Shown piece after piece: positions 1 to 51,728 of a stretch of 51,728 nucleotides of DNA. Origin of the DNA: a virus; IMG/VR virus record IMGVR_UViG_3300042945_002137, positions 1-51,728 of that record. One strand, 5' to 3'. The first letter of the stretch is position 1. The number at the start of each line of letters is the position of its first letter. The notes under the pieces were generated by a model. That model made no database searches. It had not been told where the DNA came from and saw only the letters and a list, made by a program, of their open reading frames with translations. A program made the translations under genes and the position numbers.

Positions 1-2
1 CC

Positions 3-1028
3 TTAGAACATCTTAAGGAAGTAATGACTGGAGAAGGTAGTAAAAGTCTACGTATGAAATGGGACGGTAATCCTCAAATCTATTGGGGCAGAGAATTTAA
101 AGGAGGTCCTTTAATTTTATCAGGCCACAATGGTTGGAGTAGAGGAGCCAAAACAGATAACGCTAACGACTTAGAAGACTTTATTGCTAACAAAAGCGGC
201 AATCCTAAGAATCCAGAAGAAGCTCGTGCTAGACAAATGTTTGCAAAACAATTTGCAAATCTCTATCCTTTGTTTGACAAAGCTACACCTAAAGATTTTG
301 TAGGATTTGTTTATGCAGATGGATTATTTTTAGCACCTCCTAAATTAGAAAATGGTATATATACCTTCTGTCCTAATCCTAAAAGCAAAACTTGTTATCA
401 TGTAAGACAGGATAGTCCATTAGGACAAAGTATTCAGAATGCACAAGTTATGGTTGTAGGACATGCTTTCTTTTCAGAGTTCGGACAAGACGATTCCGAA
501 CAGCAACCTATTGATGATTTTAGTATGTTTAATCGTAATCCTAAACTTATTGTACAAGGGCCTGTTTATAATAGTAATCCAGTAAGTTTAGATACTAAAG
601 AAATAGAAGCAGTGGAAAATTATCTAATGCAGAACAGTAAACAGATAGATGCTTTTCTACAAGAAACTCCTGGACTAGGTGATTTGAAAAACATTCTTTA
701 CACTTATGTTAATCAAACTGCCAAAGGACATCAACTAGATAATTTAGGTGCTAATCATTTTTTCAATTGGTTGAAGTCTAGCAAAGTAAGCACACCTAAA
801 CAAACAAAAATAGAACAAAAATCCAGAGAAAATTCTCAAGCACTGGAAGCTATTTTTGGATTAGTAATAAGAATTATGAATCTCAAGGATCAAGTGATTG
901 ATCAAGCAGAGCAGGGTAAGGGCGAAATTTGGGATACCGAAGGCGAAGGTCGTGTTCGTTATGCTGGATCCGAAAAAGAGTTTGGTAATGTAAAGTTTGT
1001 TCCACGTAGACGTTGGACTCCAACCTAA
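3..1028 (+). CDS. DUF6267-like protein, 5' truncated by window
   Basis: The frame is open from base 3 with no stop upstream, so the gene begins before the window and the ATG at 24 is probably internal. The visible part is about 341 residues. Near its N-terminus it has KWDGNPQIYWG, which resembles motif I (KxDG) of covalent nucleotidyltransferases such as RNA ligases. I recall this as a conserved marine-myovirus family (DUF6267-like) of unknown function. Enzymatic activity is inference; other ligase motifs are not obvious to me. The C-terminus is basic (PRRRW). Confidence 0.7.
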   Translation, partial: LEHLKEVMTGEGSKSLRMKWDGNPQIYWGREFKGGPLILSGHNGWSRGAKTDNANDLEDFIANKSGNPKNPEEARARQMFAKQFANLYPLFDKATPKDFVGFVYADGLFLAPPKLENGIYTFCPNPKSKTCYHVRQDSPLGQSIQNAQVMVVGHAFFSEFGQDDSEQQPIDDFSMFNRNPKLIVQGPVYNSNPVSLDTKEIEAVENYLMQNSKQIDAFLQETPGLGDLKNILYTYVNQTAKGHQLDNLGANHFFNWLKSSKVSTPKQTKIEQKSRENSQALEAIFGLVIRIMNLKDQVIDQAEQGKGEIWDTEGEGRVRYAGSEKEFGNVKFVPRRRWTPT

Positions 1029-1089
1029 AACAATCAAAACTAGCCATATCTTAAGTATTTTCAACGTTTTTGGTAAATAATATTACAAT

Positions 1090-1125
1090 GACCTACAAGG
1101 GGTAGGTCGCTTACAGAGAGTAAGC
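1090..1125 (+). promoter_or_regulatory. Two tandem perfect hairpins in the leader of the next gene
   Basis: GACCTAC (1090-1096) pairs with GTAGGTC (1102-1108), and immediately after it GCTTAC (1109-1114) pairs with GTAAGC (1120-1125). Both have 5-base loops. They sit just upstream of the Shine-Dalgarno CGAGGAG of the 1149 gene and downstream of a TAAATA box near 1075. No T-run follows, so these are leader structures rather than a terminator. Confidence 0.6.
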
Positions 1126-1148
1126 AAAGCCAATCGAGGAGAAATATT

Positions 1149-1529
1149 ATGGCTACATCAGTAACAAGAGACGTAACTCGTCCAAATCCTACAGCAACAG
1201 CTTTAGGTACAATTCAAAGAAACTTTGCAGTTTCCGTATTCAAAGTTGTTTTAAGCAATGCTAACGATGCAGTAGCTCTAAACGCAGCTCAAGCACAACA
1301 GTTCGTAGAAGAAATTGGTACAACTGGTATGATGATTCAAGTTAAGAGCGACGGAACAGAAGTATTCATCGTCGGCGAGCGTCATGCTTTAGACATCGAC
1401 AGTTTAGCAATTCGTCTAGGTCGTCAATTAGACACTTCAGCAGGTTCTTTAACATCATCTGGTGTTTATACTTGCGGCGGTGGCGGTACTGTAACAGTAA
1501 CAGAGCCAACAGACCTAGAAGGTATGTAA
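1149..1529 (+). CDS. Small unknown protein, possibly a virion component
   Basis: This 126-residue protein is preceded by a good Shine-Dalgarno (GGAG, 8 bases upstream) and followed by a strong terminator, so it looks like a one-gene, well-expressed unit. It is Ala/Thr/Val-rich, has no membrane segment, and has a Gly-rich stretch CGGGGTVTVTE near its end. I do not recognise the family. A small abundant capsid or decoration protein would fit the layout but is only inference. Confidence 0.7.
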   Translation: MATSVTRDVTRPNPTATALGTIQRNFAVSVFKVVLSNANDAVALNAAQAQQFVEEIGTTGMMIQVKSDGTEVFIVGERHALDIDSLAIRLGRQLDTSAGSLTSSGVYTCGGGGTVTVTEPTDLEGM

Positions 1530-1559
1530 TCAGTTAATTCTCATTTCGGGATGGGAATG

Positions 1560-1585
1560 GGCCTAGTTTTACTAGGCCTTTTTTT
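1560..1585 (+). terminator. Rho-independent terminator
   Basis: GGCCTAG (1560-1566) pairs perfectly with CTAGGCC (1572-1578) across a 5-base loop, followed by seven T. It ends the 1149 transcript. Confidence 0.93.
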
Positions 1586-1604
1586 ATGGCTGTTAAATAA
1601 ACTG

Positions 1605-1979
1605 ATGCTTTATTGTTTATATACATTGGTTGATATAACTGCTACTGGACAACATCACGGTGGCGAAAAGTTAGCCCGTAACCAACAGCAAAATTTTGAT
1701 ACAGTTACACAAACTATTCAGTTAAGTGGTAATATGTATTATGCCAATACTCCTATAAAAATACCCGCAGCCATATTTGGAAAACCCGATATTGATTGTT
1801 GGTATTTTGAATGGACTATGGAAATCGAAGACTTGTTCTTAAAGGATAATGACCCTATCGCAGGACTTAAAAGAAGCTTTGAATTTGTACCTTTTATATC
1901 AGGGTTAACAGAGCAAGCAGTGTTTGACAAGCCACTTTTTAAACTAGGGCAAAATATCGTTTTTGATTTTAAACAATAA
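1605..1979 (+). CDS. Unknown protein, start uncertain
   Basis: The frame is open from 1551, but 1551 lies upstream of and through the terminator hairpin, so I take the next in-frame ATG at 1605 (125 residues). No clear Shine-Dalgarno is seen; a TAAATA-like box lies at 1594. The C-terminal half (IDCWYFEWTMEIEDLF and on) looks like a folded beta-rich domain. I do not recognise the family. Confidence 0.55.
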   Translation: MLYCLYTLVDITATGQHHGGEKLARNQQQNFDTVTQTIQLSGNMYYANTPIKIPAAIFGKPDIDCWYFEWTMEIEDLFLKDNDPIAGLKRSFEFVPFISGLTEQAVFDKPLFKLGQNIVFDFKQ

Positions 1980-2051
1980 ATATTACAATAGGCTCATCTT
2001 AGGCGTTTTTTTGGCATTTTTAAACGATAAAAATAACAAGGAGATGCCCCG

Positions 2052-2438
2052 ATGGCACGATCAGCAACCGTACAAAGTGTACCTACACAAGAACGTGTGA
2101 GTGTACTAGAAACAAAAGTCGAAGCAATAAACGAAAAATTAGACGACTTGAAAGTAGATGTCAAAGACATGCACGATTGTCTAGATCGTACTAGAGATCA
2201 AGTCAATGAAAAATTAGATGAAATGTTAACCGAGTATAGATCAAACAGAGATAGATTTTATACTCATGCAGATGAACTACATAAAATACAGACAGCACAG
2301 CATCACGAATTAGCTGATAAGATATCAGATTTAGAAAAATTTAGAGCCAAGTGGACATACTTAATTCTTGGTGGTGTAGCAGTAATAGGGTGGATTGCTG
2401 CCTATTGGGAAACAGCAATTAAAATTTTTAATCAATAA
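2052..2438 (+). CDS. Coiled-coil protein with C-terminal membrane anchor
   Basis: The 128-residue product starts after AAGGAGATGCCCCG. Residues about 15-95 are charged heptad-type coiled coil. One membrane segment follows (YLILGGVAVIGWIAAYW), then a short tail. The layout resembles phage membrane-tethered coiled-coil proteins found near holins or tail genes, but no function can be assigned. It lies 3 bases from the next gene. Confidence 0.75.
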   Translation: MARSATVQSVPTQERVSVLETKVEAINEKLDDLKVDVKDMHDCLDRTRDQVNEKLDEMLTEYRSNRDRFYTHADELHKIQTAQHHELADKISDLEKFRAKWTYLILGGVAVIGWIAAYWETAIKIFNQ

Positions 2439-2441
2439 ACA

Positions 2442-3158
2442 ATGTATTTGCGAGAACTTACACAAGAAGGAATTGTAGACGATGCTGTTATCTTTAGAGA
2501 TACACTAAATCCTTCTTTGTGGAAAAACAATCAATTAAAACCAATTATAAGATATAAGTTATTACAGATAGCAAAGAACTTTGTTGATTTTATAGGTATT
2601 GATAAACTTAATTTAAAAGATATTACAATAAGCGGTAGTAATGCAGCCTACACTTACACAGAACAAAGTGATTTAGACTTGCATCTGATAGTTGAGATTC
2701 CATCTGATCAAGAGATGCAACTAAAACAATTATTTGATGCTAAAAAGAATCAATATAACTTTACTAGAAATATTCAAATTAAAGGTATAGATGTAGAGCT
2801 GTATGTACAAGGTGCTACAGATCCGCATCATAGTGCCGGAATATACAGTGTTTTAGATGACCGTTGGATCACCGAACCTAAACAAGAACGTGTTAACATC
2901 AATGATGATGACGTAGAAAACAAGGTAAATAATTATATCAGTAAAATAAACTTAGCACTTAAATCTAATAGTAAGAGGAAGTTAATAGCAGTTAAAGATG
3001 AATTAGCTAAAATTAGAAAAGCAGGATTAGATCAAGGTGGAGAGTTTAGCGTAGAGAATTTAACTTTTAAAGTTTTACGTGCTCGTGGATTTATAGAAAA
3101 ACTTAGAGATAAGATCAGAGAATTAGAAGATACAGAATTAAGTTTGAGATCATTATGA
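2442..3158 (+). CDS. Predicted nucleotidyltransferase-fold protein
   Basis: The 238-residue protein contains GSNAAYTYTEQSDLDLHLIV (about residues 66-85), the GS-x(n)-DxD signature of the DNA polymerase beta-type nucleotidyltransferase fold, with DVELYV further on as the likely third acidic strand. A helical C-terminal domain follows. The family is common in marine T4-like phages; its substrate is unknown. The ATG lies 3 bases after the previous stop with no Shine-Dalgarno, so coupling is likely. It overlaps the next gene by 4 bases. Confidence 0.72.
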   Translation: MYLRELTQEGIVDDAVIFRDTLNPSLWKNNQLKPIIRYKLLQIAKNFVDFIGIDKLNLKDITISGSNAAYTYTEQSDLDLHLIVEIPSDQEMQLKQLFDAKKNQYNFTRNIQIKGIDVELYVQGATDPHHSAGIYSVLDDRWITEPKQERVNINDDDVENKVNNYISKINLALKSNSKRKLIAVKDELAKIRKAGLDQGGEFSVENLTFKVLRARGFIEKLRDKIRELEDTELSLRSL

Positions 3159-4516
3159 AAATAGAACAATTGTTGAACGAGCATAAAAAAGGAGTAAAGG
3201 CTAAAATTTACAATAAAAAGCCTAAAGCTCTTGTTGGTCCCGAAGCATTAAAGGCCAAACAAAAAACAACTCCACCTAAAACTGAATTAGAAAAACATAG
3301 TAAATTAAAATCAAAATTACAAGAAGATGCTGATTTTGAATTTGATATGAAATTAGCTAAAATTCTAAAACAACGTGGATACAAAGGCCCTATTAAATTA
3401 GAACAACTTGGGATGAAATGGATTAACGCTATAGGCGACATCGTTGATATAGATGACGGTATAATGGTAAAAGGATCGGATCCAGAATACGATAGCTGGG
3501 TTGCTTATGTTTACGAAATGGGTCGATATGCGTATGGTGCCGAAGAAGGTTATCAAACTGGAAATGCCAAAAGCGTAGAAAGAGATACTAGATTAGAACA
3601 AGATGTAACTGAAATCTCAGTGCAAGACAAGTTACACAAACGTCATCAAGAACAAAGAAAAAAATCTGGATTGCCTGACCCTGACTACTATAAAGAATTA
3701 AAATCAACATATGATCTTCCTGATGAAGAACGTCAAGCTAAAGCATCAGAATTAAAAAAGAAATATAATGTAAAAGAAGAAACTGATATGAAAGAAGCTA
3801 AACAACCAGAAGCTCCTAAGCCAAGAAACTTTGTGGCTAAAAATGCTAAAACAGTAGGTGCTGGCAAACACAAAGATGAGAAAAAAGCCAGCAAAGAAGT
3901 TCGTGGACAAAAACATAAGAACAAAGAAATGGCTGAGACATACGATCAAGCACGAACTGCTCGTATTCGATATGCCTTAATGTTAAAAGAAGGTGACTGG
4001 GATCAACAAAGTGATGAAATGACTCCTCCAGAATATGAAATGGATCCTGAAGAGTTAAAGGCATTACGAAACACAGAATTCAGTGATGAAGAAAAATTAC
4101 AAGCAATGATTAAATTAGCTGCTGGCGGAACATCAGATGAAGAAATTGCTAAAATCTTTGACATGGATAAAGAAATGGTAGCTGGCATTTTAGATGATTA
4201 CATCGAAGATATCGAAGCTGCTACAGATCAAGATGCCGATGTCAAAGAAGCAGAAATGGGTAAAATAATTGATTATAAACCAGGACTAACTGCTACATTG
4301 AATACTGGTCCAGGCATGACTACTATTTTAGATTTAAAAAAGAATCCTACAAGTTTAAGTAAAGATCCTGCTACAGGAAAATTAAAATTAGTAGGGCCAC
4401 AAGCACAAGGTACACCTGCACAACAATCCACACAACAGTCGACGATTAAAACAGGTGATGCTGTAGAAATAGGAAAAACTACAGAGGACCTATTAAGATT
4501 AGCAGGATTAAGATAA
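3155..4516 (+). CDS. Lys/Glu-rich unknown protein with C-terminal LAGLR
   Basis: This 453-residue protein starts at ATGA overlapping the previous stop. It has a charged, largely disordered middle (about 150-280) and a small helical segment (GGTSDEEIAKIFDMDKEMVA) that could be a helix-turn-helix-like unit. It ends LLRLAGLR, nearly the same ending as its neighbour (ILRKLAGLK). Probably a virion or scaffold-type protein of marine myoviruses; function not assignable. Confidence 0.65.
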   Translation: MKIEQLLNEHKKGVKAKIYNKKPKALVGPEALKAKQKTTPPKTELEKHSKLKSKLQEDADFEFDMKLAKILKQRGYKGPIKLEQLGMKWINAIGDIVDIDDGIMVKGSDPEYDSWVAYVYEMGRYAYGAEEGYQTGNAKSVERDTRLEQDVTEISVQDKLHKRHQEQRKKSGLPDPDYYKELKSTYDLPDEERQAKASELKKKYNVKEETDMKEAKQPEAPKPRNFVAKNAKTVGAGKHKDEKKASKEVRGQKHKNKEMAETYDQARTARIRYALMLKEGDWDQQSDEMTPPEYEMDPEELKALRNTEFSDEEKLQAMIKLAAGGTSDEEIAKIFDMDKEMVAGILDDYIEDIEAATDQDADVKEAEMGKIIDYKPGLTATLNTGPGMTTILDLKKNPTSLSKDPATGKLKLVGPQAQGTPAQQSTQQSTIKTGDAVEIGKTTEDLLRLAGLR

Positions 4517-4526
4517 GGAAAGAATT

Positions 4527-5663
4527 ATGAAAATTAAAGACGTTGTTATTAAAGAAGCAGATTTTTCAACTGCGTATGCAATGAGAAACACTCAAACACT
4601 ACCTGTTGATACAACCAAGCCTGGAACAGGAATGGCGGGAAGTCAAGGGGGTCGACCTGCACCAGCCGCAGCCGCACCTGCACCAGCCGCACCTGCACCA
4701 GCAGCAGCAAAACCAGCAGCAGCAAAACCAGCAGCACCTAAAAAAGCAGCACCAGCAAGTGGTAAAGTTCCTCCTCAGCCTACATTAAACGGCAAGCCAA
4801 GTACTGGTCCTAAAGGTCAAGCATGGTTACAGAAATACGGAGCAACACATAATCCAGACGGTACACCAAAAGCGTCAGTTGATCAAGCTGCTGTGCCAGC
4901 ATCTGCAAATGCATCAAGTAGTTACACTGGAGCACCAGCAGCACAACCAGCAGCAGAACCAGCTACACCGTCAGCTGGAACCACAGCAGAAATAGATAGA
5001 TTAAAACAATTAGCGATTGGCGGACAACAGCCAGCAGCACAAGCAGCACAACCAGCAGCAGCAGAACCAGTAGCCACTGCAAATGCAGGAGATAACTCCG
5101 GTGAATGGGCAGCAGGTCGTCTACCAATGTCTACCACAGCACCTGCTCCAGCACAACAAAATACAGCAGCACCTAATAGCGGAAGCTCTTATACAGGTGA
5201 TATTGGCACAGCAACTAACGATGCTCCTGCTGGCCAAGCAGCTCAGTCAGCAAATGTAAATCCAGATACAGGAGCGAGTACAGTGGCACCTACGGTTAAA
5301 ACTGGCACAGGCGGCACTTTAACTAGTAGTGATGGCAAAGCAGTGACAAGTCGTTCAGATGATGAAATTGCTTGGGCAAATGCTAATCCGGCAAATAGAT
5401 TTAATCCAAATGGATACCCTGGTCCAGGTAATTGGGATCCAAGAACTGGTAACAAAAAAACAGATCCTAATGCTCCTGGTTTTTTTGATAAATTGTTTGG
5501 CAAAAAACAACCTGCTCAAGGTCAAGCCGCACAACCGGCACCGGCACCAGCAGCAGGATCAATGGGCACTCTTACCCCAGACCAACTTGCTACAATCAAT
5601 CAAAACTTTGGTCCAAAAAAAGAAGATATCAGTATTTTAAGAAAGTTAGCCGGATTAAAATGA
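4527..5663 (+). CDS. Ala/Pro/Gln-rich low-complexity protein with C-terminal LAGLK
   Basis: The start follows AAGGAAAGAATT. Of 378 residues, about 45-80 and 130-280 are Ala/Pro/Gln-rich runs (PAPAA-type repeats), so most of the chain should be disordered. A short segment (GPKGQAWLQKYGATHNPDG) recalls a DNA- or peptidoglycan-associated motif seen in phage structural proteins. The end, ISILRKLAGLK, repeats the C-terminal signature of the previous gene. It overlaps the next ATG by 4 bases. Function unknown. Confidence 0.65.
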   Translation: MKIKDVVIKEADFSTAYAMRNTQTLPVDTTKPGTGMAGSQGGRPAPAAAAPAPAAPAPAAAKPAAAKPAAPKKAAPASGKVPPQPTLNGKPSTGPKGQAWLQKYGATHNPDGTPKASVDQAAVPASANASSSYTGAPAAQPAAEPATPSAGTTAEIDRLKQLAIGGQQPAAQAAQPAAAEPVATANAGDNSGEWAAGRLPMSTTAPAPAQQNTAAPNSGSSYTGDIGTATNDAPAGQAAQSANVNPDTGASTVAPTVKTGTGGTLTSSDGKAVTSRSDDEIAWANANPANRFNPNGYPGPGNWDPRTGNKKTDPNAPGFFDKLFGKKQPAQGQAAQPAPAPAAGSMGTLTPDQLATINQNFGPKKEDISILRKLAGLK

Positions 5664-5860
5664 AATTAAATGAACTAGTAAAAACATTTGAAATTTATAC
5701 TTCAAATGAAGAAAGAAATATGTTAAAAAAGCTAGATTACCCTAGGCTTCTTAGCAGTTTCAGCGAACGTGATCAATTCACAATTGAGGGTATGATTAGA
5801 AAAAGTTTGGTAATTAAGATAGGAGACAAAGATCCTAAAATTATAGCAAATGAATTTTAA
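5660..5860 (+). CDS. Small unknown helical protein
   Basis: 66 residues, starting at an ATGA overlap with the previous stop and overlapping the next gene by 11 bases, so translationally coupled. It is helical and charged with no membrane segment. I recognise it only as the type of small linker gene seen in marine-myovirus structural blocks. Confidence 0.65.
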   Translation: MKLNELVKTFEIYTSNEERNMLKKLDYPRLLSSFSERDQFTIEGMIRKSLVIKIGDKDPKIIANEF

Positions 5861-6281
5861 AAATCAAGCAGAAAAATTAGAAAAATTTTTAGAAGAGGAA
5901 TTTAAGAAAAAAACTCCTCTGGCAGTTTTACCAGATAAATCATTAGTATATAATAGATTTAAAATTAAGCAAAATAAGGCTAGAGGATATTATCTATGTC
6001 ATATTAACAATGATGTAATTGATACATTTTATCTTAAAGCCACAGCAGCAATAGCAGCAAAGAATTATTACAATAGCAGATTTGATTTGTACAATCACAT
6101 CAAGAACTTAGACACAGAATATTGGACTAACTTTATAGATTCTGCTATTTTTGAGGAAAGATATAAGAAAAGCAAGGATTTTGCTAAAAAACAAATTTAT
6201 CTAGCAAGATATAGCTTAACTAAGCAAAGAGCAGAGAACTATAGAAATCAAATTGCTACAATTTTTAAAAATAGTTTTTGA
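5850..6281 (+). CDS. Unknown protein of marine-myovirus type
   Basis: 143 residues, Lys-rich. It has an N-terminal coiled helix (EKLEKFLEEEFKKK), a compact central region (ARGYYLCHINNDVIDTFYLK) and a C-terminal helix rich in Tyr and Arg. Translation is probably coupled to the gene upstream. Function unknown. Confidence 0.65.
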   Translation: MNFKNQAEKLEKFLEEEFKKKTPLAVLPDKSLVYNRFKIKQNKARGYYLCHINNDVIDTFYLKATAAIAAKNYYNSRFDLYNHIKNLDTEYWTNFIDSAIFEERYKKSKDFAKKQIYLARYSLTKQRAENYRNQIATIFKNSF

Positions 6282-6315
6282 TAAATAATTTAAACAACCT
6301 TTTAGGGATAAAACG

Positions 6316-7221
6316 ATGCAAGTAAAAGATCTATCACATCCAAAGAACAGCAAATCGCTGAATGAAAGCGTAGCTAAAACATTTGGTTATAAGTTAAATC
6401 TAGACGGGTTTTCAGATGCCCAATTAATGGTAGCACGAGACAAAATTGCTGAAAAATTAGCTACTTTCGAAAGCAGCCGTCAATACGATGCTGTGTACGA
6501 AAGTAACGAATATCATAAAGATCGTGCATTTTTGGATGTAATCTTACAGGCTCTTCAAGAAAGAAAACTAAACCCAGACGAAGAAGGCAAGCGTGAGAAG
6601 TATGTAAAAGGCATGAAGAAAGTTAAAGGCGACTTTAAAAAGCGTTACGGCGATCGTGGCGAAGAAGTAATGTATGCCACAGCTACTAAAATGGCCAAGA
6701 AAGAAAGTGTAGGCGAAGCAATGGATGTACTACGTCAGGCACTAAGTGAACAAGTTCTTACAGAAGGCGAAGAAGAAAAAGCAGCACTAATCATGTCCGC
6801 ACGTGACATGGTAGATAAGATTACAGGCTGGTTAGAAGACACAGCGTCTATGAAGTCCGAGACGTTATTAGAATTATTAGACTCTATAAGAGATGAAATG
6901 GGCAGTGATGTAAGTGGTCAATTTGAACAGAAAGTTAAACCAGCATTAGACGAAATTTATACAAGTTTAGAAACGACAAGAACTGCGTTAGCACAGGCTG
7001 TATCAGTATTAACAGGCGAAGAGGCTCCAGGAATGGGTGGCGAAACTCCAGCAGCTCCAGCAGCTCCAGGTGGATTAGAAGGTGAAGTTGCAGCAGTAGG
7101 AGACGAGTTTGCCGCATCTGCTCCAGCAGCAGGTGGCGAAGAAGCAGCAGGCAGAGCACGTAGAGAAAGTGTAGAATATAGTCGCAAGTTAGGCCAAATT
7201 TTAAACTCAAAAAAAAAGTAA
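6316..7221 (+). CDS. Conserved marine-phage protein, probably structural
   Basis: The 301-residue product follows a TAAATA box (6282) and the ribosome site TAGGGATAAAACG. Residues about 95-130 carry KYVKGMKKVKGDFKKRYGDR and the adjacent YATATKMAKK, a block I recall as widespread in marine phages and giant-virus-like proteins, of unknown role. A helical middle and a Gly/Ala/Pro-rich linker (about 235-275) precede a basic tail. A capsid-core or scaffold role is inference. Confidence 0.65.
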   Translation: MQVKDLSHPKNSKSLNESVAKTFGYKLNLDGFSDAQLMVARDKIAEKLATFESSRQYDAVYESNEYHKDRAFLDVILQALQERKLNPDEEGKREKYVKGMKKVKGDFKKRYGDRGEEVMYATATKMAKKESVGEAMDVLRQALSEQVLTEGEEEKAALIMSARDMVDKITGWLEDTASMKSETLLELLDSIRDEMGSDVSGQFEQKVKPALDEIYTSLETTRTALAQAVSVLTGEEAPGMGGETPAAPAAPGGLEGEVAAVGDEFAASAPAAGGEEAAGRARRESVEYSRKLGQILNSKKK

Positions 7222-7544
7222 TGGAAGGCACGGATGAATTAATCCGTGCTTTTAGAATTCTTCAAAAAAGAGCAAACAGCAAAGATAGTCAAGCTTCATA
7301 CTCATGGTCTGCCATTAGTAATATGATAGGAGATCAAGTTGGTATTGAGCTAAACTATGACAACATAAATCCTATTATTCAATCTACTCCTGAATTAAAA
7401 AAACTTATAAAAAGTTATAGTGGTAAAGGTGTAGTGTTGAACACCAAAGCTAAAGAGGCTCCTACAGAATTTGGACAAAGTCCTGGCGTTGATATGGGTG
7501 CTGCCAAATCTGCTGCCAAGAATGTATTACAACAACCAGGTTGA
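7221..7544 (+). CDS. Small unknown protein
   Basis: 107 residues; its ATG shares the A of the previous TAA, so expression is coupled. It is helical, with a soluble C-terminal tail rich in Ala and Lys. The last codons overlap the -35 box of the next promoter. Function unknown. Confidence 0.65.
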   Translation: MEGTDELIRAFRILQKRANSKDSQASYSWSAISNMIGDQVGIELNYDNINPIIQSTPELKKLIKSYSGKGVVLNTKAKEAPTEFGQSPGVDMGAAKSAAKNVLQQPG

Positions 7545-7569
7545 CATTAAGTAATAGTAACTTTATAAT
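7541..7569 (+). promoter_or_regulatory. Consensus sigma70-type promoter, predicted leaderless
   Basis: TTGACA (7541-7546), a 17-base spacer and TATAAT (7564-7569). The expected start of transcription, 7 bases after the -10, is 7576, the A of the next ATG. TAGTAAC (7555-7561) and GTTACTA (7570-7576) form an inverted repeat centred on the -10. Confidence 0.88.
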
Positions 7570-7575
7570 GTTACT

Positions 7576-8295
7576 ATGAAACTATTACAACCTAAATTTA
7601 ATTACTTAAAACTAGAACGCGACGAGTCATCTGGAAAACGATTATATGCATGTCCAGATGGCAGTCGTGTTCCTAGCGTTACTACTATTCTAGATAAAAC
7701 CAAACCAGCAGAAGCACGTGAAGCACTAGCCGCGTGGAAAAAAGCAGTAGGCGAAAAGAAAGCACAAGAAATTACAACCGAAGCTGCTGGCCGCGGAACA
7801 AGAATGCACAAGTTTCTCGAAGATTATATCAAAGGAGAAACACTAAAAGAAACAGTGACTAATCCTTATGCAGCACAAAGTTTGGTAATGGCACGTAAAG
7901 TCATTGAACTAGGTTTTCCTAATGTAGGAGAAGTATGGGGCAGTGAAGTTCCGTTGTATTTTCCAGAACTGTATGCAGGTACAACAGATTGTGTAGGTAT
8001 ACACGATGGTGAAGAAAGTATACTGGACTTCAAACAAACTAATAAACCTAAAAAAATAGAATGGATTGACGATTACTTTCTGCAACTTACTGCCTATGCT
8101 CTAGCACATAACGAAGTGCATGGTACTAATATTAGAAAAGGCGTAATTATGATGTGTGTTCGTCCACCAGAAATAGAGCCTGGAAAGTGGGGAGAACCAG
8201 AATATCAGCAGTTTATCTTAGAACCTAAAGATTTTGACTACTGGACAGAACGTTGGTGTGACAGGGTGTCTGAATACTACAAGCTAATCAGCTAA
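7576..8295 (+). CDS. PD-(D/E)XK nuclease, MGME1/Cas4-RecB-like
   Basis: This 239-residue protein has the exonuclease-type PD-(D/E)XK layout: GRGTRMHKFLEDY (about 75-87), GTTDCVG with the acidic metal ligand, LDFKQTNKPK (the D-x(n)-ExK-like motif, here DFKQ), and QLTAYALAHN as the conserved Q-x3-Y helix. The family includes mitochondrial MGME1-like and phage recombination exonucleases acting on single-stranded DNA ends. No Shine-Dalgarno precedes the ATG, which agrees with the leaderless promoter at 7541. Likely role: DNA processing, host DNA breakdown or recombination. Confidence 0.85.
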   Translation: MKLLQPKFNYLKLERDESSGKRLYACPDGSRVPSVTTILDKTKPAEAREALAAWKKAVGEKKAQEITTEAAGRGTRMHKFLEDYIKGETLKETVTNPYAAQSLVMARKVIELGFPNVGEVWGSEVPLYFPELYAGTTDCVGIHDGEESILDFKQTNKPKKIEWIDDYFLQLTAYALAHNEVHGTNIRKGVIMMCVRPPEIEPGKWGEPEYQQFILEPKDFDYWTERWCDRVSEYYKLIS

Positions 8296-8320
8296 ATATC
8301 AAATAACAAGGATATCTGCG

Positions 8321-9976
8321 ATGGCTGTAGTGCAAATTTCAAAAATTCAAATTAGAAGAGGAAGAGAGCAAACAGAAGGAATTCCTCAATTAAGCAGCGG
8401 AGAAATGGCCTGGGCTGTTGACACACAAAAACTATATATTGGTAACGGTGCTGTCAGTGAAGGTGCTCCAGCTGTAGGAAATACTAGGATTTTAACAGAT
8501 ACAGATAATCTGTTAGACTATGCTAACTACGTCTATAAAGAAGATGATCCTAATATTCAAACATCTGCAAGTGTAAATTATCCTGTAGAAAGAACATTAC
8601 AAGATAGATTAGATGATCGTGTTAGTTGTGCAAGTTATGGTATTCTTCCTAACGGAGTAGATCAGACTGCTAACATTCAAAGGGCTATCGATAATCTTTA
8701 TCTTAGCGGTACTACTAAGTTTAGTCCAGAATATAGAGTAGCACTGGAATTTCTTCCAGGAACATATTATATTCACAGTACCATCTATATTCCTAGCCAT
8801 GTGACTTTAATAGGTGCAGGTCCTAGAAAAACTATATTCCAATTTGTAGGATCTAATAGTAACGTATTTGAATTTATTAGTGATTTGTCTACAAGCACTA
8901 ACAGAATAACAGAACAGCCAGGAAGTGATACTGATAGATATAACCAACAACCTAAATATATCTACATGGGTAACTTTACAGTTAATACAGGTACTGTAGA
9001 TGTACATGGTTTAAAAATGCACTCTGTTAGAGATAGTGTTTTCGAAGACATTGAATTCACAGGTGGATTTGGTGATAGTGCAGCATCTAGTGATAATGGT
9101 GTTGCTATTGGTTTATACTCGTTAAGTACTGCGGTAACTTCTCAAAGAAACAAATTCAATCGTATCGTTATGGATGGATTTACTTATGGAATATTTGCTA
9201 AGGAAGACATCTTAGACAATTCCTTTACCGAGTGTAGATTTGTTAGAAACAAATGGGGTATTAGTTTTGGTGCCAGTGACGGTAATGGAACTAGTCCAGC
9301 TAACGGTGCTGGCATTGGACAAGTTTATGGTCCTAGGTATAATCAAATTTCCAATTGCTTTTTCGAAGACATAGAACAAGAAGGGGTTATTGTACATGTC
9401 GGTTATGGAAACAAACTAAGAGGCAATACATTTGTTGGTGTTGGTAAAGATGGTGCCAATCTATTCCCTGACACTTATCATAACAAAGTAAAATTTATTG
9501 CAACAGGTAATAGTATTTTACACAATAGCTTCGATGCAACTAATTTAATTTCTAGCGACCTGAGTAGTCCTTATCGAGCAGAAGTTGGAGGCAATGTCTA
9601 CACAGAAAATACAGAAACAATTACTGTAGACCTTAACACTAATCTTGGAGCACCTTTACCTAAATTTAGATTACCTATTGCTACTAACACAGGAGGAACT
9701 AGTCCTGACTATGGATATGAAATACATTATGTATTAAGAAGCAATAGTTATGACCAAGTTCGTAGAGGAAAAATTTCTGTAGCAATCGATGCAAGTACCA
9801 CCGCAATACAACTAGCAGATGATTACGAATTCGTAGGATTGTCCTCTGCTGCGGAAAATATACAATTTAGTGCAACCATTATTTCAGGTGCAATCGAATT
9901 GAGATATACTAATACCAATATAGGAGATGTTTCGAAAATGATATTTACCTATAAAGCTTTAAGTTATCTTCCATAA
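8321..9976 (+). CDS. Tail fibre or tailspike with beta-helix domain
   Basis: 551 residues after AAGGATATCTGCG. Residues 5-45 (IQIRRGREQTEGIPQLSSGE and the following LYIGNG) match the N-terminal attachment module of phage tail-fibre and tropism proteins. Residues about 95-430 are a right-handed parallel beta-helix of pectate-lyase-3 type, starting SYGILPNGVDQTANIQRAID and rich in NxFxxxxF turns. The C-terminus is beta-rich. Such proteins bind or cleave surface polysaccharide during adsorption; whether this one is enzymatic is unknown. Confidence 0.85.
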   Translation: MAVVQISKIQIRRGREQTEGIPQLSSGEMAWAVDTQKLYIGNGAVSEGAPAVGNTRILTDTDNLLDYANYVYKEDDPNIQTSASVNYPVERTLQDRLDDRVSCASYGILPNGVDQTANIQRAIDNLYLSGTTKFSPEYRVALEFLPGTYYIHSTIYIPSHVTLIGAGPRKTIFQFVGSNSNVFEFISDLSTSTNRITEQPGSDTDRYNQQPKYIYMGNFTVNTGTVDVHGLKMHSVRDSVFEDIEFTGGFGDSAASSDNGVAIGLYSLSTAVTSQRNKFNRIVMDGFTYGIFAKEDILDNSFTECRFVRNKWGISFGASDGNGTSPANGAGIGQVYGPRYNQISNCFFEDIEQEGVIVHVGYGNKLRGNTFVGVGKDGANLFPDTYHNKVKFIATGNSILHNSFDATNLISSDLSSPYRAEVGGNVYTENTETITVDLNTNLGAPLPKFRLPIATNTGGTSPDYGYEIHYVLRSNSYDQVRRGKISVAIDASTTAIQLADDYEFVGLSSAAENIQFSATIISGAIELRYTNTNIGDVSKMIFTYKALSYLP

Positions 9977-10026
9977 ATCTTTATACACATAGTTAATTTG
10001 GATTGTATCAAAGATAAATGTAACCA

Positions 10027-10055
10027 TTGACATTACAAATAAAACAGTATATTAT
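10027..10055 (+). promoter_or_regulatory. Sigma70-type promoter for nrdA
   Basis: TTGACA (10027-10032), 17 bases, TATTAT (10050-10055). Predicted transcription start near 10062 gives a leader of about 115 bases. GTAACCAT (10020-10027) and ATGGTTAC (10081-10088) form an inverted repeat around it. The rest of the 200-base gap holds a TAAATA box at 10138 and the hairpin at 10112. Confidence 0.85.
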
Positions 10056-10111
10056 TTGTTAATAAAAGTTGATAAAGTATATGGTTACCAGTATAAAAAC
10101 ATTTAGTTGAA

Positions 10112-10134
10112 AAGACTTGTAGCCTACGAGTCTT
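10112..10134 (+). promoter_or_regulatory. Leader hairpin before nrdA
   Basis: AAGACTTGTA (10112-10121) pairs with TACGAGTCTT (10125-10134), 10 pairs including one G-U, across a 3-base loop. No T-run follows on the plus strand, so it is more likely an RNA-stability or processing element than a terminator. Confidence 0.6.
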
Positions 10135-10176
10135 CAATAAATAACACACCTACCTTATCATAAAAGAAAACGAAAT

Positions 10177-12513
10177 ATGTCTAATATCACAGTAATAAAA
10201 AGAAACGGAAAAAAAGAAGCACTAACAATCGAAAAATGGCAGACACAGATTGCTAAAGTGTGTAGCGGTATAGCAGATGTTAGCCAAAGTATGATTGAAA
10301 TCAAAAGCCAGCCTCATTTCTATGATGGCATCACTACAAAAGAAATCGATGAAATTACACTAAGGGCTATTGTTGACTTAATCGATATCGAAAGCAATCC
10401 AGATTTAGGACACACTAATTATCAGTACGTAGCAGGCAAACAAAGATTAAGTATGTTACGTAAAGATGTATACGGAGGATATGAACCTCCTCGTCTATAT
10501 GAAATCGTAAAGAAGAATGTGGCCACAGGTCTTTACACACAAGAATTATTAAATTGGTACACAGAAGAAGATTGGAACAAAATGAATGATATGATAGATC
10601 ATTCAAAAGATGAGCAATACAGTTATGCTGCAATCGAGCAACTAATCGAAAAGTATCTAGTTAAGAATCGCAGCACAAAGGAAATATATGAAACTCCCCA
10701 AGTTCGATACATGGTCGCAGCAGCTACGGTCTTTCATCGTGAAGAGCCGAATCAAGCAAGGATGCGATATATTAAAGAATATTATACAGCGGCCAGCGAC
10801 GGTTTGTTTACTTTGGCTACTCCCGTTCTTGCTGGCTTGGGCACGCCTACCAAGCAGTTTAGTAGCTGTGTCCTTATTCGTAGCGATGACGACCTTGATA
10901 GTATCTTCGCTAGTGGAGAAATGATGGCTAAGTATGCCAGTAAACGTGCGGGGATTGGATTGGAAATTGGTCGCCTACGCCCATTGGGCTCCCCTATTCG
11001 CGGTGGCGAAATTATGCACACTGGTATGCTGCCTTTTTTAAAGAAATGGTTTGCTGACTTAAGGAGTTGTAGTCAAGGTGGAATACGCAATGCTAGTGCT
11101 ACTGTTTTTTATCCAATTTGGCATCATCAATTTGATGATCTTATCGTGCTTAAAAATAATCAAGGCACAGAAGAAACACGAGTACGACACATGGACTACG
11201 GCGTGGTGCTCAGTGCTTTCTTCTGGAGAAGGTTTAAGGATAAAGGGGTCATCACTTTCTTTGATCCCAATGAAGTACCAGACCTTTATGAAGCTTTCTA
11301 CAGAGACACGAAACGGTTTGAAGATCTATACACCAAGTACGAGAAAGTACCTAGTCTGCGCAAGAAAACTATCTCAGCAGAAGAAGTTTTTAAAGGTGGA
11401 ATTTTAAAAGAACGTACAGACACAGGACGTATCTATCTTGTGTTTATTGATAATGTGATGAATCAAGGACCATTCGATCCAGAATGGCACACTATCTATC
11501 AAAGTAATTTATGCTGTGAAATTTTACTGCCTACTAAGGCGTTTAAGAGATTAGATGATGAAGAAGGACGTATTGCCCTATGCACCTTGGGAAGTATCAA
11601 CTGGGGTGCCTTTCGTAATCCAGAAGATATGCGACGTGCTTGTCGCATTCTACAACGCAGTCTATGTAATATCTTGGACTATCAAGATTTCTTATCAATT
11701 CAAAGTAAACTAAGCAATGACGAAATTCAACCTTTGGGTATTGGTGTTACTAATCTTGCTTATTGGCATGCTAAACGTAATCTCAAATATGGAGAAGCCG
11801 ATGCATTGGGAGAGGTTAAGACCTGGATCGAGCATCAAGCTTACTACCTAACCGAAGCTACAGTTGAACTAGCCAAAGAAAGAGGCAAGTGTAAAGACAG
11901 TGATAGAACAAGATATGGACAAGGTATTTTTCCTTGGGAACTACGTGCAGAGGGTGTTAACGAATTAGCTGACTTCAGTCCTGAACTTGATTGGGAGCCT
12001 CTACGTGCTGAAATGAAACAGCACGGTGTTCGCAATGCTACACTAATGGCTATTGCTCCAGTCGAAAGTAGCAGTGTTGTTATAAACAGCACAAACGGTA
12101 TTGAGATGCCCATGAGCTTAATCAGTGTTAAGGAAAGTAAAGCAGGGTCGTTTACACAAGTGGTTCCTGAATATCACAGACTAAAAAACAAATATCAGCT
12201 GATGTGGGATCAGAGAGACTGTGCCGGTTATATCAAAACAGCAGCAGTGTTAGCAGCTTATGTAGATCAAAGTATTAGTACTAATACTTTCTATAATCCT
12301 GCTCATTATGCAGATCGTAAAGTTCCTACTACATTGATTGCTAAAAATCTAATGCAGGCACACTACTGGGGAATTAAGACTTTTTATTATAGTTTAATTA
12401 ATAAGACAGGTGTTAAACTACAAGAAGATCTCGGCGAGCCAAAGATGAATGGCTATCACGAAATTAATATGGATCTACTAGATGATGCCGACTGCGAGGC
12501 CTGTAAGTTATGA
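10177..12513 (+). CDS. nrdA: Ribonucleoside-diphosphate reductase alpha subunit
   Basis: 778 residues, full length for class I alpha. It reduces ribonucleotides to deoxyribonucleotides with NrdB. An ATP-cone-like region fills residues 1-90. The thiyl-radical cysteine is in SNLCCEI (C446, with N444 and E448 as partners). The redox pair is C231 (FSSCV) and C469 (CTLGSINW). The C-terminal shuttle pair is C773/C776 (CEAC). The start has only a weak ribosome site. It overlaps the next gene by 4 bases. A glutaredoxin reductant is encoded downstream at 15799. Confidence 0.97.
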   Translation: MSNITVIKRNGKKEALTIEKWQTQIAKVCSGIADVSQSMIEIKSQPHFYDGITTKEIDEITLRAIVDLIDIESNPDLGHTNYQYVAGKQRLSMLRKDVYGGYEPPRLYEIVKKNVATGLYTQELLNWYTEEDWNKMNDMIDHSKDEQYSYAAIEQLIEKYLVKNRSTKEIYETPQVRYMVAAATVFHREEPNQARMRYIKEYYTAASDGLFTLATPVLAGLGTPTKQFSSCVLIRSDDDLDSIFASGEMMAKYASKRAGIGLEIGRLRPLGSPIRGGEIMHTGMLPFLKKWFADLRSCSQGGIRNASATVFYPIWHHQFDDLIVLKNNQGTEETRVRHMDYGVVLSAFFWRRFKDKGVITFFDPNEVPDLYEAFYRDTKRFEDLYTKYEKVPSLRKKTISAEEVFKGGILKERTDTGRIYLVFIDNVMNQGPFDPEWHTIYQSNLCCEILLPTKAFKRLDDEEGRIALCTLGSINWGAFRNPEDMRRACRILQRSLCNILDYQDFLSIQSKLSNDEIQPLGIGVTNLAYWHAKRNLKYGEADALGEVKTWIEHQAYYLTEATVELAKERGKCKDSDRTRYGQGIFPWELRAEGVNELADFSPELDWEPLRAEMKQHGVRNATLMAIAPVESSSVVINSTNGIEMPMSLISVKESKAGSFTQVVPEYHRLKNKYQLMWDQRDCAGYIKTAAVLAAYVDQSISTNTFYNPAHYADRKVPTTLIAKNLMQAHYWGIKTFYYSLINKTGVKLQEDLGEPKMNGYHEINMDLLDDADCEACKL

Positions 12514-13061
12514 CATATAGTTTTATTAGAAATGTATTATTAGAAGGTAGACCTGATAAATTAGAAATTAAAAAACTGCCTTACGATTATGACGAACTTG
12601 ATCCAGCTATTTCTGAAGAGACAATAAGATATCATTACGGAAAATTGGCTAAGACATATGCTGAACGCTACAACAATAACGAAGGCGATCCAGTGTTCAA
12701 CGAAGCAGGAGTTTTTCTACACAATATTTTGTTTCAACAATATCAAGGACCAAGTGGGTCAAACAAACCTACAGGAAATATTTTAACTTTTATTGAAAAA
12801 CATTTTAAAAGTTTTGATAATTTCAAAAAAGAATTTGAAAAAGAAGCAATGAGTATACAAGGCAGTGGTTGGGTATATCTTAGCAAGAGCGGTAAGATTA
12901 AAAAAATTGTAAATCACGAAATTAAAAAAGATATAGTATTGTTAATCGATTGGTGGGAACATTCTTGGGCATTAGACTATCAATCAGATAAAAAGAAATA
13001 TTTAGAAAATCAATGGAAAATAATAAATTGGGATCACATCAATGAGCAAACAGCAATATAA
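12510..13061 (+). CDS. sod: Fe/Mn superoxide dismutase family protein
   Basis: 183 residues, slightly shorter than typical SodA/SodB. It keeps the family order: KLPYDYDELDPAISEETIRYHYGKL with the first metal His, FLHNILFQQYQG with the second His, GSGWVYL, and IDWWEHSWALDY supplying the Asp and His ligands. It should convert superoxide to peroxide and oxygen. It lies between and overlaps nrdA (4 bases) and nrdB (20 bases). That suggests protection of the radical-bearing reductase, which is inference. The N-terminal helix YSFIRNVLLEGRPDK is a phage-type extension. Confidence 0.88.
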   Translation: MTYSFIRNVLLEGRPDKLEIKKLPYDYDELDPAISEETIRYHYGKLAKTYAERYNNNEGDPVFNEAGVFLHNILFQQYQGPSGSNKPTGNILTFIEKHFKSFDNFKKEFEKEAMSIQGSGWVYLSKSGKIKKIVNHEIKKDIVLLIDWWEHSWALDYQSDKKKYLENQWKIINWDHINEQTAI

Positions 13062-14142
13062 TTTAAACACTAAGACAGACTATCTATCACGTAAGATGTT
13101 TTTAGATCCAGAAGGTCCTGTTACTATTCAACGATTTGAAGAAGTGAAATATCCTAAGATTCAAAAGATTGAACAGACAGCTAGAGGATTCTTTTGGGTA
13201 CCAGAAGAAATTAGTCTAACTAAAGATGCCGGAGATTTTAAAGAAGCCAGCGATGCAGTTAAACATATCTTTACCAGTAACTTGTTAAGACAGACAGCCT
13301 TAGACAGTTTGCAAGGGCGTGGACCCGCACAAGTTTTTACTCCTTGTGTTAGTTTGCCTGAATTAGAAGCACTAATGTACAACTGGAGTTTCTTTGAAAC
13401 TAATATTCATAGCCGTAGTTACAGCCACATTATTCGTAACATCTACAACGTGCCTAAGGAAGTGTTTAATACTATTCACGATACACAAGAAATAGTTGAT
13501 ATGGCCAGTAGTGTAGGCAAGTACTATGATTTATTACACAGACTAAATTGCCGTAAAGAACTGACAGAGAATGTAACAGAAATTGAACATGTCAAAGCAA
13601 TTTGGTTAGCATTGAACGCCAGCTATGCTTTAGAAGCTTTTAGATTTATGGTTAGCTTTGCTACAAGCTTGGCCATGGTAGAGAACAAGATCTTTATTGG
13701 CAATGGTAATATTATTAGTTTAATTTTACAAGACGAACTATTACATAAAGAATGGACTGCTATGCTTATCAATGCAGTGGTTAAAGAAGATGAAAGATTC
13801 GTTCGTGCCAAAATAGAATGTGAAGCAGAAGTATATGCTATGTATGAAGATGTAATCAGAGAAGAAAAAGCGTGGGCAGATTATTTGTTCAAAAAGGGTC
13901 CTGTAATTGGACTTAATGCAAATATCTTAAAAGATTTTGTAGATTACACAGCAGCCGCGGCTCTAAAAGAAATTGGCATTAAGTATCAAAGTCCTGCACC
14001 GAAAACTACACCAATACCTTGGTTCAACAAGCACAGCGACACTAGTAAGAAACAAACTGCCTTACAAGAGAACGAGTCGACTAACTATGTTATAGGTGTT
14101 ATGTCAGATGCTATAGATTATGAAGAGTTGCCAGTATTATAA
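13042..14142 (+). CDS. nrdB: Ribonucleoside-diphosphate reductase beta subunit
   Basis: 366 residues. It houses the diiron-tyrosyl radical used by NrdA. Visible ligands are D88 (LDSLQG), E119 and H123 (ETNIHSRSY), the Glu in LEAFRF, and DELLH; the radical tyrosine is Y127. The first Glu and His are separated by three residues (ETNIH), whereas the E. coli motif is ETIH, one residue shorter. The gene starts inside the end of the superoxide dismutase gene and its last base is the first base of the halogenase ATG. Confidence 0.96.
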   Translation: MSKQQYNLNTKTDYLSRKMFLDPEGPVTIQRFEEVKYPKIQKIEQTARGFFWVPEEISLTKDAGDFKEASDAVKHIFTSNLLRQTALDSLQGRGPAQVFTPCVSLPELEALMYNWSFFETNIHSRSYSHIIRNIYNVPKEVFNTIHDTQEIVDMASSVGKYYDLLHRLNCRKELTENVTEIEHVKAIWLALNASYALEAFRFMVSFATSLAMVENKIFIGNGNIISLILQDELLHKEWTAMLINAVVKEDERFVRAKIECEAEVYAMYEDVIREEKAWADYLFKKGPVIGLNANILKDFVDYTAAAALKEIGIKYQSPAPKTTPIPWFNKHSDTSKKQTALQENESTNYVIGVMSDAIDYEELPVL

Positions 14143-15347
14143 TGAAAAAATTAGCCATAGTTGGTGCTGGAACAGCCGGAATACAAGCATTGTGTCATTT
14201 TTTATCATACTTAGATGAAACATGGCAAGTAGTGTGTATTCATGACCCTTCTACGAAAATTTTTGGTATAGGAGAAAGTTCTAATCCTTCTTTCATCGCA
14301 GCTCTTCAAACTGGTGCAGATTTTGATCTAGTCTTTGATTTAGATAAATTAGACGGAACATTAAAGTTAGGAAGTCTATACAAAGATTGGAGAGAAGCTG
14401 ATTTTCTTAATCCGTTTTTAGCAGGATCTTTGGCGATTCACTTTGATTCGGAAAAATTGAAATCATTCATACTGCCTAGATTAGTAAAAAAATGGAAGGA
14501 AAAGTTATCTGTCATAGAAGGCAAGGTAACATCGGTAAATCAAACTAACGAATCTGTGTTTCTATCTATCAATAACATCGACTATTCTTTTGATTATGTA
14601 ATGGATTGCACAGGATTTCCTTCTAATTTCGAAAACTGCGTAGTCTTAGAAGATTTCACGGTAAATCATGCATTGATACATAATGTTAGACAACCCGGCG
14701 ACTGGCACTATACCGGACATACTGCTACTCCAGATGGGTGGATGTTTGAAATACCCTTAACTTTCAGAAGAAGTTATGGTTATATGTTTAATGACAAAAT
14801 TACATCTATAAATGATGCCCGAGCAAATTTTTCTCAACTCATTAATATACCTTTGGAACAATTAGATAACATCGAATACACTTTTAAGTCTTTTTATAGT
14901 AAAAATATTTTAGATAACCGAATTATAAAGAATGGCAATGCTGCAATATTCTTCGAACCATTATTTGCTAATTCTATTTTTAACTATGATAGAATTAATA
15001 GAATTTTCTTTGATTATATAACCCAGAAAATGTCTGCAGATAAAGTTGAATCTGATTTTCGATCTCTTGCAGAACAAGTTAGAGATATGATAGCTTACCA
15101 TTATATTGGAGGTTCTACATATGATACAGACTTTTGGAAAATTACTTCTGAAAAAACAAAACCAATAGTTTTCAACTCTGTTTCATTTAATTTTTTTAAA
15201 GATTCATTAAAAAATATAACTAAAAATAAAAGTTATAGTTATGGAACTGGTAATAGTTGGTGTTTTAATGAACCTGCACTACTATTATTAGATAAAAATT
15301 TTCAATACAATTTTTATGTAGATGGAACAGAACATTTTATAGTATGA
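14142..15347 (+). CDS. Flavin-dependent tryptophan-halogenase-like protein
   Basis: 401 residues, somewhat short for the family. It has an N-terminal FAD fold (IVGAGTAGIQALCHF), GIGESSNPSF matching the family's G-E-x-T/S-x-P segment, a conserved Lys region (KLGSLYKDW) and DCTGFPS. The diagnostic WxWxIP motif is present as GWMFEIPL, with Phe in place of the second Trp. Related genes occur in marine myoviruses. The reaction would be FADH2- and chloride-dependent halogenation of an aromatic; the substrate is unknown. It shares one base with nrdB's stop and overlaps the next gene by 4. Confidence 0.82.
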   Translation: MKKLAIVGAGTAGIQALCHFLSYLDETWQVVCIHDPSTKIFGIGESSNPSFIAALQTGADFDLVFDLDKLDGTLKLGSLYKDWREADFLNPFLAGSLAIHFDSEKLKSFILPRLVKKWKEKLSVIEGKVTSVNQTNESVFLSINNIDYSFDYVMDCTGFPSNFENCVVLEDFTVNHALIHNVRQPGDWHYTGHTATPDGWMFEIPLTFRRSYGYMFNDKITSINDARANFSQLINIPLEQLDNIEYTFKSFYSKNILDNRIIKNGNAAIFFEPLFANSIFNYDRINRIFFDYITQKMSADKVESDFRSLAEQVRDMIAYHYIGGSTYDTDFWKITSEKTKPIVFNSVSFNFFKDSLKNITKNKSYSYGTGNSWCFNEPALLLLDKNFQYNFYVDGTEHFIV

Positions 15348-15802
15348 AAACACTAAGAGAATATATTAATTTGGTCACAGAAGAAGCCATAGAAGATAAT
15401 TGGTTTAAAAGTGGAGGATTTAAAACTTATAAAAAACCAAATCCTGTCCATTATGAAACAGCTACAGATTCAGGAACAATCGATACATTAGAAGGTCCTG
15501 TTAGATATGAAGCTGGTCATAAAATTATTACTGGCCCTAAAGGAGAAAAATATCCTGTAAGTCCAGAATCGTTTTATGACAAATATGATGTAGATGATGA
15601 AAATACAGCAACACCTAAAAAAATAATTAAGTATGCTAAATTAGCAGACCATGATGGAGTATTACATACATCTTGGGGAGATCTAGAATACACAAAAGGA
15701 AATGATTATATAGTAAGACATGGCGAAGGAGATTATGGTGCAGTTAAAAAAGACATCTTTCATCAAACTTACGATACATCAAATATAAAGGATAAAGAAT
15801 GA
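15344..15802 (+). CDS. Unknown protein with an internal duplication
   Basis: 152 residues. Residues about 46-82 (DTLEGPVRYEAGHKIITGP and on) and about 107-145 (HTSWGDLEYTKGNDYIVRHG and on) are two copies of one small beta-rich unit of the pattern G-x-(V/L)-x-Y-x-x-G-x-x-(I/Y)-(I/V), each ending F(Y/H)xxYD. The N-terminus MKTLREYINLVTE is a common marine-myovirus leader. Function unknown. It overlaps the neighbours by 4 bases each. Confidence 0.7.
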   Translation: MKTLREYINLVTEEAIEDNWFKSGGFKTYKKPNPVHYETATDSGTIDTLEGPVRYEAGHKIITGPKGEKYPVSPESFYDKYDVDDENTATPKKIIKYAKLADHDGVLHTSWGDLEYTKGNDYIVRHGEGDYGAVKKDIFHQTYDTSNIKDKE

Positions 15803-16023
15803 AAGCAGTAGTATGGAGTAAGTACCATTGTCCGTTTTGTGATCAGGCCAAGGCTTTGCTCACAATGAAAGGCATTGAATTTGAAGAAAAGAAAATTGGA
15901 GATGGATTTTCCAAAGAAGATTTATTAGAAGCAGTTCCAACAGCACGTACAGTTCCGCAGATTTTTTTAGATGGAAAATTAGTCGGTGGATTTACAGAAC
16001 TTAAACAATATTTGAAAGGCTAA
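15799..16023 (+). CDS. grx: Glutaredoxin
   Basis: 74 residues with the dithiol active site CPFC (11-14), the cis-Pro loop TVPQIFLDG and the glutathione-binding GGFTEL. It likely supplies electrons to the C773/C776 pair of NrdA, using host glutathione and reductase. It is coupled to the upstream gene by a 4-base overlap. Confidence 0.95.
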   Translation: MKAVVWSKYHCPFCDQAKALLTMKGIEFEEKKIGDGFSKEDLLEAVPTARTVPQIFLDGKLVGGFTELKQYLKG

Positions 16024-16024
16024 T

Positions 16025-16339
16025 ATGTTATTAGAAAAAACAAGATTTGATGAAAACGATGTAGTTACAATTAAGTTAATGTCAGGCGAAGAAGTTATAG
16101 GTAAATTTGTCAGTGATGATGAAAAACATTTTACATTGGATAGGCCTTTAATGTTAGCTATGAGTCAAAAAGGAATAGGAATGGCTCCTATACTAGTCAC
16201 CGTGAATCCAGAAACAAAATTAAGATTCAATAAAAATGCAGTTATAGTTGCCGCACATTCAGATGACGAAATTGCTAAACAGTACATATATCAAACTACA
16301 GGTATTCAACCTGTAACTAACGGAGGGATAGTTTTATAA
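16025..16339 (+). CDS. Conserved marine-phage protein, possible Sm-like barrel
   Basis: 104 residues. The N-terminal pattern (DVVTIKLMSGEEVIGKFVSD) resembles the beta1-beta3 strands of an Sm-like barrel, a family I recall from many marine T4-like phages. RNA binding is inference. The C-terminal QYIYQTTGIQPV is a conserved tail. It follows grx by one base and overlaps the PAAR gene by one base. Confidence 0.65.
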   Translation: MLLEKTRFDENDVVTIKLMSGEEVIGKFVSDDEKHFTLDRPLMLAMSQKGIGMAPILVTVNPETKLRFNKNAVIVAAHSDDEIAKQYIYQTTGIQPVTNGGIVL

Positions 16340-16635
16340 TGCCATCAGTAGCTAGAATCGGGGATACTATATCAACTGGGCACGGGTGTGATGGAACAAC
16401 TACATTAACCAGTCCATCAACTAACGTATTTGCTAATAGTAAAGGTATAGAAAGACAGGGAGACCCTACTGTCGTTCATCGTTTAACAGGTAGAGGTTGT
16501 TCAGTCACTCATACTGCCGTTATAAATGTAGGATCTGGGAACGTGTTTGTAAACAATAAAGCAATCGGAAGAGTTGGAGATTCAGCCGATGCCGGTGCTA
16601 TTACATCCGGATCACCAAATGTATTTGCCAATTAA
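16339..16635 (+). CDS. PAAR-domain tail spike tip protein
   Basis: 98 residues in the PAAR pattern: an N-terminal ARIGDTISTGHGCDG, repeated beta turns with NVFANSKGIERQGDP, and HTAVINVGSGNVFVNNKAIG followed by RVGDS. Such proteins cap the central spike of contractile tails and hold a metal with His/Cys. T4 has an equivalent in gp5.4. It ends just before a promoter. Confidence 0.93.
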   Translation: MPSVARIGDTISTGHGCDGTTTLTSPSTNVFANSKGIERQGDPTVVHRLTGRGCSVTHTAVINVGSGNVFVNNKAIGRVGDSADAGAITSGSPNVFAN

Positions 16636-16636
16636 G

Positions 16637-16665
16637 TTGACTTTCGACCAACAAATCGTTATGTT
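16637..16665 (+). promoter_or_regulatory. Sigma70-type promoter, predicted leaderless
   Basis: TTGACT (16637-16642), 17 bases, TATGTT (16660-16665). The -10 ends exactly 6 bases before the ATG at 16672, the same spacing as at 7576, so transcription should begin on the start codon. Confidence 0.7.
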
Positions 16666-16671
16666 TAATTC

Positions 16672-17271
16672 ATGAAGAAAAAAATTATTTTAACTGATGC
16701 CGACGGTGTAATTTTAGACTGGGAATGGGCATTTAGAATTTGGATGCAAGAACGAGGATATAAACTTATCCCTAATGGGCATTACAGCTATCACTTTCAC
16801 GATCATTTCGAAAATTTAACTCAAGAAGATTCTAAGAAAATGGTAAGAACTTTTAACGAAAGTGCTGCCATAGGTTTCCTTCCTGCATTAAGAGACGCTG
16901 CACACTATGTTAAGAGACTACATGAAGAACATGGTTATCAATTTCATTTAATCACTAGTCTAAGTAAAGATGAAAATGCACAGCGTCTTAGAGAAATGAA
17001 TATAAAAAAAATCTTTGGATCTAACACATTTGAAAAATTTATTTTTTTAGATACTGGCGGAGATAAAGACGAGGTTTTATCTAATTATAAAGACAGCAAC
17101 TTATTCTGGATTGAAGATAAGCCAGAAAACGCAGATGTTGGATACAAATTAGGTTTAAGATCTATTTTAATGGAACACGGACATAATATGAATCATGCGT
17201 GTTCTTATCCAATTGTAAAAAATTGGAAAGATATATATAACATTATAACCCAAGGAGAAAATAATGAGTAA
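16672..17271 (+). CDS. HAD-family phosphatase, 5'(3')-deoxyribonucleotidase-like
   Basis: 199 residues. HAD motif I is TDADGVILDW (nucleophile D9, acid D11), motif II LITS, and motif III IEDKPENADVG. The size and helical cap fit NT5C-like deoxyribonucleotidases, which dephosphorylate deoxynucleoside monophosphates. A role in balancing nucleotide pools next to ribonucleotide reductase is likely. No Shine-Dalgarno is seen, matching the leaderless promoter. It overlaps the next gene by 8 bases. Confidence 0.82.
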   Translation: MKKKIILTDADGVILDWEWAFRIWMQERGYKLIPNGHYSYHFHDHFENLTQEDSKKMVRTFNESAAIGFLPALRDAAHYVKRLHEEHGYQFHLITSLSKDENAQRLREMNIKKIFGSNTFEKFIFLDTGGDKDEVLSNYKDSNLFWIEDKPENADVGYKLGLRSILMEHGHNMNHACSYPIVKNWKDIYNIITQGENNE

Positions 17272-17458
17272 GTATCAAGAATTAGTAGCATTAGTAGAAT
17301 CAATGGAAGGCGACTTCGAAAAGTTTTATGACAAAGGTGTAGGCAGTGCTGGCACTCGTGTGCGTAAAGGACTACAAGAATTATCTAAGTTTTGTAAAGA
17401 TGTGCGTAACGATGTAACTGCTGTCAAAAACGAACGTAAAGAATCTAAAACTAAATAA
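17264..17458 (+). CDS. Histone H1-like Hc1-family protein
   Basis: 64 residues after AAGGAGAAAATA. The sequence (LVESMEGDFEKFYDKGVGSA, then GTRVRKGLQELSKF) matches the N-terminal helical unit of the bacterial Hc1/H1-like family, which binds and condenses DNA. The Lys/Ala-rich tail that normally follows is reduced to NERKESKTK. Two tiny Lys/Arg/Ala-rich proteins are encoded directly downstream and look like detached tails. Confidence 0.8.
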   Translation: MSKYQELVALVESMEGDFEKFYDKGVGSAGTRVRKGLQELSKFCKDVRNDVTAVKNERKESKTK

Positions 17459-17474
17459 TTTATAGGAGGCCAAT

Positions 17475-17546
17475 ATGGGTTATAGAGCTAAAACAAAAAC
17501 CAAAGCAGCAGCAAGACGTGTTTTACGTAGAAAAGGAAGAATTTAA
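17475..17546 (+). CDS. Tiny basic protein, 23 residues
   Basis: An ATG 7 bases after the strong Shine-Dalgarno TAGGAGG opens a 23-residue frame in which 11 residues are Lys or Arg (GYRAKTKTKAAARRV and so on). It sits 16 bases after the Hc1-like gene and one base before another basic mini-gene. It resembles the tail of H1-like or protamine-like DNA-binding proteins. DNA condensation is inference. Confidence 0.65.
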   Translation: MGYRAKTKTKAAARRVLRRKGRI

Positions 17547-17547
17547 A

Positions 17548-17631
17548 ATGGCTAAAATACTTAGAGAAAGAGCAGCAAAAACAAAAGCAGCATCAAGAGC
17601 TAAAACTACGAGAAGAAAGAAGAGCAAATAA
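17548..17631 (+). CDS. Tiny basic protein, 27 residues
   Basis: Starts one base after the previous stop, with AAGGAAG upstream. The 27-residue product (AKILRERAAKTKAASRAK, then TTRRKKSK) has 12 Lys or Arg residues and repeats the KTKAA unit of the preceding peptide. Its TAA overlaps the ATG of iscU, so the set is translationally chained. Probably a nucleic-acid binder. Confidence 0.65.
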   Translation: MAKILRERAAKTKAASRAKTTRRKKSK

Positions 17632-18053
17632 TGGCTTATTCGGATCAAGTTGTAGACCACTACGAAAATCCACGTAATGTTGGAAAACTTGATAAAGATG
17701 ATCCAAGCGTGGGCACCGGGTTAGTTGGTGCACCTGCTTGCGGAGATGTACTTCAACTTCAAATCAAGGTAGAGGACAATGTTATCACAGATGCTAAATT
17801 TAAGACATATGGTTGCGGTTCGGCGATCGCATCTTCGTCGCTTGTCACTACGTGGCTTAAGGGAAAGAGTCTGGATGAGGCGAATTCGATTAAGAATACC
17901 CACATTGCGGAAGAACTCGCGTTACCTCCTGTCAAAATCCACTGTTCCATATTGGCGGAAGATGCAATTAAAGCAGCATTAGCAGATTATAAATCAAAAA
18001 ATGATACAGCTAACAGAAATAGCAGCGAAGAAGGTACAGCAACAACTATCTAA
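17631..18053 (+). CDS. iscU: Iron-sulfur cluster scaffold IscU
   Basis: 140 residues. The cluster ligands are C37 and D39 (PACGD), C62 (YGCGSA), and H104 and C105 (KIHCS). The chaperone-recognition motif LPPVK (98-102), which in bacteria is bound by the DnaK-like HscA, is intact. It should assemble [2Fe-2S] clusters using host IscS. The C-terminal tail (about 20 residues) is unlike IscU because it overlaps iscA by 53 bases in another frame. A dnaK gene lies 6.4 kb downstream. Confidence 0.93.
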   Translation: MAYSDQVVDHYENPRNVGKLDKDDPSVGTGLVGAPACGDVLQLQIKVEDNVITDAKFKTYGCGSAIASSSLVTTWLKGKSLDEANSIKNTHIAEELALPPVKIHCSILAEDAIKAALADYKSKNDTANRNSSEEGTATTI

Positions 18054-18327
18054 AAGAGGTCGAGGCCTTGGCATAATGATTGGTGTAAGAACCACCGGTT
18101 GTTCAGGCCTCGCCTATAAATTAGAGTATGTTGATAATCCTCCGGTAACACGTGATTATATGACATACGATAGCAATGGAATAAAAATTTGGGTCAACGG
18201 CCGAGACTTACCATACATTGATGGAATGACTATGGATTGGCGACGTCAAGGTCTCAATGAAGGTTTTGATTTTATTAACAGTAAAGAAAAGGACCGATGC
18301 GGTTGCGGTGAATCATTTAGAATCTGA
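18001..18327 (+). CDS. iscA: Iron-sulfur carrier IscA/HesB family
   Basis: 108 residues with the three conserved cysteines: C34 (GCSGLAYKLEY) and C100/C102 (CGCGESF). A-type carriers pass Fe-S clusters from IscU to targets. The gene begins 53 bases inside iscU. Such genes are known singly in marine phages; the IscU-IscA pairing is less usual. Confidence 0.93.
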   Translation: MIQLTEIAAKKVQQQLSKRGRGLGIMIGVRTTGCSGLAYKLEYVDNPPVTRDYMTYDSNGIKIWVNGRDLPYIDGMTMDWRRQGLNEGFDFINSKEKDRCGCGESFRI

Positions 18328-18329
18328 CT

Positions 18330-18656
18330 ATGTGGACTAGAGAAGATACCAAAAATTGGTTATTTCAAATAGAGCATAGGATAGAAGATTTTGAATATTA
18401 TCTAAAACAAACCGAAAATTGGTGCGAGCTTCATGGCATCATCAACGATGCACAGTTGTTTATGTGCTACACAATGACCATTGTTTGGGTCAGTTATATG
18501 AGAGGCGAAAAACTAACCAAAACAGAAGTATTTGAAATTTTAGGATTCGAACAGCCTGATTTTTCGAACGACTTATATGAATTGGGTATAGAATTTCAAG
18601 ACCTCGATCACGAATCATTGCTATATAAAGTGTGCAAAAATTTCGCTGAAGATTGA
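18330..18656 (+). CDS. Small unknown protein
   Basis: 108 residues starting 2 bases after iscA, probably coupled. It is helical and rich in Trp, Glu and Asp (RIEDFEYYLKQTENWCELHG). Position suggests a link to the Fe-S genes, but no family is recognised. Its stop codon overlaps the -35 box of the next promoter. Confidence 0.65.
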   Translation: MWTREDTKNWLFQIEHRIEDFEYYLKQTENWCELHGIINDAQLFMCYTMTIVWVSYMRGEKLTKTEVFEILGFEQPDFSNDLYELGIEFQDLDHESLLYKVCKNFAED

Positions 18657-18681
18657 CATTTACCAAAATTTGTAATATAAT
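18653..18681 (+). promoter_or_regulatory. Consensus sigma70-type promoter
   Basis: TTGACA (18653-18658), 17 bases, TATAAT (18676-18681). The predicted transcript starts near 18688, just before the AGGAGA ribosome site of the next gene. Confidence 0.88.
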
Positions 18682-18716
18682 ACATGTTTTAACACTTCAG
18701 GAGACATATTTTGACT

Positions 18717-19100
18717 ATGCATTTGGAAGGCCCGTGGCTATCAACTACAGGCAAGCGAAAAGGCAAACAGAAATTTAGAAATTCCGAAGAGGCACAAAAG
18801 GCAAGACAATTGGACGAAGATTGGAAAGAATTACAGAAAAAATGGGGCTTTGAAGCTGAACAGAAGCGTAAAAAACGTGCGATGTCAGCAAGTACTTACG
18901 TAGCACCGAAACCGTTTCATAGAGGTGCAGATCAGCCCAAAATCCCAAGTTTACCATTTACTGGTGGTGCTTGTACTAAGCCTGAACAAAAGGTTTATAC
19001 AGGTACAAAAGTAAAAGGAATCGGTACTATGCACAAGTCTAATGCAGTTCCTATCTTCAGTGATGAAGAAGCAGTTGACATTAGCAAAATGCGTAGATAA
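18717..19100 (+). CDS. Conserved phage protein of unknown function
   Basis: 127 residues from ATG 18717; a TTG two codons earlier (18711) is better spaced from AGGAGA (6 versus 12 bases), so the start is undecided. It is basic, with a helical Glu/Lys middle and an ordered C-terminal part (VYTGTKVKGIGTMHKSNAVP, then IFSDEEAVDI) that I recall as conserved in many tailed phages. Its own consensus promoter suggests strong or early expression. Function unknown. Confidence 0.72.
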   Translation: MHLEGPWLSTTGKRKGKQKFRNSEEAQKARQLDEDWKELQKKWGFEAEQKRKKRAMSASTYVAPKPFHRGADQPKIPSLPFTGGACTKPEQKVYTGTKVKGIGTMHKSNAVPIFSDEEAVDISKMRR

Positions 19101-19149
19101 TTCATTTTCAATCGAGATAATTAATTAACGGTTTGAAAAAAGAGAACTT

Positions 19150-19209
19150 ATGGCCCTCGGATTTCAGCCCACAGCAGTTTTTAATATTTTTTGGACGGCT
19201 GGTGTGTAG
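19150..19209 (+). CDS. Possible 19-residue hydrophobic peptide
   Basis: A short frame (ALGFQPTAVFNIFWTAGV after Met) ends inside the hairpin upstream of the endolysin gene. The ribosome site is weak (AGAGAACTT). It could be a leader peptide; the evidence is thin. Confidence 0.25.
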   Translation: MALGFQPTAVFNIFWTAGV

Positions 19210-19218
19210 CGATACACA
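19203..19218 (+). promoter_or_regulatory. GNRA-capped leader hairpin before endolysin
   Basis: TGTGTA (19203-19208) pairs with TACACA (19213-19218) across a GCGA tetraloop, a stable GNRA loop. It lies 10 bases upstream of the Shine-Dalgarno TAGGAGG, so it may shape translation or stabilise the 5' end. Confidence 0.55.
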
Positions 19219-19241
19219 TTAACTAATAGGAGGATTTAACT

Positions 19242-19817
19242 ATGGAAAAATATCTAAGAATTGGTATGCTCGTGCTGGGCGTATTCTTAGTAGGATCAGC
19301 AATACAGGCTATTACCAAAAATCGTATAGCCTACTATAAACAAGTCGAAATAGCTACTCAAGCAAAAATTGAAGCTAAAAATCGAGAACTTGTTGCTCTA
19401 AAAGATAGAGAGCGTCAATTAGAATGTTTGGCAAGAAATGTTTATTTCGAATCTGGATCAGAAAGTTTCGAAGGAAAAGTGGCAGTAGCCCAGGTTACTT
19501 TGAATAGATCAAAGCATCCTAACTTCCCAAATGATATTTGCCAAGTAGTCTACCAAAAAACATATTTTGACAAGTATGTTGTTTGCCAATTTAGTTGGTA
19601 CTGCGAGAATGGTGGCAGACCAAAAATTAAGCATCCTGAGTTGTACAAAGAAAGTTATGAAGTTGCTAAAAAAGTTCTTTTGGAAAACTTCCGCTTATCT
19701 TCAATGAAAGATGCTATGTACTTTCATGCCGTTTATGTTAACCCAAATTGGGGTAAGGAACGGATTGGTGTAATCGGTAATCATGTTTTTTATAGGGATC
19801 GAAATGTCAAGAGTTAA
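19242..19817 (+). CDS. Endolysin, SleB-type cell-wall hydrolase with signal anchor
   Basis: 191 residues. An N-terminal membrane segment (RIGMLVLGVFLVGSAIQAI, about 6-25) and a coiled linker precede a cell-wall-hydrolase domain of the SleB family (CLARNVYFESGSESFEGKVA; NRSKHPNFPNDICQVVYQK; CQFSWYCENG; HVFYR). E in ARNVYFES is the likely catalytic acid. It should cleave peptidoglycan at lysis, tethered in the inner membrane. It overlaps the holin-like gene by 14 bases. Confidence 0.87.
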   Translation: MEKYLRIGMLVLGVFLVGSAIQAITKNRIAYYKQVEIATQAKIEAKNRELVALKDRERQLECLARNVYFESGSESFEGKVAVAQVTLNRSKHPNFPNDICQVVYQKTYFDKYVVCQFSWYCENGGRPKIKHPELYKESYEVAKKVLLENFRLSSMKDAMYFHAVYVNPNWGKERIGVIGNHVFYRDRNVKS

Positions 19818-20115
19818 TAGATGGATCGAACACACTAAATTTGTGTTTACTAAACGAATTGGTGTAATTAGTTCAGAAACTATGGCTTGGTTGGCCAATA
19901 TCATGTTACATGCTGCAACTATTCCTAGTTTGTTAGCAGTTAGCATGAGTCTTACAGATAAACTACCTAGTGTAGATTTGGTTTTACTTACTTGGGGTGC
20001 ATTGACTTTGCTATTTGCCAAGGCAGTGATTATCAAAGATATGCTCAATGTTGCAACAATTGGTTTTGGATTTATCATTCAAAGTGTATTAATGATGTTG
20101 ATTTTCTTTAAATAA
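19804..20115 (+). CDS. Holin-like small membrane protein
   Basis: From ATG 19804 (after AGGGATCGAA) the product has 103 residues. Three hydrophobic segments (about 30-52, 58-80 and 84-103) fit a class I holin. Position directly after the endolysin supports this. The frame is open upstream to 19783, but that start has no ribosome site. A terminator follows. Confidence 0.7.
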   Translation: MSRVNRWIEHTKFVFTKRIGVISSETMAWLANIMLHAATIPSLLAVSMSLTDKLPSVDLVLLTWGALTLLFAKAVIIKDMLNVATIGFGFIIQSVLMMLIFFK

Positions 20116-20125
20116 CCAAAAGTTG

Positions 20126-20154
20126 TTGACATTTGAAACCTTCTATAGTATTAT
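20126..20154 (+). promoter_or_regulatory. Sigma70-type promoter inside a terminator
   Basis: TTGACA (20126-20131), 17 bases, TATTAT (20149-20154). The -10 begins in the hairpin's left arm and runs into its loop. Transcription should start near 20161, inside the right arm, so new transcripts cannot form the terminator. Confidence 0.85.
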
Positions 20155-20181
20155 ATGTACTGTAGAAGGTTTTTTATTTTT
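20136..20181 (+). terminator. Rho-independent terminator of the lysis operon
   Basis: The left arm 20136-20150 pairs with the right arm 20158-20172 (15 pairs, one G-U) across the loop TTATATG, followed by a T-rich tract to 20181. It is physically interlocked with the promoter at 20126. Confidence 0.88.
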
Positions 20182-20200
20182 AACACACAGAAAGGCACAT

Positions 20201-20797
20201 ATGAAAAAGGCATTTGTAGTTACTACTGTAGCACTTACCCTTACCGCTTGTTCAAGCATGAGTACTCTTCAAACCGAAAATGTTGAAAAGAAACAAGTAC
20301 CCACTTGGTATCTAGAACATGCCGATACTGGAACTGAATCTAAAGGATTAAAGTTTTGGGATCGAGAAGGCATGTTTTATGCAGTAGCAGAAGATGTTAG
20401 TCCAAGTATGGAAATGGCATTGAAAAAAGCTACGCTGAAAGCAAAGGCCAAAATTGTAGACCGAGTCAACGGTGAAATGAACAACCGCACAACTTTGGTA
20501 TATGGTGAATCTGGTTCTCCAGATGCTCCTATTGGTCGTGCCGAATCACAAGATGTTATTGTTAACCTTATTGCAGAAAGTGTTCTTAGAACTTATGGTC
20601 TAGAAAAGAAGATGGTAATTTGGAATCCAGAACTAAGAAACTATCGTGCTTTTGTACTAATGAAAATTAGTAAAAAAGATGTAGAAACTATGGCAGCACA
20701 ATATGATCAAAGCAAACAGGTCAAACTACAGAATCGAGTAGCAGGCAAAACTGTAGACGAAACTGCTAGAGAAGTTCTTGAACAAGCGAGAAAATAA
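20201..20797 (+). CDS. LPP20-family lipoprotein
   Basis: 198 residues from ATG 20201 after AAAGGCACAT. Signal peptide MKKAFVVTTVALTLTAC with the lipobox LTAC, lipid-modified Cys at 17. The mature part (VPTWYLEHAD, then FYAVAEDVSPSMEMALKKAT and LKAKAKI) matches LPP20-like outer-membrane lipoproteins. Role unknown; it begins a three-gene envelope operon (lipoprotein, small lipoprotein, surface-antigen-like protein), possibly superinfection exclusion or envelope remodelling. It overlaps the next ATG by one base. Confidence 0.8.
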   Translation: MKKAFVVTTVALTLTACSSMSTLQTENVEKKQVPTWYLEHADTGTESKGLKFWDREGMFYAVAEDVSPSMEMALKKATLKAKAKIVDRVNGEMNNRTTLVYGESGSPDAPIGRAESQDVIVNLIAESVLRTYGLEKKMVIWNPELRNYRAFVLMKISKKDVETMAAQYDQSKQVKLQNRVAGKTVDETAREVLEQARK

Positions 20798-21138
20798 TGG
20801 TACGCTATCTTGTTCTAGTATGTAGTGTGAGTCTCGCGGCTTGCACTACATATTCTCCACGTGCTCAATCTGAACAATACTGCGACCTTAAATCGGAAAC
20901 AGTGGTCATTAAAGGTAAACACGGACAAGTTCAGGATGAGAGAACTATCGAGGTTATGAAGTGTAATGATAATCAGGTAGACAGATTGTTTCATGCACAA
21001 AGTGGTATGGCACAAAATTGTGGCGAATACAAATATTTTATGACACTTAATAATCGACCAGTAGAACGGAGAGGATATGCCTGCAAAAAATTTGATGGTA
21101 CTTACGAAATTGTGCCTCATCCTAGTATGTACCAATAG
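20797..21138 (+). CDS. Small lipoprotein
   Basis: 113 residues. Signal MVRYLVLVCSVSLAAC gives a lipobox LAAC with Cys 16. Four further cysteines in the mature part (YCDLK, MKCND, NCGEY, YACKK) suggest two periplasmic disulfides. No family recognised. The next gene starts 62 bases before this one ends, in another frame. Confidence 0.75.
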   Translation: MVRYLVLVCSVSLAACTTYSPRAQSEQYCDLKSETVVIKGKHGQVQDERTIEVMKCNDNQVDRLFHAQSGMAQNCGEYKYFMTLNNRPVERRGYACKKFDGTYEIVPHPSMYQ

Positions 21139-21502
21139 TTTTGCTCAAAGTTGGGAAACACCAGTTTACGAAAATTGGCAACGTTCTGACAATCTTCCTG
21201 GATTTTTCTTTAACATTACTAAATGGTTTTCAAAAAGATTAAAACCTGAAGATGCAGCAATGCATACTCAAAGTGTATATCATGCATTGAACAATCTAGA
21301 AAATGGTGAACTGGTCGAATGGTTTAATCATAGAACAGATGCACAGGGCAAAACTAGAATCGTTTACACTTATCCAGGTAGTGGCAACATTTGCCGCAGA
21401 GTACATAGTTGGGTAAGGTTCGGTGCAGACGAAAAAAGTTTTCAAGATACTGCCTGTTATAATAATACAACAAATAGTTGGAATTTTATCGATAAATATT
21501 GA
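21077..21502 (+). CDS. Secreted surface-antigen-like protein
   Basis: 141 residues. ATG 21077 has the good ribosome site GGAGAGGAT; ATG 21095 would give a cleaner signal peptide (MVLTKLCLILVCTNSFAQ) but no ribosome site. The mature part (WFNHRTDAQGKTRIVYTYP, then ICRRVHSW and TACYNN) resembles the 17-kDa surface-antigen type domain of proteobacteria (W-N-x2-T/S-G ... C-R ... G-x-A-C). Export to the periplasm or outer membrane is likely. Confidence 0.65.
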   Translation: MPAKNLMVLTKLCLILVCTNSFAQSWETPVYENWQRSDNLPGFFFNITKWFSKRLKPEDAAMHTQSVYHALNNLENGELVEWFNHRTDAQGKTRIVYTYPGSGNICRRVHSWVRFGADEKSFQDTACYNNTTNSWNFIDKY

Positions 21503-21504
21503 CT

Positions 21505-23085
21505 ATGAAAATTACATTTGCCGATAAAGGTATAGCATGGCTTGCCTTATTAAGCGGCCTTTCCATTTCTGCTGTTGCAGTTTACTATTCAGTCGCAGGA
21601 CTGATTAGTATTTTCGCCGCCGCGGCGATTCCTATTGCTATTATGGGAATAGTGCTTGAACTCAGCAAATTAGTAGCCACTGTTTGGTTAAAACAAAACT
21701 GGTTCATTGCACCAAGATTAATTAAGGCATATCTATTAATTGCAGTTACCATTTTAATGGTAATTACATCCATGGGTATCTTTGGTTATTTGTCCAAGGC
21801 CCATTTAGATCAAGCAGTACCTACAGGCGATGTTGTTGCCAAAGTCGCATTAATAGATGAAAAGATTAAAACAGAACGTGATAACATTGATGTTGCTAAA
21901 AAAGCACTACTGCAAATGGATGCACAGGTCGATGCTAGACTAAGTCGCAGTGACGATGAACGTGGTGCAGAACGTGCAGTACAAATTCGTAAAGCACAGG
22001 CCAAAGAACGTGCCAGCTTACAAGCAGATATTGCAAAGAGTCAAAAAGCTATTGCAGCATTAAACGTTGAACGTGCTCCAATCGCTAGCGAGTTACGCAA
22101 AGTAGAAGCCGAAGTAGGCCCGATTAAATATATTGCGGCTTTACTTTATGGTGATAATCCGGATCAAAATGTTTTAGAACGTGCTGTACGTTGGGTAATA
22201 ATTTTAATTGTTATCATTTTTGATCCACTGGCAGTTGTGATGTTATTAGCTAGTCAGTATAGTTTCCAATACTTTAGACGAGTCAAGGAGGAAGAAGATG
22301 CTGCTGCCGATATTATTACCGCACCTGATAGTGTACCTGTGGGTGGACCTGTGGTTGGAAATGAACCCGTGGTTGAACAACCTATCGAACAACCCGTCGA
22401 AGAATCCGCAGAGCCAATAGTTGAATCTCAACGTGTAGAATATACAAGTCCTGGTCCTTGTCCACATTGTGGCAAGCATTTAATTGTCGCTCCTGGTATT
22501 GATACATTCTGTCCTGATAAAGAATGTGAATATAATAAATCAGGCAATCCAGAAGTTGATGCTTTCTTCGCTCATTTAAGAGAAACGGCCAAAGAAATAG
22601 ACGAAGGCAAATATGAAGCCGATGATGGTCCATTGACTGATGAGCAAATTGCTCAATTACGTGAACAAGCCGAAGAAGATCTTCCTAAAGGCGATATAGT
22701 TAAAACTGATAACTTGTTCGAAGAGAATCAAGAACCATATCCTTTCCCTATGCAACGTCCTATAGAAGGAGATGCTAAGTTAGAACAGGACATTATTAAT
22801 AGTATGCCTGTTTTAGAAAATGAAGAAACTTGGACTCAAAGAGTTATAGATGAGCAGGATGATCCCGAAGACACAGATGCAAAACGTCAATGGAAATTAG
22901 AAAATCCTAATGACACAATTAAAAGACAACGAGCATTATATGAAAAAGGTTTAATTGATCATCTTCCTTGGGAAACCATAGAAAAATTTGACGAAGAAAA
23001 AACTGCTGATAAAATAACATATGTTCAGAACCAAGAACAGAATCAAGAATCAATTTGGCAGCAAATTAAGAAAAATCAAAGCTAA
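21505..23085 (+). CDS. Membrane coiled-coil protein with zinc-ribbon-like segment
   Basis: 527 residues from ATG 21505. Three to four membrane segments lie at about 10-100 (including IAWLALLSGLSISAVAVYYS) and near 235-255 (WVIILIVIIFDPLAVVMLLA), separated by a long coiled coil (about 110-215). The cytoplasmic tail has CPHCGK and CPDKEC, a zinc-ribbon-like pair of knuckles, then acidic disordered sequence. I recall similar proteins in marine myoviruses; function unknown. TAAATA ends 6 bases before the ATG; no Shine-Dalgarno. Confidence 0.72.
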   Translation: MKITFADKGIAWLALLSGLSISAVAVYYSVAGLISIFAAAAIPIAIMGIVLELSKLVATVWLKQNWFIAPRLIKAYLLIAVTILMVITSMGIFGYLSKAHLDQAVPTGDVVAKVALIDEKIKTERDNIDVAKKALLQMDAQVDARLSRSDDERGAERAVQIRKAQAKERASLQADIAKSQKAIAALNVERAPIASELRKVEAEVGPIKYIAALLYGDNPDQNVLERAVRWVIILIVIIFDPLAVVMLLASQYSFQYFRRVKEEEDAAADIITAPDSVPVGGPVVGNEPVVEQPIEQPVEESAEPIVESQRVEYTSPGPCPHCGKHLIVAPGIDTFCPDKECEYNKSGNPEVDAFFAHLRETAKEIDEGKYEADDGPLTDEQIAQLREQAEEDLPKGDIVKTDNLFEENQEPYPFPMQRPIEGDAKLEQDIINSMPVLENEETWTQRVIDEQDDPEDTDAKRQWKLENPNDTIKRQRALYEKGLIDHLPWETIEKFDEEKTADKITYVQNQEQNQESIWQQIKKNQS

Positions 23086-23092
23086 GTAAAAG

Positions 23093-23494
23093 ATGCATAT
23101 TGGAAAAATTAATTTAATCACAGCACCTGACAGATTATATAATTCGAATATTTCGTACCTTTTGGTGAAACCTAGTGCCAAACTGAAAATTCAATTTCAG
23201 CATAATCTAAAACAAATAGATGACGATGTTAATGTTTACATTTTTGATGATACAGAAACTGACATCGATTGGCTGTTAAGTGTAGGCAAGATTGCAGATT
23301 TCATTATTGTAGATATAGATAATTGTGATTATCAAACAAAATTGTTTATATCGCTTTTGCTGATTCAACCAAATTCTTACTACCTAACTAGTGACGAATC
23401 TACTCCTTGGTCTTTAATAAGTAGGAATAGGATTTTTAATTTGGACTGGGTATTAGAAGTTTTAAATGGAGATGACGAGGAAGACGATGCCTAA
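23093..23494 (+). CDS. Unknown protein upstream of bS21
   Basis: 133 residues, alternating beta strands and acidic loops (VYIFDDTETDIDWLLSVGKI; FIIVDIDNCD), giving a Rossmann-like impression. It ends in an acidic tail (GDDEEDDA) that overlaps the bS21 start by 8 bases. Function unknown. Confidence 0.65.
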   Translation: MHIGKINLITAPDRLYNSNISYLLVKPSAKLKIQFQHNLKQIDDDVNVYIFDDTETDIDWLLSVGKIADFIIVDIDNCDYQTKLFISLLLIQPNSYYLTSDESTPWSLISRNRIFNLDWVLEVLNGDDEEDDA

Positions 23495-23711
23495 AAAAGG
23501 AACTACAGTAATCCTTAGAGATGGAGACGATGTAAACAAGGCTCTAAGAAAATTAAAAAACAAAGTCGAAGAAGGCGGAGCATTAAAAGCTCTTCAAAAG
23601 AAAGAACATTACGAAAAACCCACAACTGCTCGAAAGCGTAAAAAAGCTGCTGGCAGAGCACGTTTCTTAAAGAAATTAGAAAAAGAACAATTACCAAAAA
23701 AGTTGTTTTAA
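23487..23711 (+). CDS. rpsU: Ribosomal protein bS21 homologue
   Basis: 74 residues from ATG 23487 (AGGAAG upstream). VILRDGDDVNKALRKLKNKV, then HYEKPTTARKRKKAAGRARF, is the bS21 signature. Phage bS21 copies are known from marine phages and can exchange into host 30S ribosomes, where S21 sits by the Shine-Dalgarno helix. That is notable because many genes in this window lack a Shine-Dalgarno. Confidence 0.9.
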   Translation: MPKKGTTVILRDGDDVNKALRKLKNKVEEGGALKALQKKEHYEKPTTARKRKKAAGRARFLKKLEKEQLPKKLF

Positions 23712-23750
23712 TTAACAAAATCTAGTACAATAAAATTTTAGAAAGAATTT

Positions 23751-24332
23751 ATGCTATCTGATATAATGATAGATTTGGAGACCTTGTCTACTTCAACAAA
23801 TGCATCGATATTAACTATCGGTGCTGTAAAATTTGATCCGTTCAACAACGATATCGATAATTCTACTTGCGAGAAGTTTTATCTAAAAGTAGACTTAGAT
23901 AGTTGTGATGCACTAGGCTTAGATGTAAGCGAAGATACATTAGAATGGTGGAGTAAACAAAGTAAAGAAGCACAGGAAGAAGCTTTCAGTACAGACAATC
24001 GAATTCATATAAGAGAAGCATTTAATCAATTGTATAAATTTTGTTGGGGAGCCAAGCGTGTTTGGAGTCATGGTGCCGCTTTTGACATTGTTATTTGCGA
24101 AAACGTTTTTAGAAAACTTAATAAGGCAGTCCCTTGGAACTTCTGGGAAGTTAGGGATACTAGGACGCTTTTTGATTTAGGGATTGACCCTCAAAGACCT
24201 CCAGTGCTTAAACACCATGCTTTAGAAGATGCTTGGAATCAAGCAGTAGGCGTACAAAATGTATTTCAAAGGTTACGCAGCAGCACACAATTTAATGGAA
24301 AACTGATTCAGCCCTTGGCTAATCAGAGATAA
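23751..24332 (+). CDS. DEDD-family 3'-5' exonuclease
   Basis: 193 residues. Exonuclease motifs: MIDLETLST (Exo I, D and E), SHGAAFDIVICEN (Exo II, D), HHALEDAWNQA (Exo III, H and D). The size and the WEVRDTRTLFDLG segment resemble the Rv2179c/RNase-T-like clade. It acts on RNA or DNA 3' ends; substrate undetermined. Weak ribosome site AGAAAG. Confidence 0.85.
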   Translation: MLSDIMIDLETLSTSTNASILTIGAVKFDPFNNDIDNSTCEKFYLKVDLDSCDALGLDVSEDTLEWWSKQSKEAQEEAFSTDNRIHIREAFNQLYKFCWGAKRVWSHGAAFDIVICENVFRKLNKAVPWNFWEVRDTRTLFDLGIDPQRPPVLKHHALEDAWNQAVGVQNVFQRLRSSTQFNGKLIQPLANQR

Positions 24333-24338
24333 ATAAAA

Positions 24339-24405
24339 TTGTATATCGCCATACGGGTTATACAAAGGACATGAGTCCAAACAATCTTGCTTAATTAAGG
24401 AGAAA
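24339..24405 (+). promoter_or_regulatory. dnaK leader with two hairpins and shared chaperone box
   Basis: TTGTATA (24339-24345) pairs with TATACAA (24359-24365); GGAC-ATGA-GTCC follows (24367-24378). Then ATCTTGCTTAATT and AAGGAGAAA precede the ATG, almost identical to the leader of hsp20. A TAAATA box lies at 24332. Confidence 0.6.
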
Positions 24406-24409
24406 ATGT

Positions 24410-26287
24410 ATGAGCAAAATCATTGGTATCGATTTGGGTACAACAAACAGTTGTGTAGCAGTAATTGAAAATGGCACAGTTAAAATTATTGAAAACAGTG
24501 AAGGTGCCAGAACTACTCCAAGTATCGTCGCATACACAAACGAAGAAATTTTAGTTGGAGCACCAGCTAAACGTCAAGCAGTAACTAATCCTAAAAACAC
24601 AATCTATGCAGCCAAGCGTTTAATCGGCCGCAAATTTAAAGAACAAGCAGTACAAAAAGATATCGATTTGATGCCTTACGAAATCACAGAGGCTAAAAAT
24701 GGCGATGCATGGATTCGTGCTAACGACAAAGAATTAGCACCTCCTCAAATTTCAGCAGAAGTTCTACGTAAAATGAAAAAAACTGCTGAAGACTATCTTG
24801 GTGCAGAAGTTACTCAAGCAGTTATCACCGTACCTGCATACTTCAACGACAGTCAACGTCAAGCAACTAAAGATGCTGGTAAGATTGCTGGATTAGAAGT
24901 TCTACGTATTATTAACGAGCCTACCGCAGCAGCTCTTGCATATGGTGTAGATAAGACTGACAAGAAAGATCGTAAAGTTGCTGTTTATGATCTAGGTGGT
25001 GGTACTTTTGATGTTTCCATTATTGAAATCGCCAATGTAGATGGCGATAAACAAATCGAAGTACTAAGCACAAATGGTGATACATTCCTTGGTGGCGAAG
25101 ATTTTGATAATCGTATTATGGATCATCTTGTTTCCGAATTTAAAAAGGAACAAGGAATTGATTTGAGTAAAGACGTTATGGCACTACAGCGTCTAAAAGA
25201 AGCAGCAGAACGTACAAAGATTGAATTAAGTAATAGCACACAAACTGACGTTAACCTTCCTTATATTACCGCAGATGCTACAGGTCCTAAACATCTTAAT
25301 ATTAAAGTAACTCGTGCAAAATTAGAGAGCTTAGTCGAAGATTTGATTCAACGTAGTCTTGCTCCTTGTCGTCAAGCATTAAATGATGCAAAAGTAACTG
25401 CCGCCGATATCGATGAAGTTATTTTAGTTGGTGGTCAAACACGTATGCCTAAGGTGCAAGAAGAAGTTGAAAAACTATTTGGCAAGACACCACGCAAAGA
25501 TGTTAACCCTGATGAGGCAGTGGCTGCTGGTGCTGCGGTACAAGGTGCTGTGCTAGGAGGAGATCGTAAAGACGTTCTACTATTAGATGTCACTCCATTA
25601 AGTCTTGGTATTGAAACTATGGGCGGTATCTTTACTAAATTAATTACTAAGAATACAACTATTCCTACCAAAGCTAGTCAAGTGTTTAGTACTGCGGAAG
25701 ATAATCAGCCAGCAGTTACTATCAAAATTGCACAGGGTGAGCGTGAAATGTTCGCTTATAATAAATCATTAGGCGAATTTAACTTAGAAGGTATTGCACC
25801 TGCACGTAGAGGTGTTCCTCAAATCGAAGTTACAATTGATATCGATGCCAACGGCATTATGCATGTTAGTGCTAAAGATAAAAACACAGGTAAGGAAAAT
25901 AAGATTACCATTAAGAGTGACAGTGGTTTAACTGCTGAAGAAATCGAACGTATGGTACAAGATGCAGAAGTTAATGCAGAAGAGGATCGTAAACAACGTG
26001 AATTAATCGAGGCACGTAACAACGCCGAAGGTATAGTACATAATCTTCGTAATGATATGAAAGAAGTAGAATCAAATCTTACCGAAGAAGAAAAAACAAA
26101 GATTAACGAGGCTTGTCAGGCAGCAGAAGAGGCACATAAAGGCACAGATAAAGAAAAAATTAATGAATGTATTTCAAAGCTTTTCGAAGTTCAACAAATC
26201 ATTGCAACAGCGAAAAGTAAAACCGAATCTTCAAGTGGAAATTCCGACGAAGTTGTAGTTGATGCAGAATTCAAGGAAACCACTTAA
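24410..26287 (+). CDS. dnaK: Chaperone DnaK (Hsp70)
   Basis: 625 residues, full length. ATP-binding signatures are [10 protein letters not shown] (N-terminus), [15 protein letters not shown] (about 190-205) and [12 protein letters not shown] (about 340). The substrate domain and linker ([15 protein letters not shown]) follow, and the lid ends in a typical acidic tail (VVVDAEFKE). It refolds proteins using host DnaJ/GrpE. Full-length DnaK is uncommon in phages. It could also serve the phage IscU, whose LPPVK motif is the HscA site; this is inference. Confidence 0.98.
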
Positions 26288-26292
26288 GACTT

Positions 26293-26343
26293 ATATTTGA
26301 CGCCTTTGGGTCAAATATTGTATCTTGCTTAATTTAAGGAGAA
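26293..26343 (+). promoter_or_regulatory. hsp20 leader hairpin and shared chaperone box
   Basis: ATATTTGAC (26293-26301) pairs with GTCAAATAT (26310-26318), 9 pairs around an 8-base loop. Directly after it comes ATCTTGCTTAATTTAAGGAG (from 26322), nearly the same as upstream of dnaK. The T-run is too poor for a strong terminator. Confidence 0.6.
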
Positions 26344-26348
26344 ATCAA

Positions 26349-26798
26349 ATGACAATGAATGGTACAGTAGCACGTTTTGATACAACAGCATTAAACAAAG
26401 CTTTAGTAGGATTTGACAGATTGTTCGATACTTTCGAATCAAGATTTGCAAATCAGTTATCTACTAACTATCCTCCGCATAATATTGTTAAAACTGACGA
26501 CACACATTATCAAATTGAAATAGCAGTTGCTGGTTTCAAAAAACATGAGATAAATGTTGAAGTTGAACAAGACATGCTAACAGTGAGGGGAGAATCAGAA
26601 GCAACTAACGAAACTTTAACTAGACAATACCTACACCGAGGTTTAAGTAGCAGAAGTTTTGTAAGAAGTTGGCAACTAGCAGAACATATGGTTGTAAATG
26701 GAGCCGAGATTAAAGACGGAATCTTAACTATTAGCCTTGAATATATTATTCCAGAAGAAAAGAAAGCTCGAGTAATTGACATTGTAGAAGTTAAGTAA
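26349..26798 (+). CDS. hsp20: Small heat shock protein Hsp20/IbpA family
   Basis: 149 residues from ATG 26349 (AAGGAGAAATCAA). The alpha-crystallin domain runs from about 45 to 140 (NIVKTDDTHYQIEIAVAGFK; LTVRGE; DGILTISLE), with flexible ends. It holds unfolding proteins for DnaK. Its last codons contain the -35 of the clpS promoter and its stop lies just before the -10. Confidence 0.94.
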   Translation: MTMNGTVARFDTTALNKALVGFDRLFDTFESRFANQLSTNYPPHNIVKTDDTHYQIEIAVAGFKKHEINVEVEQDMLTVRGESEATNETLTRQYLHRGLSSRSFVRSWQLAEHMVVNGAEIKDGILTISLEYIIPEEKKARVIDIVEVK

Positions 26799-26804
26799 TA
26801 TAAT
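26776..26804 (+). promoter_or_regulatory. Consensus sigma70-type promoter for clpS-ho-bilin reductase
   Basis: TTGACA (26776-26781), 17 bases, TATAAT (26799-26804). Predicted start near 26811 falls in the left arm of the adjacent terminator, so transcripts from here lose half the stem. Confidence 0.88.
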
Positions 26805-26805
26805 A

Positions 26806-26835
26806 AGGGGAAAGTTTAACTTTCCCCTAATTTTT
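26806..26835 (+). terminator. Terminator after hsp20
   Basis: GGGGAAAG (26807-26814) pairs with CTTTCCCC (26820-26827) across TTTAA, followed by TAATTTTT. Only read-through RNA from hsp20 carries the whole stem. Confidence 0.85.
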
Positions 26836-26847
26836 ATGGAGGCAGTG

Positions 26848-27153
26848 ATGGCAGTAGATTCTGATGTAAAAATCGACGAAAAAATTAAACAAAAATATCA
26901 AGAACCGAAAAAGTGGAAAGTCATATTTCTAAACGACGATTACACTCCGATGGATTTCGTTATAGAAGTATTAACAGAAGTTTTTAAACATAGCCAAGAA
27001 ACTGCAAAAGAGATCACTATGGAGATACATAATAGTGGTAGTGGTATTGCAGGTGTTTATACATTCGACATAGCAGAAGCCAAAGCTGTCGAAGTAACCA
27101 CAGTTGCTAGATCACAAGGATTCCCACTCCAAGTTAAAATGGAAGAAGAATGA
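26848..27153 (+). CDS. clpS: ClpS adaptor protein
   Basis: 101 residues from ATG 26848, 5 bases after GGAGG; the in-frame ATG at 26836 lies before that ribosome site. KVIFLNDDYTPMDFVIEVL and MEIHNSGSGIAGVYTFDIAE are the ClpS core, with the NDD and MxIH residues that bind N-terminal degron residues. It directs N-degron substrates to host ClpAP. Phage ClpS could redirect host proteolysis. It overlaps the heme oxygenase gene by 4 bases. Confidence 0.95.
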   Translation: MAVDSDVKIDEKIKQKYQEPKKWKVIFLNDDYTPMDFVIEVLTEVFKHSQETAKEITMEIHNSGSGIAGVYTFDIAEAKAVEVTTVARSQGFPLQVKMEEE

Positions 27154-27692
27154 GTTTACGTGAAATAACCAAAGAGTTACATGCAGACGCAGAAAGAACT
27201 ATATTTGCTAAAAAACTTGTAACAGGATCATTTACTAAAGAAGAATATGCTAACTATCTTTGGCAAATGGTTCTCGTTTATAACGGAATAGAAACTTCGG
27301 CAAATAGTCAAGGTATGTTAAAAAACTTACCTGACATTGAACGAGCACACAAAATCTATCAAGACTGTATCGAACTAGTAGGTAATAATCATAATCTTAA
27401 GTGGTTGCCAGAAACTATTGAATATTATCAATATGTACTAGCTCTTAACTATGACACTGAAAGACGTCATTTAGTTAAAGCACACTTGTATTGTCGTCAT
27501 ATGGGTGATTTATTTGGCGGACAAATTATTGCTAAAAAATGTCCAGGCCAAGGCCGCTTTTATCAATTCAAAGATGCTGAAAATTTGAAAACTGCTATAA
27601 GAGCAGAGTTAACAGATGACTTAGGCGACGAAGCCAAAGTTGCTTTTCAATGGGCAATTAAAATTATGAAAGCTTTGGTAAAAGATGAGTGA
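27150..27692 (+). CDS. ho1: Heme oxygenase
   Basis: 180 residues. The proximal heme His is in KELHADAER (H11) and the distal helix is GDLFGGQIIAKK. It opens heme to biliverdin, carbon monoxide and iron, using ferredoxin in this type of system. It overlaps clpS by 4 and the bilin reductase by 8 bases, forming one operon. Confidence 0.95.
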   Translation: MSLREITKELHADAERTIFAKKLVTGSFTKEEYANYLWQMVLVYNGIETSANSQGMLKNLPDIERAHKIYQDCIELVGNNHNLKWLPETIEYYQYVLALNYDTERRHLVKAHLYCRHMGDLFGGQIIAKKCPGQGRFYQFKDAENLKTAIRAELTDDLGDEAKVAFQWAIKIMKALVKDE

Positions 27693-28365
27693 TGTTTGGA
27701 ATACACTAATTGGCATACAGAATTTACTAGAAGACAAATTTAATGAAACCGGCAGAGAAATACATGAGCCTGGCATGGATCGTTTTAACCAGCCTGGTTG
27801 GGTTAATCGCGTATGGAGTGGCGAACGTTATCGCAGAGCACACATAGATGTCGTTGATGCCAGAGAAACAAAAGGTCTTTGGATGATGCATTGCTGTGTT
27901 TTTCCACATATCCATAATCCTGCTCCAATATATGGATTTGATGTAATAGCCGGTAAGAACAAAATTACCGGTTGTTTTCACGATTTCAGTCCAGCAGGCG
28001 ATCACGAACATCCCTTAATAGATTGGTTCTCTGCTGAAGCGGCCAAATTACGGTGGAATAAAACTAGAAAATTACCAGATTGGGCAGAGCGTATTTTTAC
28101 TGGTAGTATGATAGCTGCGGGCAACGTTCAAGACGAGAATGAACTAAATCAGATATTTGATATCGCAAATCGTAGTATAAGACACTATCTGAATTGTGTA
28201 GCCGAATCTAATTTTACACATAAAAACACTATACCTAATCAGAACTATTACTGCGAAAATCAAAAACAAAACCCGCATACACCCAAAGTTATGGCTAGTT
28301 TAGGGCTCGATGAAGAAGATGTGCGTGTTTTTATACAGGACTGCTTGTTCCCTGAAATACGCTAA
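27685..28365 (+). CDS. Ferredoxin-dependent bilin reductase, PcyX-like
   Basis: 226 residues of the FDBR fold: AHIDVVDARETKGLWMMHCC, VFPHIHNPAPIYGFDVIAG, CFHDFSPAG, then a C-terminal AESNFTHKNTIPNQNYYCEN segment. FDBRs reduce biliverdin to phycobilins. A marine-phage clade named PcyX, found beside ho1 outside cyanophages, was reported to make phycoerythrobilin; I assign this clade by context, not alignment. A non-photosynthetic host would have no antenna use for bilins. Confidence 0.85.
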   Translation: MSDVWNTLIGIQNLLEDKFNETGREIHEPGMDRFNQPGWVNRVWSGERYRRAHIDVVDARETKGLWMMHCCVFPHIHNPAPIYGFDVIAGKNKITGCFHDFSPAGDHEHPLIDWFSAEAAKLRWNKTRKLPDWAERIFTGSMIAAGNVQDENELNQIFDIANRSIRHYLNCVAESNFTHKNTIPNQNYYCENQKQNPHTPKVMASLGLDEEDVRVFIQDCLFPEIR

Positions 28366-28375
28366 ATATTAGACT

Positions 28376-29779
28376 ATGCGAGCAAATGAATTCTTAGTAG
28401 AAGCTACCCTATCTAGCGGCACAACTTTCACTAGTTGGCCAACATATCTTCAAGGACTTTTATCCGGCAACATAAGTTTAGGTACTTCGGGTGAAAAAGC
28501 ACAAGGTTTAGAATTAGATTTAGAATCTAAAAATGCAGTTAAATCACTAATTGATGGAGTTTATACTGCAACAGACAAAGGGCAATATGCTCTGCAAATA
28601 GCAAATACTGTTTTAACTTTTACCAATGGAACACAGGCAAAAATAAGTCATATATTTAAAAGTCCTGGACTTAAAGGTTCAACAGATGCTATTCCTGCTC
28701 TTCAAACAAGAACTGCTGGATTAGTAGCAGAAGCACTACTTGGTGTAGCCATGTATGCCAAATTAATTTCAAGAGGCGGTGACCTTACAGCAGAAATTAC
28801 TTCAGAGGATGTCTGGAATATTGTAGGTAGAATTAAACCACAAGGATCAGATTCTTTAGTAGACAACGTAAAAGACATTGATAATAAAGTTTCAGATTCT
28901 ATAAGCCTTGTTATTACTCTAGCAACAGATATTCAAGAAGTTTTAACGAATCCAAAATATCAGTCGATGTTTAAAGAAAAAGTCCAGAGTTGGTGTAACT
29001 ATGTGAATGCAGATCTTTCACAAAAATATGCAGACACTTTGTACAAAAATAATAGACCAGATAACGTTACTATTAGATTAGCAGGTAAAGAAGGCGGCAA
29101 GGTCGATGTGCTGATAAATGTTCTTGACAAAGAAGGTCGTCCAACTAAAAAATTAGCACAAGTAAAGTTAAGTGTTAAATTATCTGACAGTCTAATTGGT
29201 CAACAAGCAAGAGGTAAAACACACGAAGAAGTATATGTTAATTTAGAAAAATTATTTGATCCTTTAGGTGTAGATTTATCTTTAAAGAAAGCTAAAATTT
29301 TAAAAGCAGCATTGACATCAGGCATACATAATCAATTTGCAGGTGCAATGGAAGTTGCATATAAAGAAGCTGCTAATCAGTTATCTAGAATTGCTAAGGG
29401 AGAAAAAAATGATGTGTCCTTAGCACAACGAGTTGCAAAATTAACAGACTATCATGCCACAGCAAATGACCCTGAAATACAAGTAATCGAACAAAGCCCT
29501 GGCGGTGACTATAGATTGTTAAACTACAAAGGGTTAAAACAAGTTTTTGCTAAAAATAATATAGATGTAGCTATTGATTATTCTGCAGGAGTTTCATCCA
29601 AAATTCAGGAAGGCTCTATGCCTAGAATAATTTTTTATGATAAAAATACTCCTGGTAAAGCTGGAAAATTAGTTGAGATTAGATACAGGGCAAGAGGAAA
29701 TTATGCTAATCATATAATTGAGCCTGGGTCGTTGCTAAAGGAATTAGCAGCATATAATAGATTTAAGAAATCTAAGTAA
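28376..29779 (+). CDS. Large unknown protein
   Basis: 467 residues starting MRANEFLVEA, a leader type common in marine-myovirus proteins. Residues about 235-270 (VDVLINVLDKEGRPTKKLAQ, then VKLSVK) have an acidic-x(n)-QVKxSxK pattern that could be a degenerate PD-(D/E)XK core; this is weak. The rest is helical. TAAATA ends 7 bases before the ATG with no Shine-Dalgarno. Function unknown. Confidence 0.7.
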   Translation: MRANEFLVEATLSSGTTFTSWPTYLQGLLSGNISLGTSGEKAQGLELDLESKNAVKSLIDGVYTATDKGQYALQIANTVLTFTNGTQAKISHIFKSPGLKGSTDAIPALQTRTAGLVAEALLGVAMYAKLISRGGDLTAEITSEDVWNIVGRIKPQGSDSLVDNVKDIDNKVSDSISLVITLATDIQEVLTNPKYQSMFKEKVQSWCNYVNADLSQKYADTLYKNNRPDNVTIRLAGKEGGKVDVLINVLDKEGRPTKKLAQVKLSVKLSDSLIGQQARGKTHEEVYVNLEKLFDPLGVDLSLKKAKILKAALTSGIHNQFAGAMEVAYKEAANQLSRIAKGEKNDVSLAQRVAKLTDYHATANDPEIQVIEQSPGGDYRLLNYKGLKQVFAKNNIDVAIDYSAGVSSKIQEGSMPRIIFYDKNTPGKAGKLVEIRYRARGNYANHIIEPGSLLKELAAYNRFKKSK

Positions 29780-29787
29780 ATAAAATT

Positions 29788-30129
29788 ATGAAAACACTAC
29801 TAGCTGCCATCTTACTGGCCACTACAGCCGTGGCAGCTACAGCTGAACCTCGATCAAAACAAGTTAAGTTCGTGTGTGCAAGTTTTGAAGATCTTGAAGC
29901 GACCATAGAAAGATACGGTGAAAAAATGGTTATAGCTACACAAGCTCCTAACGAACTAACTGTAAACATACTTTATGTAAATTTAGAAACACAAACTTCA
30001 AGCTGGATTTTACATGATTTACGAACAGACGAATATTGTATGGTCGGCGTAGGTAAAGCTATACACATTCCAGATGATAGTCCGCTTAAACAGGACTCTG
30101 TGAAAGGAACAAGAATAATTTATAAGTAA
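29788..30129 (+). CDS. Secreted small protein
   Basis: 113 residues. The signal peptide MKTLLAAILLATTAVAATA is followed by a compact soluble domain with two cysteines (FVCASF, EYCMVG) likely to form a periplasmic disulfide. No family recognised. TAAATA ends exactly 5 bases before the ATG; no Shine-Dalgarno. A strong terminator overlaps its stop. Confidence 0.72.
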   Translation: MKTLLAAILLATTAVAATAEPRSKQVKFVCASFEDLEATIERYGEKMVIATQAPNELTVNILYVNLETQTSSWILHDLRTDEYCMVGVGKAIHIPDDSPLKQDSVKGTRIIYK

Positions 30130-30154
30130 GCCTGGAAATTCCAGGCTTTTTTTT
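30128..30154 (+). terminator. Rho-independent terminator
   Basis: AAGCCTGGA (30128-30136) pairs with TCCAGGCTT (30140-30148) across a 3-base loop, then T to 30154. Confidence 0.93.
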
Positions 30155-30164
30155 GGAGTGAAAT

Positions 30165-30245
30165 ATGACATGGTTCGCACATAGACCTAAAAAATACCCA
30201 GTACCACCCTCACCCCCAGAGCCACACAGAACACCGCAAAGATAA
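30165..30245 (+). CDS. Proline-rich micro-protein, 26 residues
   Basis: An ATG follows TTGGAGTGAAAT with a proper ribosome-site distance. The 26-residue product (TWFAHRPKKYPVPPSPPEPH and on) has eight prolines and five Lys or Arg. Pro-rich basic peptides can bind ribosomes or SH3-like folds. Function unknown. Confidence 0.5.
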   Translation: MTWFAHRPKKYPVPPSPPEPHRTPQR

Positions 30246-30257
30246 AATAAATACTGA

Positions 30258-30866
30258 ATGAGATTCAGTGAAATTAAAGAAACTGTAGAAGACAGTTCAA
30301 TGATCAATCGTTTGGCCAATGCTGTGGCCAAATGGATGTATCAAAATGAACCAGCAGAATATCCTGTTCAATCTATTGGAAAAATGACAGGTATTAAAGA
30401 TACTCCTTTAAGTAAATTAGGAATTACATTTGATTACCTAGAAAAAGATACAGTAGCAGAATATCATAGAGAACACGAAAGTAAACCTATGATTGTTGTA
30501 AATCTTGATGAATGGCACGATGAAGATTATGCCAGCATTGCCGAATATGTAGCACATGAATTAAGACACGCATTAGACGATGTGAAATTTAAAGGTAAAC
30601 ATCATGTAAGTTACTGGGCAGCACAAGATAGATATCAGCAGCCTAAAAATAAAGATGAACCTTACTGGAGTAAACCCAGTGAAATAAATGCTCGTGTTCA
30701 ACAAGCATTGCACAATGTAGATTATATTAAAAGAGATAATCCAGGAGCCAGTATAAAAGAGTTATGGCCCGAAATTAAAGATATGTTAGATGAATTGAAA
30801 CTAACAGAATATCCTGGATATGAAAGAATTGTTAAACGAGTGCTTGCCTACGCCACGCAAGATTAA
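30258..30866 (+). CDS. Predicted zinc metallopeptidase (HExxH)
   Basis: 202 residues. HELRHALDD (about residues 97-105) is an HExxH zinc site, and a downstream Glu in SEINARVQQA could be the third ligand, as in minigluzincin-type phage proteins. The ATG lies in a perfect hairpin: ACTGAAT (30253-30259) pairs with ATTCAGT (30263-30269). The 3' end overlaps the minus-strand desaturase by 35 bases. Confidence 0.68.
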   Translation: MRFSEIKETVEDSSMINRLANAVAKWMYQNEPAEYPVQSIGKMTGIKDTPLSKLGITFDYLEKDTVAEYHREHESKPMIVVNLDEWHDEDYASIAEYVAHELRHALDDVKFKGKHHVSYWAAQDRYQQPKNKDEPYWSKPSEINARVQQALHNVDYIKRDNPGASIKELWPEIKDMLDELKLTEYPGYERIVKRVLAYATQD

Positions 30867-31545
30867 AGAATTCTAATATCTTAAACCACATCCAACCTAT
30901 ATCAAATTCCCACCACTTAGAACTTAGTTTAGGATTAGCTGGATTTTCATGATGATTATTATGTAATTCCTCGCCACCTATTATGATTCCCCATGGAACA
31001 ATATTAGTGCTTGAATCGTCAGTATCGGTGTTACGGTAACCAAAATAATGTCCTAGGCCGTTAATAACACCAGCAGCCCAAAGAGGAATCCATAACATTT
31101 GTACTCCCCACACAATAAAACCAGCAAGGCCAAAAAGAACAAGGTCAATGACCAACATCAAAAGAATCCCTAACCAGTTGTGGGGAGTATAAATGTTACG
31201 TTCTATCCAATCGTCTGGAGTACCTGCTCCATACGAGTTGATCATATCTTTATCTTTAGCAGCTTGACTGTAAAGGAATGCACCATAAAAAAGTACATAA
31301 AAAATACCATATACTTTTGGGCTGTGTGGATCTTCTAATCCATCGGTAAATCTGTGATGCTTTCGATGTACGGCTACCCATTGTTTAGTTATCATGCCAG
31401 TGGTAAGCCATAACCAAAATCTCATAAAGTGTTTTGCCACAGGATGAAATTCGATTCCTCTATGTGCTTGACTACGGTGTAAAAAGAGAGTGACGCAGAC
31501 TATGGTGATATGTGTCATCACCAGTGTTGCAATAATTGTATACAT
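30832..31545 (-). CDS. Fatty-acid (acyl) desaturase
   Basis: 237 residues with the three desaturase histidine boxes: HRSQAH (about 23-28), HRKHH (about 60-64) and HNNHH (about 196-200), plus four hydrophobic membrane segments. It resembles delta-9 acyl-CoA or acyl-lipid desaturases, which insert a double bond using oxygen and a diiron centre. It would raise membrane fluidity of the host. It is on the opposite strand from most of the window, and its 3' end overlaps the zincin gene tail to tail. Confidence 0.92.
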   Translation of the reverse strand: MYTIIATLVMTHITIVCVTLFLHRSQAHRGIEFHPVAKHFMRFWLWLTTGMITKQWVAVHRKHHRFTDGLEDPHSPKVYGIFYVLFYGAFLYSQAAKDKDMINSYGAGTPDDWIERNIYTPHNWLGILLMLVIDLVLFGLAGFIVWGVQMLWIPLWAAGVINGLGHYFGYRNTDTDDSSTNIVPWGIIIGGEELHNNHHENPANPKLSSKWWEFDIGWMWFKILEFFNLAWRRQALV

Positions 31546-31552
31546 TAGTTAC

Positions 31553-31693
31553 TTATCTACCTTGACCGCGGTATCGTTTAAAACTTTTCTTTTCTTGTTT
31601 ATTCATAGTGCTTGTTTTAATTTTACCGCCTTGTTTGCTTAGTTTTACAATAGGAGTATGAGCTGCTACTCCGGTACCTTTTGCTTTAGCCAT
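31553..31693 (-). CDS. Small basic protein, 46 residues
   Basis: Starts after AAGGGGAAATAA and ends 7 bases before the desaturase ATG, so the two are co-transcribed. The sequence is Lys/Gly/Gln-rich (AKAKGTGVAAHTPIVKLSKQ, ending KRYRGQGR). It resembles small basic proteins of marine phages; function unknown. It overlaps the end of the Cys-rich frame by 8 bases. Confidence 0.7.
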   Translation of the reverse strand: MAKAKGTGVAAHTPIVKLSKQGGKIKTSTMNKQEKKSFKRYRGQGR

Positions 31694-31802
31694 TTATTTC
31701 CCCTTCGTTATCTTTGCAATCTGGACATAGGCATTCATTACAATCGCAATCGTCTGTTAAACAACTATGTCCGCAATGTTTATGACATCCACAAGAGCAT
31801 TT
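31686..31802 (-). pseudogene. Cys-rich metallothionein-like frame without a start codon
   Basis: Read on the minus strand, this frame encodes 37 residues from Cys at 31799 with ten Cys and three His (CSCGCHKHCGHSC, then DDCDCNECLCPDC). This density is typical of metal-binding peptides and is unlikely by chance. The frame is closed just upstream by TAA and has no ATG, GTG or TTG. An ATG at 31825 opens MSYIKPNK in another frame; removing two bases near 31800 would fuse them. So it is frameshifted, wrongly assembled, or starts at ATA. Confidence 0.5.
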
Positions 31803-31846
31803 ATTTGGTTTAATGTAAGACATATTATCTTCAAAAACATGCATTA

Positions 31847-31854
31847 TAAATACA
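31847..31854 (+). promoter_or_regulatory. T4-type late promoter box
   Basis: TATAAATA, the exact T4 late-promoter consensus, 37 bases before the 31891 gene. Predicted start near 31860. Confidence 0.6.
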
Positions 31855-31890
31855 CTCCTAGAGACTGTATTTATTTCCGCAGGATTTTAT

Positions 31891-32427
31891 ATGCCATTTC
31901 AAAAATTTGATGTTAAGATGCCTTCATTAGATGTAAGCAGAATTAAGGGTGATTATGTAGAACAATATGGAGATACTTTTACATCTTATTTTGTAAAAGA
32001 TGTTGACTATGTTTTATCAGAATTTTCAAAAATTCTAGATTTTACTATACTTCCTGATTTTTATTTCTATGTCGAAGTTACAAAAGAAGGTGCTGGTCCG
32101 CACATAGATGAATCTAAAACTAGCTTAAATTATTATTTTGAAGGCTGTGAAGCAGAGACATTATTTTGGACTACAAAAAATGATGATAGCGGATTTTTGT
32201 GTCAAAATCAGATTAATAAACAATCTCAAGTTAAAACTTACTTCGAACATGAATTAATCTCCATTGGTTCATTTTGTGCAGAAGCAAATAGTCTGTACTT
32301 ATTAGACATTTCTAAAATTCATTCTGTAAAAAAACGATCAGTACATAATGTAAGAAGAATTTTAAGATTTTTATGGGACAAAAATCATTTTGATGAAATC
32401 TCTTCTAGCATAAAAATTAAAAAATAA
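31891..32427 (+). CDS. 2-oxoglutarate/Fe(II) oxygenase-like fold protein
   Basis: 178 residues after GCAGGATTTTAT. It has an HxD pair (GAGPHIDES, about 70-78) and a later His (KIHSVKKRSVHNVRRILRF), the 2-His-1-carboxylate spacing of double-stranded beta-helix oxygenases; the Arg of VRRI could bind 2-oxoglutarate. Several proteins of this type occur in the window. Substrate unknown. Confidence 0.6.
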   Translation: MPFQKFDVKMPSLDVSRIKGDYVEQYGDTFTSYFVKDVDYVLSEFSKILDFTILPDFYFYVEVTKEGAGPHIDESKTSLNYYFEGCEAETLFWTTKNDDSGFLCQNQINKQSQVKTYFEHELISIGSFCAEANSLYLLDISKIHSVKKRSVHNVRRILRFLWDKNHFDEISSSIKIKK

Positions 32428-32434
32428 ATATTTT

Positions 32435-32557
32435 ATGGGTATAGAACAACTTTATTTTTTAGTTGGTTTTTTGTTAGGTGTGTTACTTACAGGATGTTTA
32501 TTCATAGCTGGACTGATAATTTACTACGAATGGTTAGAAGAATCAAAAAAAAATTAA
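32435..32557 (+). CDS. Micro membrane protein, 40 residues
   Basis: One membrane helix (LYFLVGFLLGVLLTGCLFIA) and a charged C-terminus (YYEWLEESKKN). TAAATA ends 4 bases before the ATG; no Shine-Dalgarno. It lies one base from the next gene. Function unknown. Confidence 0.6.
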   Translation: MGIEQLYFLVGFLLGVLLTGCLFIAGLIIYYEWLEESKKN

Positions 32558-32558
32558 A

Positions 32559-32708
32559 ATGATAATTTGTATTTGTCGCAATATAAAAGAATCCGATTTT
32601 AGTAGACAAGAAGATCTAATAGAACGTATAATGCAAGTAGATCATCAATGCGGTGAGTGTCAAAAGTATGTTCAAAAGTTAAAAGAATTGTTGTATGAAG
32701 TTGAATGA
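32559..32708 (+). CDS. Bfd-like [2Fe-2S] ferredoxin
   Basis: 49 residues. CIC near the N-terminus (C4, C6) and CGEC (about 31-34) form the C-x-C ... C-x2-C pattern of bacterioferritin-associated ferredoxin and its helical fold (DLIERIMQ; KYVQKLKELL). In bacteria Bfd helps release iron from ferritin. It would fit the Fe-S and heme-oxygenase genes here. It ends just before the tmRNA acceptor piece. Confidence 0.7.
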   Translation: MIICICRNIKESDFSRQEDLIERIMQVDHQCGECQKYVQKLKELLYEVE

Positions 32709-32750
32709 AAGGTATTCTGGACCCCGGTTCGACCCCGGGCAGGTCCACCA
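32709..32750 (+). ncRNA. ssrA: tmRNA acceptor piece (permuted ssrA, 3' half)
   Basis: The T-arm CCCGG-TTCGACC-CCGGG is followed by CAGGTCC and ACCA (end 32750). CAGGTCC pairs (one G-U) with GGGCCTG at 32869-32875, the 5' end of the coding piece. GTATTCT (32712-32718) can pair with AGGATAT (32903-32909) as a P2-like helix. The true 5' end is not visible. Confidence 0.85.
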
Positions 32751-32759
32751 AAATAAATT

Positions 32760-32867
32760 ATGATATATTATATTTTTATCTTATCGTTAGTAGTGTTTGG
32801 AGCAGTATATATTGCTCGTGATAAAACTTTGGACAAAGAAAAAGAACGAAATTGTGATTTATTCTGA
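32760..32867 (+). CDS. Micro membrane protein inside the tmRNA intervening segment
   Basis: A 35-residue frame (membrane helix YYIFILSLVVFGAVYIA, then a charged tail) fills nearly the whole segment between the two tmRNA pieces and stops 1 base before the coding piece begins. No ribosome site is visible (AATAAATT). It may be a real micro-protein or chance. Confidence 0.4.
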   Translation: MIYYIFILSLVVFGAVYIARDKTLDKEKERNCDLF

Positions 32868-32868
32868 T

Positions 32869-33085
32869 GGGCCTGAATTTGGTTTCGACAGGGTAATGAG
32901 TAAGGATATGGACAACACGGTAGGCGATGACCGTAAATCAAGCAAAACTATAGATGCAAACGTATCTACATTCAAGTTCTGGCAAAGCCCAGTTAGCGTA
33001 GCCGCTAACGATGAAGCTTTTGCTTTAGCTGCTTAAGAAACAGCAGAACTTCGGGGCAACTATGCCTTGTTACCAAAAATAGTCT
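32869..33085 (+). ncRNA. ssrA: tmRNA coding piece (permuted ssrA, 5' half and tag)
   Basis: GGGCCTG starts the acceptor stem, followed by the tmRNA D-loop-like GGTTTCGACAGG. The tag frame is at 33004-33036: ANDEAFALAA then TAA, close to the E. coli tag ANDENYALAA. The resume codon GCT lies in a perfect hairpin, GTTAGCG (32992-32998) with CGCTAAC (33003-33009). It ends at a UUCG-capped terminator. It rescues stalled ribosomes. Confidence 0.95.
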
Positions 33086-33107
33086 AAAAGGCACTTCGGT
33101 GCCTTTT
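33086..33107 (+). terminator. Terminator of tmRNA
   Basis: AAAAGGCAC pairs with GTGCCTTTT across a TTCG tetraloop. The T-stretch is within the stem and a short tail. Confidence 0.9.
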
Positions 33108-33126
33108 AATTTCTATAAGTACGTAA

Positions 33127-34554
33127 ATGGCAAATGTTATTTTATATAATCAATTAGGTTATAGACCCTTAGTTTGGAGAACGATAGGTTGCTATTTGTT
33201 GGCCAGATGGATTGAAGAAAATGGCTATACTTGCCAAGTAATAGAATTTACACACCTATTTGATCCTCAGGAATTATACGAATATACAAAGATGTTCGTA
33301 GACGATGACACTATATTAATAGGTGCAAGCAGTAATATGTGGTCAACTTATCGTTCTGAGTTAATGATGAACGTCCATGCAAGAAGTGTTCCTGATAATA
33401 TATACAATGCCTTAAAAGAAATTAAAAAAGAATTTCCTAAAATTAAAACCGCAGTAGGTGGTCATCGAGGTTACCATGATATGCAAGGTATGGAAGTTTT
33501 TGACTTTAAATGTGTTATTGATTGGGGAGAAGATTGGTTACTAAATTTATTAGATGAGTTGTCAAACAAAAAAATAGGCACAAGATTAAAAAGAAATAAA
33601 TTTGACTTTAATCATCATAGATTTATTTTTAAAGATCATGATTGCTTATTACCTAATGAAACAGTTCCTTTAGAATGGGGAAGAGGATGTATTTTTAAAT
33701 GTCCTTTCTGTAAATATCCAAATTTAGGAAAAAAAGCAGGTACAAATGAAAAAGATGGTAGCTTGATGGTTGATGTCCTAACAGAGATGTATGAACGATA
33801 CGGGACAACTAGCTATTATTTTTTAGATGAAACTTTTAATGCAGATAACGAACGATTAGAAACATTACACAAAGTTAGTCAACAACTGCCATTTAAATTA
33901 GAATTTATTTCATACAATAGGCCGGATTTATTAGATAAACATCCTCATACTATAGATCTTTTACAAGAGTCAGGTCTTAGAGCTACATTATTAGGCATGG
34001 AAACTTTTCATCCTGAAGCATCTAAATTAGTTTTAAAACCTTGGAGTGGAAGAAGAGGCAAAGACTTTTTATTGGAACTAAGAGAAAAATGGCAAAAAGT
34101 ACACATTGATTGTAGTCTCATAGGAGGATTACCAGGTGTATCTAGAGAACATCATTTTGAAACAGGCGAATGGTTTTCAAAATCAGAAATTGGATTTTTT
34201 ACCTGGAAACCATTAGTTATGATAAAAGGATCTGAAAGTTATCAAAGTACTTGGGAAGATAATGCTAAAAATTTAAAAATAGAATGGCCAGATGATTCTG
34301 AACCTTTTTTTTGGAAATGGGGTGAATATACTTATTTAGAGGCTTTTCAATTAACATGTGAACTTAATAGAGAATTTAAAGTACATGAACGACCGTTTGG
34401 ATTTAGTTTAGGTGCATATACTACAGCAGGACTTAAAATAGAACAGATTGTTAATCATAAAATAAAAGATATTATTGCTTTAACAGGCGATTTATATGAT
34501 TTAGAACAAAAATTGTTTGAAGAGTATAAATTACTACTAAAATCAAAAGCATAA
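33127..34554 (+). CDS. B12-binding radical SAM protein
   Basis: 475 residues. The N-terminal ~140 residues look like a cobalamin-binding Rossmann domain (WRTIGCYLLARWIEENGY; TAVGGHRGYH). The radical SAM [4Fe-4S] site is CIFKCPFC (about 192-199, C-x3-C-x2-C). A barrel follows with YYFLDETFNAD and SGLRATLLGMETF. Members methylate or rearrange unactivated carbons; substrate unknown. It is paired with a paralogue 6 bases downstream. Weak TATAAG/GTAA signals upstream; no Shine-Dalgarno. Confidence 0.85.
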   Translation: MANVILYNQLGYRPLVWRTIGCYLLARWIEENGYTCQVIEFTHLFDPQELYEYTKMFVDDDTILIGASSNMWSTYRSELMMNVHARSVPDNIYNALKEIKKEFPKIKTAVGGHRGYHDMQGMEVFDFKCVIDWGEDWLLNLLDELSNKKIGTRLKRNKFDFNHHRFIFKDHDCLLPNETVPLEWGRGCIFKCPFCKYPNLGKKAGTNEKDGSLMVDVLTEMYERYGTTSYYFLDETFNADNERLETLHKVSQQLPFKLEFISYNRPDLLDKHPHTIDLLQESGLRATLLGMETFHPEASKLVLKPWSGRRGKDFLLELREKWQKVHIDCSLIGGLPGVSREHHFETGEWFSKSEIGFFTWKPLVMIKGSESYQSTWEDNAKNLKIEWPDDSEPFFWKWGEYTYLEAFQLTCELNREFKVHERPFGFSLGAYTTAGLKIEQIVNHKIKDIIALTGDLYDLEQKLFEEYKLLLKSKA

Positions 34555-34560
34555 AGGATA

Positions 34561-36048
34561 ATGATGAATCATGCAGTAATCATAAGCATACAAACTGTAT
34601 ACATAACACGAAATCTTGGTGCTCACAAAATTGCCAGTTTTTTGAGACAGCAAGATTGGGATGTAGAAGTCATCGATTATGCCGGGTTAATACCAGTTGA
34701 ATATATTACTAAAATTGTTAAAACTCGAATAAACAAAGACACTGTTTTTTTAGGATTTAGTGATACATGGGGTACTGTACATAATCTTGATTTTTCTGAA
34801 CTTACAACATGGTTGAAGAAAGAATATCCTAGAGTAAAAATTATCACAGGCGGTCAAAAAATTACACAAGTATCTATGCCAGCCGACTATTATATAGAAG
34901 GATATGGAGAACATGCTATGCTAGAAGTGATAAAAAATATACTTGGTACTAATACAGAAAGATTGAAATATACATTATTTGGAAAAGGAAAACTTGTCAG
35001 AGCAACCTATGATTATCCTTCAATTTTTATGAAAGATCTAACTTTAAGATATGAAGATAGAGATTTCATTCAACCTCAAGAACAATTAGGTATTGAATGG
35101 AGTAGAGGATGTAAGTTCATGTGCGACTTTTGCGGATATCAACCTTTAGGAGTTAAAGGAGATAACTTTAGAGAAGTACAAAATTATGTAGATAATATGA
35201 ATTATCTCTATGATAATTTTGGCGTAACTACTTTTTTCAGTGCAGATAGTACAGCTAATGTGAATCCTGAAAAACTTAAATTACTAGCAGAAGCTACACA
35301 ACAACAAATTAAATTTAAACCTTGGATTACTGCCTTTACAAGAGTAGACTTAATGATAAGTCATCCCGAGACTTGGGAAGATATGATTGCCATGGGTTAT
35401 GTAAGTCATACATACGGAATCGAGACATTTAATCATAAAAGCGGTAAGGCAATTAAAAAAGGTATGCATCCTGATAAAGTCAAGCAAGGTTTATTAGATA
35501 TAGAAAAATATTTTTCTGAAAGAAGTTTCTATAGATGTAGAACATCTTTTATTTGCGGGTTACCTTATGAAACTTTTGATAGCTTTTTGAGTGGAATTAA
35601 ATGGATTAGAGAAAATTTAAAATATTGTTCACCGGCATTTTTTCCTTTAAATATTTTTAATAGAAATAAATTAATAGGTAAAGATTCTAATGCAATTTCA
35701 GAAGCTTATGAAAAATACGGATATACAAATTTAAAAGAAGATAATGATGTAGACGATATTATAGACTGGGTAAATTACGAAACAGGAACAAGTTTTAAGG
35801 AAGCATATGACATCGTTATTAATCACCCGCTTTGTCATAAGTCTGAATCTTTAGTAAGCAATTGGTTAATAGGCGAACAACAATTAATTAACGATCTTTC
35901 ATTTGAAGAAGCAGCTAATAAAAAATGGATAGACACTAGAGAAACTACTATCGGTTATGCCAATCGAGATTCGGACTTTTGGAAACAACCAGGAGTATAC
36001 GAATACTTAAAAAAGTACGTAATTAACAAATTGAACTACGATAAGTGA
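34561..36048 (+). CDS. B12-binding radical SAM protein, paralogue
   Basis: 495 residues, starting MMNHAVIIS after AAAGGATAATG (the second ATG at 34564 is equally possible). Cobalamin-type N-terminus (LGAHKIASFLRQQDWDVEVI; IITGGQKI), Fe-S site CKFMCDFC (about 185-192), and the barrel strands TTFFSADSTANV and GYVSHTYGIETF. Same architecture as the upstream gene but divergent, which suggests consecutive steps on one product. It shows no SPASM cysteines, so it is not PqqE. Confidence 0.85.
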   Translation: MMNHAVIISIQTVYITRNLGAHKIASFLRQQDWDVEVIDYAGLIPVEYITKIVKTRINKDTVFLGFSDTWGTVHNLDFSELTTWLKKEYPRVKIITGGQKITQVSMPADYYIEGYGEHAMLEVIKNILGTNTERLKYTLFGKGKLVRATYDYPSIFMKDLTLRYEDRDFIQPQEQLGIEWSRGCKFMCDFCGYQPLGVKGDNFREVQNYVDNMNYLYDNFGVTTFFSADSTANVNPEKLKLLAEATQQQIKFKPWITAFTRVDLMISHPETWEDMIAMGYVSHTYGIETFNHKSGKAIKKGMHPDKVKQGLLDIEKYFSERSFYRCRTSFICGLPYETFDSFLSGIKWIRENLKYCSPAFFPLNIFNRNKLIGKDSNAISEAYEKYGYTNLKEDNDVDDIIDWVNYETGTSFKEAYDIVINHPLCHKSESLVSNWLIGEQQLINDLSFEEAANKKWIDTRETTIGYANRDSDFWKQPGVYEYLKKYVINKLNYDK

Positions 36049-36076
36049 TAAATACAGTTATGTGCTAATATAACTC

Positions 36077-36721
36077 ATGAAACCAAAAATAGCAATTTTC
36101 TTGCACCAACCCAAAGCTAGTATCCAAAGTGGTAATGGTATAATTTCTGCATTATCCTCCGAATACGAATTCAAAATGTTTACTAAACATGAACTCGAAA
36201 GAGGATTTTTTAAAGATGTGGATTGTATATGTTTTCCTGGTGGTATAGGCGATGCTGATAGTTATGACTATCTTCTAACACATCACACCAGAGCAATAAG
36301 AAGATTCGTAGAACGTGGTGGAAAATATCTTGGTATCTGTATGGGAGCTTATTGGGCAGATCAAGACTACTTTAATATATTAGACGGAGCAAGAACTGTA
36401 CAATATATTAAACGTCCTGGCACAGACACACGTAGACCACACGCTAAAGCCATAGATATAAAATGGCAGCGTAAACCTTACAAGGCATTCTTCTATGACG
36501 GTTGTGCTATTGTAGGTGATCGTACAAAATTTAAAACCATAGCAACTTATGCTAACGGTGATCCTATGGCCATAATTCAAAACAACGTTGGATTAATTGG
36601 CTGTCATATGGAAAGTCAAAAACATTGGTATGATGATTATACTTGGATGCCTAAACATTGGCACAAAGGTACACATCATAAATTACTGTTGGACTTTGTT
36701 AATCAATTAATGCAAAAGTAA
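36077..36721 (+). CDS. Class I glutamine-amidotransferase-like protein (BPL_N type)
   Basis: 214 residues. CFPGGIGDADSYDYLL and FVERGGKYLGICMGAYWA place the nucleophile elbow Cys at GICMG, as in the BPL N-terminal-like family of class I amidotransferase folds. HMESQKHWYDD may carry the His partner. The precise reaction is unknown. Location after the radical SAM pair suggests a shared pathway. Extended -10 TGCTAATAT ends 5 bases before the ATG; no Shine-Dalgarno. Confidence 0.72.
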   Translation: MKPKIAIFLHQPKASIQSGNGIISALSSEYEFKMFTKHELERGFFKDVDCICFPGGIGDADSYDYLLTHHTRAIRRFVERGGKYLGICMGAYWADQDYFNILDGARTVQYIKRPGTDTRRPHAKAIDIKWQRKPYKAFFYDGCAIVGDRTKFKTIATYANGDPMAIIQNNVGLIGCHMESQKHWYDDYTWMPKHWHKGTHHKLLLDFVNQLMQK

Positions 36722-36750
36722 TCTATTTGTAATATTTGCACACTTAAATA
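36717..36750 (+). promoter_or_regulatory. PHO-box-like repeat and -10 before the PlcP-like gene
   Basis: AGTAATCTATT (36717) and TGTAATATTTG (36728) are 11-base direct repeats; 6 bases later TAAATA (36745-36750). The same TGTAATATTTG-N6-TAAATA occurs before pstS. The box ends 5 bases before the ATG at 36756. Confidence 0.65.
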
Positions 36751-36755
36751 CTAGC

Positions 36756-37553
36756 ATGACTGCTAGGACTTACAGATCTATTTTTATCTCTGATATACAT
36801 CTTGGAACTAAAGATTGTAAAGCAGGAGTGCTGAATAATTTTCTTAAACATAATACTTGTCATACTTTATATCTTATAGGCGATATAATTGACGGATGGA
36901 AAATTACACAAAATAAATGGCGTTGGAAACAAAGTCATACAAACGTTGTACGAAGAATCTTAGGTCATGCTAAACGTAATACTAAAGTTATCTATGTGTT
37001 AGGTAACCACGACGAATTTTTACGACCATTTCTGCAATACAATTTAAATTTCGGCATGATAGAAATGACAAATCAATGCGAGCATACAGGTGTCGATGGA
37101 AAACACTATCTTGTCATTCATGGCGATTTGTTTGATGGAATTACCAGATTAGCACCATGGTTATCATTTTTAGGAGACAAAGCATATGATTTTATCTTAT
37201 CAACTAATAGTAAGCTTAATTGGTTCTTACATAGAATTGGTATTGGTTATTTTAGCCTTAGCCGTTTTCTTAAGCACCGCGTAAAAAAGGCAGTAGATTT
37301 TATTTTTCAATTTGAAAAAAATCTAGCAGGTTATTGTAAAAAGCGTGGGTTCGATGGAGTGATCTGTGGTCACATACACCATGCGGAAATCAAAGAAATA
37401 GATGGTGTTACATATATGAACGACGGCGACTGGGTCGAAAGTTGTACAGCACTTGTAGAGCATCACGATGGACGTTGGGAAATAGTAATATGGACACAGG
37501 AGAGCGATAATGTGGCTGATGATATTGATAGCGGTACACATCAACGATTCTAA
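36756..37553 (+). CDS. PlcP-like metallophosphoesterase
   Basis: 265 residues. Calcineurin-like motifs: FISDIHLG (D13, H15), GDIIDGW, GNHDEF, HGDLFD and CGHIHHAE. The C-terminal GDWVESCTALVEHHDGRWEI matches proteins annotated UDP-2,3-diacylglucosamine diphosphatase but shown in several marine bacteria to be PlcP, the phospholipase that removes phospholipid headgroups during phosphate starvation. I favour PlcP because a glycosyltransferase, PstS and a phosphate porin follow. LpxH-type activity is the alternative. Confidence 0.82.
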   Translation: MTARTYRSIFISDIHLGTKDCKAGVLNNFLKHNTCHTLYLIGDIIDGWKITQNKWRWKQSHTNVVRRILGHAKRNTKVIYVLGNHDEFLRPFLQYNLNFGMIEMTNQCEHTGVDGKHYLVIHGDLFDGITRLAPWLSFLGDKAYDFILSTNSKLNWFLHRIGIGYFSLSRFLKHRVKKAVDFIFQFEKNLAGYCKKRGFDGVICGHIHHAEIKEIDGVTYMNDGDWVESCTALVEHHDGRWEIVIWTQESDNVADDIDSGTHQRF

Positions 37554-37683
37554 AGATATACCTGGAAGAATTACATTGCAACTTCAAACACAACAGCAAT
37601 GCGAACAGGTATTAAGTACTATGGAATATTGGTTAAAATTTGAAAATTTTAAGGTAGAAGGTAAATGTCAAAAGATACCCTAA
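37510..37683 (+). CDS. Small protein between PlcP-like and glycosyltransferase
   Basis: 57 residues from an ATG with the ribosome site AGGAG. It overlaps plcP by 44 and the next gene by 19 bases in other frames. N-terminus hydrophobic (MWLMILIAVHIND), then DIPGRITLQLQTQQQCEQVL and two cysteines. No family recognised; probably a short periplasmic or membrane-anchored protein. Confidence 0.65.
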   Translation: MWLMILIAVHINDSKDIPGRITLQLQTQQQCEQVLSTMEYWLKFENFKVEGKCQKIP

Positions 37684-38384
37684 GTGAAAAACTCACTATT
37701 ATAATTCCCTGTAAAAATGAAGAACAATACATAGGCCATTTGCTTGATTCACTGCGACTACAAAAGATAGGCAACACAAGAGTAATTATTGCCGACTGTT
37801 CAACTGATGGCACCAGAGATATAATAACAAATAATCGTTCATTTCTTAATATAGAAATCATCGATGGTGGTCCTGTTTCTGTAGCAAGAAACAATGCAGC
37901 CAAGTTAGTCACTACACCTTATATTTTGTTTATAGATGCCGATGTGATATTTTTTGACAGCTTTACAATTCGTGATGCTGTATTTGAACTTGAGTTAGAC
38001 AATCTAGACTTAATAGGTGCTAACATAAGATGCTATGAAAACGACTGGAAAGCAGAACTTAGTTTTTTTATTTTTAATAAACTCAATCATATTTTGAAAC
38101 ACTTTTCACCTTTCGCAGTAGGTGCTTTTATGCTTACTAGAAAAGACAAATTTGATGAGTTCGGAGGATTTCCTGAACAGTTTACAACATCAGAAGACTT
38201 TTTTTTATCATCAAAATATGATGTGAAAAAATTTAGAATTATTAATCATTATTATGGCCAGGACAGTCGCAGATTCAAAAAAATGGGTTATTTTGGAATG
38301 GCATGGTATATGATAAAAAATTTTATTAATTTAAAAAATCCTTCATATTGGAAAAAAACAATTCATAATAAGTATTGGTCATAG
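37665..38384 (+). CDS. Family 2 glycosyltransferase
   Basis: 239 residues. GT2 signatures: TIIIPCKNEEQYI, IIADCSTDGTRDI, and the metal-binding DADV (about 93-96); a late SEDFFLSSK fits the catalytic-base region. A C-terminal hydrophobic stretch may associate with membrane. Next to a PlcP-like phospholipase it probably attaches sugar to diacylglycerol to make phosphorus-free glycolipids, as the PlcP-Agt pair does in marine bacteria; identity with Agt is inference. Confidence 0.82.
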   Translation: MSKDTLSEKLTIIIPCKNEEQYIGHLLDSLRLQKIGNTRVIIADCSTDGTRDIITNNRSFLNIEIIDGGPVSVARNNAAKLVTTPYILFIDADVIFFDSFTIRDAVFELELDNLDLIGANIRCYENDWKAELSFFIFNKLNHILKHFSPFAVGAFMLTRKDKFDEFGGFPEQFTTSEDFFLSSKYDVKKFRIINHYYGQDSRRFKKMGYFGMAWYMIKNFINLKNPSYWKKTIHNKYWS

Positions 38385-38393
38385 TCATATTTG

Positions 38394-38456
38394 TGTAATA
38401 TTTGAGTAAAAAAGTTGTAATTTGTAACACGCTTGTAATATTTGTATGCTTAAATA
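38394..38456 (+). promoter_or_regulatory. PHO-box-like repeat array and -10 before pstS
   Basis: TGTAA units start at 38394, 38416, 38423 and 38434, with AGTAA at 38405: intervals of 11, 11, 7 and 11 bases. The 11-mer TGTAATATTTG occurs at 38394 and 38434. Six bases after the last copy is TAAATA (38451-38456). E. coli PHO boxes are also 11-base direct repeats. Confidence 0.7.
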
Positions 38457-38504
38457 TTTGCTTGAAGCAGAGTCGCTTCATAATACTCAAATAGGAGACA
38501 CACT

Positions 38505-39530
38505 ATGCGAAATTTAATCGCAACCGTTTTACTAGCAGTATCCTCGTTAGCATCAGCAGCAGAATTTACTGGAGCAGGTGCTACATTCCCATTCCCAATT
38601 TACGCTAAGTGGGCAGAAGCCTATAAAGCTCAAACTGGTATTGGTCTAAACTATCAATCAATTGGCAGTGGTGGCGGTATTCGTCAAATCAAGGCCAAGA
38701 CAGTTGACTTCGGTGCCAGTGACATGCCGTTGAAAAAAGAAGAATTGGACAAAGAAGGTCTTGTGCAATTCCCGGCTATCATAGGTGGTGTTGTACCAGT
38801 GTTCAATCTAGACGGTATTGCACCAGGACAACTCAAACTCACACCAGACATCATTGCTAACATTCATCTTGGCAAAATCAATAAATGGAATGATAAAGCA
38901 ATCGCAGATTTAAATCCAGGCATCAGTCTGCCTGCTATTCCTATCGTGGTAATTCATCGTGCAGATGGTTCCGGCACTACATTTATCTGGACTAACTTCT
39001 TAAGCAAAGCCAATGCTGATTTTGCTAAAGGTGTTGGCGAAGGATCAGCTGTTAAGTGGCCAGTAGGCGTAGGAGGCAAAGGTAACGAAGGTGTTGCCGC
39101 ACAAGTGCAACGTATCAAAGGTGCATTTGGATATGTCGAATACGCATTTGCAAAGAGAAACAAGATTCCTTATGCTGCATTAAAAAACCGTGATGGTAAC
39201 TTTGTATTGCCAGATGATGGCACATTCAAAGCAGCAACAGCCAATGCAGATTGGGCAAATGCTCCTGGCATGTATTTGTTGCTAACTTGGCAAACAGGTA
39301 AAGATGCTTGGCCAGCCACAGGTGCTAGTTTTATTATCATGCACAAGCAACAAGCAGACACACTGACAGGTCGTGCAGTTCTCAAATTCTTCGACTGGTC
39401 ATATAAAAATGGCGGTCAAATGGCAGCAGACTTAGAATATGTTCACATGCCAGCTGATGTAATCAAACTTGTTCAGGAAAATTGGAAGAAGGAGTTCCGT
39501 GGCCCAGACAATAACCCAATTTGGAAATAA
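38505..39530 (+). CDS. pstS: Phosphate-binding protein PstS
   Basis: 341 residues after TAGGAGACACACT. Signal peptide MRNLIATVLLAVSSLASA. Phosphate-binding segments: GAGATFPFPIYAKW, SIGSGGGIRQIKAKTVDFGA, IHRADGSGTTFIWTNFL, VGGKGNEGV. It captures phosphate in the periplasm for the host PstCAB transporter. Full length and of proteobacterial type, unlike cyanobacterial copies. It lies 10 bases before the phosphate porin. Confidence 0.97.
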   Translation: MRNLIATVLLAVSSLASAAEFTGAGATFPFPIYAKWAEAYKAQTGIGLNYQSIGSGGGIRQIKAKTVDFGASDMPLKKEELDKEGLVQFPAIIGGVVPVFNLDGIAPGQLKLTPDIIANIHLGKINKWNDKAIADLNPGISLPAIPIVVIHRADGSGTTFIWTNFLSKANADFAKGVGEGSAVKWPVGVGGKGNEGVAAQVQRIKGAFGYVEYAFAKRNKIPYAALKNRDGNFVLPDDGTFKAATANADWANAPGMYLLLTWQTGKDAWPATGASFIIMHKQQADTLTGRAVLKFFDWSYKNGGQMAADLEYVHMPADVIKLVQENWKKEFRGPDNNPIWK

Positions 39531-39540
39531 GGACACAGAC

Positions 39541-40950
39541 ATGAAAAACTTAAAAAAATTAAGTCTTGCCATCGCTTTGACATTTTGTTTTGGTGCGGCA
39601 CAGGCAGACGAATACATTGACACACTTAATATTCTTCGCGATAAGGGTATCTTAACACAAAAGGAATATAATGCTAAAATCCAAGCATACGAAGAACGAT
39701 CAGAAAACAAAAAGTTCGCGGAACAAAGAATTGACAAAGACCTCCGTGAAAACTTTAACTACAGATTTGCAAGAGCCAACGACGGATCAGTTACAGAAAA
39801 CGGAGTCGGACTTAAAAGCAAGGATGGAAACAATACCTTGCAGGTTACAGGTCGATTACACATGGACTATCGTCAGTACTCCCCAGATTACGGTACAGGT
39901 CAAACCACAGATTCGTATCAGAACTTAGCAGAAGTTCGTCGTGCTAGATTTGGTGTACGTGGACAATTCCAAAAGGATTTCAAATATGAATTTTCTGGTA
40001 ACTTCGGTAACGATGTAGGAATGTCTTCAACATCGACTACGATGGATGTGGCCTGGGTAAACTATGCAGCCAACCCAGAACTACAATACCAATTTGGTTT
40101 ATTTAAAATGCCGTTCAGTCTTGAACAGTTAACTAGTTCTAATAACATTGACTTCATGGAACGTAGCCTAGTTGGTCAAGTAGAGGGGGAATTTATTCCT
40201 GGTAAAGAAACTGGTTTTATGATACATGGTGTGCCTAAGGCTGGTTTAACCTATGCCGTTGCAGCAAGTCGTGGTCGTGCCAACAAAGACGCAGTATCCG
40301 ATGGCTTTGATTACATCGGTCGTGTTACCACCAACATCGCTGAATTGCAAGGTAGTAAGGCATACATTGCTCACTTAGGTGCAGCTTATAGTACCGGAGA
40401 AATCAAAGGCGGAGTAACTCCTGCAAGTGGTAGAACAGAATCTCGTTCAGCTAATGCGTTCTTCACAGGTACTGCTCTAAGTGGTGTGACTGAACGCACA
40501 CGCCAAGGTCTGGAAGCGGCTATCGCTTACAATGCCTTTAAAGTACAGAGTGAATATTTTAATTTCAAATATGATCCTACCACAGGTAGCAATCAAGAAA
40601 TTAAAGGTTACTATGTACAAGCCGTGTACAATCTAACTGGTGAATCATTTAACTACAAAGATGGTGCATTTAGTTCAATCAAGCCAGCAAATGCTTTAGA
40701 TAAAGGTGGTCGTGGTGCATGGCAAGTTGGTGTGCGTATGAGTGAGTTTGATGCCGGTGACATCGCTGTTGCTACTGGTAAAACCAATCGTGCTACAGCA
40801 ATGACCTATGGTCTAACTTGGTTTGCAACTGATAATCTTCGCTTTATGTTGAACTACGTTGATACTAAATTTGATAGTTTAGTAGGCAGTTCAGGTAGTC
40901 GAGTAAATGGCGACAGAGCAGTAATGTTCCGTAGTCAGCTAAACTTCTAA
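39541..40950 (+). CDS. Phosphate-selective porin O/P family
   Basis: 469 residues from ATG 39541 (the frame extends upstream into pstS but the signal peptide starts here: MKNLKKLSLAIALTFCFGAA then QA). A short helical N-terminus (ILRDKGILTQKEYNAKI) and then beta-barrel strands typical of OprO/OprP (LQVTGRLHMDYRQYSPDYG; YEFSGNFGND; the final Phe in FRSQLNF is the outer-membrane insertion signal). It would let phosphate through the outer membrane. Porins are very unusual in phages. Confidence 0.92.
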   Translation: MKNLKKLSLAIALTFCFGAAQADEYIDTLNILRDKGILTQKEYNAKIQAYEERSENKKFAEQRIDKDLRENFNYRFARANDGSVTENGVGLKSKDGNNTLQVTGRLHMDYRQYSPDYGTGQTTDSYQNLAEVRRARFGVRGQFQKDFKYEFSGNFGNDVGMSSTSTTMDVAWVNYAANPELQYQFGLFKMPFSLEQLTSSNNIDFMERSLVGQVEGEFIPGKETGFMIHGVPKAGLTYAVAASRGRANKDAVSDGFDYIGRVTTNIAELQGSKAYIAHLGAAYSTGEIKGGVTPASGRTESRSANAFFTGTALSGVTERTRQGLEAAIAYNAFKVQSEYFNFKYDPTTGSNQEIKGYYVQAVYNLTGESFNYKDGAFSSIKPANALDKGGRGAWQVGVRMSEFDAGDIAVATGKTNRATAMTYGLTWFATDNLRFMLNYVDTKFDSLVGSSGSRVNGDRAVMFRSQLNF

Positions 40951-40995
40951 ATCGAGCACACATATAGAGTGCTGCGGGAACTCGTAACCCGCATA

Positions 40996-41018
40996 AAAGA
41001 CCCTCTGGGTCTTTTTTT
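40996..41018 (+). terminator. Terminator of the phosphate block
   Basis: AAAGACCC pairs with GGGTCTTT across TCT, followed by T to 41018. A second hairpin, TGCGGG/CCCGCA (40973-40993), precedes it. Confidence 0.92.
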
Positions 41019-41086
41019 ACGATTATACACATATACAATATTTGAGAACTACCTATTAAATATAATAAGTTGGGAGCGAATCAACT

Positions 41087-41989
41087 ATGAAGAAGCAAAT
41101 TATAACAATAACAATATGGGCATTTATGGCAAACACCTATGCCCAAACATATGACAGTAGCAGTTTAGTAGATACAAATAGCACAAGTACAAGTACTAGT
41201 ACAGTTAATTCTAATAGTACCAGTACGAGTACCAGCACAAATGTAAACACCACAGACGTAAACAGTACAAGTACAAATACCAATAATAACAATAATACCA
41301 GTACTAGTACAAACACTAACACAAACTATAACGTAAACAGCGGTACTCAAACTTTTAATAATAATAATGTGAACACTACTACTAGTACTAACACTAATAC
41401 AAATGTTAATACTGGTGATATGACCAATCGTAATATCAACACTGGTGATATGACCAATCGTAATGTACAAAGTGGTGGCTTAAACAATACTAATGTTAAT
41501 ACTAATAATAATATCAATACTGGTGATATGACTAATCGTAATATCAACGATAGTACCATTACACAGAAAGTTATACAACCTCCTCCTACAGCAATTGCAC
41601 CAGCAATGATGAGCGGAGGTAATAATGACCTTTGTACCACAGGAACCAGCGGAGCATTACAAACACAAATATTAGGTATTAGTTCTGGTGGAACTGTTCG
41701 TGATATGAATTGTGAAAGATTAAAGTTAAGCAAAACACTTTACGATATGGGAATGAAGGTTGCTGCTGTGGCAACAATGTGTCAGGATCGTCGTGTGTTC
41801 GATGCAATGTGGAGTGCAGGCACACCTTGTCCATATGATGGAAAAATTGGTGATGCGGCAAGAGAATTATGGGAACAAAATCCTAATAAGATTCCTAAAG
41901 TAGAAGTGGTAAAATCAGATGATACATATAAGAAATTGGGCTTCGGCGCTCTTATTGGCGCTGCTGTCTTTGCACTGTTCGGTCTCTAA
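41087..41989 (+). CDS. Secreted Asn/Ser/Thr-rich repeat protein
   Basis: 300 residues; start after TGGGAGCGAATCAACT. Signal peptide (KKQIITITIWAFMANTYAQ). Residues about 25-160 are almost only Ser, Thr, Asn and Val, with four NTGDMTNRN-like repeats. A Cys-containing helical domain follows (NCERLKLSKTLYDMGMKVA; CQDRRVFDAMWSAGTPCPY), and a C-terminal membrane helix (LGFGALIGAAVFALFGL). Possibly a surface or tail-associated protein. Its last 71 bases also encode the next protein's signal peptide. Confidence 0.72.
   Translation: MKKQIITITIWAFMANTYAQTYDSSSLVDTNSTSTSTSTVNSNSTSTSTSTNVNTTDVNSTSTNTNNNNNTSTSTNTNTNYNVNSGTQTFNNNNVNTTTSTNTNTNVNTGDMTNRNINTGDMTNRNVQSGGLNNTNVNTNNNINTGDMTNRNINDSTITQKVIQPPPTAIAPAMMSGGNNDLCTTGTSGALQTQILGISSGGTVRDMNCERLKLSKTLYDMGMKVAAVATMCQDRRVFDAMWSAGTPCPYDGKIGDAARELWEQNPNKIPKVEVVKSDDTYKKLGFGALIGAAVFALFGL
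41408..41545 (+). repeat. 30-base coding repeats, three near-identical copies
   Basis: Units containing ACTGGTGATATGAC(C/T)AATCG begin near 41408, 41438 and 41516, encoding NTGDMTNRN. They lie in the low-complexity part of the 41087 gene. Confidence 0.8.
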
Positions 41990-43925
41990 TGCACAGGTAG
42001 ACTATACTACAGGTAACCTGATCAACAATAACAGTTGGTCAGGAGTTACCTACGGTAGTCATCCTTACAATTGCTGTACTGGAGGAGCAGGTGCTCTTTA
42101 TGAAAACAGTACAGGAACAATACACTTTAGCTATGGACAGGCTAATGTAAGTCAAAGCATAGGAATACAATCTGCTTTGGCTAATTCAGGTAGTGGAATT
42201 ACAGTTACTGGTTACAACTATACATATGATATTAGAAATATGAACGGTTGGGCAGGAGGACAGGCCGGTACAGACACATTAACTGCCACTGTTAGGATGA
42301 CCAACAACACAGGTAGTACATTAGATCAAGTTATCAATACCTACAATACACAATTTGATTGGACTACATTTAGTGGTTCACGTACACTAACGTCTGCTTC
42401 GGCATTAGCATCTAGTGGTAATTTAAGTATTACATTTAGCGGCAAAGACGGCGGTTTCTGGGCAGGTTACTATGGACCACAAGTACGTAATGTTGGACTT
42501 AGTCTAAACTATGGCGTAGATCCTTGTGCTACTAATCCTGCCTATAGTACCAGCTGTTCAGGATTTAGTTCAGTATTAGAAACTACTAACCAGGTACCTA
42601 ATCCTACCGCAGCAGTCAGTTGGAATGCTTTTATTGATAATAGTTTTGCTATACAGACAGCATTAGCTCAAGGAGGTACTGGATTACTAGTTCACGGTTT
42701 TAATTATGGTTATCGTGCTAACAGTGGAGGACCATACTGCGCTTTTTGGGCAATATTTTGTTTCGATAATAGAGATCCGTATGCACAGATAAACGTAAAC
42801 ATTACGTCAAACACCGGACAAAGTTTATATAGCATAACCAGAACACATTCTGATATTAATCCTACGGACTTTAGTTACCAATATAGATTTCCTACTAGTA
42901 AGACGTTAGGCACATTAGGTAATTTTAATTTTACAGGATATGCAGCAGACAACGCCGGCATAAGCAATATGTGGGCTACTATACTGTATACTCCAGATCA
43001 ATGTATTATTAATCCTTTAAGCAGTCCAACTTGTCCAGGATATAATGCAGCTTATGCTGCTTCAATAGCAACAAGTAGTTCTTCTACTAGTATACCTACA
43101 GTGACTTACAATACAAGTTCAGGTTATACTAGTATAGCACTTGCACCCGATAGTACAAGAACAGACCCTACAGTACAAAATGCTGGAGGTGTAGAACTAA
43201 CTACTACCGGAACTATTACAGCTCCAGACGGAATTCCTACTGTAAGCCGTGAAGCAGTATCTACAGCTAATAATCAAAGTCAGACACAAGAAAGAGAAAA
43301 AAGAGAAGTAAATCCTAATGCATTAACGACTGCTCTTAATACTGTAAGACGTAATGCAGAAAGAGAACAAAGTATTGTAAGAGATATTCTGCAAAAAAAT
43401 GAAACAGCAGCATTGCAAACTCGTGCTAATCAAGATGCATTAGTAGGAGATTTAGTTAGTAAAACACAAGAACAAAGTCAGAGTATAGCATTAGCTGCCA
43501 CTGTGTCATCTGCTCTAAGTATAACAACTAATTCAAGTAGACAAAATTCAGAACAGCAGCAGAATAAGAACGAGGATCCAAGTGGTGCAAACTTTAGTGT
43601 ATTTGGACCTACTAATAATATTCAAAATAATTTACAACCTCGACTACCAGAAACTACTAGTAAAGAAACTTCAGGAAGTTCTGTAAATAAAAATGTACAA
43701 CCTAATCAGGCTGCTGGCAATGTCGATATTGCCGCTATAGCACAAACGCCTCAAGGTTTTGAATTATATATGAATGGTATGCGTGACGGACAATTTTACG
43801 CACCTAAGGAAATATATAAGGGTCAACGAACAGTAGATAACGCAAGAGCCGAGCGTTTCTTAAACGGCAAGAGCGACGTTCTACATCAAATGATGATTGA
43901 ACAACAGTATAACATAGGAAATTAA
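41919..43925 (+). CDS. Large secreted protein with duplicated beta domain
   Basis: 668 residues. The signal peptide (ASALLLALLSLHCSVSNA) is encoded in the 71-base overlap with the preceding gene. Two related beta-rich domains (about 25-200 and 205-360, each with GFNY/GYNY segments and ending near a CxxNP(x)YxxxC stretch) are followed by a Ser/Thr-rich linker, a coiled region and a C-terminal domain (FELYMNGMRDGQFYAPKEIY). I recall similar proteins in marine myoviruses; function unknown, possibly a virion or surface protein. Confidence 0.72.
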   Translation: MIHIRNWASALLLALLSLHCSVSNAQVDYTTGNLINNNSWSGVTYGSHPYNCCTGGAGALYENSTGTIHFSYGQANVSQSIGIQSALANSGSGITVTGYNYTYDIRNMNGWAGGQAGTDTLTATVRMTNNTGSTLDQVINTYNTQFDWTTFSGSRTLTSASALASSGNLSITFSGKDGGFWAGYYGPQVRNVGLSLNYGVDPCATNPAYSTSCSGFSSVLETTNQVPNPTAAVSWNAFIDNSFAIQTALAQGGTGLLVHGFNYGYRANSGGPYCAFWAIFCFDNRDPYAQINVNITSNTGQSLYSITRTHSDINPTDFSYQYRFPTSKTLGTLGNFNFTGYAADNAGISNMWATILYTPDQCIINPLSSPTCPGYNAAYAASIATSSSSTSIPTVTYNTSSGYTSIALAPDSTRTDPTVQNAGGVELTTTGTITAPDGIPTVSREAVSTANNQSQTQEREKREVNPNALTTALNTVRRNAEREQSIVRDILQKNETAALQTRANQDALVGDLVSKTQEQSQSIALAATVSSALSITTNSSRQNSEQQQNKNEDPSGANFSVFGPTNNIQNNLQPRLPETTSKETSGSSVNKNVQPNQAAGNVDIAAIAQTPQGFELYMNGMRDGQFYAPKEIYKGQRTVDNARAERFLNGKSDVLHQMMIEQQYNIGN

Positions 43926-43934
43926 AGGAGCAGT

Positions 43935-44159
43935 ATGAATTTCATAATTAAAATGCTTTCAGGTGAAGGCGAACAAAATCTAAGTAGTAAGAGAGTCATT
44001 ACATTTTTGGCTTTTCTTTTAATTGTAGTAGGATTCTTTGCAGAGTTATTTTTTCAATTAAAAGTAAGTACGCAAATGTTTGATGCTATTGTGTACATAG
44101 TATTAGGCGGGTTAGGATTTACTGCTTCGGAAAAATTTGTAAACAAGGATAAAAAATGA
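43935..44159 (+). CDS. Small membrane protein, holin-like
   Basis: 74 residues after AAAGGAGCAGT. Two hydrophobic helices (VITFLAFLLIVVGFFAELFF; IVYIVLGGLGFTASEKFV) with short charged ends, the layout of class II holins. It overlaps the next gene by 4 bases. Membrane localisation is clear; holin role is inference, since another candidate lies next to the endolysin. Confidence 0.7.
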   Translation: MNFIIKMLSGEGEQNLSSKRVITFLAFLLIVVGFFAELFFQLKVSTQMFDAIVYIVLGGLGFTASEKFVNKDKK

Positions 44160-44779
44160 GCGACAAAAATATAGACGAACAAGTAGATAAATTAGAAGAG
44201 GCCGCAGAAAAATATGCCAGTGCTAATACTGTGATTAGTATTGGCGGCTATAGTTTTACTCCGGCAAAGTTAATGATTGCAGGTACTATAGTCAGTACAA
44301 TACTTGGCGGACTTTACGGTGCATTTGAAGTATACAAAGACTATATGGATATGAAAGATAAGATTGCTAACTATGTAGCGCCTGATTTAAGTGAGCTTGA
44401 GAAAAAGTTAGAAGTTATAGAAGCTAATGTAAACAAGAGTACGGAGTATACTCAAGATATCAAAAACGATTTAAAAAATGATATACGTCGTTTAGAAACT
44501 GTAGTCGAAAATGTAGAGCGTAGTAGTAAGAGCGGTCTTCGCGATGCTGACCAAACTGTTAACTCGACTAAAAAAGAAGTAGATTTAGCGGTTAAGGAAA
44601 TACGTAAAGAAAGTGATAATGCTATTAAAGATATACGTCGTTATTCAGATCAAACTATTAAAGAAATTAATCAAGAGCTAACTCGTAATCAAAAAGAAAC
44701 ACAACAAGAAATCAAACAACTTCGACGAGAAGTAGATGATAAAATCAAAAAGGCCTTGGATAACCCATTAGCCAACTAA
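44156..44779 (+). CDS. Membrane-anchored long coiled-coil protein
   Basis: 207 residues. One membrane segment (KLMIAGTIVSTILGGLYGAF, about 37-57), then about 150 residues of heptad coiled coil with DIRR(L/Y) repeats. With the small membrane protein upstream it could be a spanin-like or membrane-scaffold pair. Function not assignable. A strong terminator follows. Confidence 0.72.
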   Translation: MSDKNIDEQVDKLEEAAEKYASANTVISIGGYSFTPAKLMIAGTIVSTILGGLYGAFEVYKDYMDMKDKIANYVAPDLSELEKKLEVIEANVNKSTEYTQDIKNDLKNDIRRLETVVENVERSSKSGLRDADQTVNSTKKEVDLAVKEIRKESDNAIKDIRRYSDQTIKEINQELTRNQKETQQEIKQLRREVDDKIKKALDNPLAN

Positions 44780-44781
44780 TA

Positions 44782-44813
44782 AATTAAAGGGCTCACAAGG
44801 CCCTTTAATTTTG
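44782..44813 (+). terminator. Rho-independent terminator
   Basis: AATTAAAGGGC (44782-44792) pairs perfectly with GCCCTTTAATT (44800-44810), then TT. Likely works in both directions. Confidence 0.88.
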
Positions 44814-44860
44814 TCTATTGCTCCTATAGAAAAATACCATAAAGAATCTATTGAAATCGC

Positions 44861-44889
44861 TTGATTTATAGATTAAATAAAAGTATAAT
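44861..44889 (+). promoter_or_regulatory. Sigma70-type promoter for rubrerythrin
   Basis: TTGATT (44861-44866), 17 bases, TATAAT (44884-44889). Start near 44896, directly followed by the hairpin CAGTTT/AAACTG (44897-44909), which would cap the 5' end of the message. Confidence 0.8.
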
Positions 44890-44935
44890 ATTAAGACAGT
44901 TTTAAACTGCACCATTTACACACAAGGAGACCAAA

Positions 44936-45373
44936 ATGGAAAAACTAGTAGGAACTAAAACCGAACAGCATTTAAAGGATGCATTCGCAGGAGAATCAAA
45001 AGCTAACCGTCGTTATTTGTATTTCGCAAACATGGCTGACATTGCAGGTGCTACTGATGTAGCCAACATCTTCCGTCATACCGCAGAAGGTGAAACAGGC
45101 CATGCTCATGGTCATATGGAATATTTGATCGAAGGTGGCAGCGGCGATCCAGAAACTGGATTACCAGCTAAAGATATTGTACAAGCTCTTGAAAGTGCTA
45201 TTCATGGCGAAACACACGAGTATACTGATATGTACCCTGGTATGGCACGTGATGCACGTGAAGAAGGCTTTGATGAAATTGCTGACTGGTTCGATACTCT
45301 TGCTAAAGCAGAACGTAGCCACGCTGGTAAGTTTCAGAAAACTCTTGACGCTTACAAAGCAGACAACGCTTAA
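44936..45373 (+). CDS. Rubrerythrin-family diiron protein
   Basis: 145 residues after CAAGGAGACCAAA. A four-helix ferritin-like core with [37 protein letters not shown] and [10 protein letters not shown] supplies the Glu and His ligands. It lacks the C-terminal rubredoxin domain. Such proteins reduce hydrogen peroxide. It has its own promoter and terminator. In many proteobacteria a rubrerythrin gene lies beside a DUF3501 gene, as here. Confidence 0.93.
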
Positions 45374-45388
45374 TTTGTAGTATTTAAT

Positions 45389-45411
45389 AGGGGACCTAGT
45401 CCCCTTTTTTT
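45389..45411 (+). terminator. Rho-independent terminator
   Basis: AGGGGAC (45389-45395) pairs with GTCCCCT (45399-45405) across CTA, followed by T to 45411. Confidence 0.93.
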
Positions 45412-45426
45412 CTCTAAGGAATAAAA

Positions 45427-46023
45427 ATGTTAACACACAGTGATTTACACTCATTAGAAGAATACAGTCGAATCCGTAACGACTTTAAACGTATAGCAGT
45501 AAACCATCGTAAGCATCGACAGGTACAATTAGGTAATCATATGACCTTACATTTCGAGGATCGTGTAACTGTCAAATATCAAATACAAGAAATGCTGCTA
45601 ATTGAAAAAACATTTACCTCTGAAGGTATTCAGGATGAATTAGATGCATATAATCCTCTCATACCTACTGGTACTAATCTAAAAGCGACTTTGACTATAG
45701 AGTATAGCAATCCAGAAATACGTGCGGCTAAATTAGAAGAATTACATCGTGTAGAAGATAAAATCTATATCAAAGTAGAAGGACATCAACCAGTGTATGC
45801 TATTGCGGATGAAGATATGGATCGTTCAAACGATACTAAAACTGCTGCTGTACATTTTTTACGTTTTGAACTAACACCAGAAATGATCAAAGACATGTGT
45901 GATTCAGATACTGCGTTTACTGTAGGAGTTGACCACCCTACCTATAATGAGTACACTAGAGTAAATACTTTGACTAAGGAAATGTTAGTCAAGGATTTTA
46001 ATGAAAATAGTATCTTGGCATGA
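45427..46023 (+). CDS. DUF3501 family protein
   Basis: 198 residues, full length. LTHSDLHSLEEYSRIRNDFK, LHFEDRVTVKYQIQEMLLIE, GIQDELDAYNPLIPTG and VHFLRFELTPEMI are the family's conserved blocks. The family's biochemical role is unknown, but it co-occurs in bacteria with rubrerythrin and an Fe-S oxidoreductase, so a peroxide or redox role is likely. Ribosome site AAGGAATAAAA. It overlaps the next gene by 23 bases. Confidence 0.88.
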   Translation: MLTHSDLHSLEEYSRIRNDFKRIAVNHRKHRQVQLGNHMTLHFEDRVTVKYQIQEMLLIEKTFTSEGIQDELDAYNPLIPTGTNLKATLTIEYSNPEIRAAKLEELHRVEDKIYIKVEGHQPVYAIADEDMDRSNDTKTAAVHFLRFELTPEMIKDMCDSDTAFTVGVDHPTYNEYTRVNTLTKEMLVKDFNENSILA

Positions 46024-46306
46024 TTGGTTAGAAAAGTATATCCCCTATTACGAAATCGATAGGCAACGTAGTAGATTTTTGGATAACCCGCCCGAAGTAA
46101 TCCTAATTATAAATCCTATAGACAGAGTAGAAACTAATCTAAAGAACGGCATCAATTGGAGTAATTGGGATACTTGTCACAATCAAATTGTAGATACAGG
46201 ATATAAGATGGCTCCGATATTTTTAGAACGTGACACGCATGGAAAATGGTATTGGGCATTTTGGAGTCGAGACGAAGCATTACTAACAGTAATTAAATTA
46301 AGCTAA
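46001..46306 (+). CDS. Small unknown protein
   Basis: 101 residues; starts inside the end of the DUF3501 gene. Trp-rich (WHDWLEKYIPYYEIDRQRSR; KWYWAFWSRDEALL). No family recognised. Co-expression with DUF3501 is likely. Confidence 0.65.
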   Translation: MKIVSWHDWLEKYIPYYEIDRQRSRFLDNPPEVILIINPIDRVETNLKNGINWSNWDTCHNQIVDTGYKMAPIFLERDTHGKWYWAFWSRDEALLTVIKLS

Positions 46307-46342
46307 ATTTTTACTTAGATTCTTTTAATGATTATCAGTATG

Positions 46343-46394
46343 TATTTTTACCGTTTTTTAAGGTAAAATACAGATACATACAATTGTAGTATGT
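46343..46394 (+). promoter_or_regulatory. Two hairpins in the pqqA leader
   Basis: TATTTTTACC (46343-46352) pairs with GGTAAAATA (46362-46370), with one bulge. ACATAC (46376-46381) pairs with GTATGT (46389-46394) across a 7-base loop. They end 8 bases before the AAAGGA ribosome site. No confident -35/-10 pair is visible. Confidence 0.5.
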
Positions 46395-46414
46395 TTAATT
46401 TGAAAGGAAACATT

Positions 46415-46486
46415 ATGTGGACTAAGCCAACAGCAACTGATATGCGTTTCGGTTTTGAAATCACTATGTATATCGCTAATCGTTAA
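46415..46486 (+). CDS. pqqA: PQQ precursor peptide PqqA
   Basis: A 23-residue frame after GAAAGGAAACATT. It begins [13 protein letters not shown] and ends EITMYIANR. The length, MW-KP start, Arg/Gly before the core, and especially Glu15 and Tyr19 (E-x3-Y), the residues that become pyrroloquinoline quinone, match proteobacterial PqqA (Klebsiella begins MWKKPAFIDLRLG). A terminator follows at once, so it is a one-gene unit. Maturation would need host PqqB-E. PQQ is the cofactor of methanol and some sugar dehydrogenases. Confidence 0.9.
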
Positions 46487-46504
46487 TTAGTATACACACA
46501 GTTA

Positions 46505-46532
46505 AAAAGGACTCTACGGAGTCCTTTTATTT
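46505..46532. terminator. Bidirectional terminator between pqqA and the oxygenase-like gene
   Basis: AAAAGGACTC (46505-46514) pairs with GAGTCCTTTT (46519-46528) across TACG. T-runs exist on both strands, serving pqqA and the convergent minus-strand gene. Confidence 0.88.
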
Positions 46533-47099
46533 TATATGAAAGTGTTGTTCTAACTGATGAAGATTTTGTTCAGTTGTAAAAACATTAAACACAGCAAATA
46601 TAGCAGTTTGAAAACTGAATACAGCATGTTTCTTTCTAGTGTTAATATAATACCAGCGTTGATCCTGTAATTCTAAAATTTTATCATCTTCCAACCAAAC
46701 GAAGTCGATTGGACTACAATGTTCTACGGTATATATAATTCTAAAAGTATTCGGATCTACATCCCTATGCCACGGAAAAAAGCCACCAGGTGGTAATTTA
46801 ATATAGTGACATCTTCCTACAGTAAATCTATTTAGAAATTCTTTAAACGGAAATGAATGTTTAGTTTGAATAGCGAAGTCTTTTTCCTGAAGATGTGTTC
46901 CATTTTCACGATTATATTCTAGTACACTGTCCAGGTCTGGAACACCAGTGTCGTTGCCATCCATGCTGGTAATACTACAACCATATCGTTCAATTTTTTT
47001 TCTAGGATTATAACGAACCCAATTCAATGTTGTTAAATCAATAACATCAACGGGTATTGACAATTCGATGCAATCTTCGTATACTGTTAAATTATTCAT
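46527..47099 (-). CDS. AspH/2-oxoglutarate-oxygenase-like protein
   Basis: 190 residues from ATG 47099 (GTG 47102 also possible). GGFFPWHRDVDPNTFRIIYT gives an HxD pair and WYYINTRKKHAVFSF a distal His, the beta-helix iron site of aspartyl/asparaginyl hydroxylase-like proteins. Substrate unknown. TAAATA ends 4 bases before the ATG; no Shine-Dalgarno. Confidence 0.72.
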   Translation of the reverse strand: MNNLTVYEDCIELSIPVDVIDLTTLNWVRYNPRKKIERYGCSITSMDGNDTGVPDLDSVLEYNRENGTHLQEKDFAIQTKHSFPFKEFLNRFTVGRCHYIKLPPGGFFPWHRDVDPNTFRIIYTVEHCSPIDFVWLEDDKILELQDQRWYYINTRKKHAVFSFQTAIFAVFNVFTTEQNLHQLEQHFHIK

Positions 47100-47156
47100 C
47101 ACTTATTTAATTGTTAATTTCTAATGTTGTAAAAAAGCCACATTTCAGGGCAGTTA

Positions 47157-47185
47157 TTGACATAAGATATAAATACTCATATAAT
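47157..47185 (+). promoter_or_regulatory. Consensus sigma70-type promoter
   Basis: TTGACA (47157-47162), 17 bases, TATAAT (47180-47185). First of two tandem promoters; between them are small hairpins (GTTGC/GCAAC and TTTGC/GCAAA). Confidence 0.88.
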
Positions 47186-47240
47186 AGGACATAGTTACTT
47201 GTTGCACAGATAGCAACTTTGCCAAAAAAGCAAAAAGTTG

Positions 47241-47269
47241 TTGACAACAAGATAAATTACCTATATAAT
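47241..47269 (+). promoter_or_regulatory. Consensus sigma70-type promoter
   Basis: TTGACA (47241-47246), 17 bases, TATAAT (47264-47269). Start near 47276, 25 bases before the 47301 gene. Confidence 0.9.
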
Positions 47270-47300
47270 AGGTTACATAAGTTATTTTTTAGGAACAAAA

Positions 47301-47435
47301 ATGCAATTCACGAAACATATGACAGTCAAAACGATAGCCAAGCAGGAGAGCTTTGTGCCCTCTTATTGGTCAGCGATTGATTGCATTATTAATCGTGAAC
47401 TAGGGATGGGGTCCATGGAGGATCGTGTAAGTTAA
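47301..47435 (+). CDS. Small unknown protein under two strong promoters
   Basis: 44 residues after TTTTTTAGGAACAAAA (AGGA ribosome site). The chain (QFTKHMTVKTIAKQESFVPS, then YWSAIDCIINREL) is soluble and amphipathic. Two perfect-consensus promoters in front and a strong terminator behind mark it as a highly expressed single gene, typical of early host-takeover proteins. Function unknown. Confidence 0.65.
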   Translation: MQFTKHMTVKTIAKQESFVPSYWSAIDCIINRELGMGSMEDRVS

Positions 47436-47460
47436 CAAGATTACACACAAACTTCAAAGG

Positions 47461-47489
47461 ACCCCAGGATTAAAAACCCTGGGGTTTTT
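47461..47489 (+). terminator. Rho-independent terminator
   Basis: ACCCCAGG (47461-47468) pairs with CCTGGGGT (47478-47485), then TTTT. Confidence 0.92.
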
Positions 47490-47590
47490 GTTTATGCAGT
47501 GAGTGTATAGGGAACGCGACCCTGCTGGCACTTTAAACATCGGCTATAATGAGGGCGGCCTACCGGATGATAAGTTCCTGGCGGTAACGG

Positions 47591-47717
47591 GAATGTGTAA
47601 AATGGTAGCGTAGTAAAGTGTACTATATGATCTAATAGTACATATTATGTAGAAGATCCGACGACTTCGTCGGTATGTGGGTACGAGTCCCACTATAGTA
47701 TACTTTACTACACATTC
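47591..47717 (+). ncRNA. tRNA-like cloverleaf with very long stem, no CCA
   Basis: A 17-pair stem (47611-47627 with 47694-47710, one G-U), extended by GAATGTG/CACATTC (47591-47597 with 47711-47717), closes three arms: GATCT/AGATC with inner TACAT/ATGTA; CCGACG-ACTT-CGTCGG (47658-47673); and GTGGG-TACGAGT-CCCAC (47677-47693), a T-arm geometry touching the stem. There is no usable anticodon and no CCA. The flanking 47490-47590 and 47718-47764 hold only short hairpins and no gene I can support. Confidence 0.6.
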
Positions 47718-47764
47718 TTCATTCGCCCTTCGACGGCGTCTAAAACCATAGGGGAGAGTGTTAA

Positions 47765-47851
47765 GGGTGTTTAGTCCCGTAATGGTATCGGGGGCGGACT
47801 GTAAATTCGTTGTCTTTGGCCTTCTCTGTTCGAATCGGAGAGCACCCACCA
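47765..47851 (+). tRNA. tRNA-Tyr (GTA)
   Basis: Class II tRNA with acceptor GGGTGTT/AGCACCC, anticodon loop CTGTAAA, long variable arm, T-loop TTCGAAT and encoded CCA. Confidence 0.93.
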
Positions 47852-47857
47852 AACAAT

Positions 47858-47931
47858 TCCGGAGTAGTATAATGGCAGTGCGGCGGTCTCCAAAACCGTT
47901 AGTGGGGGTTCGATTCCCTCCTCCGGAGCCA
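47858..47931 (+). tRNA. tRNA-Trp (CCA)
   Basis: Acceptor TCCGGAG/CTCCGGA, anticodon loop CTCCAAA, T-loop TTCGATT, discriminator G and encoded CCA. Confidence 0.95.
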
Positions 47932-47936
47932 AACAA

Positions 47937-48011
47937 GGCTCGTTCATATAAAGGTCATTATGCTGGACTGTCTATCCGGACACAGGGGTTCGATTCCCCT
48001 ACGAGTCGCCA
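47937..48011 (+). tRNA. tRNA-Asp (GTC)
   Basis: Acceptor GGCTCGT/ACGAGTC, anticodon loop CTGTCTA, T-arm GGGG-TTCGATT-CCCC, discriminator G and CCA. Confidence 0.94.
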
Positions 48012-48050
48012 ATAGTAGCAACATTTTACAAGGAGAAAGAAAATGGGGCA

Positions 48051-48110
48051 ATGGCAGTTATGATGATGATAGTCGCATTACTTTTGTTTATTGATAGAAA
48101 TTTAAAATAA
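48051..48110 (+). CDS. Possible 19-residue membrane peptide
   Basis: A frame MAVMMMIVALLLFIDRNLK between tRNAs; the good ribosome site AAGGAGAAAG serves an ATG at 48043 that stops after six codons, so coupling or re-initiation would be needed. Low confidence. Confidence 0.3.
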   Translation: MAVMMMIVALLLFIDRNLK

Positions 48111-48122
48111 GGAGATCCTGTT

Positions 48123-48161
48123 ATGGATAGTGACAAGACGGACGGCGGTCCTAAACGCTAG
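48123..48161 (+). CDS. Possible 12-residue peptide
   Basis: ATG after AAGGAGATCCTGTT; product MDSDKTDGGPKR. Its stop codon shares a G with the first base of tRNA-Lys. It has a real ribosome site but is very short. Confidence 0.3.
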   Translation: MDSDKTDGGPKR

Positions 48162-48237
48162 GGTGCGTAACTCAACTGGTTAGAGTAATCGGCTTTTAAC
48201 CGATAAGTTGTGAGTTCGAGTCTCACCGCACCCACCA
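48161..48237 (+). tRNA. tRNA-Lys (TTT)
   Basis: Acceptor GGGTGCG/CGCACCC, anticodon loop CTTTTAA, T-loop TTCGAGT and encoded CCA. Confidence 0.96.
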
Positions 48238-48319
48238 TATAAAAACACATTCAAACACATAATGGCGTCCGGAGCTATGGGTTACTGTTACGAGAATCCA
48301 AGAATGTGTTTCTATATGG
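48235..48319 (+). ncRNA. Structured tRNA spacer B (CCA-to-GG stem)
   Basis: The left arm 48235-48252, which begins with the CCA of tRNA-Lys, pairs with the right arm 48302-48319, which ends with the first GG of the next tRNA: 17 of 18 pairs. Core AAACACATTC/GAATGTGTTT. The 49-base loop starts with a second copy of AAACACAT, allowing an alternative register. Confidence 0.7.
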
Positions 48320-48392
48320 TAGTGTAGCATAATGGTAGTGCAGCACCTTCATACGGTGTACAGTGTAAGTTCGACTCTTACCACTACTACCA
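48318..48392 (+). tRNA. tRNA with CAT anticodon (Met or Ile2)
   Basis: Acceptor GGTAGTG/CACTACT (first pair G-U), anticodon stem GCACC/GGTGT, loop TTCATAC, T-loop TTCGACT and CCA. It lacks the initiator GGG/CCC pairs. Elongator Met and lysidine-modified Ile2 cannot be told apart here. Confidence 0.9.
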
Positions 48393-48399
48393 AGTTTAT

Positions 48400-48474
48400 T
48401 CCGAGATAGCACAGCGGCAGTGCAGTTGACTGTTAATCAATTGGTCGTAGGTTCGATCCCTACTCTCGGAGCCA
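48400..48474 (+). tRNA. tRNA-Asn (GTT)
   Basis: Acceptor TCCGAGA/TCTCGGA, anticodon loop CTGTTAA, T-loop TTCGATC, discriminator G and CCA. Confidence 0.95.
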
Positions 48475-48475
48475 A

Positions 48476-48742
48476 TTAACCTAAACGACTAAGAATGTTT
48501 AATGCTCTTGTTCTTAGTTTGTTTACAAATTCACTTTCACTTAGAATTCCTTTTTCTAAGTTACATTTTCTACAAGTTACTTGTAGATTATCATAAGTAG
48601 TCTTACCGCCTTGACTTTCTGGTATAACATGATCTAAATGTACTTCTGAATTTGTTAAGTCTACATCACAGTAGACACAACGAAGTCCATCACGTTCTAT
48701 TACCATTCGGCGTAGGTTAAAGGGTATTCTATCTTTTGCCAT
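48476..48742 (-). CDS. HNH endonuclease
   Basis: 88 residues. CVYC and CRKC zinc knuckles flank HLDHVIPESQGGKTTYDNLQ, the HNH core. Size and position between tRNAs fit a free-standing homing-type nuclease. TATAAATA on the minus strand ends 5 bases before the ATG and there is no Shine-Dalgarno. Confidence 0.92.
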   Translation of the reverse strand: MAKDRIPFNLRRMVIERDGLRCVYCDVDLTNSEVHLDHVIPESQGGKTTYDNLQVTCRKCNLEKGILSESEFVNKLRTRALNILSRLG

Positions 48743-48747
48743 CGGAT

Positions 48748-48755
48748 TATTTATA
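48748..48755 (-). promoter_or_regulatory. T4-type late promoter box, leaderless geometry
   Basis: Minus-strand TATAAATA, then ATCCG, then the HNH ATG. Late promoters start about 6 bases after the box, which is the A of ATG. Confidence 0.65.
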
Positions 48756-48764
48756 AATGGTTAT

Positions 48765-48838
48765 GCCCTCATAGCTCAAAAGTAGAGCACTCGACTGATA
48801 ATCGAAAGACGTAGGAGCGTTACCTTCTGAGGGTACCA
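48765..48838 (+). tRNA. tRNA-Ile (GAT) with degenerate T-arm
   Basis: Acceptor GCCCTCA/TGAGGGT, D-arm AGCTC...GAGC, anticodon loop CTGATAA and CCA are normal. The T-arm is GTAGG-AGCGTTA-CCTTC: one stem mismatch and no TTCGA consensus in the loop. It may be inactive or decaying. Confidence 0.75.
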
Positions 48839-48848
48839 AAACTCGCGT

Positions 48849-48924
48849 TTGTTGACCGCGTAAAGTAGGATAAATTGTCAACAACAGACCCCCGCTTTAC
48901 TAGATTGTGCGGTGAACAATCTAG
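48849..48924 (+). promoter_or_regulatory. Structured leader: pseudoknot-like pairing plus hairpin
   Basis: TTGTTGAC (48849-48856) pairs with GTCAACAA (48877-48884); GTAAAG (48860-48865) pairs with CTTTAC (48895-48900), so the two helices cross. CTAGATTGT (48900-48908) pairs with ACAATCTAG (48916-48924). All lie upstream of the 48942 gene. Confidence 0.45.
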
Positions 48925-48941
48925 ACCGATTAAATACACAT

Positions 48942-49190
48942 ATGAAAGATCTGTTAGAAAAACTACCGCAATTGCTAGGCATGATGCCACAAATTGTACA
49001 ATTTCTAAAGTACATTCCTATTCTTATGATTTTAGCAGGTATAGGCTACGGGATATATTTCTGGACACAGAATTATAAAGATCCTTATATTTGCGTAAAC
49101 AATCAAGTTTTTGAACAACTAAGAGTAGACAGTGATGTCTATGTGTTCAAAGGCGACACTTGTGTTGATGCCAAAGACATAAAAGAATAA
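48942..49190 (+). CDS. Small membrane-anchored protein
   Basis: 82 residues from ATG 48942. One membrane helix (FLKYIPILMILAGIGYGIYF, about 20-40) then a small domain with two cysteines (YICVNN, DTCVDA). TTAAATA ends 5 bases before the ATG; no Shine-Dalgarno. Similar small Cys-containing membrane proteins occur in marine myoviruses; function unknown. Confidence 0.7.
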   Translation: MKDLLEKLPQLLGMMPQIVQFLKYIPILMILAGIGYGIYFWTQNYKDPYICVNNQVFEQLRVDSDVYVFKGDTCVDAKDIKE

Positions 49191-49193
49191 TCT

Positions 49194-49267
49194 GGGGGAT
49201 TAGTTAAATGGGATAACATCGGCTTTGCAAGCCGAGATTAACAGTTCGATTCTGTTATCCTCCACCA
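49194..49267 (+). tRNA. tRNA-Ala (TGC)
   Basis: Acceptor GGGGGAT/ATCCTCC (one G-U), anticodon loop TTTGCAA, T-loop TTCGATT and CCA. Confidence 0.94.
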
Positions 49268-49273
49268 TACAAT

Positions 49274-49347
49274 TGGGGCATAGTGAAGTGGCATCACACC
49301 GGATTTTGATTCCGTTATTCTTGGTTCGATTCCAAGTGCCCCTGCCA
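49274..49347 (+). tRNA. tRNA-Gln (TTG)
   Basis: Acceptor TGGGGCA/TGCCCCT with a U-U first pair (glutaminyl-tRNA synthetase normally opens a weak 1-72 pair), anticodon loop TTTTGAT, T-loop TTCGATT, discriminator G and CCA. Confidence 0.92.
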
Positions 49348-49348
49348 T

Positions 49349-49423
49349 ATCGCTTTCGTATAATGGATAATACGCTAGGCTACGAACCTGGAAATAGGAG
49401 TTCGATTCTCTTAGGCGATGCCA
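49349..49423 (+). tRNA. tRNA-Arg (ACG)
   Basis: Acceptor ATCGCTT/AGGCGAT, anticodon loop CTACGAA, T-loop TTCGATT, discriminator G and CCA. The A34 would be edited to inosine by host TadA. Confidence 0.94.
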
Positions 49424-49426
49424 AAT

Positions 49427-50137
49427 TTACATTAAGGATTCGCCAGATTGAAACTTACGCATAACTTCATCTAAATGACTAATAGCATCGTAAGGTACTC
49501 CTGGAGGTAATCCTGCTCGTGTTCTACGTATATCAATTAAAAAACACAATCGATACTCGTCGGTATAATTGTGTGCTGAATGCACAAATTGATTATTGAA
49601 CGCAAATATATCGTCCCAACGAACTTCTTCTCCATAAACTTCAAAGAAGATTTCTCCTTGAGGAACGATTAAAGGAATGTGTATGCGTATGAATTCTCCT
49701 GATCTATTTTCTATACCAGTATGTCTGTTTATAACAGAATTTGGTGCAAGAATAGAATAGTTTGCTATAGGACAATCATCACCATATTCATGCATTAATT
49801 TAAAAGCAGTAGGAAATCTTTTAATTATATCGTCATCAGTTTGTTGCCAAAAAGTATTTGCATCTCTATGTTCATACTTTAAACTATGAACACGCCAGCG
49901 ACTAATGTCTGGAGTTTTGTTTTTATCTTGGACAAGATAATTTTGAACAGCAGGCGGTAGATCTCCTCTACTATTTAAATTAGTCGGAGTATTTTTAGCA
50001 GCTTCTTCTAGATTGTTAAACCCTTTTAAGAATTCTTCTCGTAATGCATCCTGATAGCTCATAAGATAATCTGCTATAGGTATTTCGTGTCTACGGTAAA
50101 TTCTTTGTGGGAGTTCTGTTAAATTAGTTGTTTGCAT
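49427..50137 (-). CDS. Aspartyl/asparaginyl beta-hydroxylase-like protein
   Basis: 236 residues. NSVINRHTGIENRSGEFIRI and HIPLIVPQGEIFFEVYGEEV, with FVHSAHNYTDEYRLCFLIDI, form the AspH-like fold with the two iron His (HTG and HSAHN) and the Arg of the C-terminal strand. These hydroxylate side chains of proteins or small molecules using 2-oxoglutarate; target unknown. TAAATA ends 4 bases before the ATG on the minus strand. Confidence 0.85.
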   Translation of the reverse strand: MQTTNLTELPQRIYRRHEIPIADYLMSYQDALREEFLKGFNNLEEAAKNTPTNLNSRGDLPPAVQNYLVQDKNKTPDISRWRVHSLKYEHRDANTFWQQTDDDIIKRFPTAFKLMHEYGDDCPIANYSILAPNSVINRHTGIENRSGEFIRIHIPLIVPQGEIFFEVYGEEVRWDDIFAFNNQFVHSAHNYTDEYRLCFLIDIRRTRAGLPPGVPYDAISHLDEVMRKFQSGESLM

Positions 50138-50160
50138 CCGATATTTATTATTATAACAAT

Positions 50161-50236
50161 GGTGTCCTTAATGTAGTGGCCTGCATACTAGTCTGTGAAA
50201 CTGGAAGTACCGGATCGATACCGGTAGGACACCCCA
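50161..50236 (+). tRNA. tRNA-His (GTG)
   Basis: Acceptor GTGTCCT/AGGACAC with the extra G(-1) at 50161 opposite C73, the tRNA-His hallmark; anticodon loop CTGTGAA; T-loop ATCGATA deviates from TTCGA; CCA encoded. Confidence 0.93.
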
Positions 50237-50238
50237 AT

Positions 50239-50314
50239 GCTGCTTTAGCTGATGTGGTCATAGCGGCGGTCTGAAGAGCCGTTGAACTTGGTTCAATTCC
50301 AAGAGGCAGCACCA
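50239..50314 (+). tRNA. tRNA-Phe (GAA)
   Basis: Acceptor GCTGCTT/AGGCAGC, anticodon loop CTGAAGA, T-loop TTCAATT and CCA. Confidence 0.94.
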
Positions 50315-50321
50315 AAAAGAC

Positions 50322-50350
50322 TTGACAAGTATTAAACTAGAACATATAAT
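50322..50350 (+). promoter_or_regulatory. Consensus sigma70-type promoter for the last tRNAs
   Basis: TTGACA (50322-50327), 17 bases, TATAAT (50345-50350). It restarts transcription within the tRNA array before tRNA-Glu. Confidence 0.9.
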
Positions 50351-50391
50351 TATGAAATAGTTTAACGCTTCTTTAACAATTTAAGTTTTAC

Positions 50392-50467
50392 GTCCCGTTC
50401 ATCTAGAGGCCTAGGATACCGCCCTTTCACGGCGGGTACACGAGTTCGAATCTCGTACGGGACGCCA
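50392..50467 (+). tRNA. tRNA-Glu (TTC)
   Basis: Acceptor GTCCCGT/ACGGGAC, anticodon loop CTTTCAC, T-loop TTCGAAT, discriminator G and CCA. Confidence 0.96.
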
Positions 50468-50548
50468 TATTGAAACACATTATTAGTGACGCTGGGAAGG
50501 ACAAGATTCAGCGGTAAATAAATCCTTCATTAGTGTGTTTCAATATGG
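50465..50548 (+). ncRNA. Structured tRNA spacer C (CCA-to-GG stem)
   Basis: A perfect 15-pair stem, 50465-50479 with 50534-50548, begins at the CCA of tRNA-Glu and ends at the first GG of tRNA-Val. Within the 54-base loop CGCTG pairs with CAGCG and GAAGGA with TCCTTC in crossing order, a pseudoknot candidate. It shares the AAACACA/TGTGTTT core with spacer B. Confidence 0.72.
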
Positions 50549-50622
50549 GAAGTTAGCTCAGTTGGTAGAGCGTCGCCCTTACAAGGCGAATGTCGGCGGT
50601 TCGAACCCGTCACTTCCTACCA
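50547..50622 (+). tRNA. tRNA-Val (TAC)
   Basis: Acceptor GGGAAGT/ACTTCCT, anticodon loop CTTACAA, T-loop TTCGAAC and CCA. Confidence 0.95.
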
Positions 50623-50627
50623 AATTT

Positions 50628-50720
50628 CCTTCGGTAGTGTAACGGTAGCACGACGAGATTTATAACCTCGATTCGCTAGATGGGCGGTTAGAGAAGGTTC
50701 GAATCCTTCCCGAAGGACCA
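50628..50720 (+). tRNA. Class II tRNA with apparent TAT anticodon
   Basis: Acceptor CCTTCGG/CCGAAGG, A73 and CCA, long variable arm, T-arm GAAGG-TTCGAAT-CCTTC: a leucine-type body. The anticodon arm reads CGAGA-TTTATAA-CCTCG with an A-C closing mismatch, giving TAT where tRNA-Leu would have TAA. The amino acid is undetermined (Leu by body, Ile by anticodon). Confidence 0.8.
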
Positions 50721-50739
50721 ATATTAGTATAAGTATTAT

Positions 50740-50829
50740 GGAAGTGTGGCAGAGTCCGGTTTATTGCACCTGTCTTGAAAACAGACGAGTCGAAAGGCTC
50801 CGTGGGTTCGAATCCTACCACTTCCGCCA
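50740..50829 (+). tRNA. tRNA-Ser (TGA)
   Basis: Class II: acceptor GGAAGTG/CACTTCC, anticodon loop CTTGAAA, long variable arm, T-loop TTCGAAT, discriminator G and CCA. Confidence 0.95.
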
Positions 50830-50843
50830 ACAAGGAGATTGTT

Positions 50844-51137
50844 ATGAGCACAGAAGCAGATAAGTTTCACCATAGCAAGAGGCTTCATAAAGACGAAGTG
50901 GCCATTGATAGACAGGTTCGTATTGCTAAAGATTACTACATGCATCATAACGGTCGTTGGAAGTATTTAGAACAGCCACATCGCAATCATAAAAAGCATA
51001 TATTGAACTGTGGTGATCCTAAGTGCTATATGTGTGGCAATCCTCGCAAGATGTTTAAAGAAGAAACTATGCAAGAACGTAAACATAAACAAGATAAATT
51101 TTATAGAGATAATGGAAAAGATATAGAAGATGTATGA
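50844..51137 (+). CDS. Small zinc-knuckle phage protein
   Basis: 97 residues from ATG 50844 after AAGGAGATTGTT. Basic and His-rich, with CGDPKCYMCGNPRKMF (C-x4-C-x2-C) as a possible metal site together with a neighbouring His. The CGNPRK block is widespread in tailed phages, function unknown. It overlaps the next gene by 8 bases. Confidence 0.75.
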   Translation: MSTEADKFHHSKRLHKDEVAIDRQVRIAKDYYMHHNGRWKYLEQPHRNHKKHILNCGDPKCYMCGNPRKMFKEETMQERKHKQDKFYRDNGKDIEDV

Positions 51138-51345
51138 AGTAAATTATAAAGATGTTGATGGTGTTAATTGTTGTGAAGAATTTGAAAATCTAAATCTAGC
51201 GATAGATCGTAGTAAAGTATTAAACAAATTTGTTACTATTAGTTTTAATGGTAATCAACTAGTAGGAAAGTTTGGTGTAGACAGTGTGGAACAAGGTTGT
51301 TTGCCCAATGGTGATAAGTATAATTGGAAAAAACGTAGGCTATAA
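51130..51345 (+). CDS. Small unknown protein
   Basis: 71 residues starting inside the previous gene. Beta-rich (YEVNYKDVDG; FVTISFNGNQLVGKFG) with a basic end (WKKRRL). No family recognised. Confidence 0.62.
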   Translation: MYEVNYKDVDGVNCCEEFENLNLAIDRSKVLNKFVTISFNGNQLVGKFGVDSVEQGCLPNGDKYNWKKRRL

Positions 51346-51347
51346 AG

Positions 51348-51728
51348 ATGATTCAAGATTTCCTCTATAAATTTTATGATGTTCCAAATTTAGAAAAAAT
51401 CCAACAAACTATTTGGAATCATATTCCTGATAGTTATAAAAAACTACAGCTTTATGTCTCTGCTGATTTAAAATTAATGCAGAAATGCAAAGAGTTAGTT
51501 GAAGCTATAGATAGTTTTCATAGTTGGGACGATGTTTATACTATAGGAATTATTATTGCACAACCAAATTCTGCACACAATATTCATACAGACAGCGGTT
51601 TTCCATTAGTGCAAAACAAATATTGTTTTAACATACCAATAGCAAATACAGAAAACACAGATACTATTTTTTATAAATTAAAAGAAGGTAAAAAAGCACA
51701 ATTTACGACTCAAACACACGGCGATCCG
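51348..51728 (+). CDS. 2-oxoglutarate-oxygenase-like protein, 3' truncated by window
   Basis: Open from ATG 51348 to the window end (127 residues). IIIAQPNSAHNIHTDSGF carries an HxD pair like the oxygenase-like proteins at 46527 and 31891. The distal His lies beyond the window. Starts 2 bases after the previous stop. Confidence 0.65.
   Translation, partial: MIQDFLYKFYDVPNLEKIQQTIWNHIPDSYKKLQLYVSADLKLMQKCKELVEAIDSFHSWDDVYTIGIIIAQPNSAHNIHTDSGFPLVQNKYCFNIPIANTENTDTIFYKLKEGKKAQFTTQTHGDP

Follow-up and report, generated by a model that had tools for sequence, protein, structure and literature searches.

The nuclease locus and its phage

The locus analyzed here comprises an upstream gene, a promoter, an inverted repeat, and a nuclease gene, all on the + strand of a viral record of 51.7 kb (the window, that is, the whole stretch of 51,728 nucleotides that was analyzed). 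Table 1 shows the coordinates of all features, together with a second promoter of the same type elsewhere in the window. The nuclease gene encodes a PD-(D/E)XK exonuclease resembling RecB and MGME1; its product matched Pfam PDDEXK_1 above the family cut-off, had MGME1 as the nearest solved structures (E 2e-14), and preserved the motif residues H78, D138, D151-x-K153, Q170, and Y174, which were invariant among 15 sequences. No terminator-like sites were listed on the + strand between positions 1579 and 7935, and the upstream open reading frame (ORF) ends close to the nuclease ATG; therefore, read-through into the nuclease gene is expected. The same proximity was found among relatives bearing the promoter, in which the upstream ORF ended at most 90 nt from the nuclease ATG in 70 of 74 cases and the TGA within the -35 hexamer was the upstream stop in 37 of 74.

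TABLE 1 Features of the nuclease locus and of the second promoter with the same distance to its start codon
Feature	Positions	Strand	Remarks
Upstream gene, 107 aa, without family match	7221-7544	+	Ends inside the -35; proposed source of read-through transcription
Possible outer helix AGGUUG / CAACCU around the hairpin	7539-7593	+	Read-through RNA only
-35 hexamer TTGACA	7541-7546	+	Includes the upstream gene's stop codon, TGA (7542-7544)
Spacer, 17 nt, between hexamers	7547-7563	+	
Inverted repeat	7554-7577	+	Arms 7554-7561 and 7570-7577; 8-nt loop holds the -10
-10 hexamer TATAAT	7564-7569	+	Sits in the inverted-repeat loop; conserved in relatives
Discriminator GTTACT between -10 and ATG	7570-7575	+	
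Nuclease start codon ATG	7576-7578	+	6 nt past the -10; protein N terminus conserved from here
PD-(D/E)XK exonuclease, 239 aa	7576-8295	+	PHROG 298 (E 1e-54); Pfam PDDEXK_1; MGME1 structures
Second leaderless arrangement, TTGACT-N17-TATGTT-N6-ATG	16637-16674	+	9/12 consensus; ATG at 16672
PHROG 420 protein, 199 aa	16672-17271	+	Relatives annotated as phosphatase; served by the 16637 promoter

The order of virion-like genes, exonuclease, and nrdA is the same as in the jumbo phages 121Q, GAP32, RaK2, and CBB, and near relatives of the window were found on contigs of 165 to 400 kb. Given this gene order and the large contigs of its near relatives, the window is likely a fragment of a 121Q/RaK2/GAP32-like jumbo phage. 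No near DNA relatives of the window were found among named phages. A phage-encoded permuted tmRNA of the betaproteobacterial type (32646 to 33109) hints at a betaproteobacterial host, which remains only a possibility. Host-like genes were located in 10177 to 15802 and 24410 to 39530, coding for NrdA/NrdB, an Fe/Mn superoxide dismutase, a tryptophan halogenase-like protein, HSP70, two radical SAM proteins, and a phosphate-binding-like PBP. The tRNA-rich end of the window (47157 to 50350) has three perfect sigma70 consensus promoters, of which the one at 50322 precedes a tRNA-Glu.

Promoter and probable leaderless arrangement

The nuclease promoter matches the sigma70 consensus at 12 of 12 positions with a spacer of 17 nt, which meets the criterion of TTGACA and TATAAT 16 to 18 nt apart. 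Six such perfect 12/12 N17 sites occur in the window, all of them on the + strand (7541, 18653, 26776, 47157, 47241, and 50322), versus ca. 0.04 expected over both strands from base composition. When two mismatches were allowed, the pattern was no commoner than in shuffled sequences (18 versus 14.4), and therefore only the near-perfect sites are informative. Transcription from sigma70 promoters usually starts 6 to 8 nt past the -10, so +1 should fall on or next to A7576; the assignment of A7576 as +1 is an inference from this spacing in the sequence alone.

We then surveyed the upstream regions of nuclease relatives (345 loci, giving 151 distinct upstreams). Among 80 viral relatives, the spacer diverged, but TTGACA-N17-TATAAT kept a distance of 5 to 7 nt to the ATG. 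A sigma70-type promoter located 5 to 8 nt before the ATG was present in 74 of the 104 distinct upstreams whose nuclease was at least 50% identical, namely, 34/41 at ≥70% identity, 36/54 at 60 to 70%, and 4/9 at 50 to 60%, and in only 3/21 (40 to 50%) and 1/26 (<40%) of those of distant relatives. The same test was passed by 0.6% of 18,987 control ATGs. A Shine-Dalgarno (SD) core preceded the start codon in a single one of the 74 promoter-bearing upstreams, and where the aligned start was shifted (L027 and L036), the ATG moved along and the 6-nt distance was preserved. Together, this conservation shows that the short distance between promoter and ATG is not due to chance. The arrangement extends to the Pseudomonas aeruginosa phages MIJ3 and PA5oct, which have TTGACA-N17-TATAAT-N7-ATG before the nuclease (65470 to 65508 of LR588166 in PA5oct); no published transcription starts were found for PA5oct. 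One lineage (L016, L045, and L439) is without the standard nuclease promoter and displays a perfect or near-perfect hairpin farther upstream of the ATG, e.g., AGAGGTATGC-N7-GCATACCTCT.

In three large related contigs (365, 400, and 278 kb), strong promoters fell into two groups by their distance to the following ATG, 5 to 7 nt and ca. 17 to 35 nt, with almost no promoters in between, and a decoy with the reversed motif did not show the 5- to 7-nt peak. With the two conserved gene families excluded (a few members of the second escaped the filter) and distinct promoters pooled, 21 promoters were found at 5 to 7 nt versus 5.4 expected. Of 70 leaderless promoters, 1 was accompanied by an SD core, compared with 78 of the 117 leadered ones. 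Directly before the ATG, T or C was found in 61 of the 70 leaderless promoters, as would be expected if the A of the ATG is the initiating purine. The two-group distribution indicates that leaderless genes form a class of their own in these related jumbo phages. Other leaderless genes were seen in the related large contigs L185, L186, L187, and L219, including DnaJ-like, holo-ACP synthase-like, and 6-phosphogluconate dehydrogenase-like genes, as judged by N-terminal sequence alone. The family of the gene served by the 16637 promoter was leaderless in 26 of 48 distinct upstreams, which places this promoter in the same class.

The nuclease gene meets the sequence criterion for a leaderless gene (absence of an SD, and a -10 whose end lies ca. 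5 to 7 nt from the start codon). Because the hexamers, their spacing, and the distance to the ATG are conserved while the spacer diverges, and because an SD is missing and promoter-to-ATG distances are two-peaked in related phages, we consider it likely that the nuclease mRNA is leaderless; both its 5' end and its leaderless translation are inferred. The initial annotation had placed TTGACA-N17-TATAAT so as to end 6 bases before the ATG, which held exactly (7541 to 7578), and had predicted a leaderless nuclease mRNA, which is supported by the comparison, with the start site itself still inferred in the absence of 5' end mapping. Its claim that the 16637 promoter lies at the identical distance from its ATG also held (6 nt), though that promoter reaches only 9/12 of the consensus.

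A predicted hairpin over the start region of read-through RNA

The inverted repeat has the core TAGTAAC (7555 to 7561) and GTTACTA (7570 to 7576) plus one further pair, A7554/T7577. The initial annotation had described a repeat over the -10 and the first base of the start codon, which held and could be extended by that pair; it had given the repeat no role, and this turned out to be the most informative feature of the locus. By folding, read-through RNA (7535 to 7600) reached -15.6 kcal/mol (z, -3.8), with an 8-bp stem that takes the A and U of the AUG, while an RNA starting at A7576 left its first 36 nt open. Transcripts from the promoter itself begin downstream of the 5' arm and so are unable to fold into the hairpin. 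The evidence for an outer helix around the hairpin is weak, since coding imposes a constraint of its own on the 3' side, and we regard it as no more than possible.

Comparable hairpins were predicted in relatives from quite different arms, such as TAATGTCGTAGTG with CACTATGACATTA (L388), ATAAGGTCATATAGT with ACTGTATGACCTTAT (L249), and ATGGTGCAAGTG with TACTTGCACCAT (L413). At least 7 pairs between the upstream part and the start region were found in 57 of 74 relatives, with ca. 35 unrelated 5' arms among them, and the helix reached the AUG or beyond in 62 of the 64 cases in which 5 or more pairs were formed. The MIJ3 hairpin was weaker yet present (-12.1 kcal/mol; z, -2.3). As a control, upstream parts were swapped between relatives, with the discriminator and codons kept. 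The cost of opening the start was 8.2 kcal/mol in native sequences versus 4.4 in swaps (z, 15.6; n = 74), and when only sequences <60% alike were considered (n = 49), the z values were 13 against swaps and 11.4 against shuffled spacers. The mean cost of exposing the start was 7.0 kcal/mol for the read-through RNA versus 0.4 for the leaderless RNA. The mean pairing probability of the AUG was barely above that of swaps (0.62 versus 0.56; z, 2.1); folding thus shows that the gain lies in the stability of the whole start region and not in the pairing of the AUG itself.

The excess of start-region pairing was absent in the 16637 family (z, 1.2), in other leaderless genes (-0.8), and at leadered promoters (0.9), and the effect was not found in nuclease homologues without the promoter. 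A hairpin lock for the 16637 gene was accordingly rejected, with none over its start. A strong hairpin was missing in about a quarter of the nuclease lineages (e.g., L378, L405, and L433), and an Rfam search at the nuclease promoter site gave no match. A palindrome centered on the -10 was also considered as a general feature of leaderless promoters and was discarded, given that the excess was only weak (arms of ≥6, 7 versus 2.5; P = 0.013; n = 63) and that leadered promoters showed a similar one. A strong palindrome signal required inclusion of the start codon and the initial codons of the gene, and it was confined to the nuclease.

Two other combinations of promoter and hairpin were observed in the window. 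At 20126 to 20180, a 17-bp hairpin with a T run after it (-22 kcal/mol; z, -7.0) encloses the near-consensus promoter TTGACA-N17-TATTAT; RNA made from this promoter would be without the 5' arm, so incoming transcription would terminate and the promoter's own would escape. The same promoter-in-terminator arrangement was found near 2694 in a relative (L190). At 26776 to 26840, a perfect promoter has a hairpin with a T run (GGGGAAAGTT-TAA-CTTTCCCC) directly behind it; the start of this promoter falls in the 5' arm, and a ClpS-like gene comes next. Terminators straddling promoter starts occurred at 3 of 216 promoters versus 25 of 4,320 control positions, too few for a general feature to be claimed.

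Comparison with known systems

In phage T4 e (lysozyme), soc, 49, I-TevI/II/III, and segB and in Aeh1 mobE, a hairpin sequesters the initiation site on upstream-initiated transcripts and is relieved by an internal promoter (PMC2988022, PMC3014915). The nuclease fulfilled the criterion for this type of control, by folding only: its start was hidden in transcripts initiated farther upstream and accessible in those of the inner promoter. As in the T4 e/I-TevI group, the RNA of the inner promoter is without the 5' arm, and transcripts that begin upstream have their initiation site covered by a fold; several members of that group encode nucleases, as here. However, their inner promoters are middle or late and give RNAs with an SD, whereas the nuclease has a sigma70 consensus, an expected leaderless RNA, and its 5' arm between the -35 and the -10. 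Inferring from the sigma70-type promoter, the timing of the nuclease switch is likely reversed relative to that of the T4 genes. A T4-type late promoter was rejected; the late motif TATAAATA is rare in the window and absent at the nuclease site.

A -10 placed ca. 6 nt before the ATG without an SD is also found in lambda cI (PMC9031893), in the Deinococcus-Thermus -10-motif genes (PMC12340547), and at the second promoter of pvuIIC (PMC2997769). Unlike all of these, the nuclease has a full -35 and a start predicted to be locked in read-through RNA, and we found no report of this combination in the open-access literature searched. Translation of the IS10 and IS50 transposases is known to be inhibited by fold-back on read-through RNA; there too, external transcripts are folded over the start and the element's own transcript is not. 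They differ in being transposons, SD led, and guarding against fortuitous outside promoters, with no lytic phage program. The exonuclease genes of 121Q, RaK2, GAP32, and CBB share the gene order and have a promoter-like TATAAT at the same place, but the distance from -10 to ATG is 13 to 17 nt and an SD-like sequence is present, so by sequence they are not leaderless.

Proposed switch and alternatives

In the mechanism that we propose, host sigma70-type RNA polymerase would initiate on A7576 or immediately beside it; the resulting mRNA would have 5'-AUG as its first bases and would be translated without an SD. Transcripts from the upstream gene cluster would carry the promoter as RNA, in which the spacer would pair with the discriminator and the start codon, and this hidden AUG without an SD would give little nuclease. 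Nuclease synthesis would be restricted to the activity of this one promoter, probably in early or middle infection, and long late mRNAs would not contribute to it. We regard it as likely that the inverted repeat acts as a read-through lock within a self-contained 37-bp expression switch. For this switch, the sequence, conservation, complementarity, absence of an SD, and specificity to the nuclease gene are shown; the +1, leaderless translation, timing, and silencing are inferred, and early firing in particular is assumed from the promoter sequence. A reason for caution about the lock is pvuIIR, where the hairpins predicted ahead of the gene proved to be without effect on testing (PMC2997769).

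The main alternative keeps the leaderless promoter and takes the repeat as a DNA operator, over which a dimeric protein would cover the -10 and repress. In its favor, the repeat has its center close to the -10 in the window as well as in many of the relatives, the pairs are mostly Watson-Crick, which gives high DNA symmetry, and I-TevI autorepresses its late promoter (PMC2988022). Against it, the arms differ by lineage, the center and loop vary, and the arms often run into codons. Moreover, G·T mismatches outnumbered A·C mismatches in the palindromic arms (34 versus 14), where composition predicts fewer G·T (P = 1e-4), which points to sense RNA since G·T mismatches pair there, and sense RNA was more stable than antisense beyond the control (-0.91 versus -0.32; standard deviation, 0.19). 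An operator, for instance of I-TevI-like autorepression, thus appears unlikely, and one for a shared repressor was rejected, given that the palindrome occurs once in the window and differs among lineages. The mismatch bias and the strand difference favor an RNA element as the likely one, without excluding a role of the DNA.

Two further alternatives seem improbable. The promoter could be leaderless and the hairpin real, the latter serving for protection of the 3' end of the upstream mRNA or as a processing site. Hairpins can protect mRNA 3' ends, and this one comes directly after the upstream stop codon; however, protection needs no start codon in the helix, which nearly always extends to the AUG, and homologues without the promoter are also without the hairpin. 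Alternatively, the nuclease could come mainly from a long polycistronic RNA or from coupling to the upstream gene, with the near promoter of minor importance. The same-strand cluster, the upstream stop ca. 32 nt before the ATG, and the SD-like sequence before the ATG in coliphage relatives speak for this, but no SD is present in 73 of 74 upstreams, the promoter was kept while the spacer diverged, and the start region is folded in read-through RNA.

We therefore retain the read-through lock as the preferred reading. A bolder one, which we can neither favor nor dismiss, is that promoter, lock, and start codon are a single 37-bp element with all other transcription silenced in cis; if true, its timing would be opposite to that of the T4 lysozyme switch, with expression off during transcription of the late cluster.

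For phages, most knowledge of leaderless messages has come from isolated examples, among them lambda cI, and here such messages appear as a recognizable class in jumbo phages. The nuclease relatives belong to a large family of giant bacteriophages, most of them uncultured, and the arrangement is kept over a large divergence that includes cultured P. aeruginosa phages, which makes it testable. If the lock is true, the hairpin would uncouple a gene inside a long transcription unit without a terminator, and only the transcript from its own promoter would be translatable.
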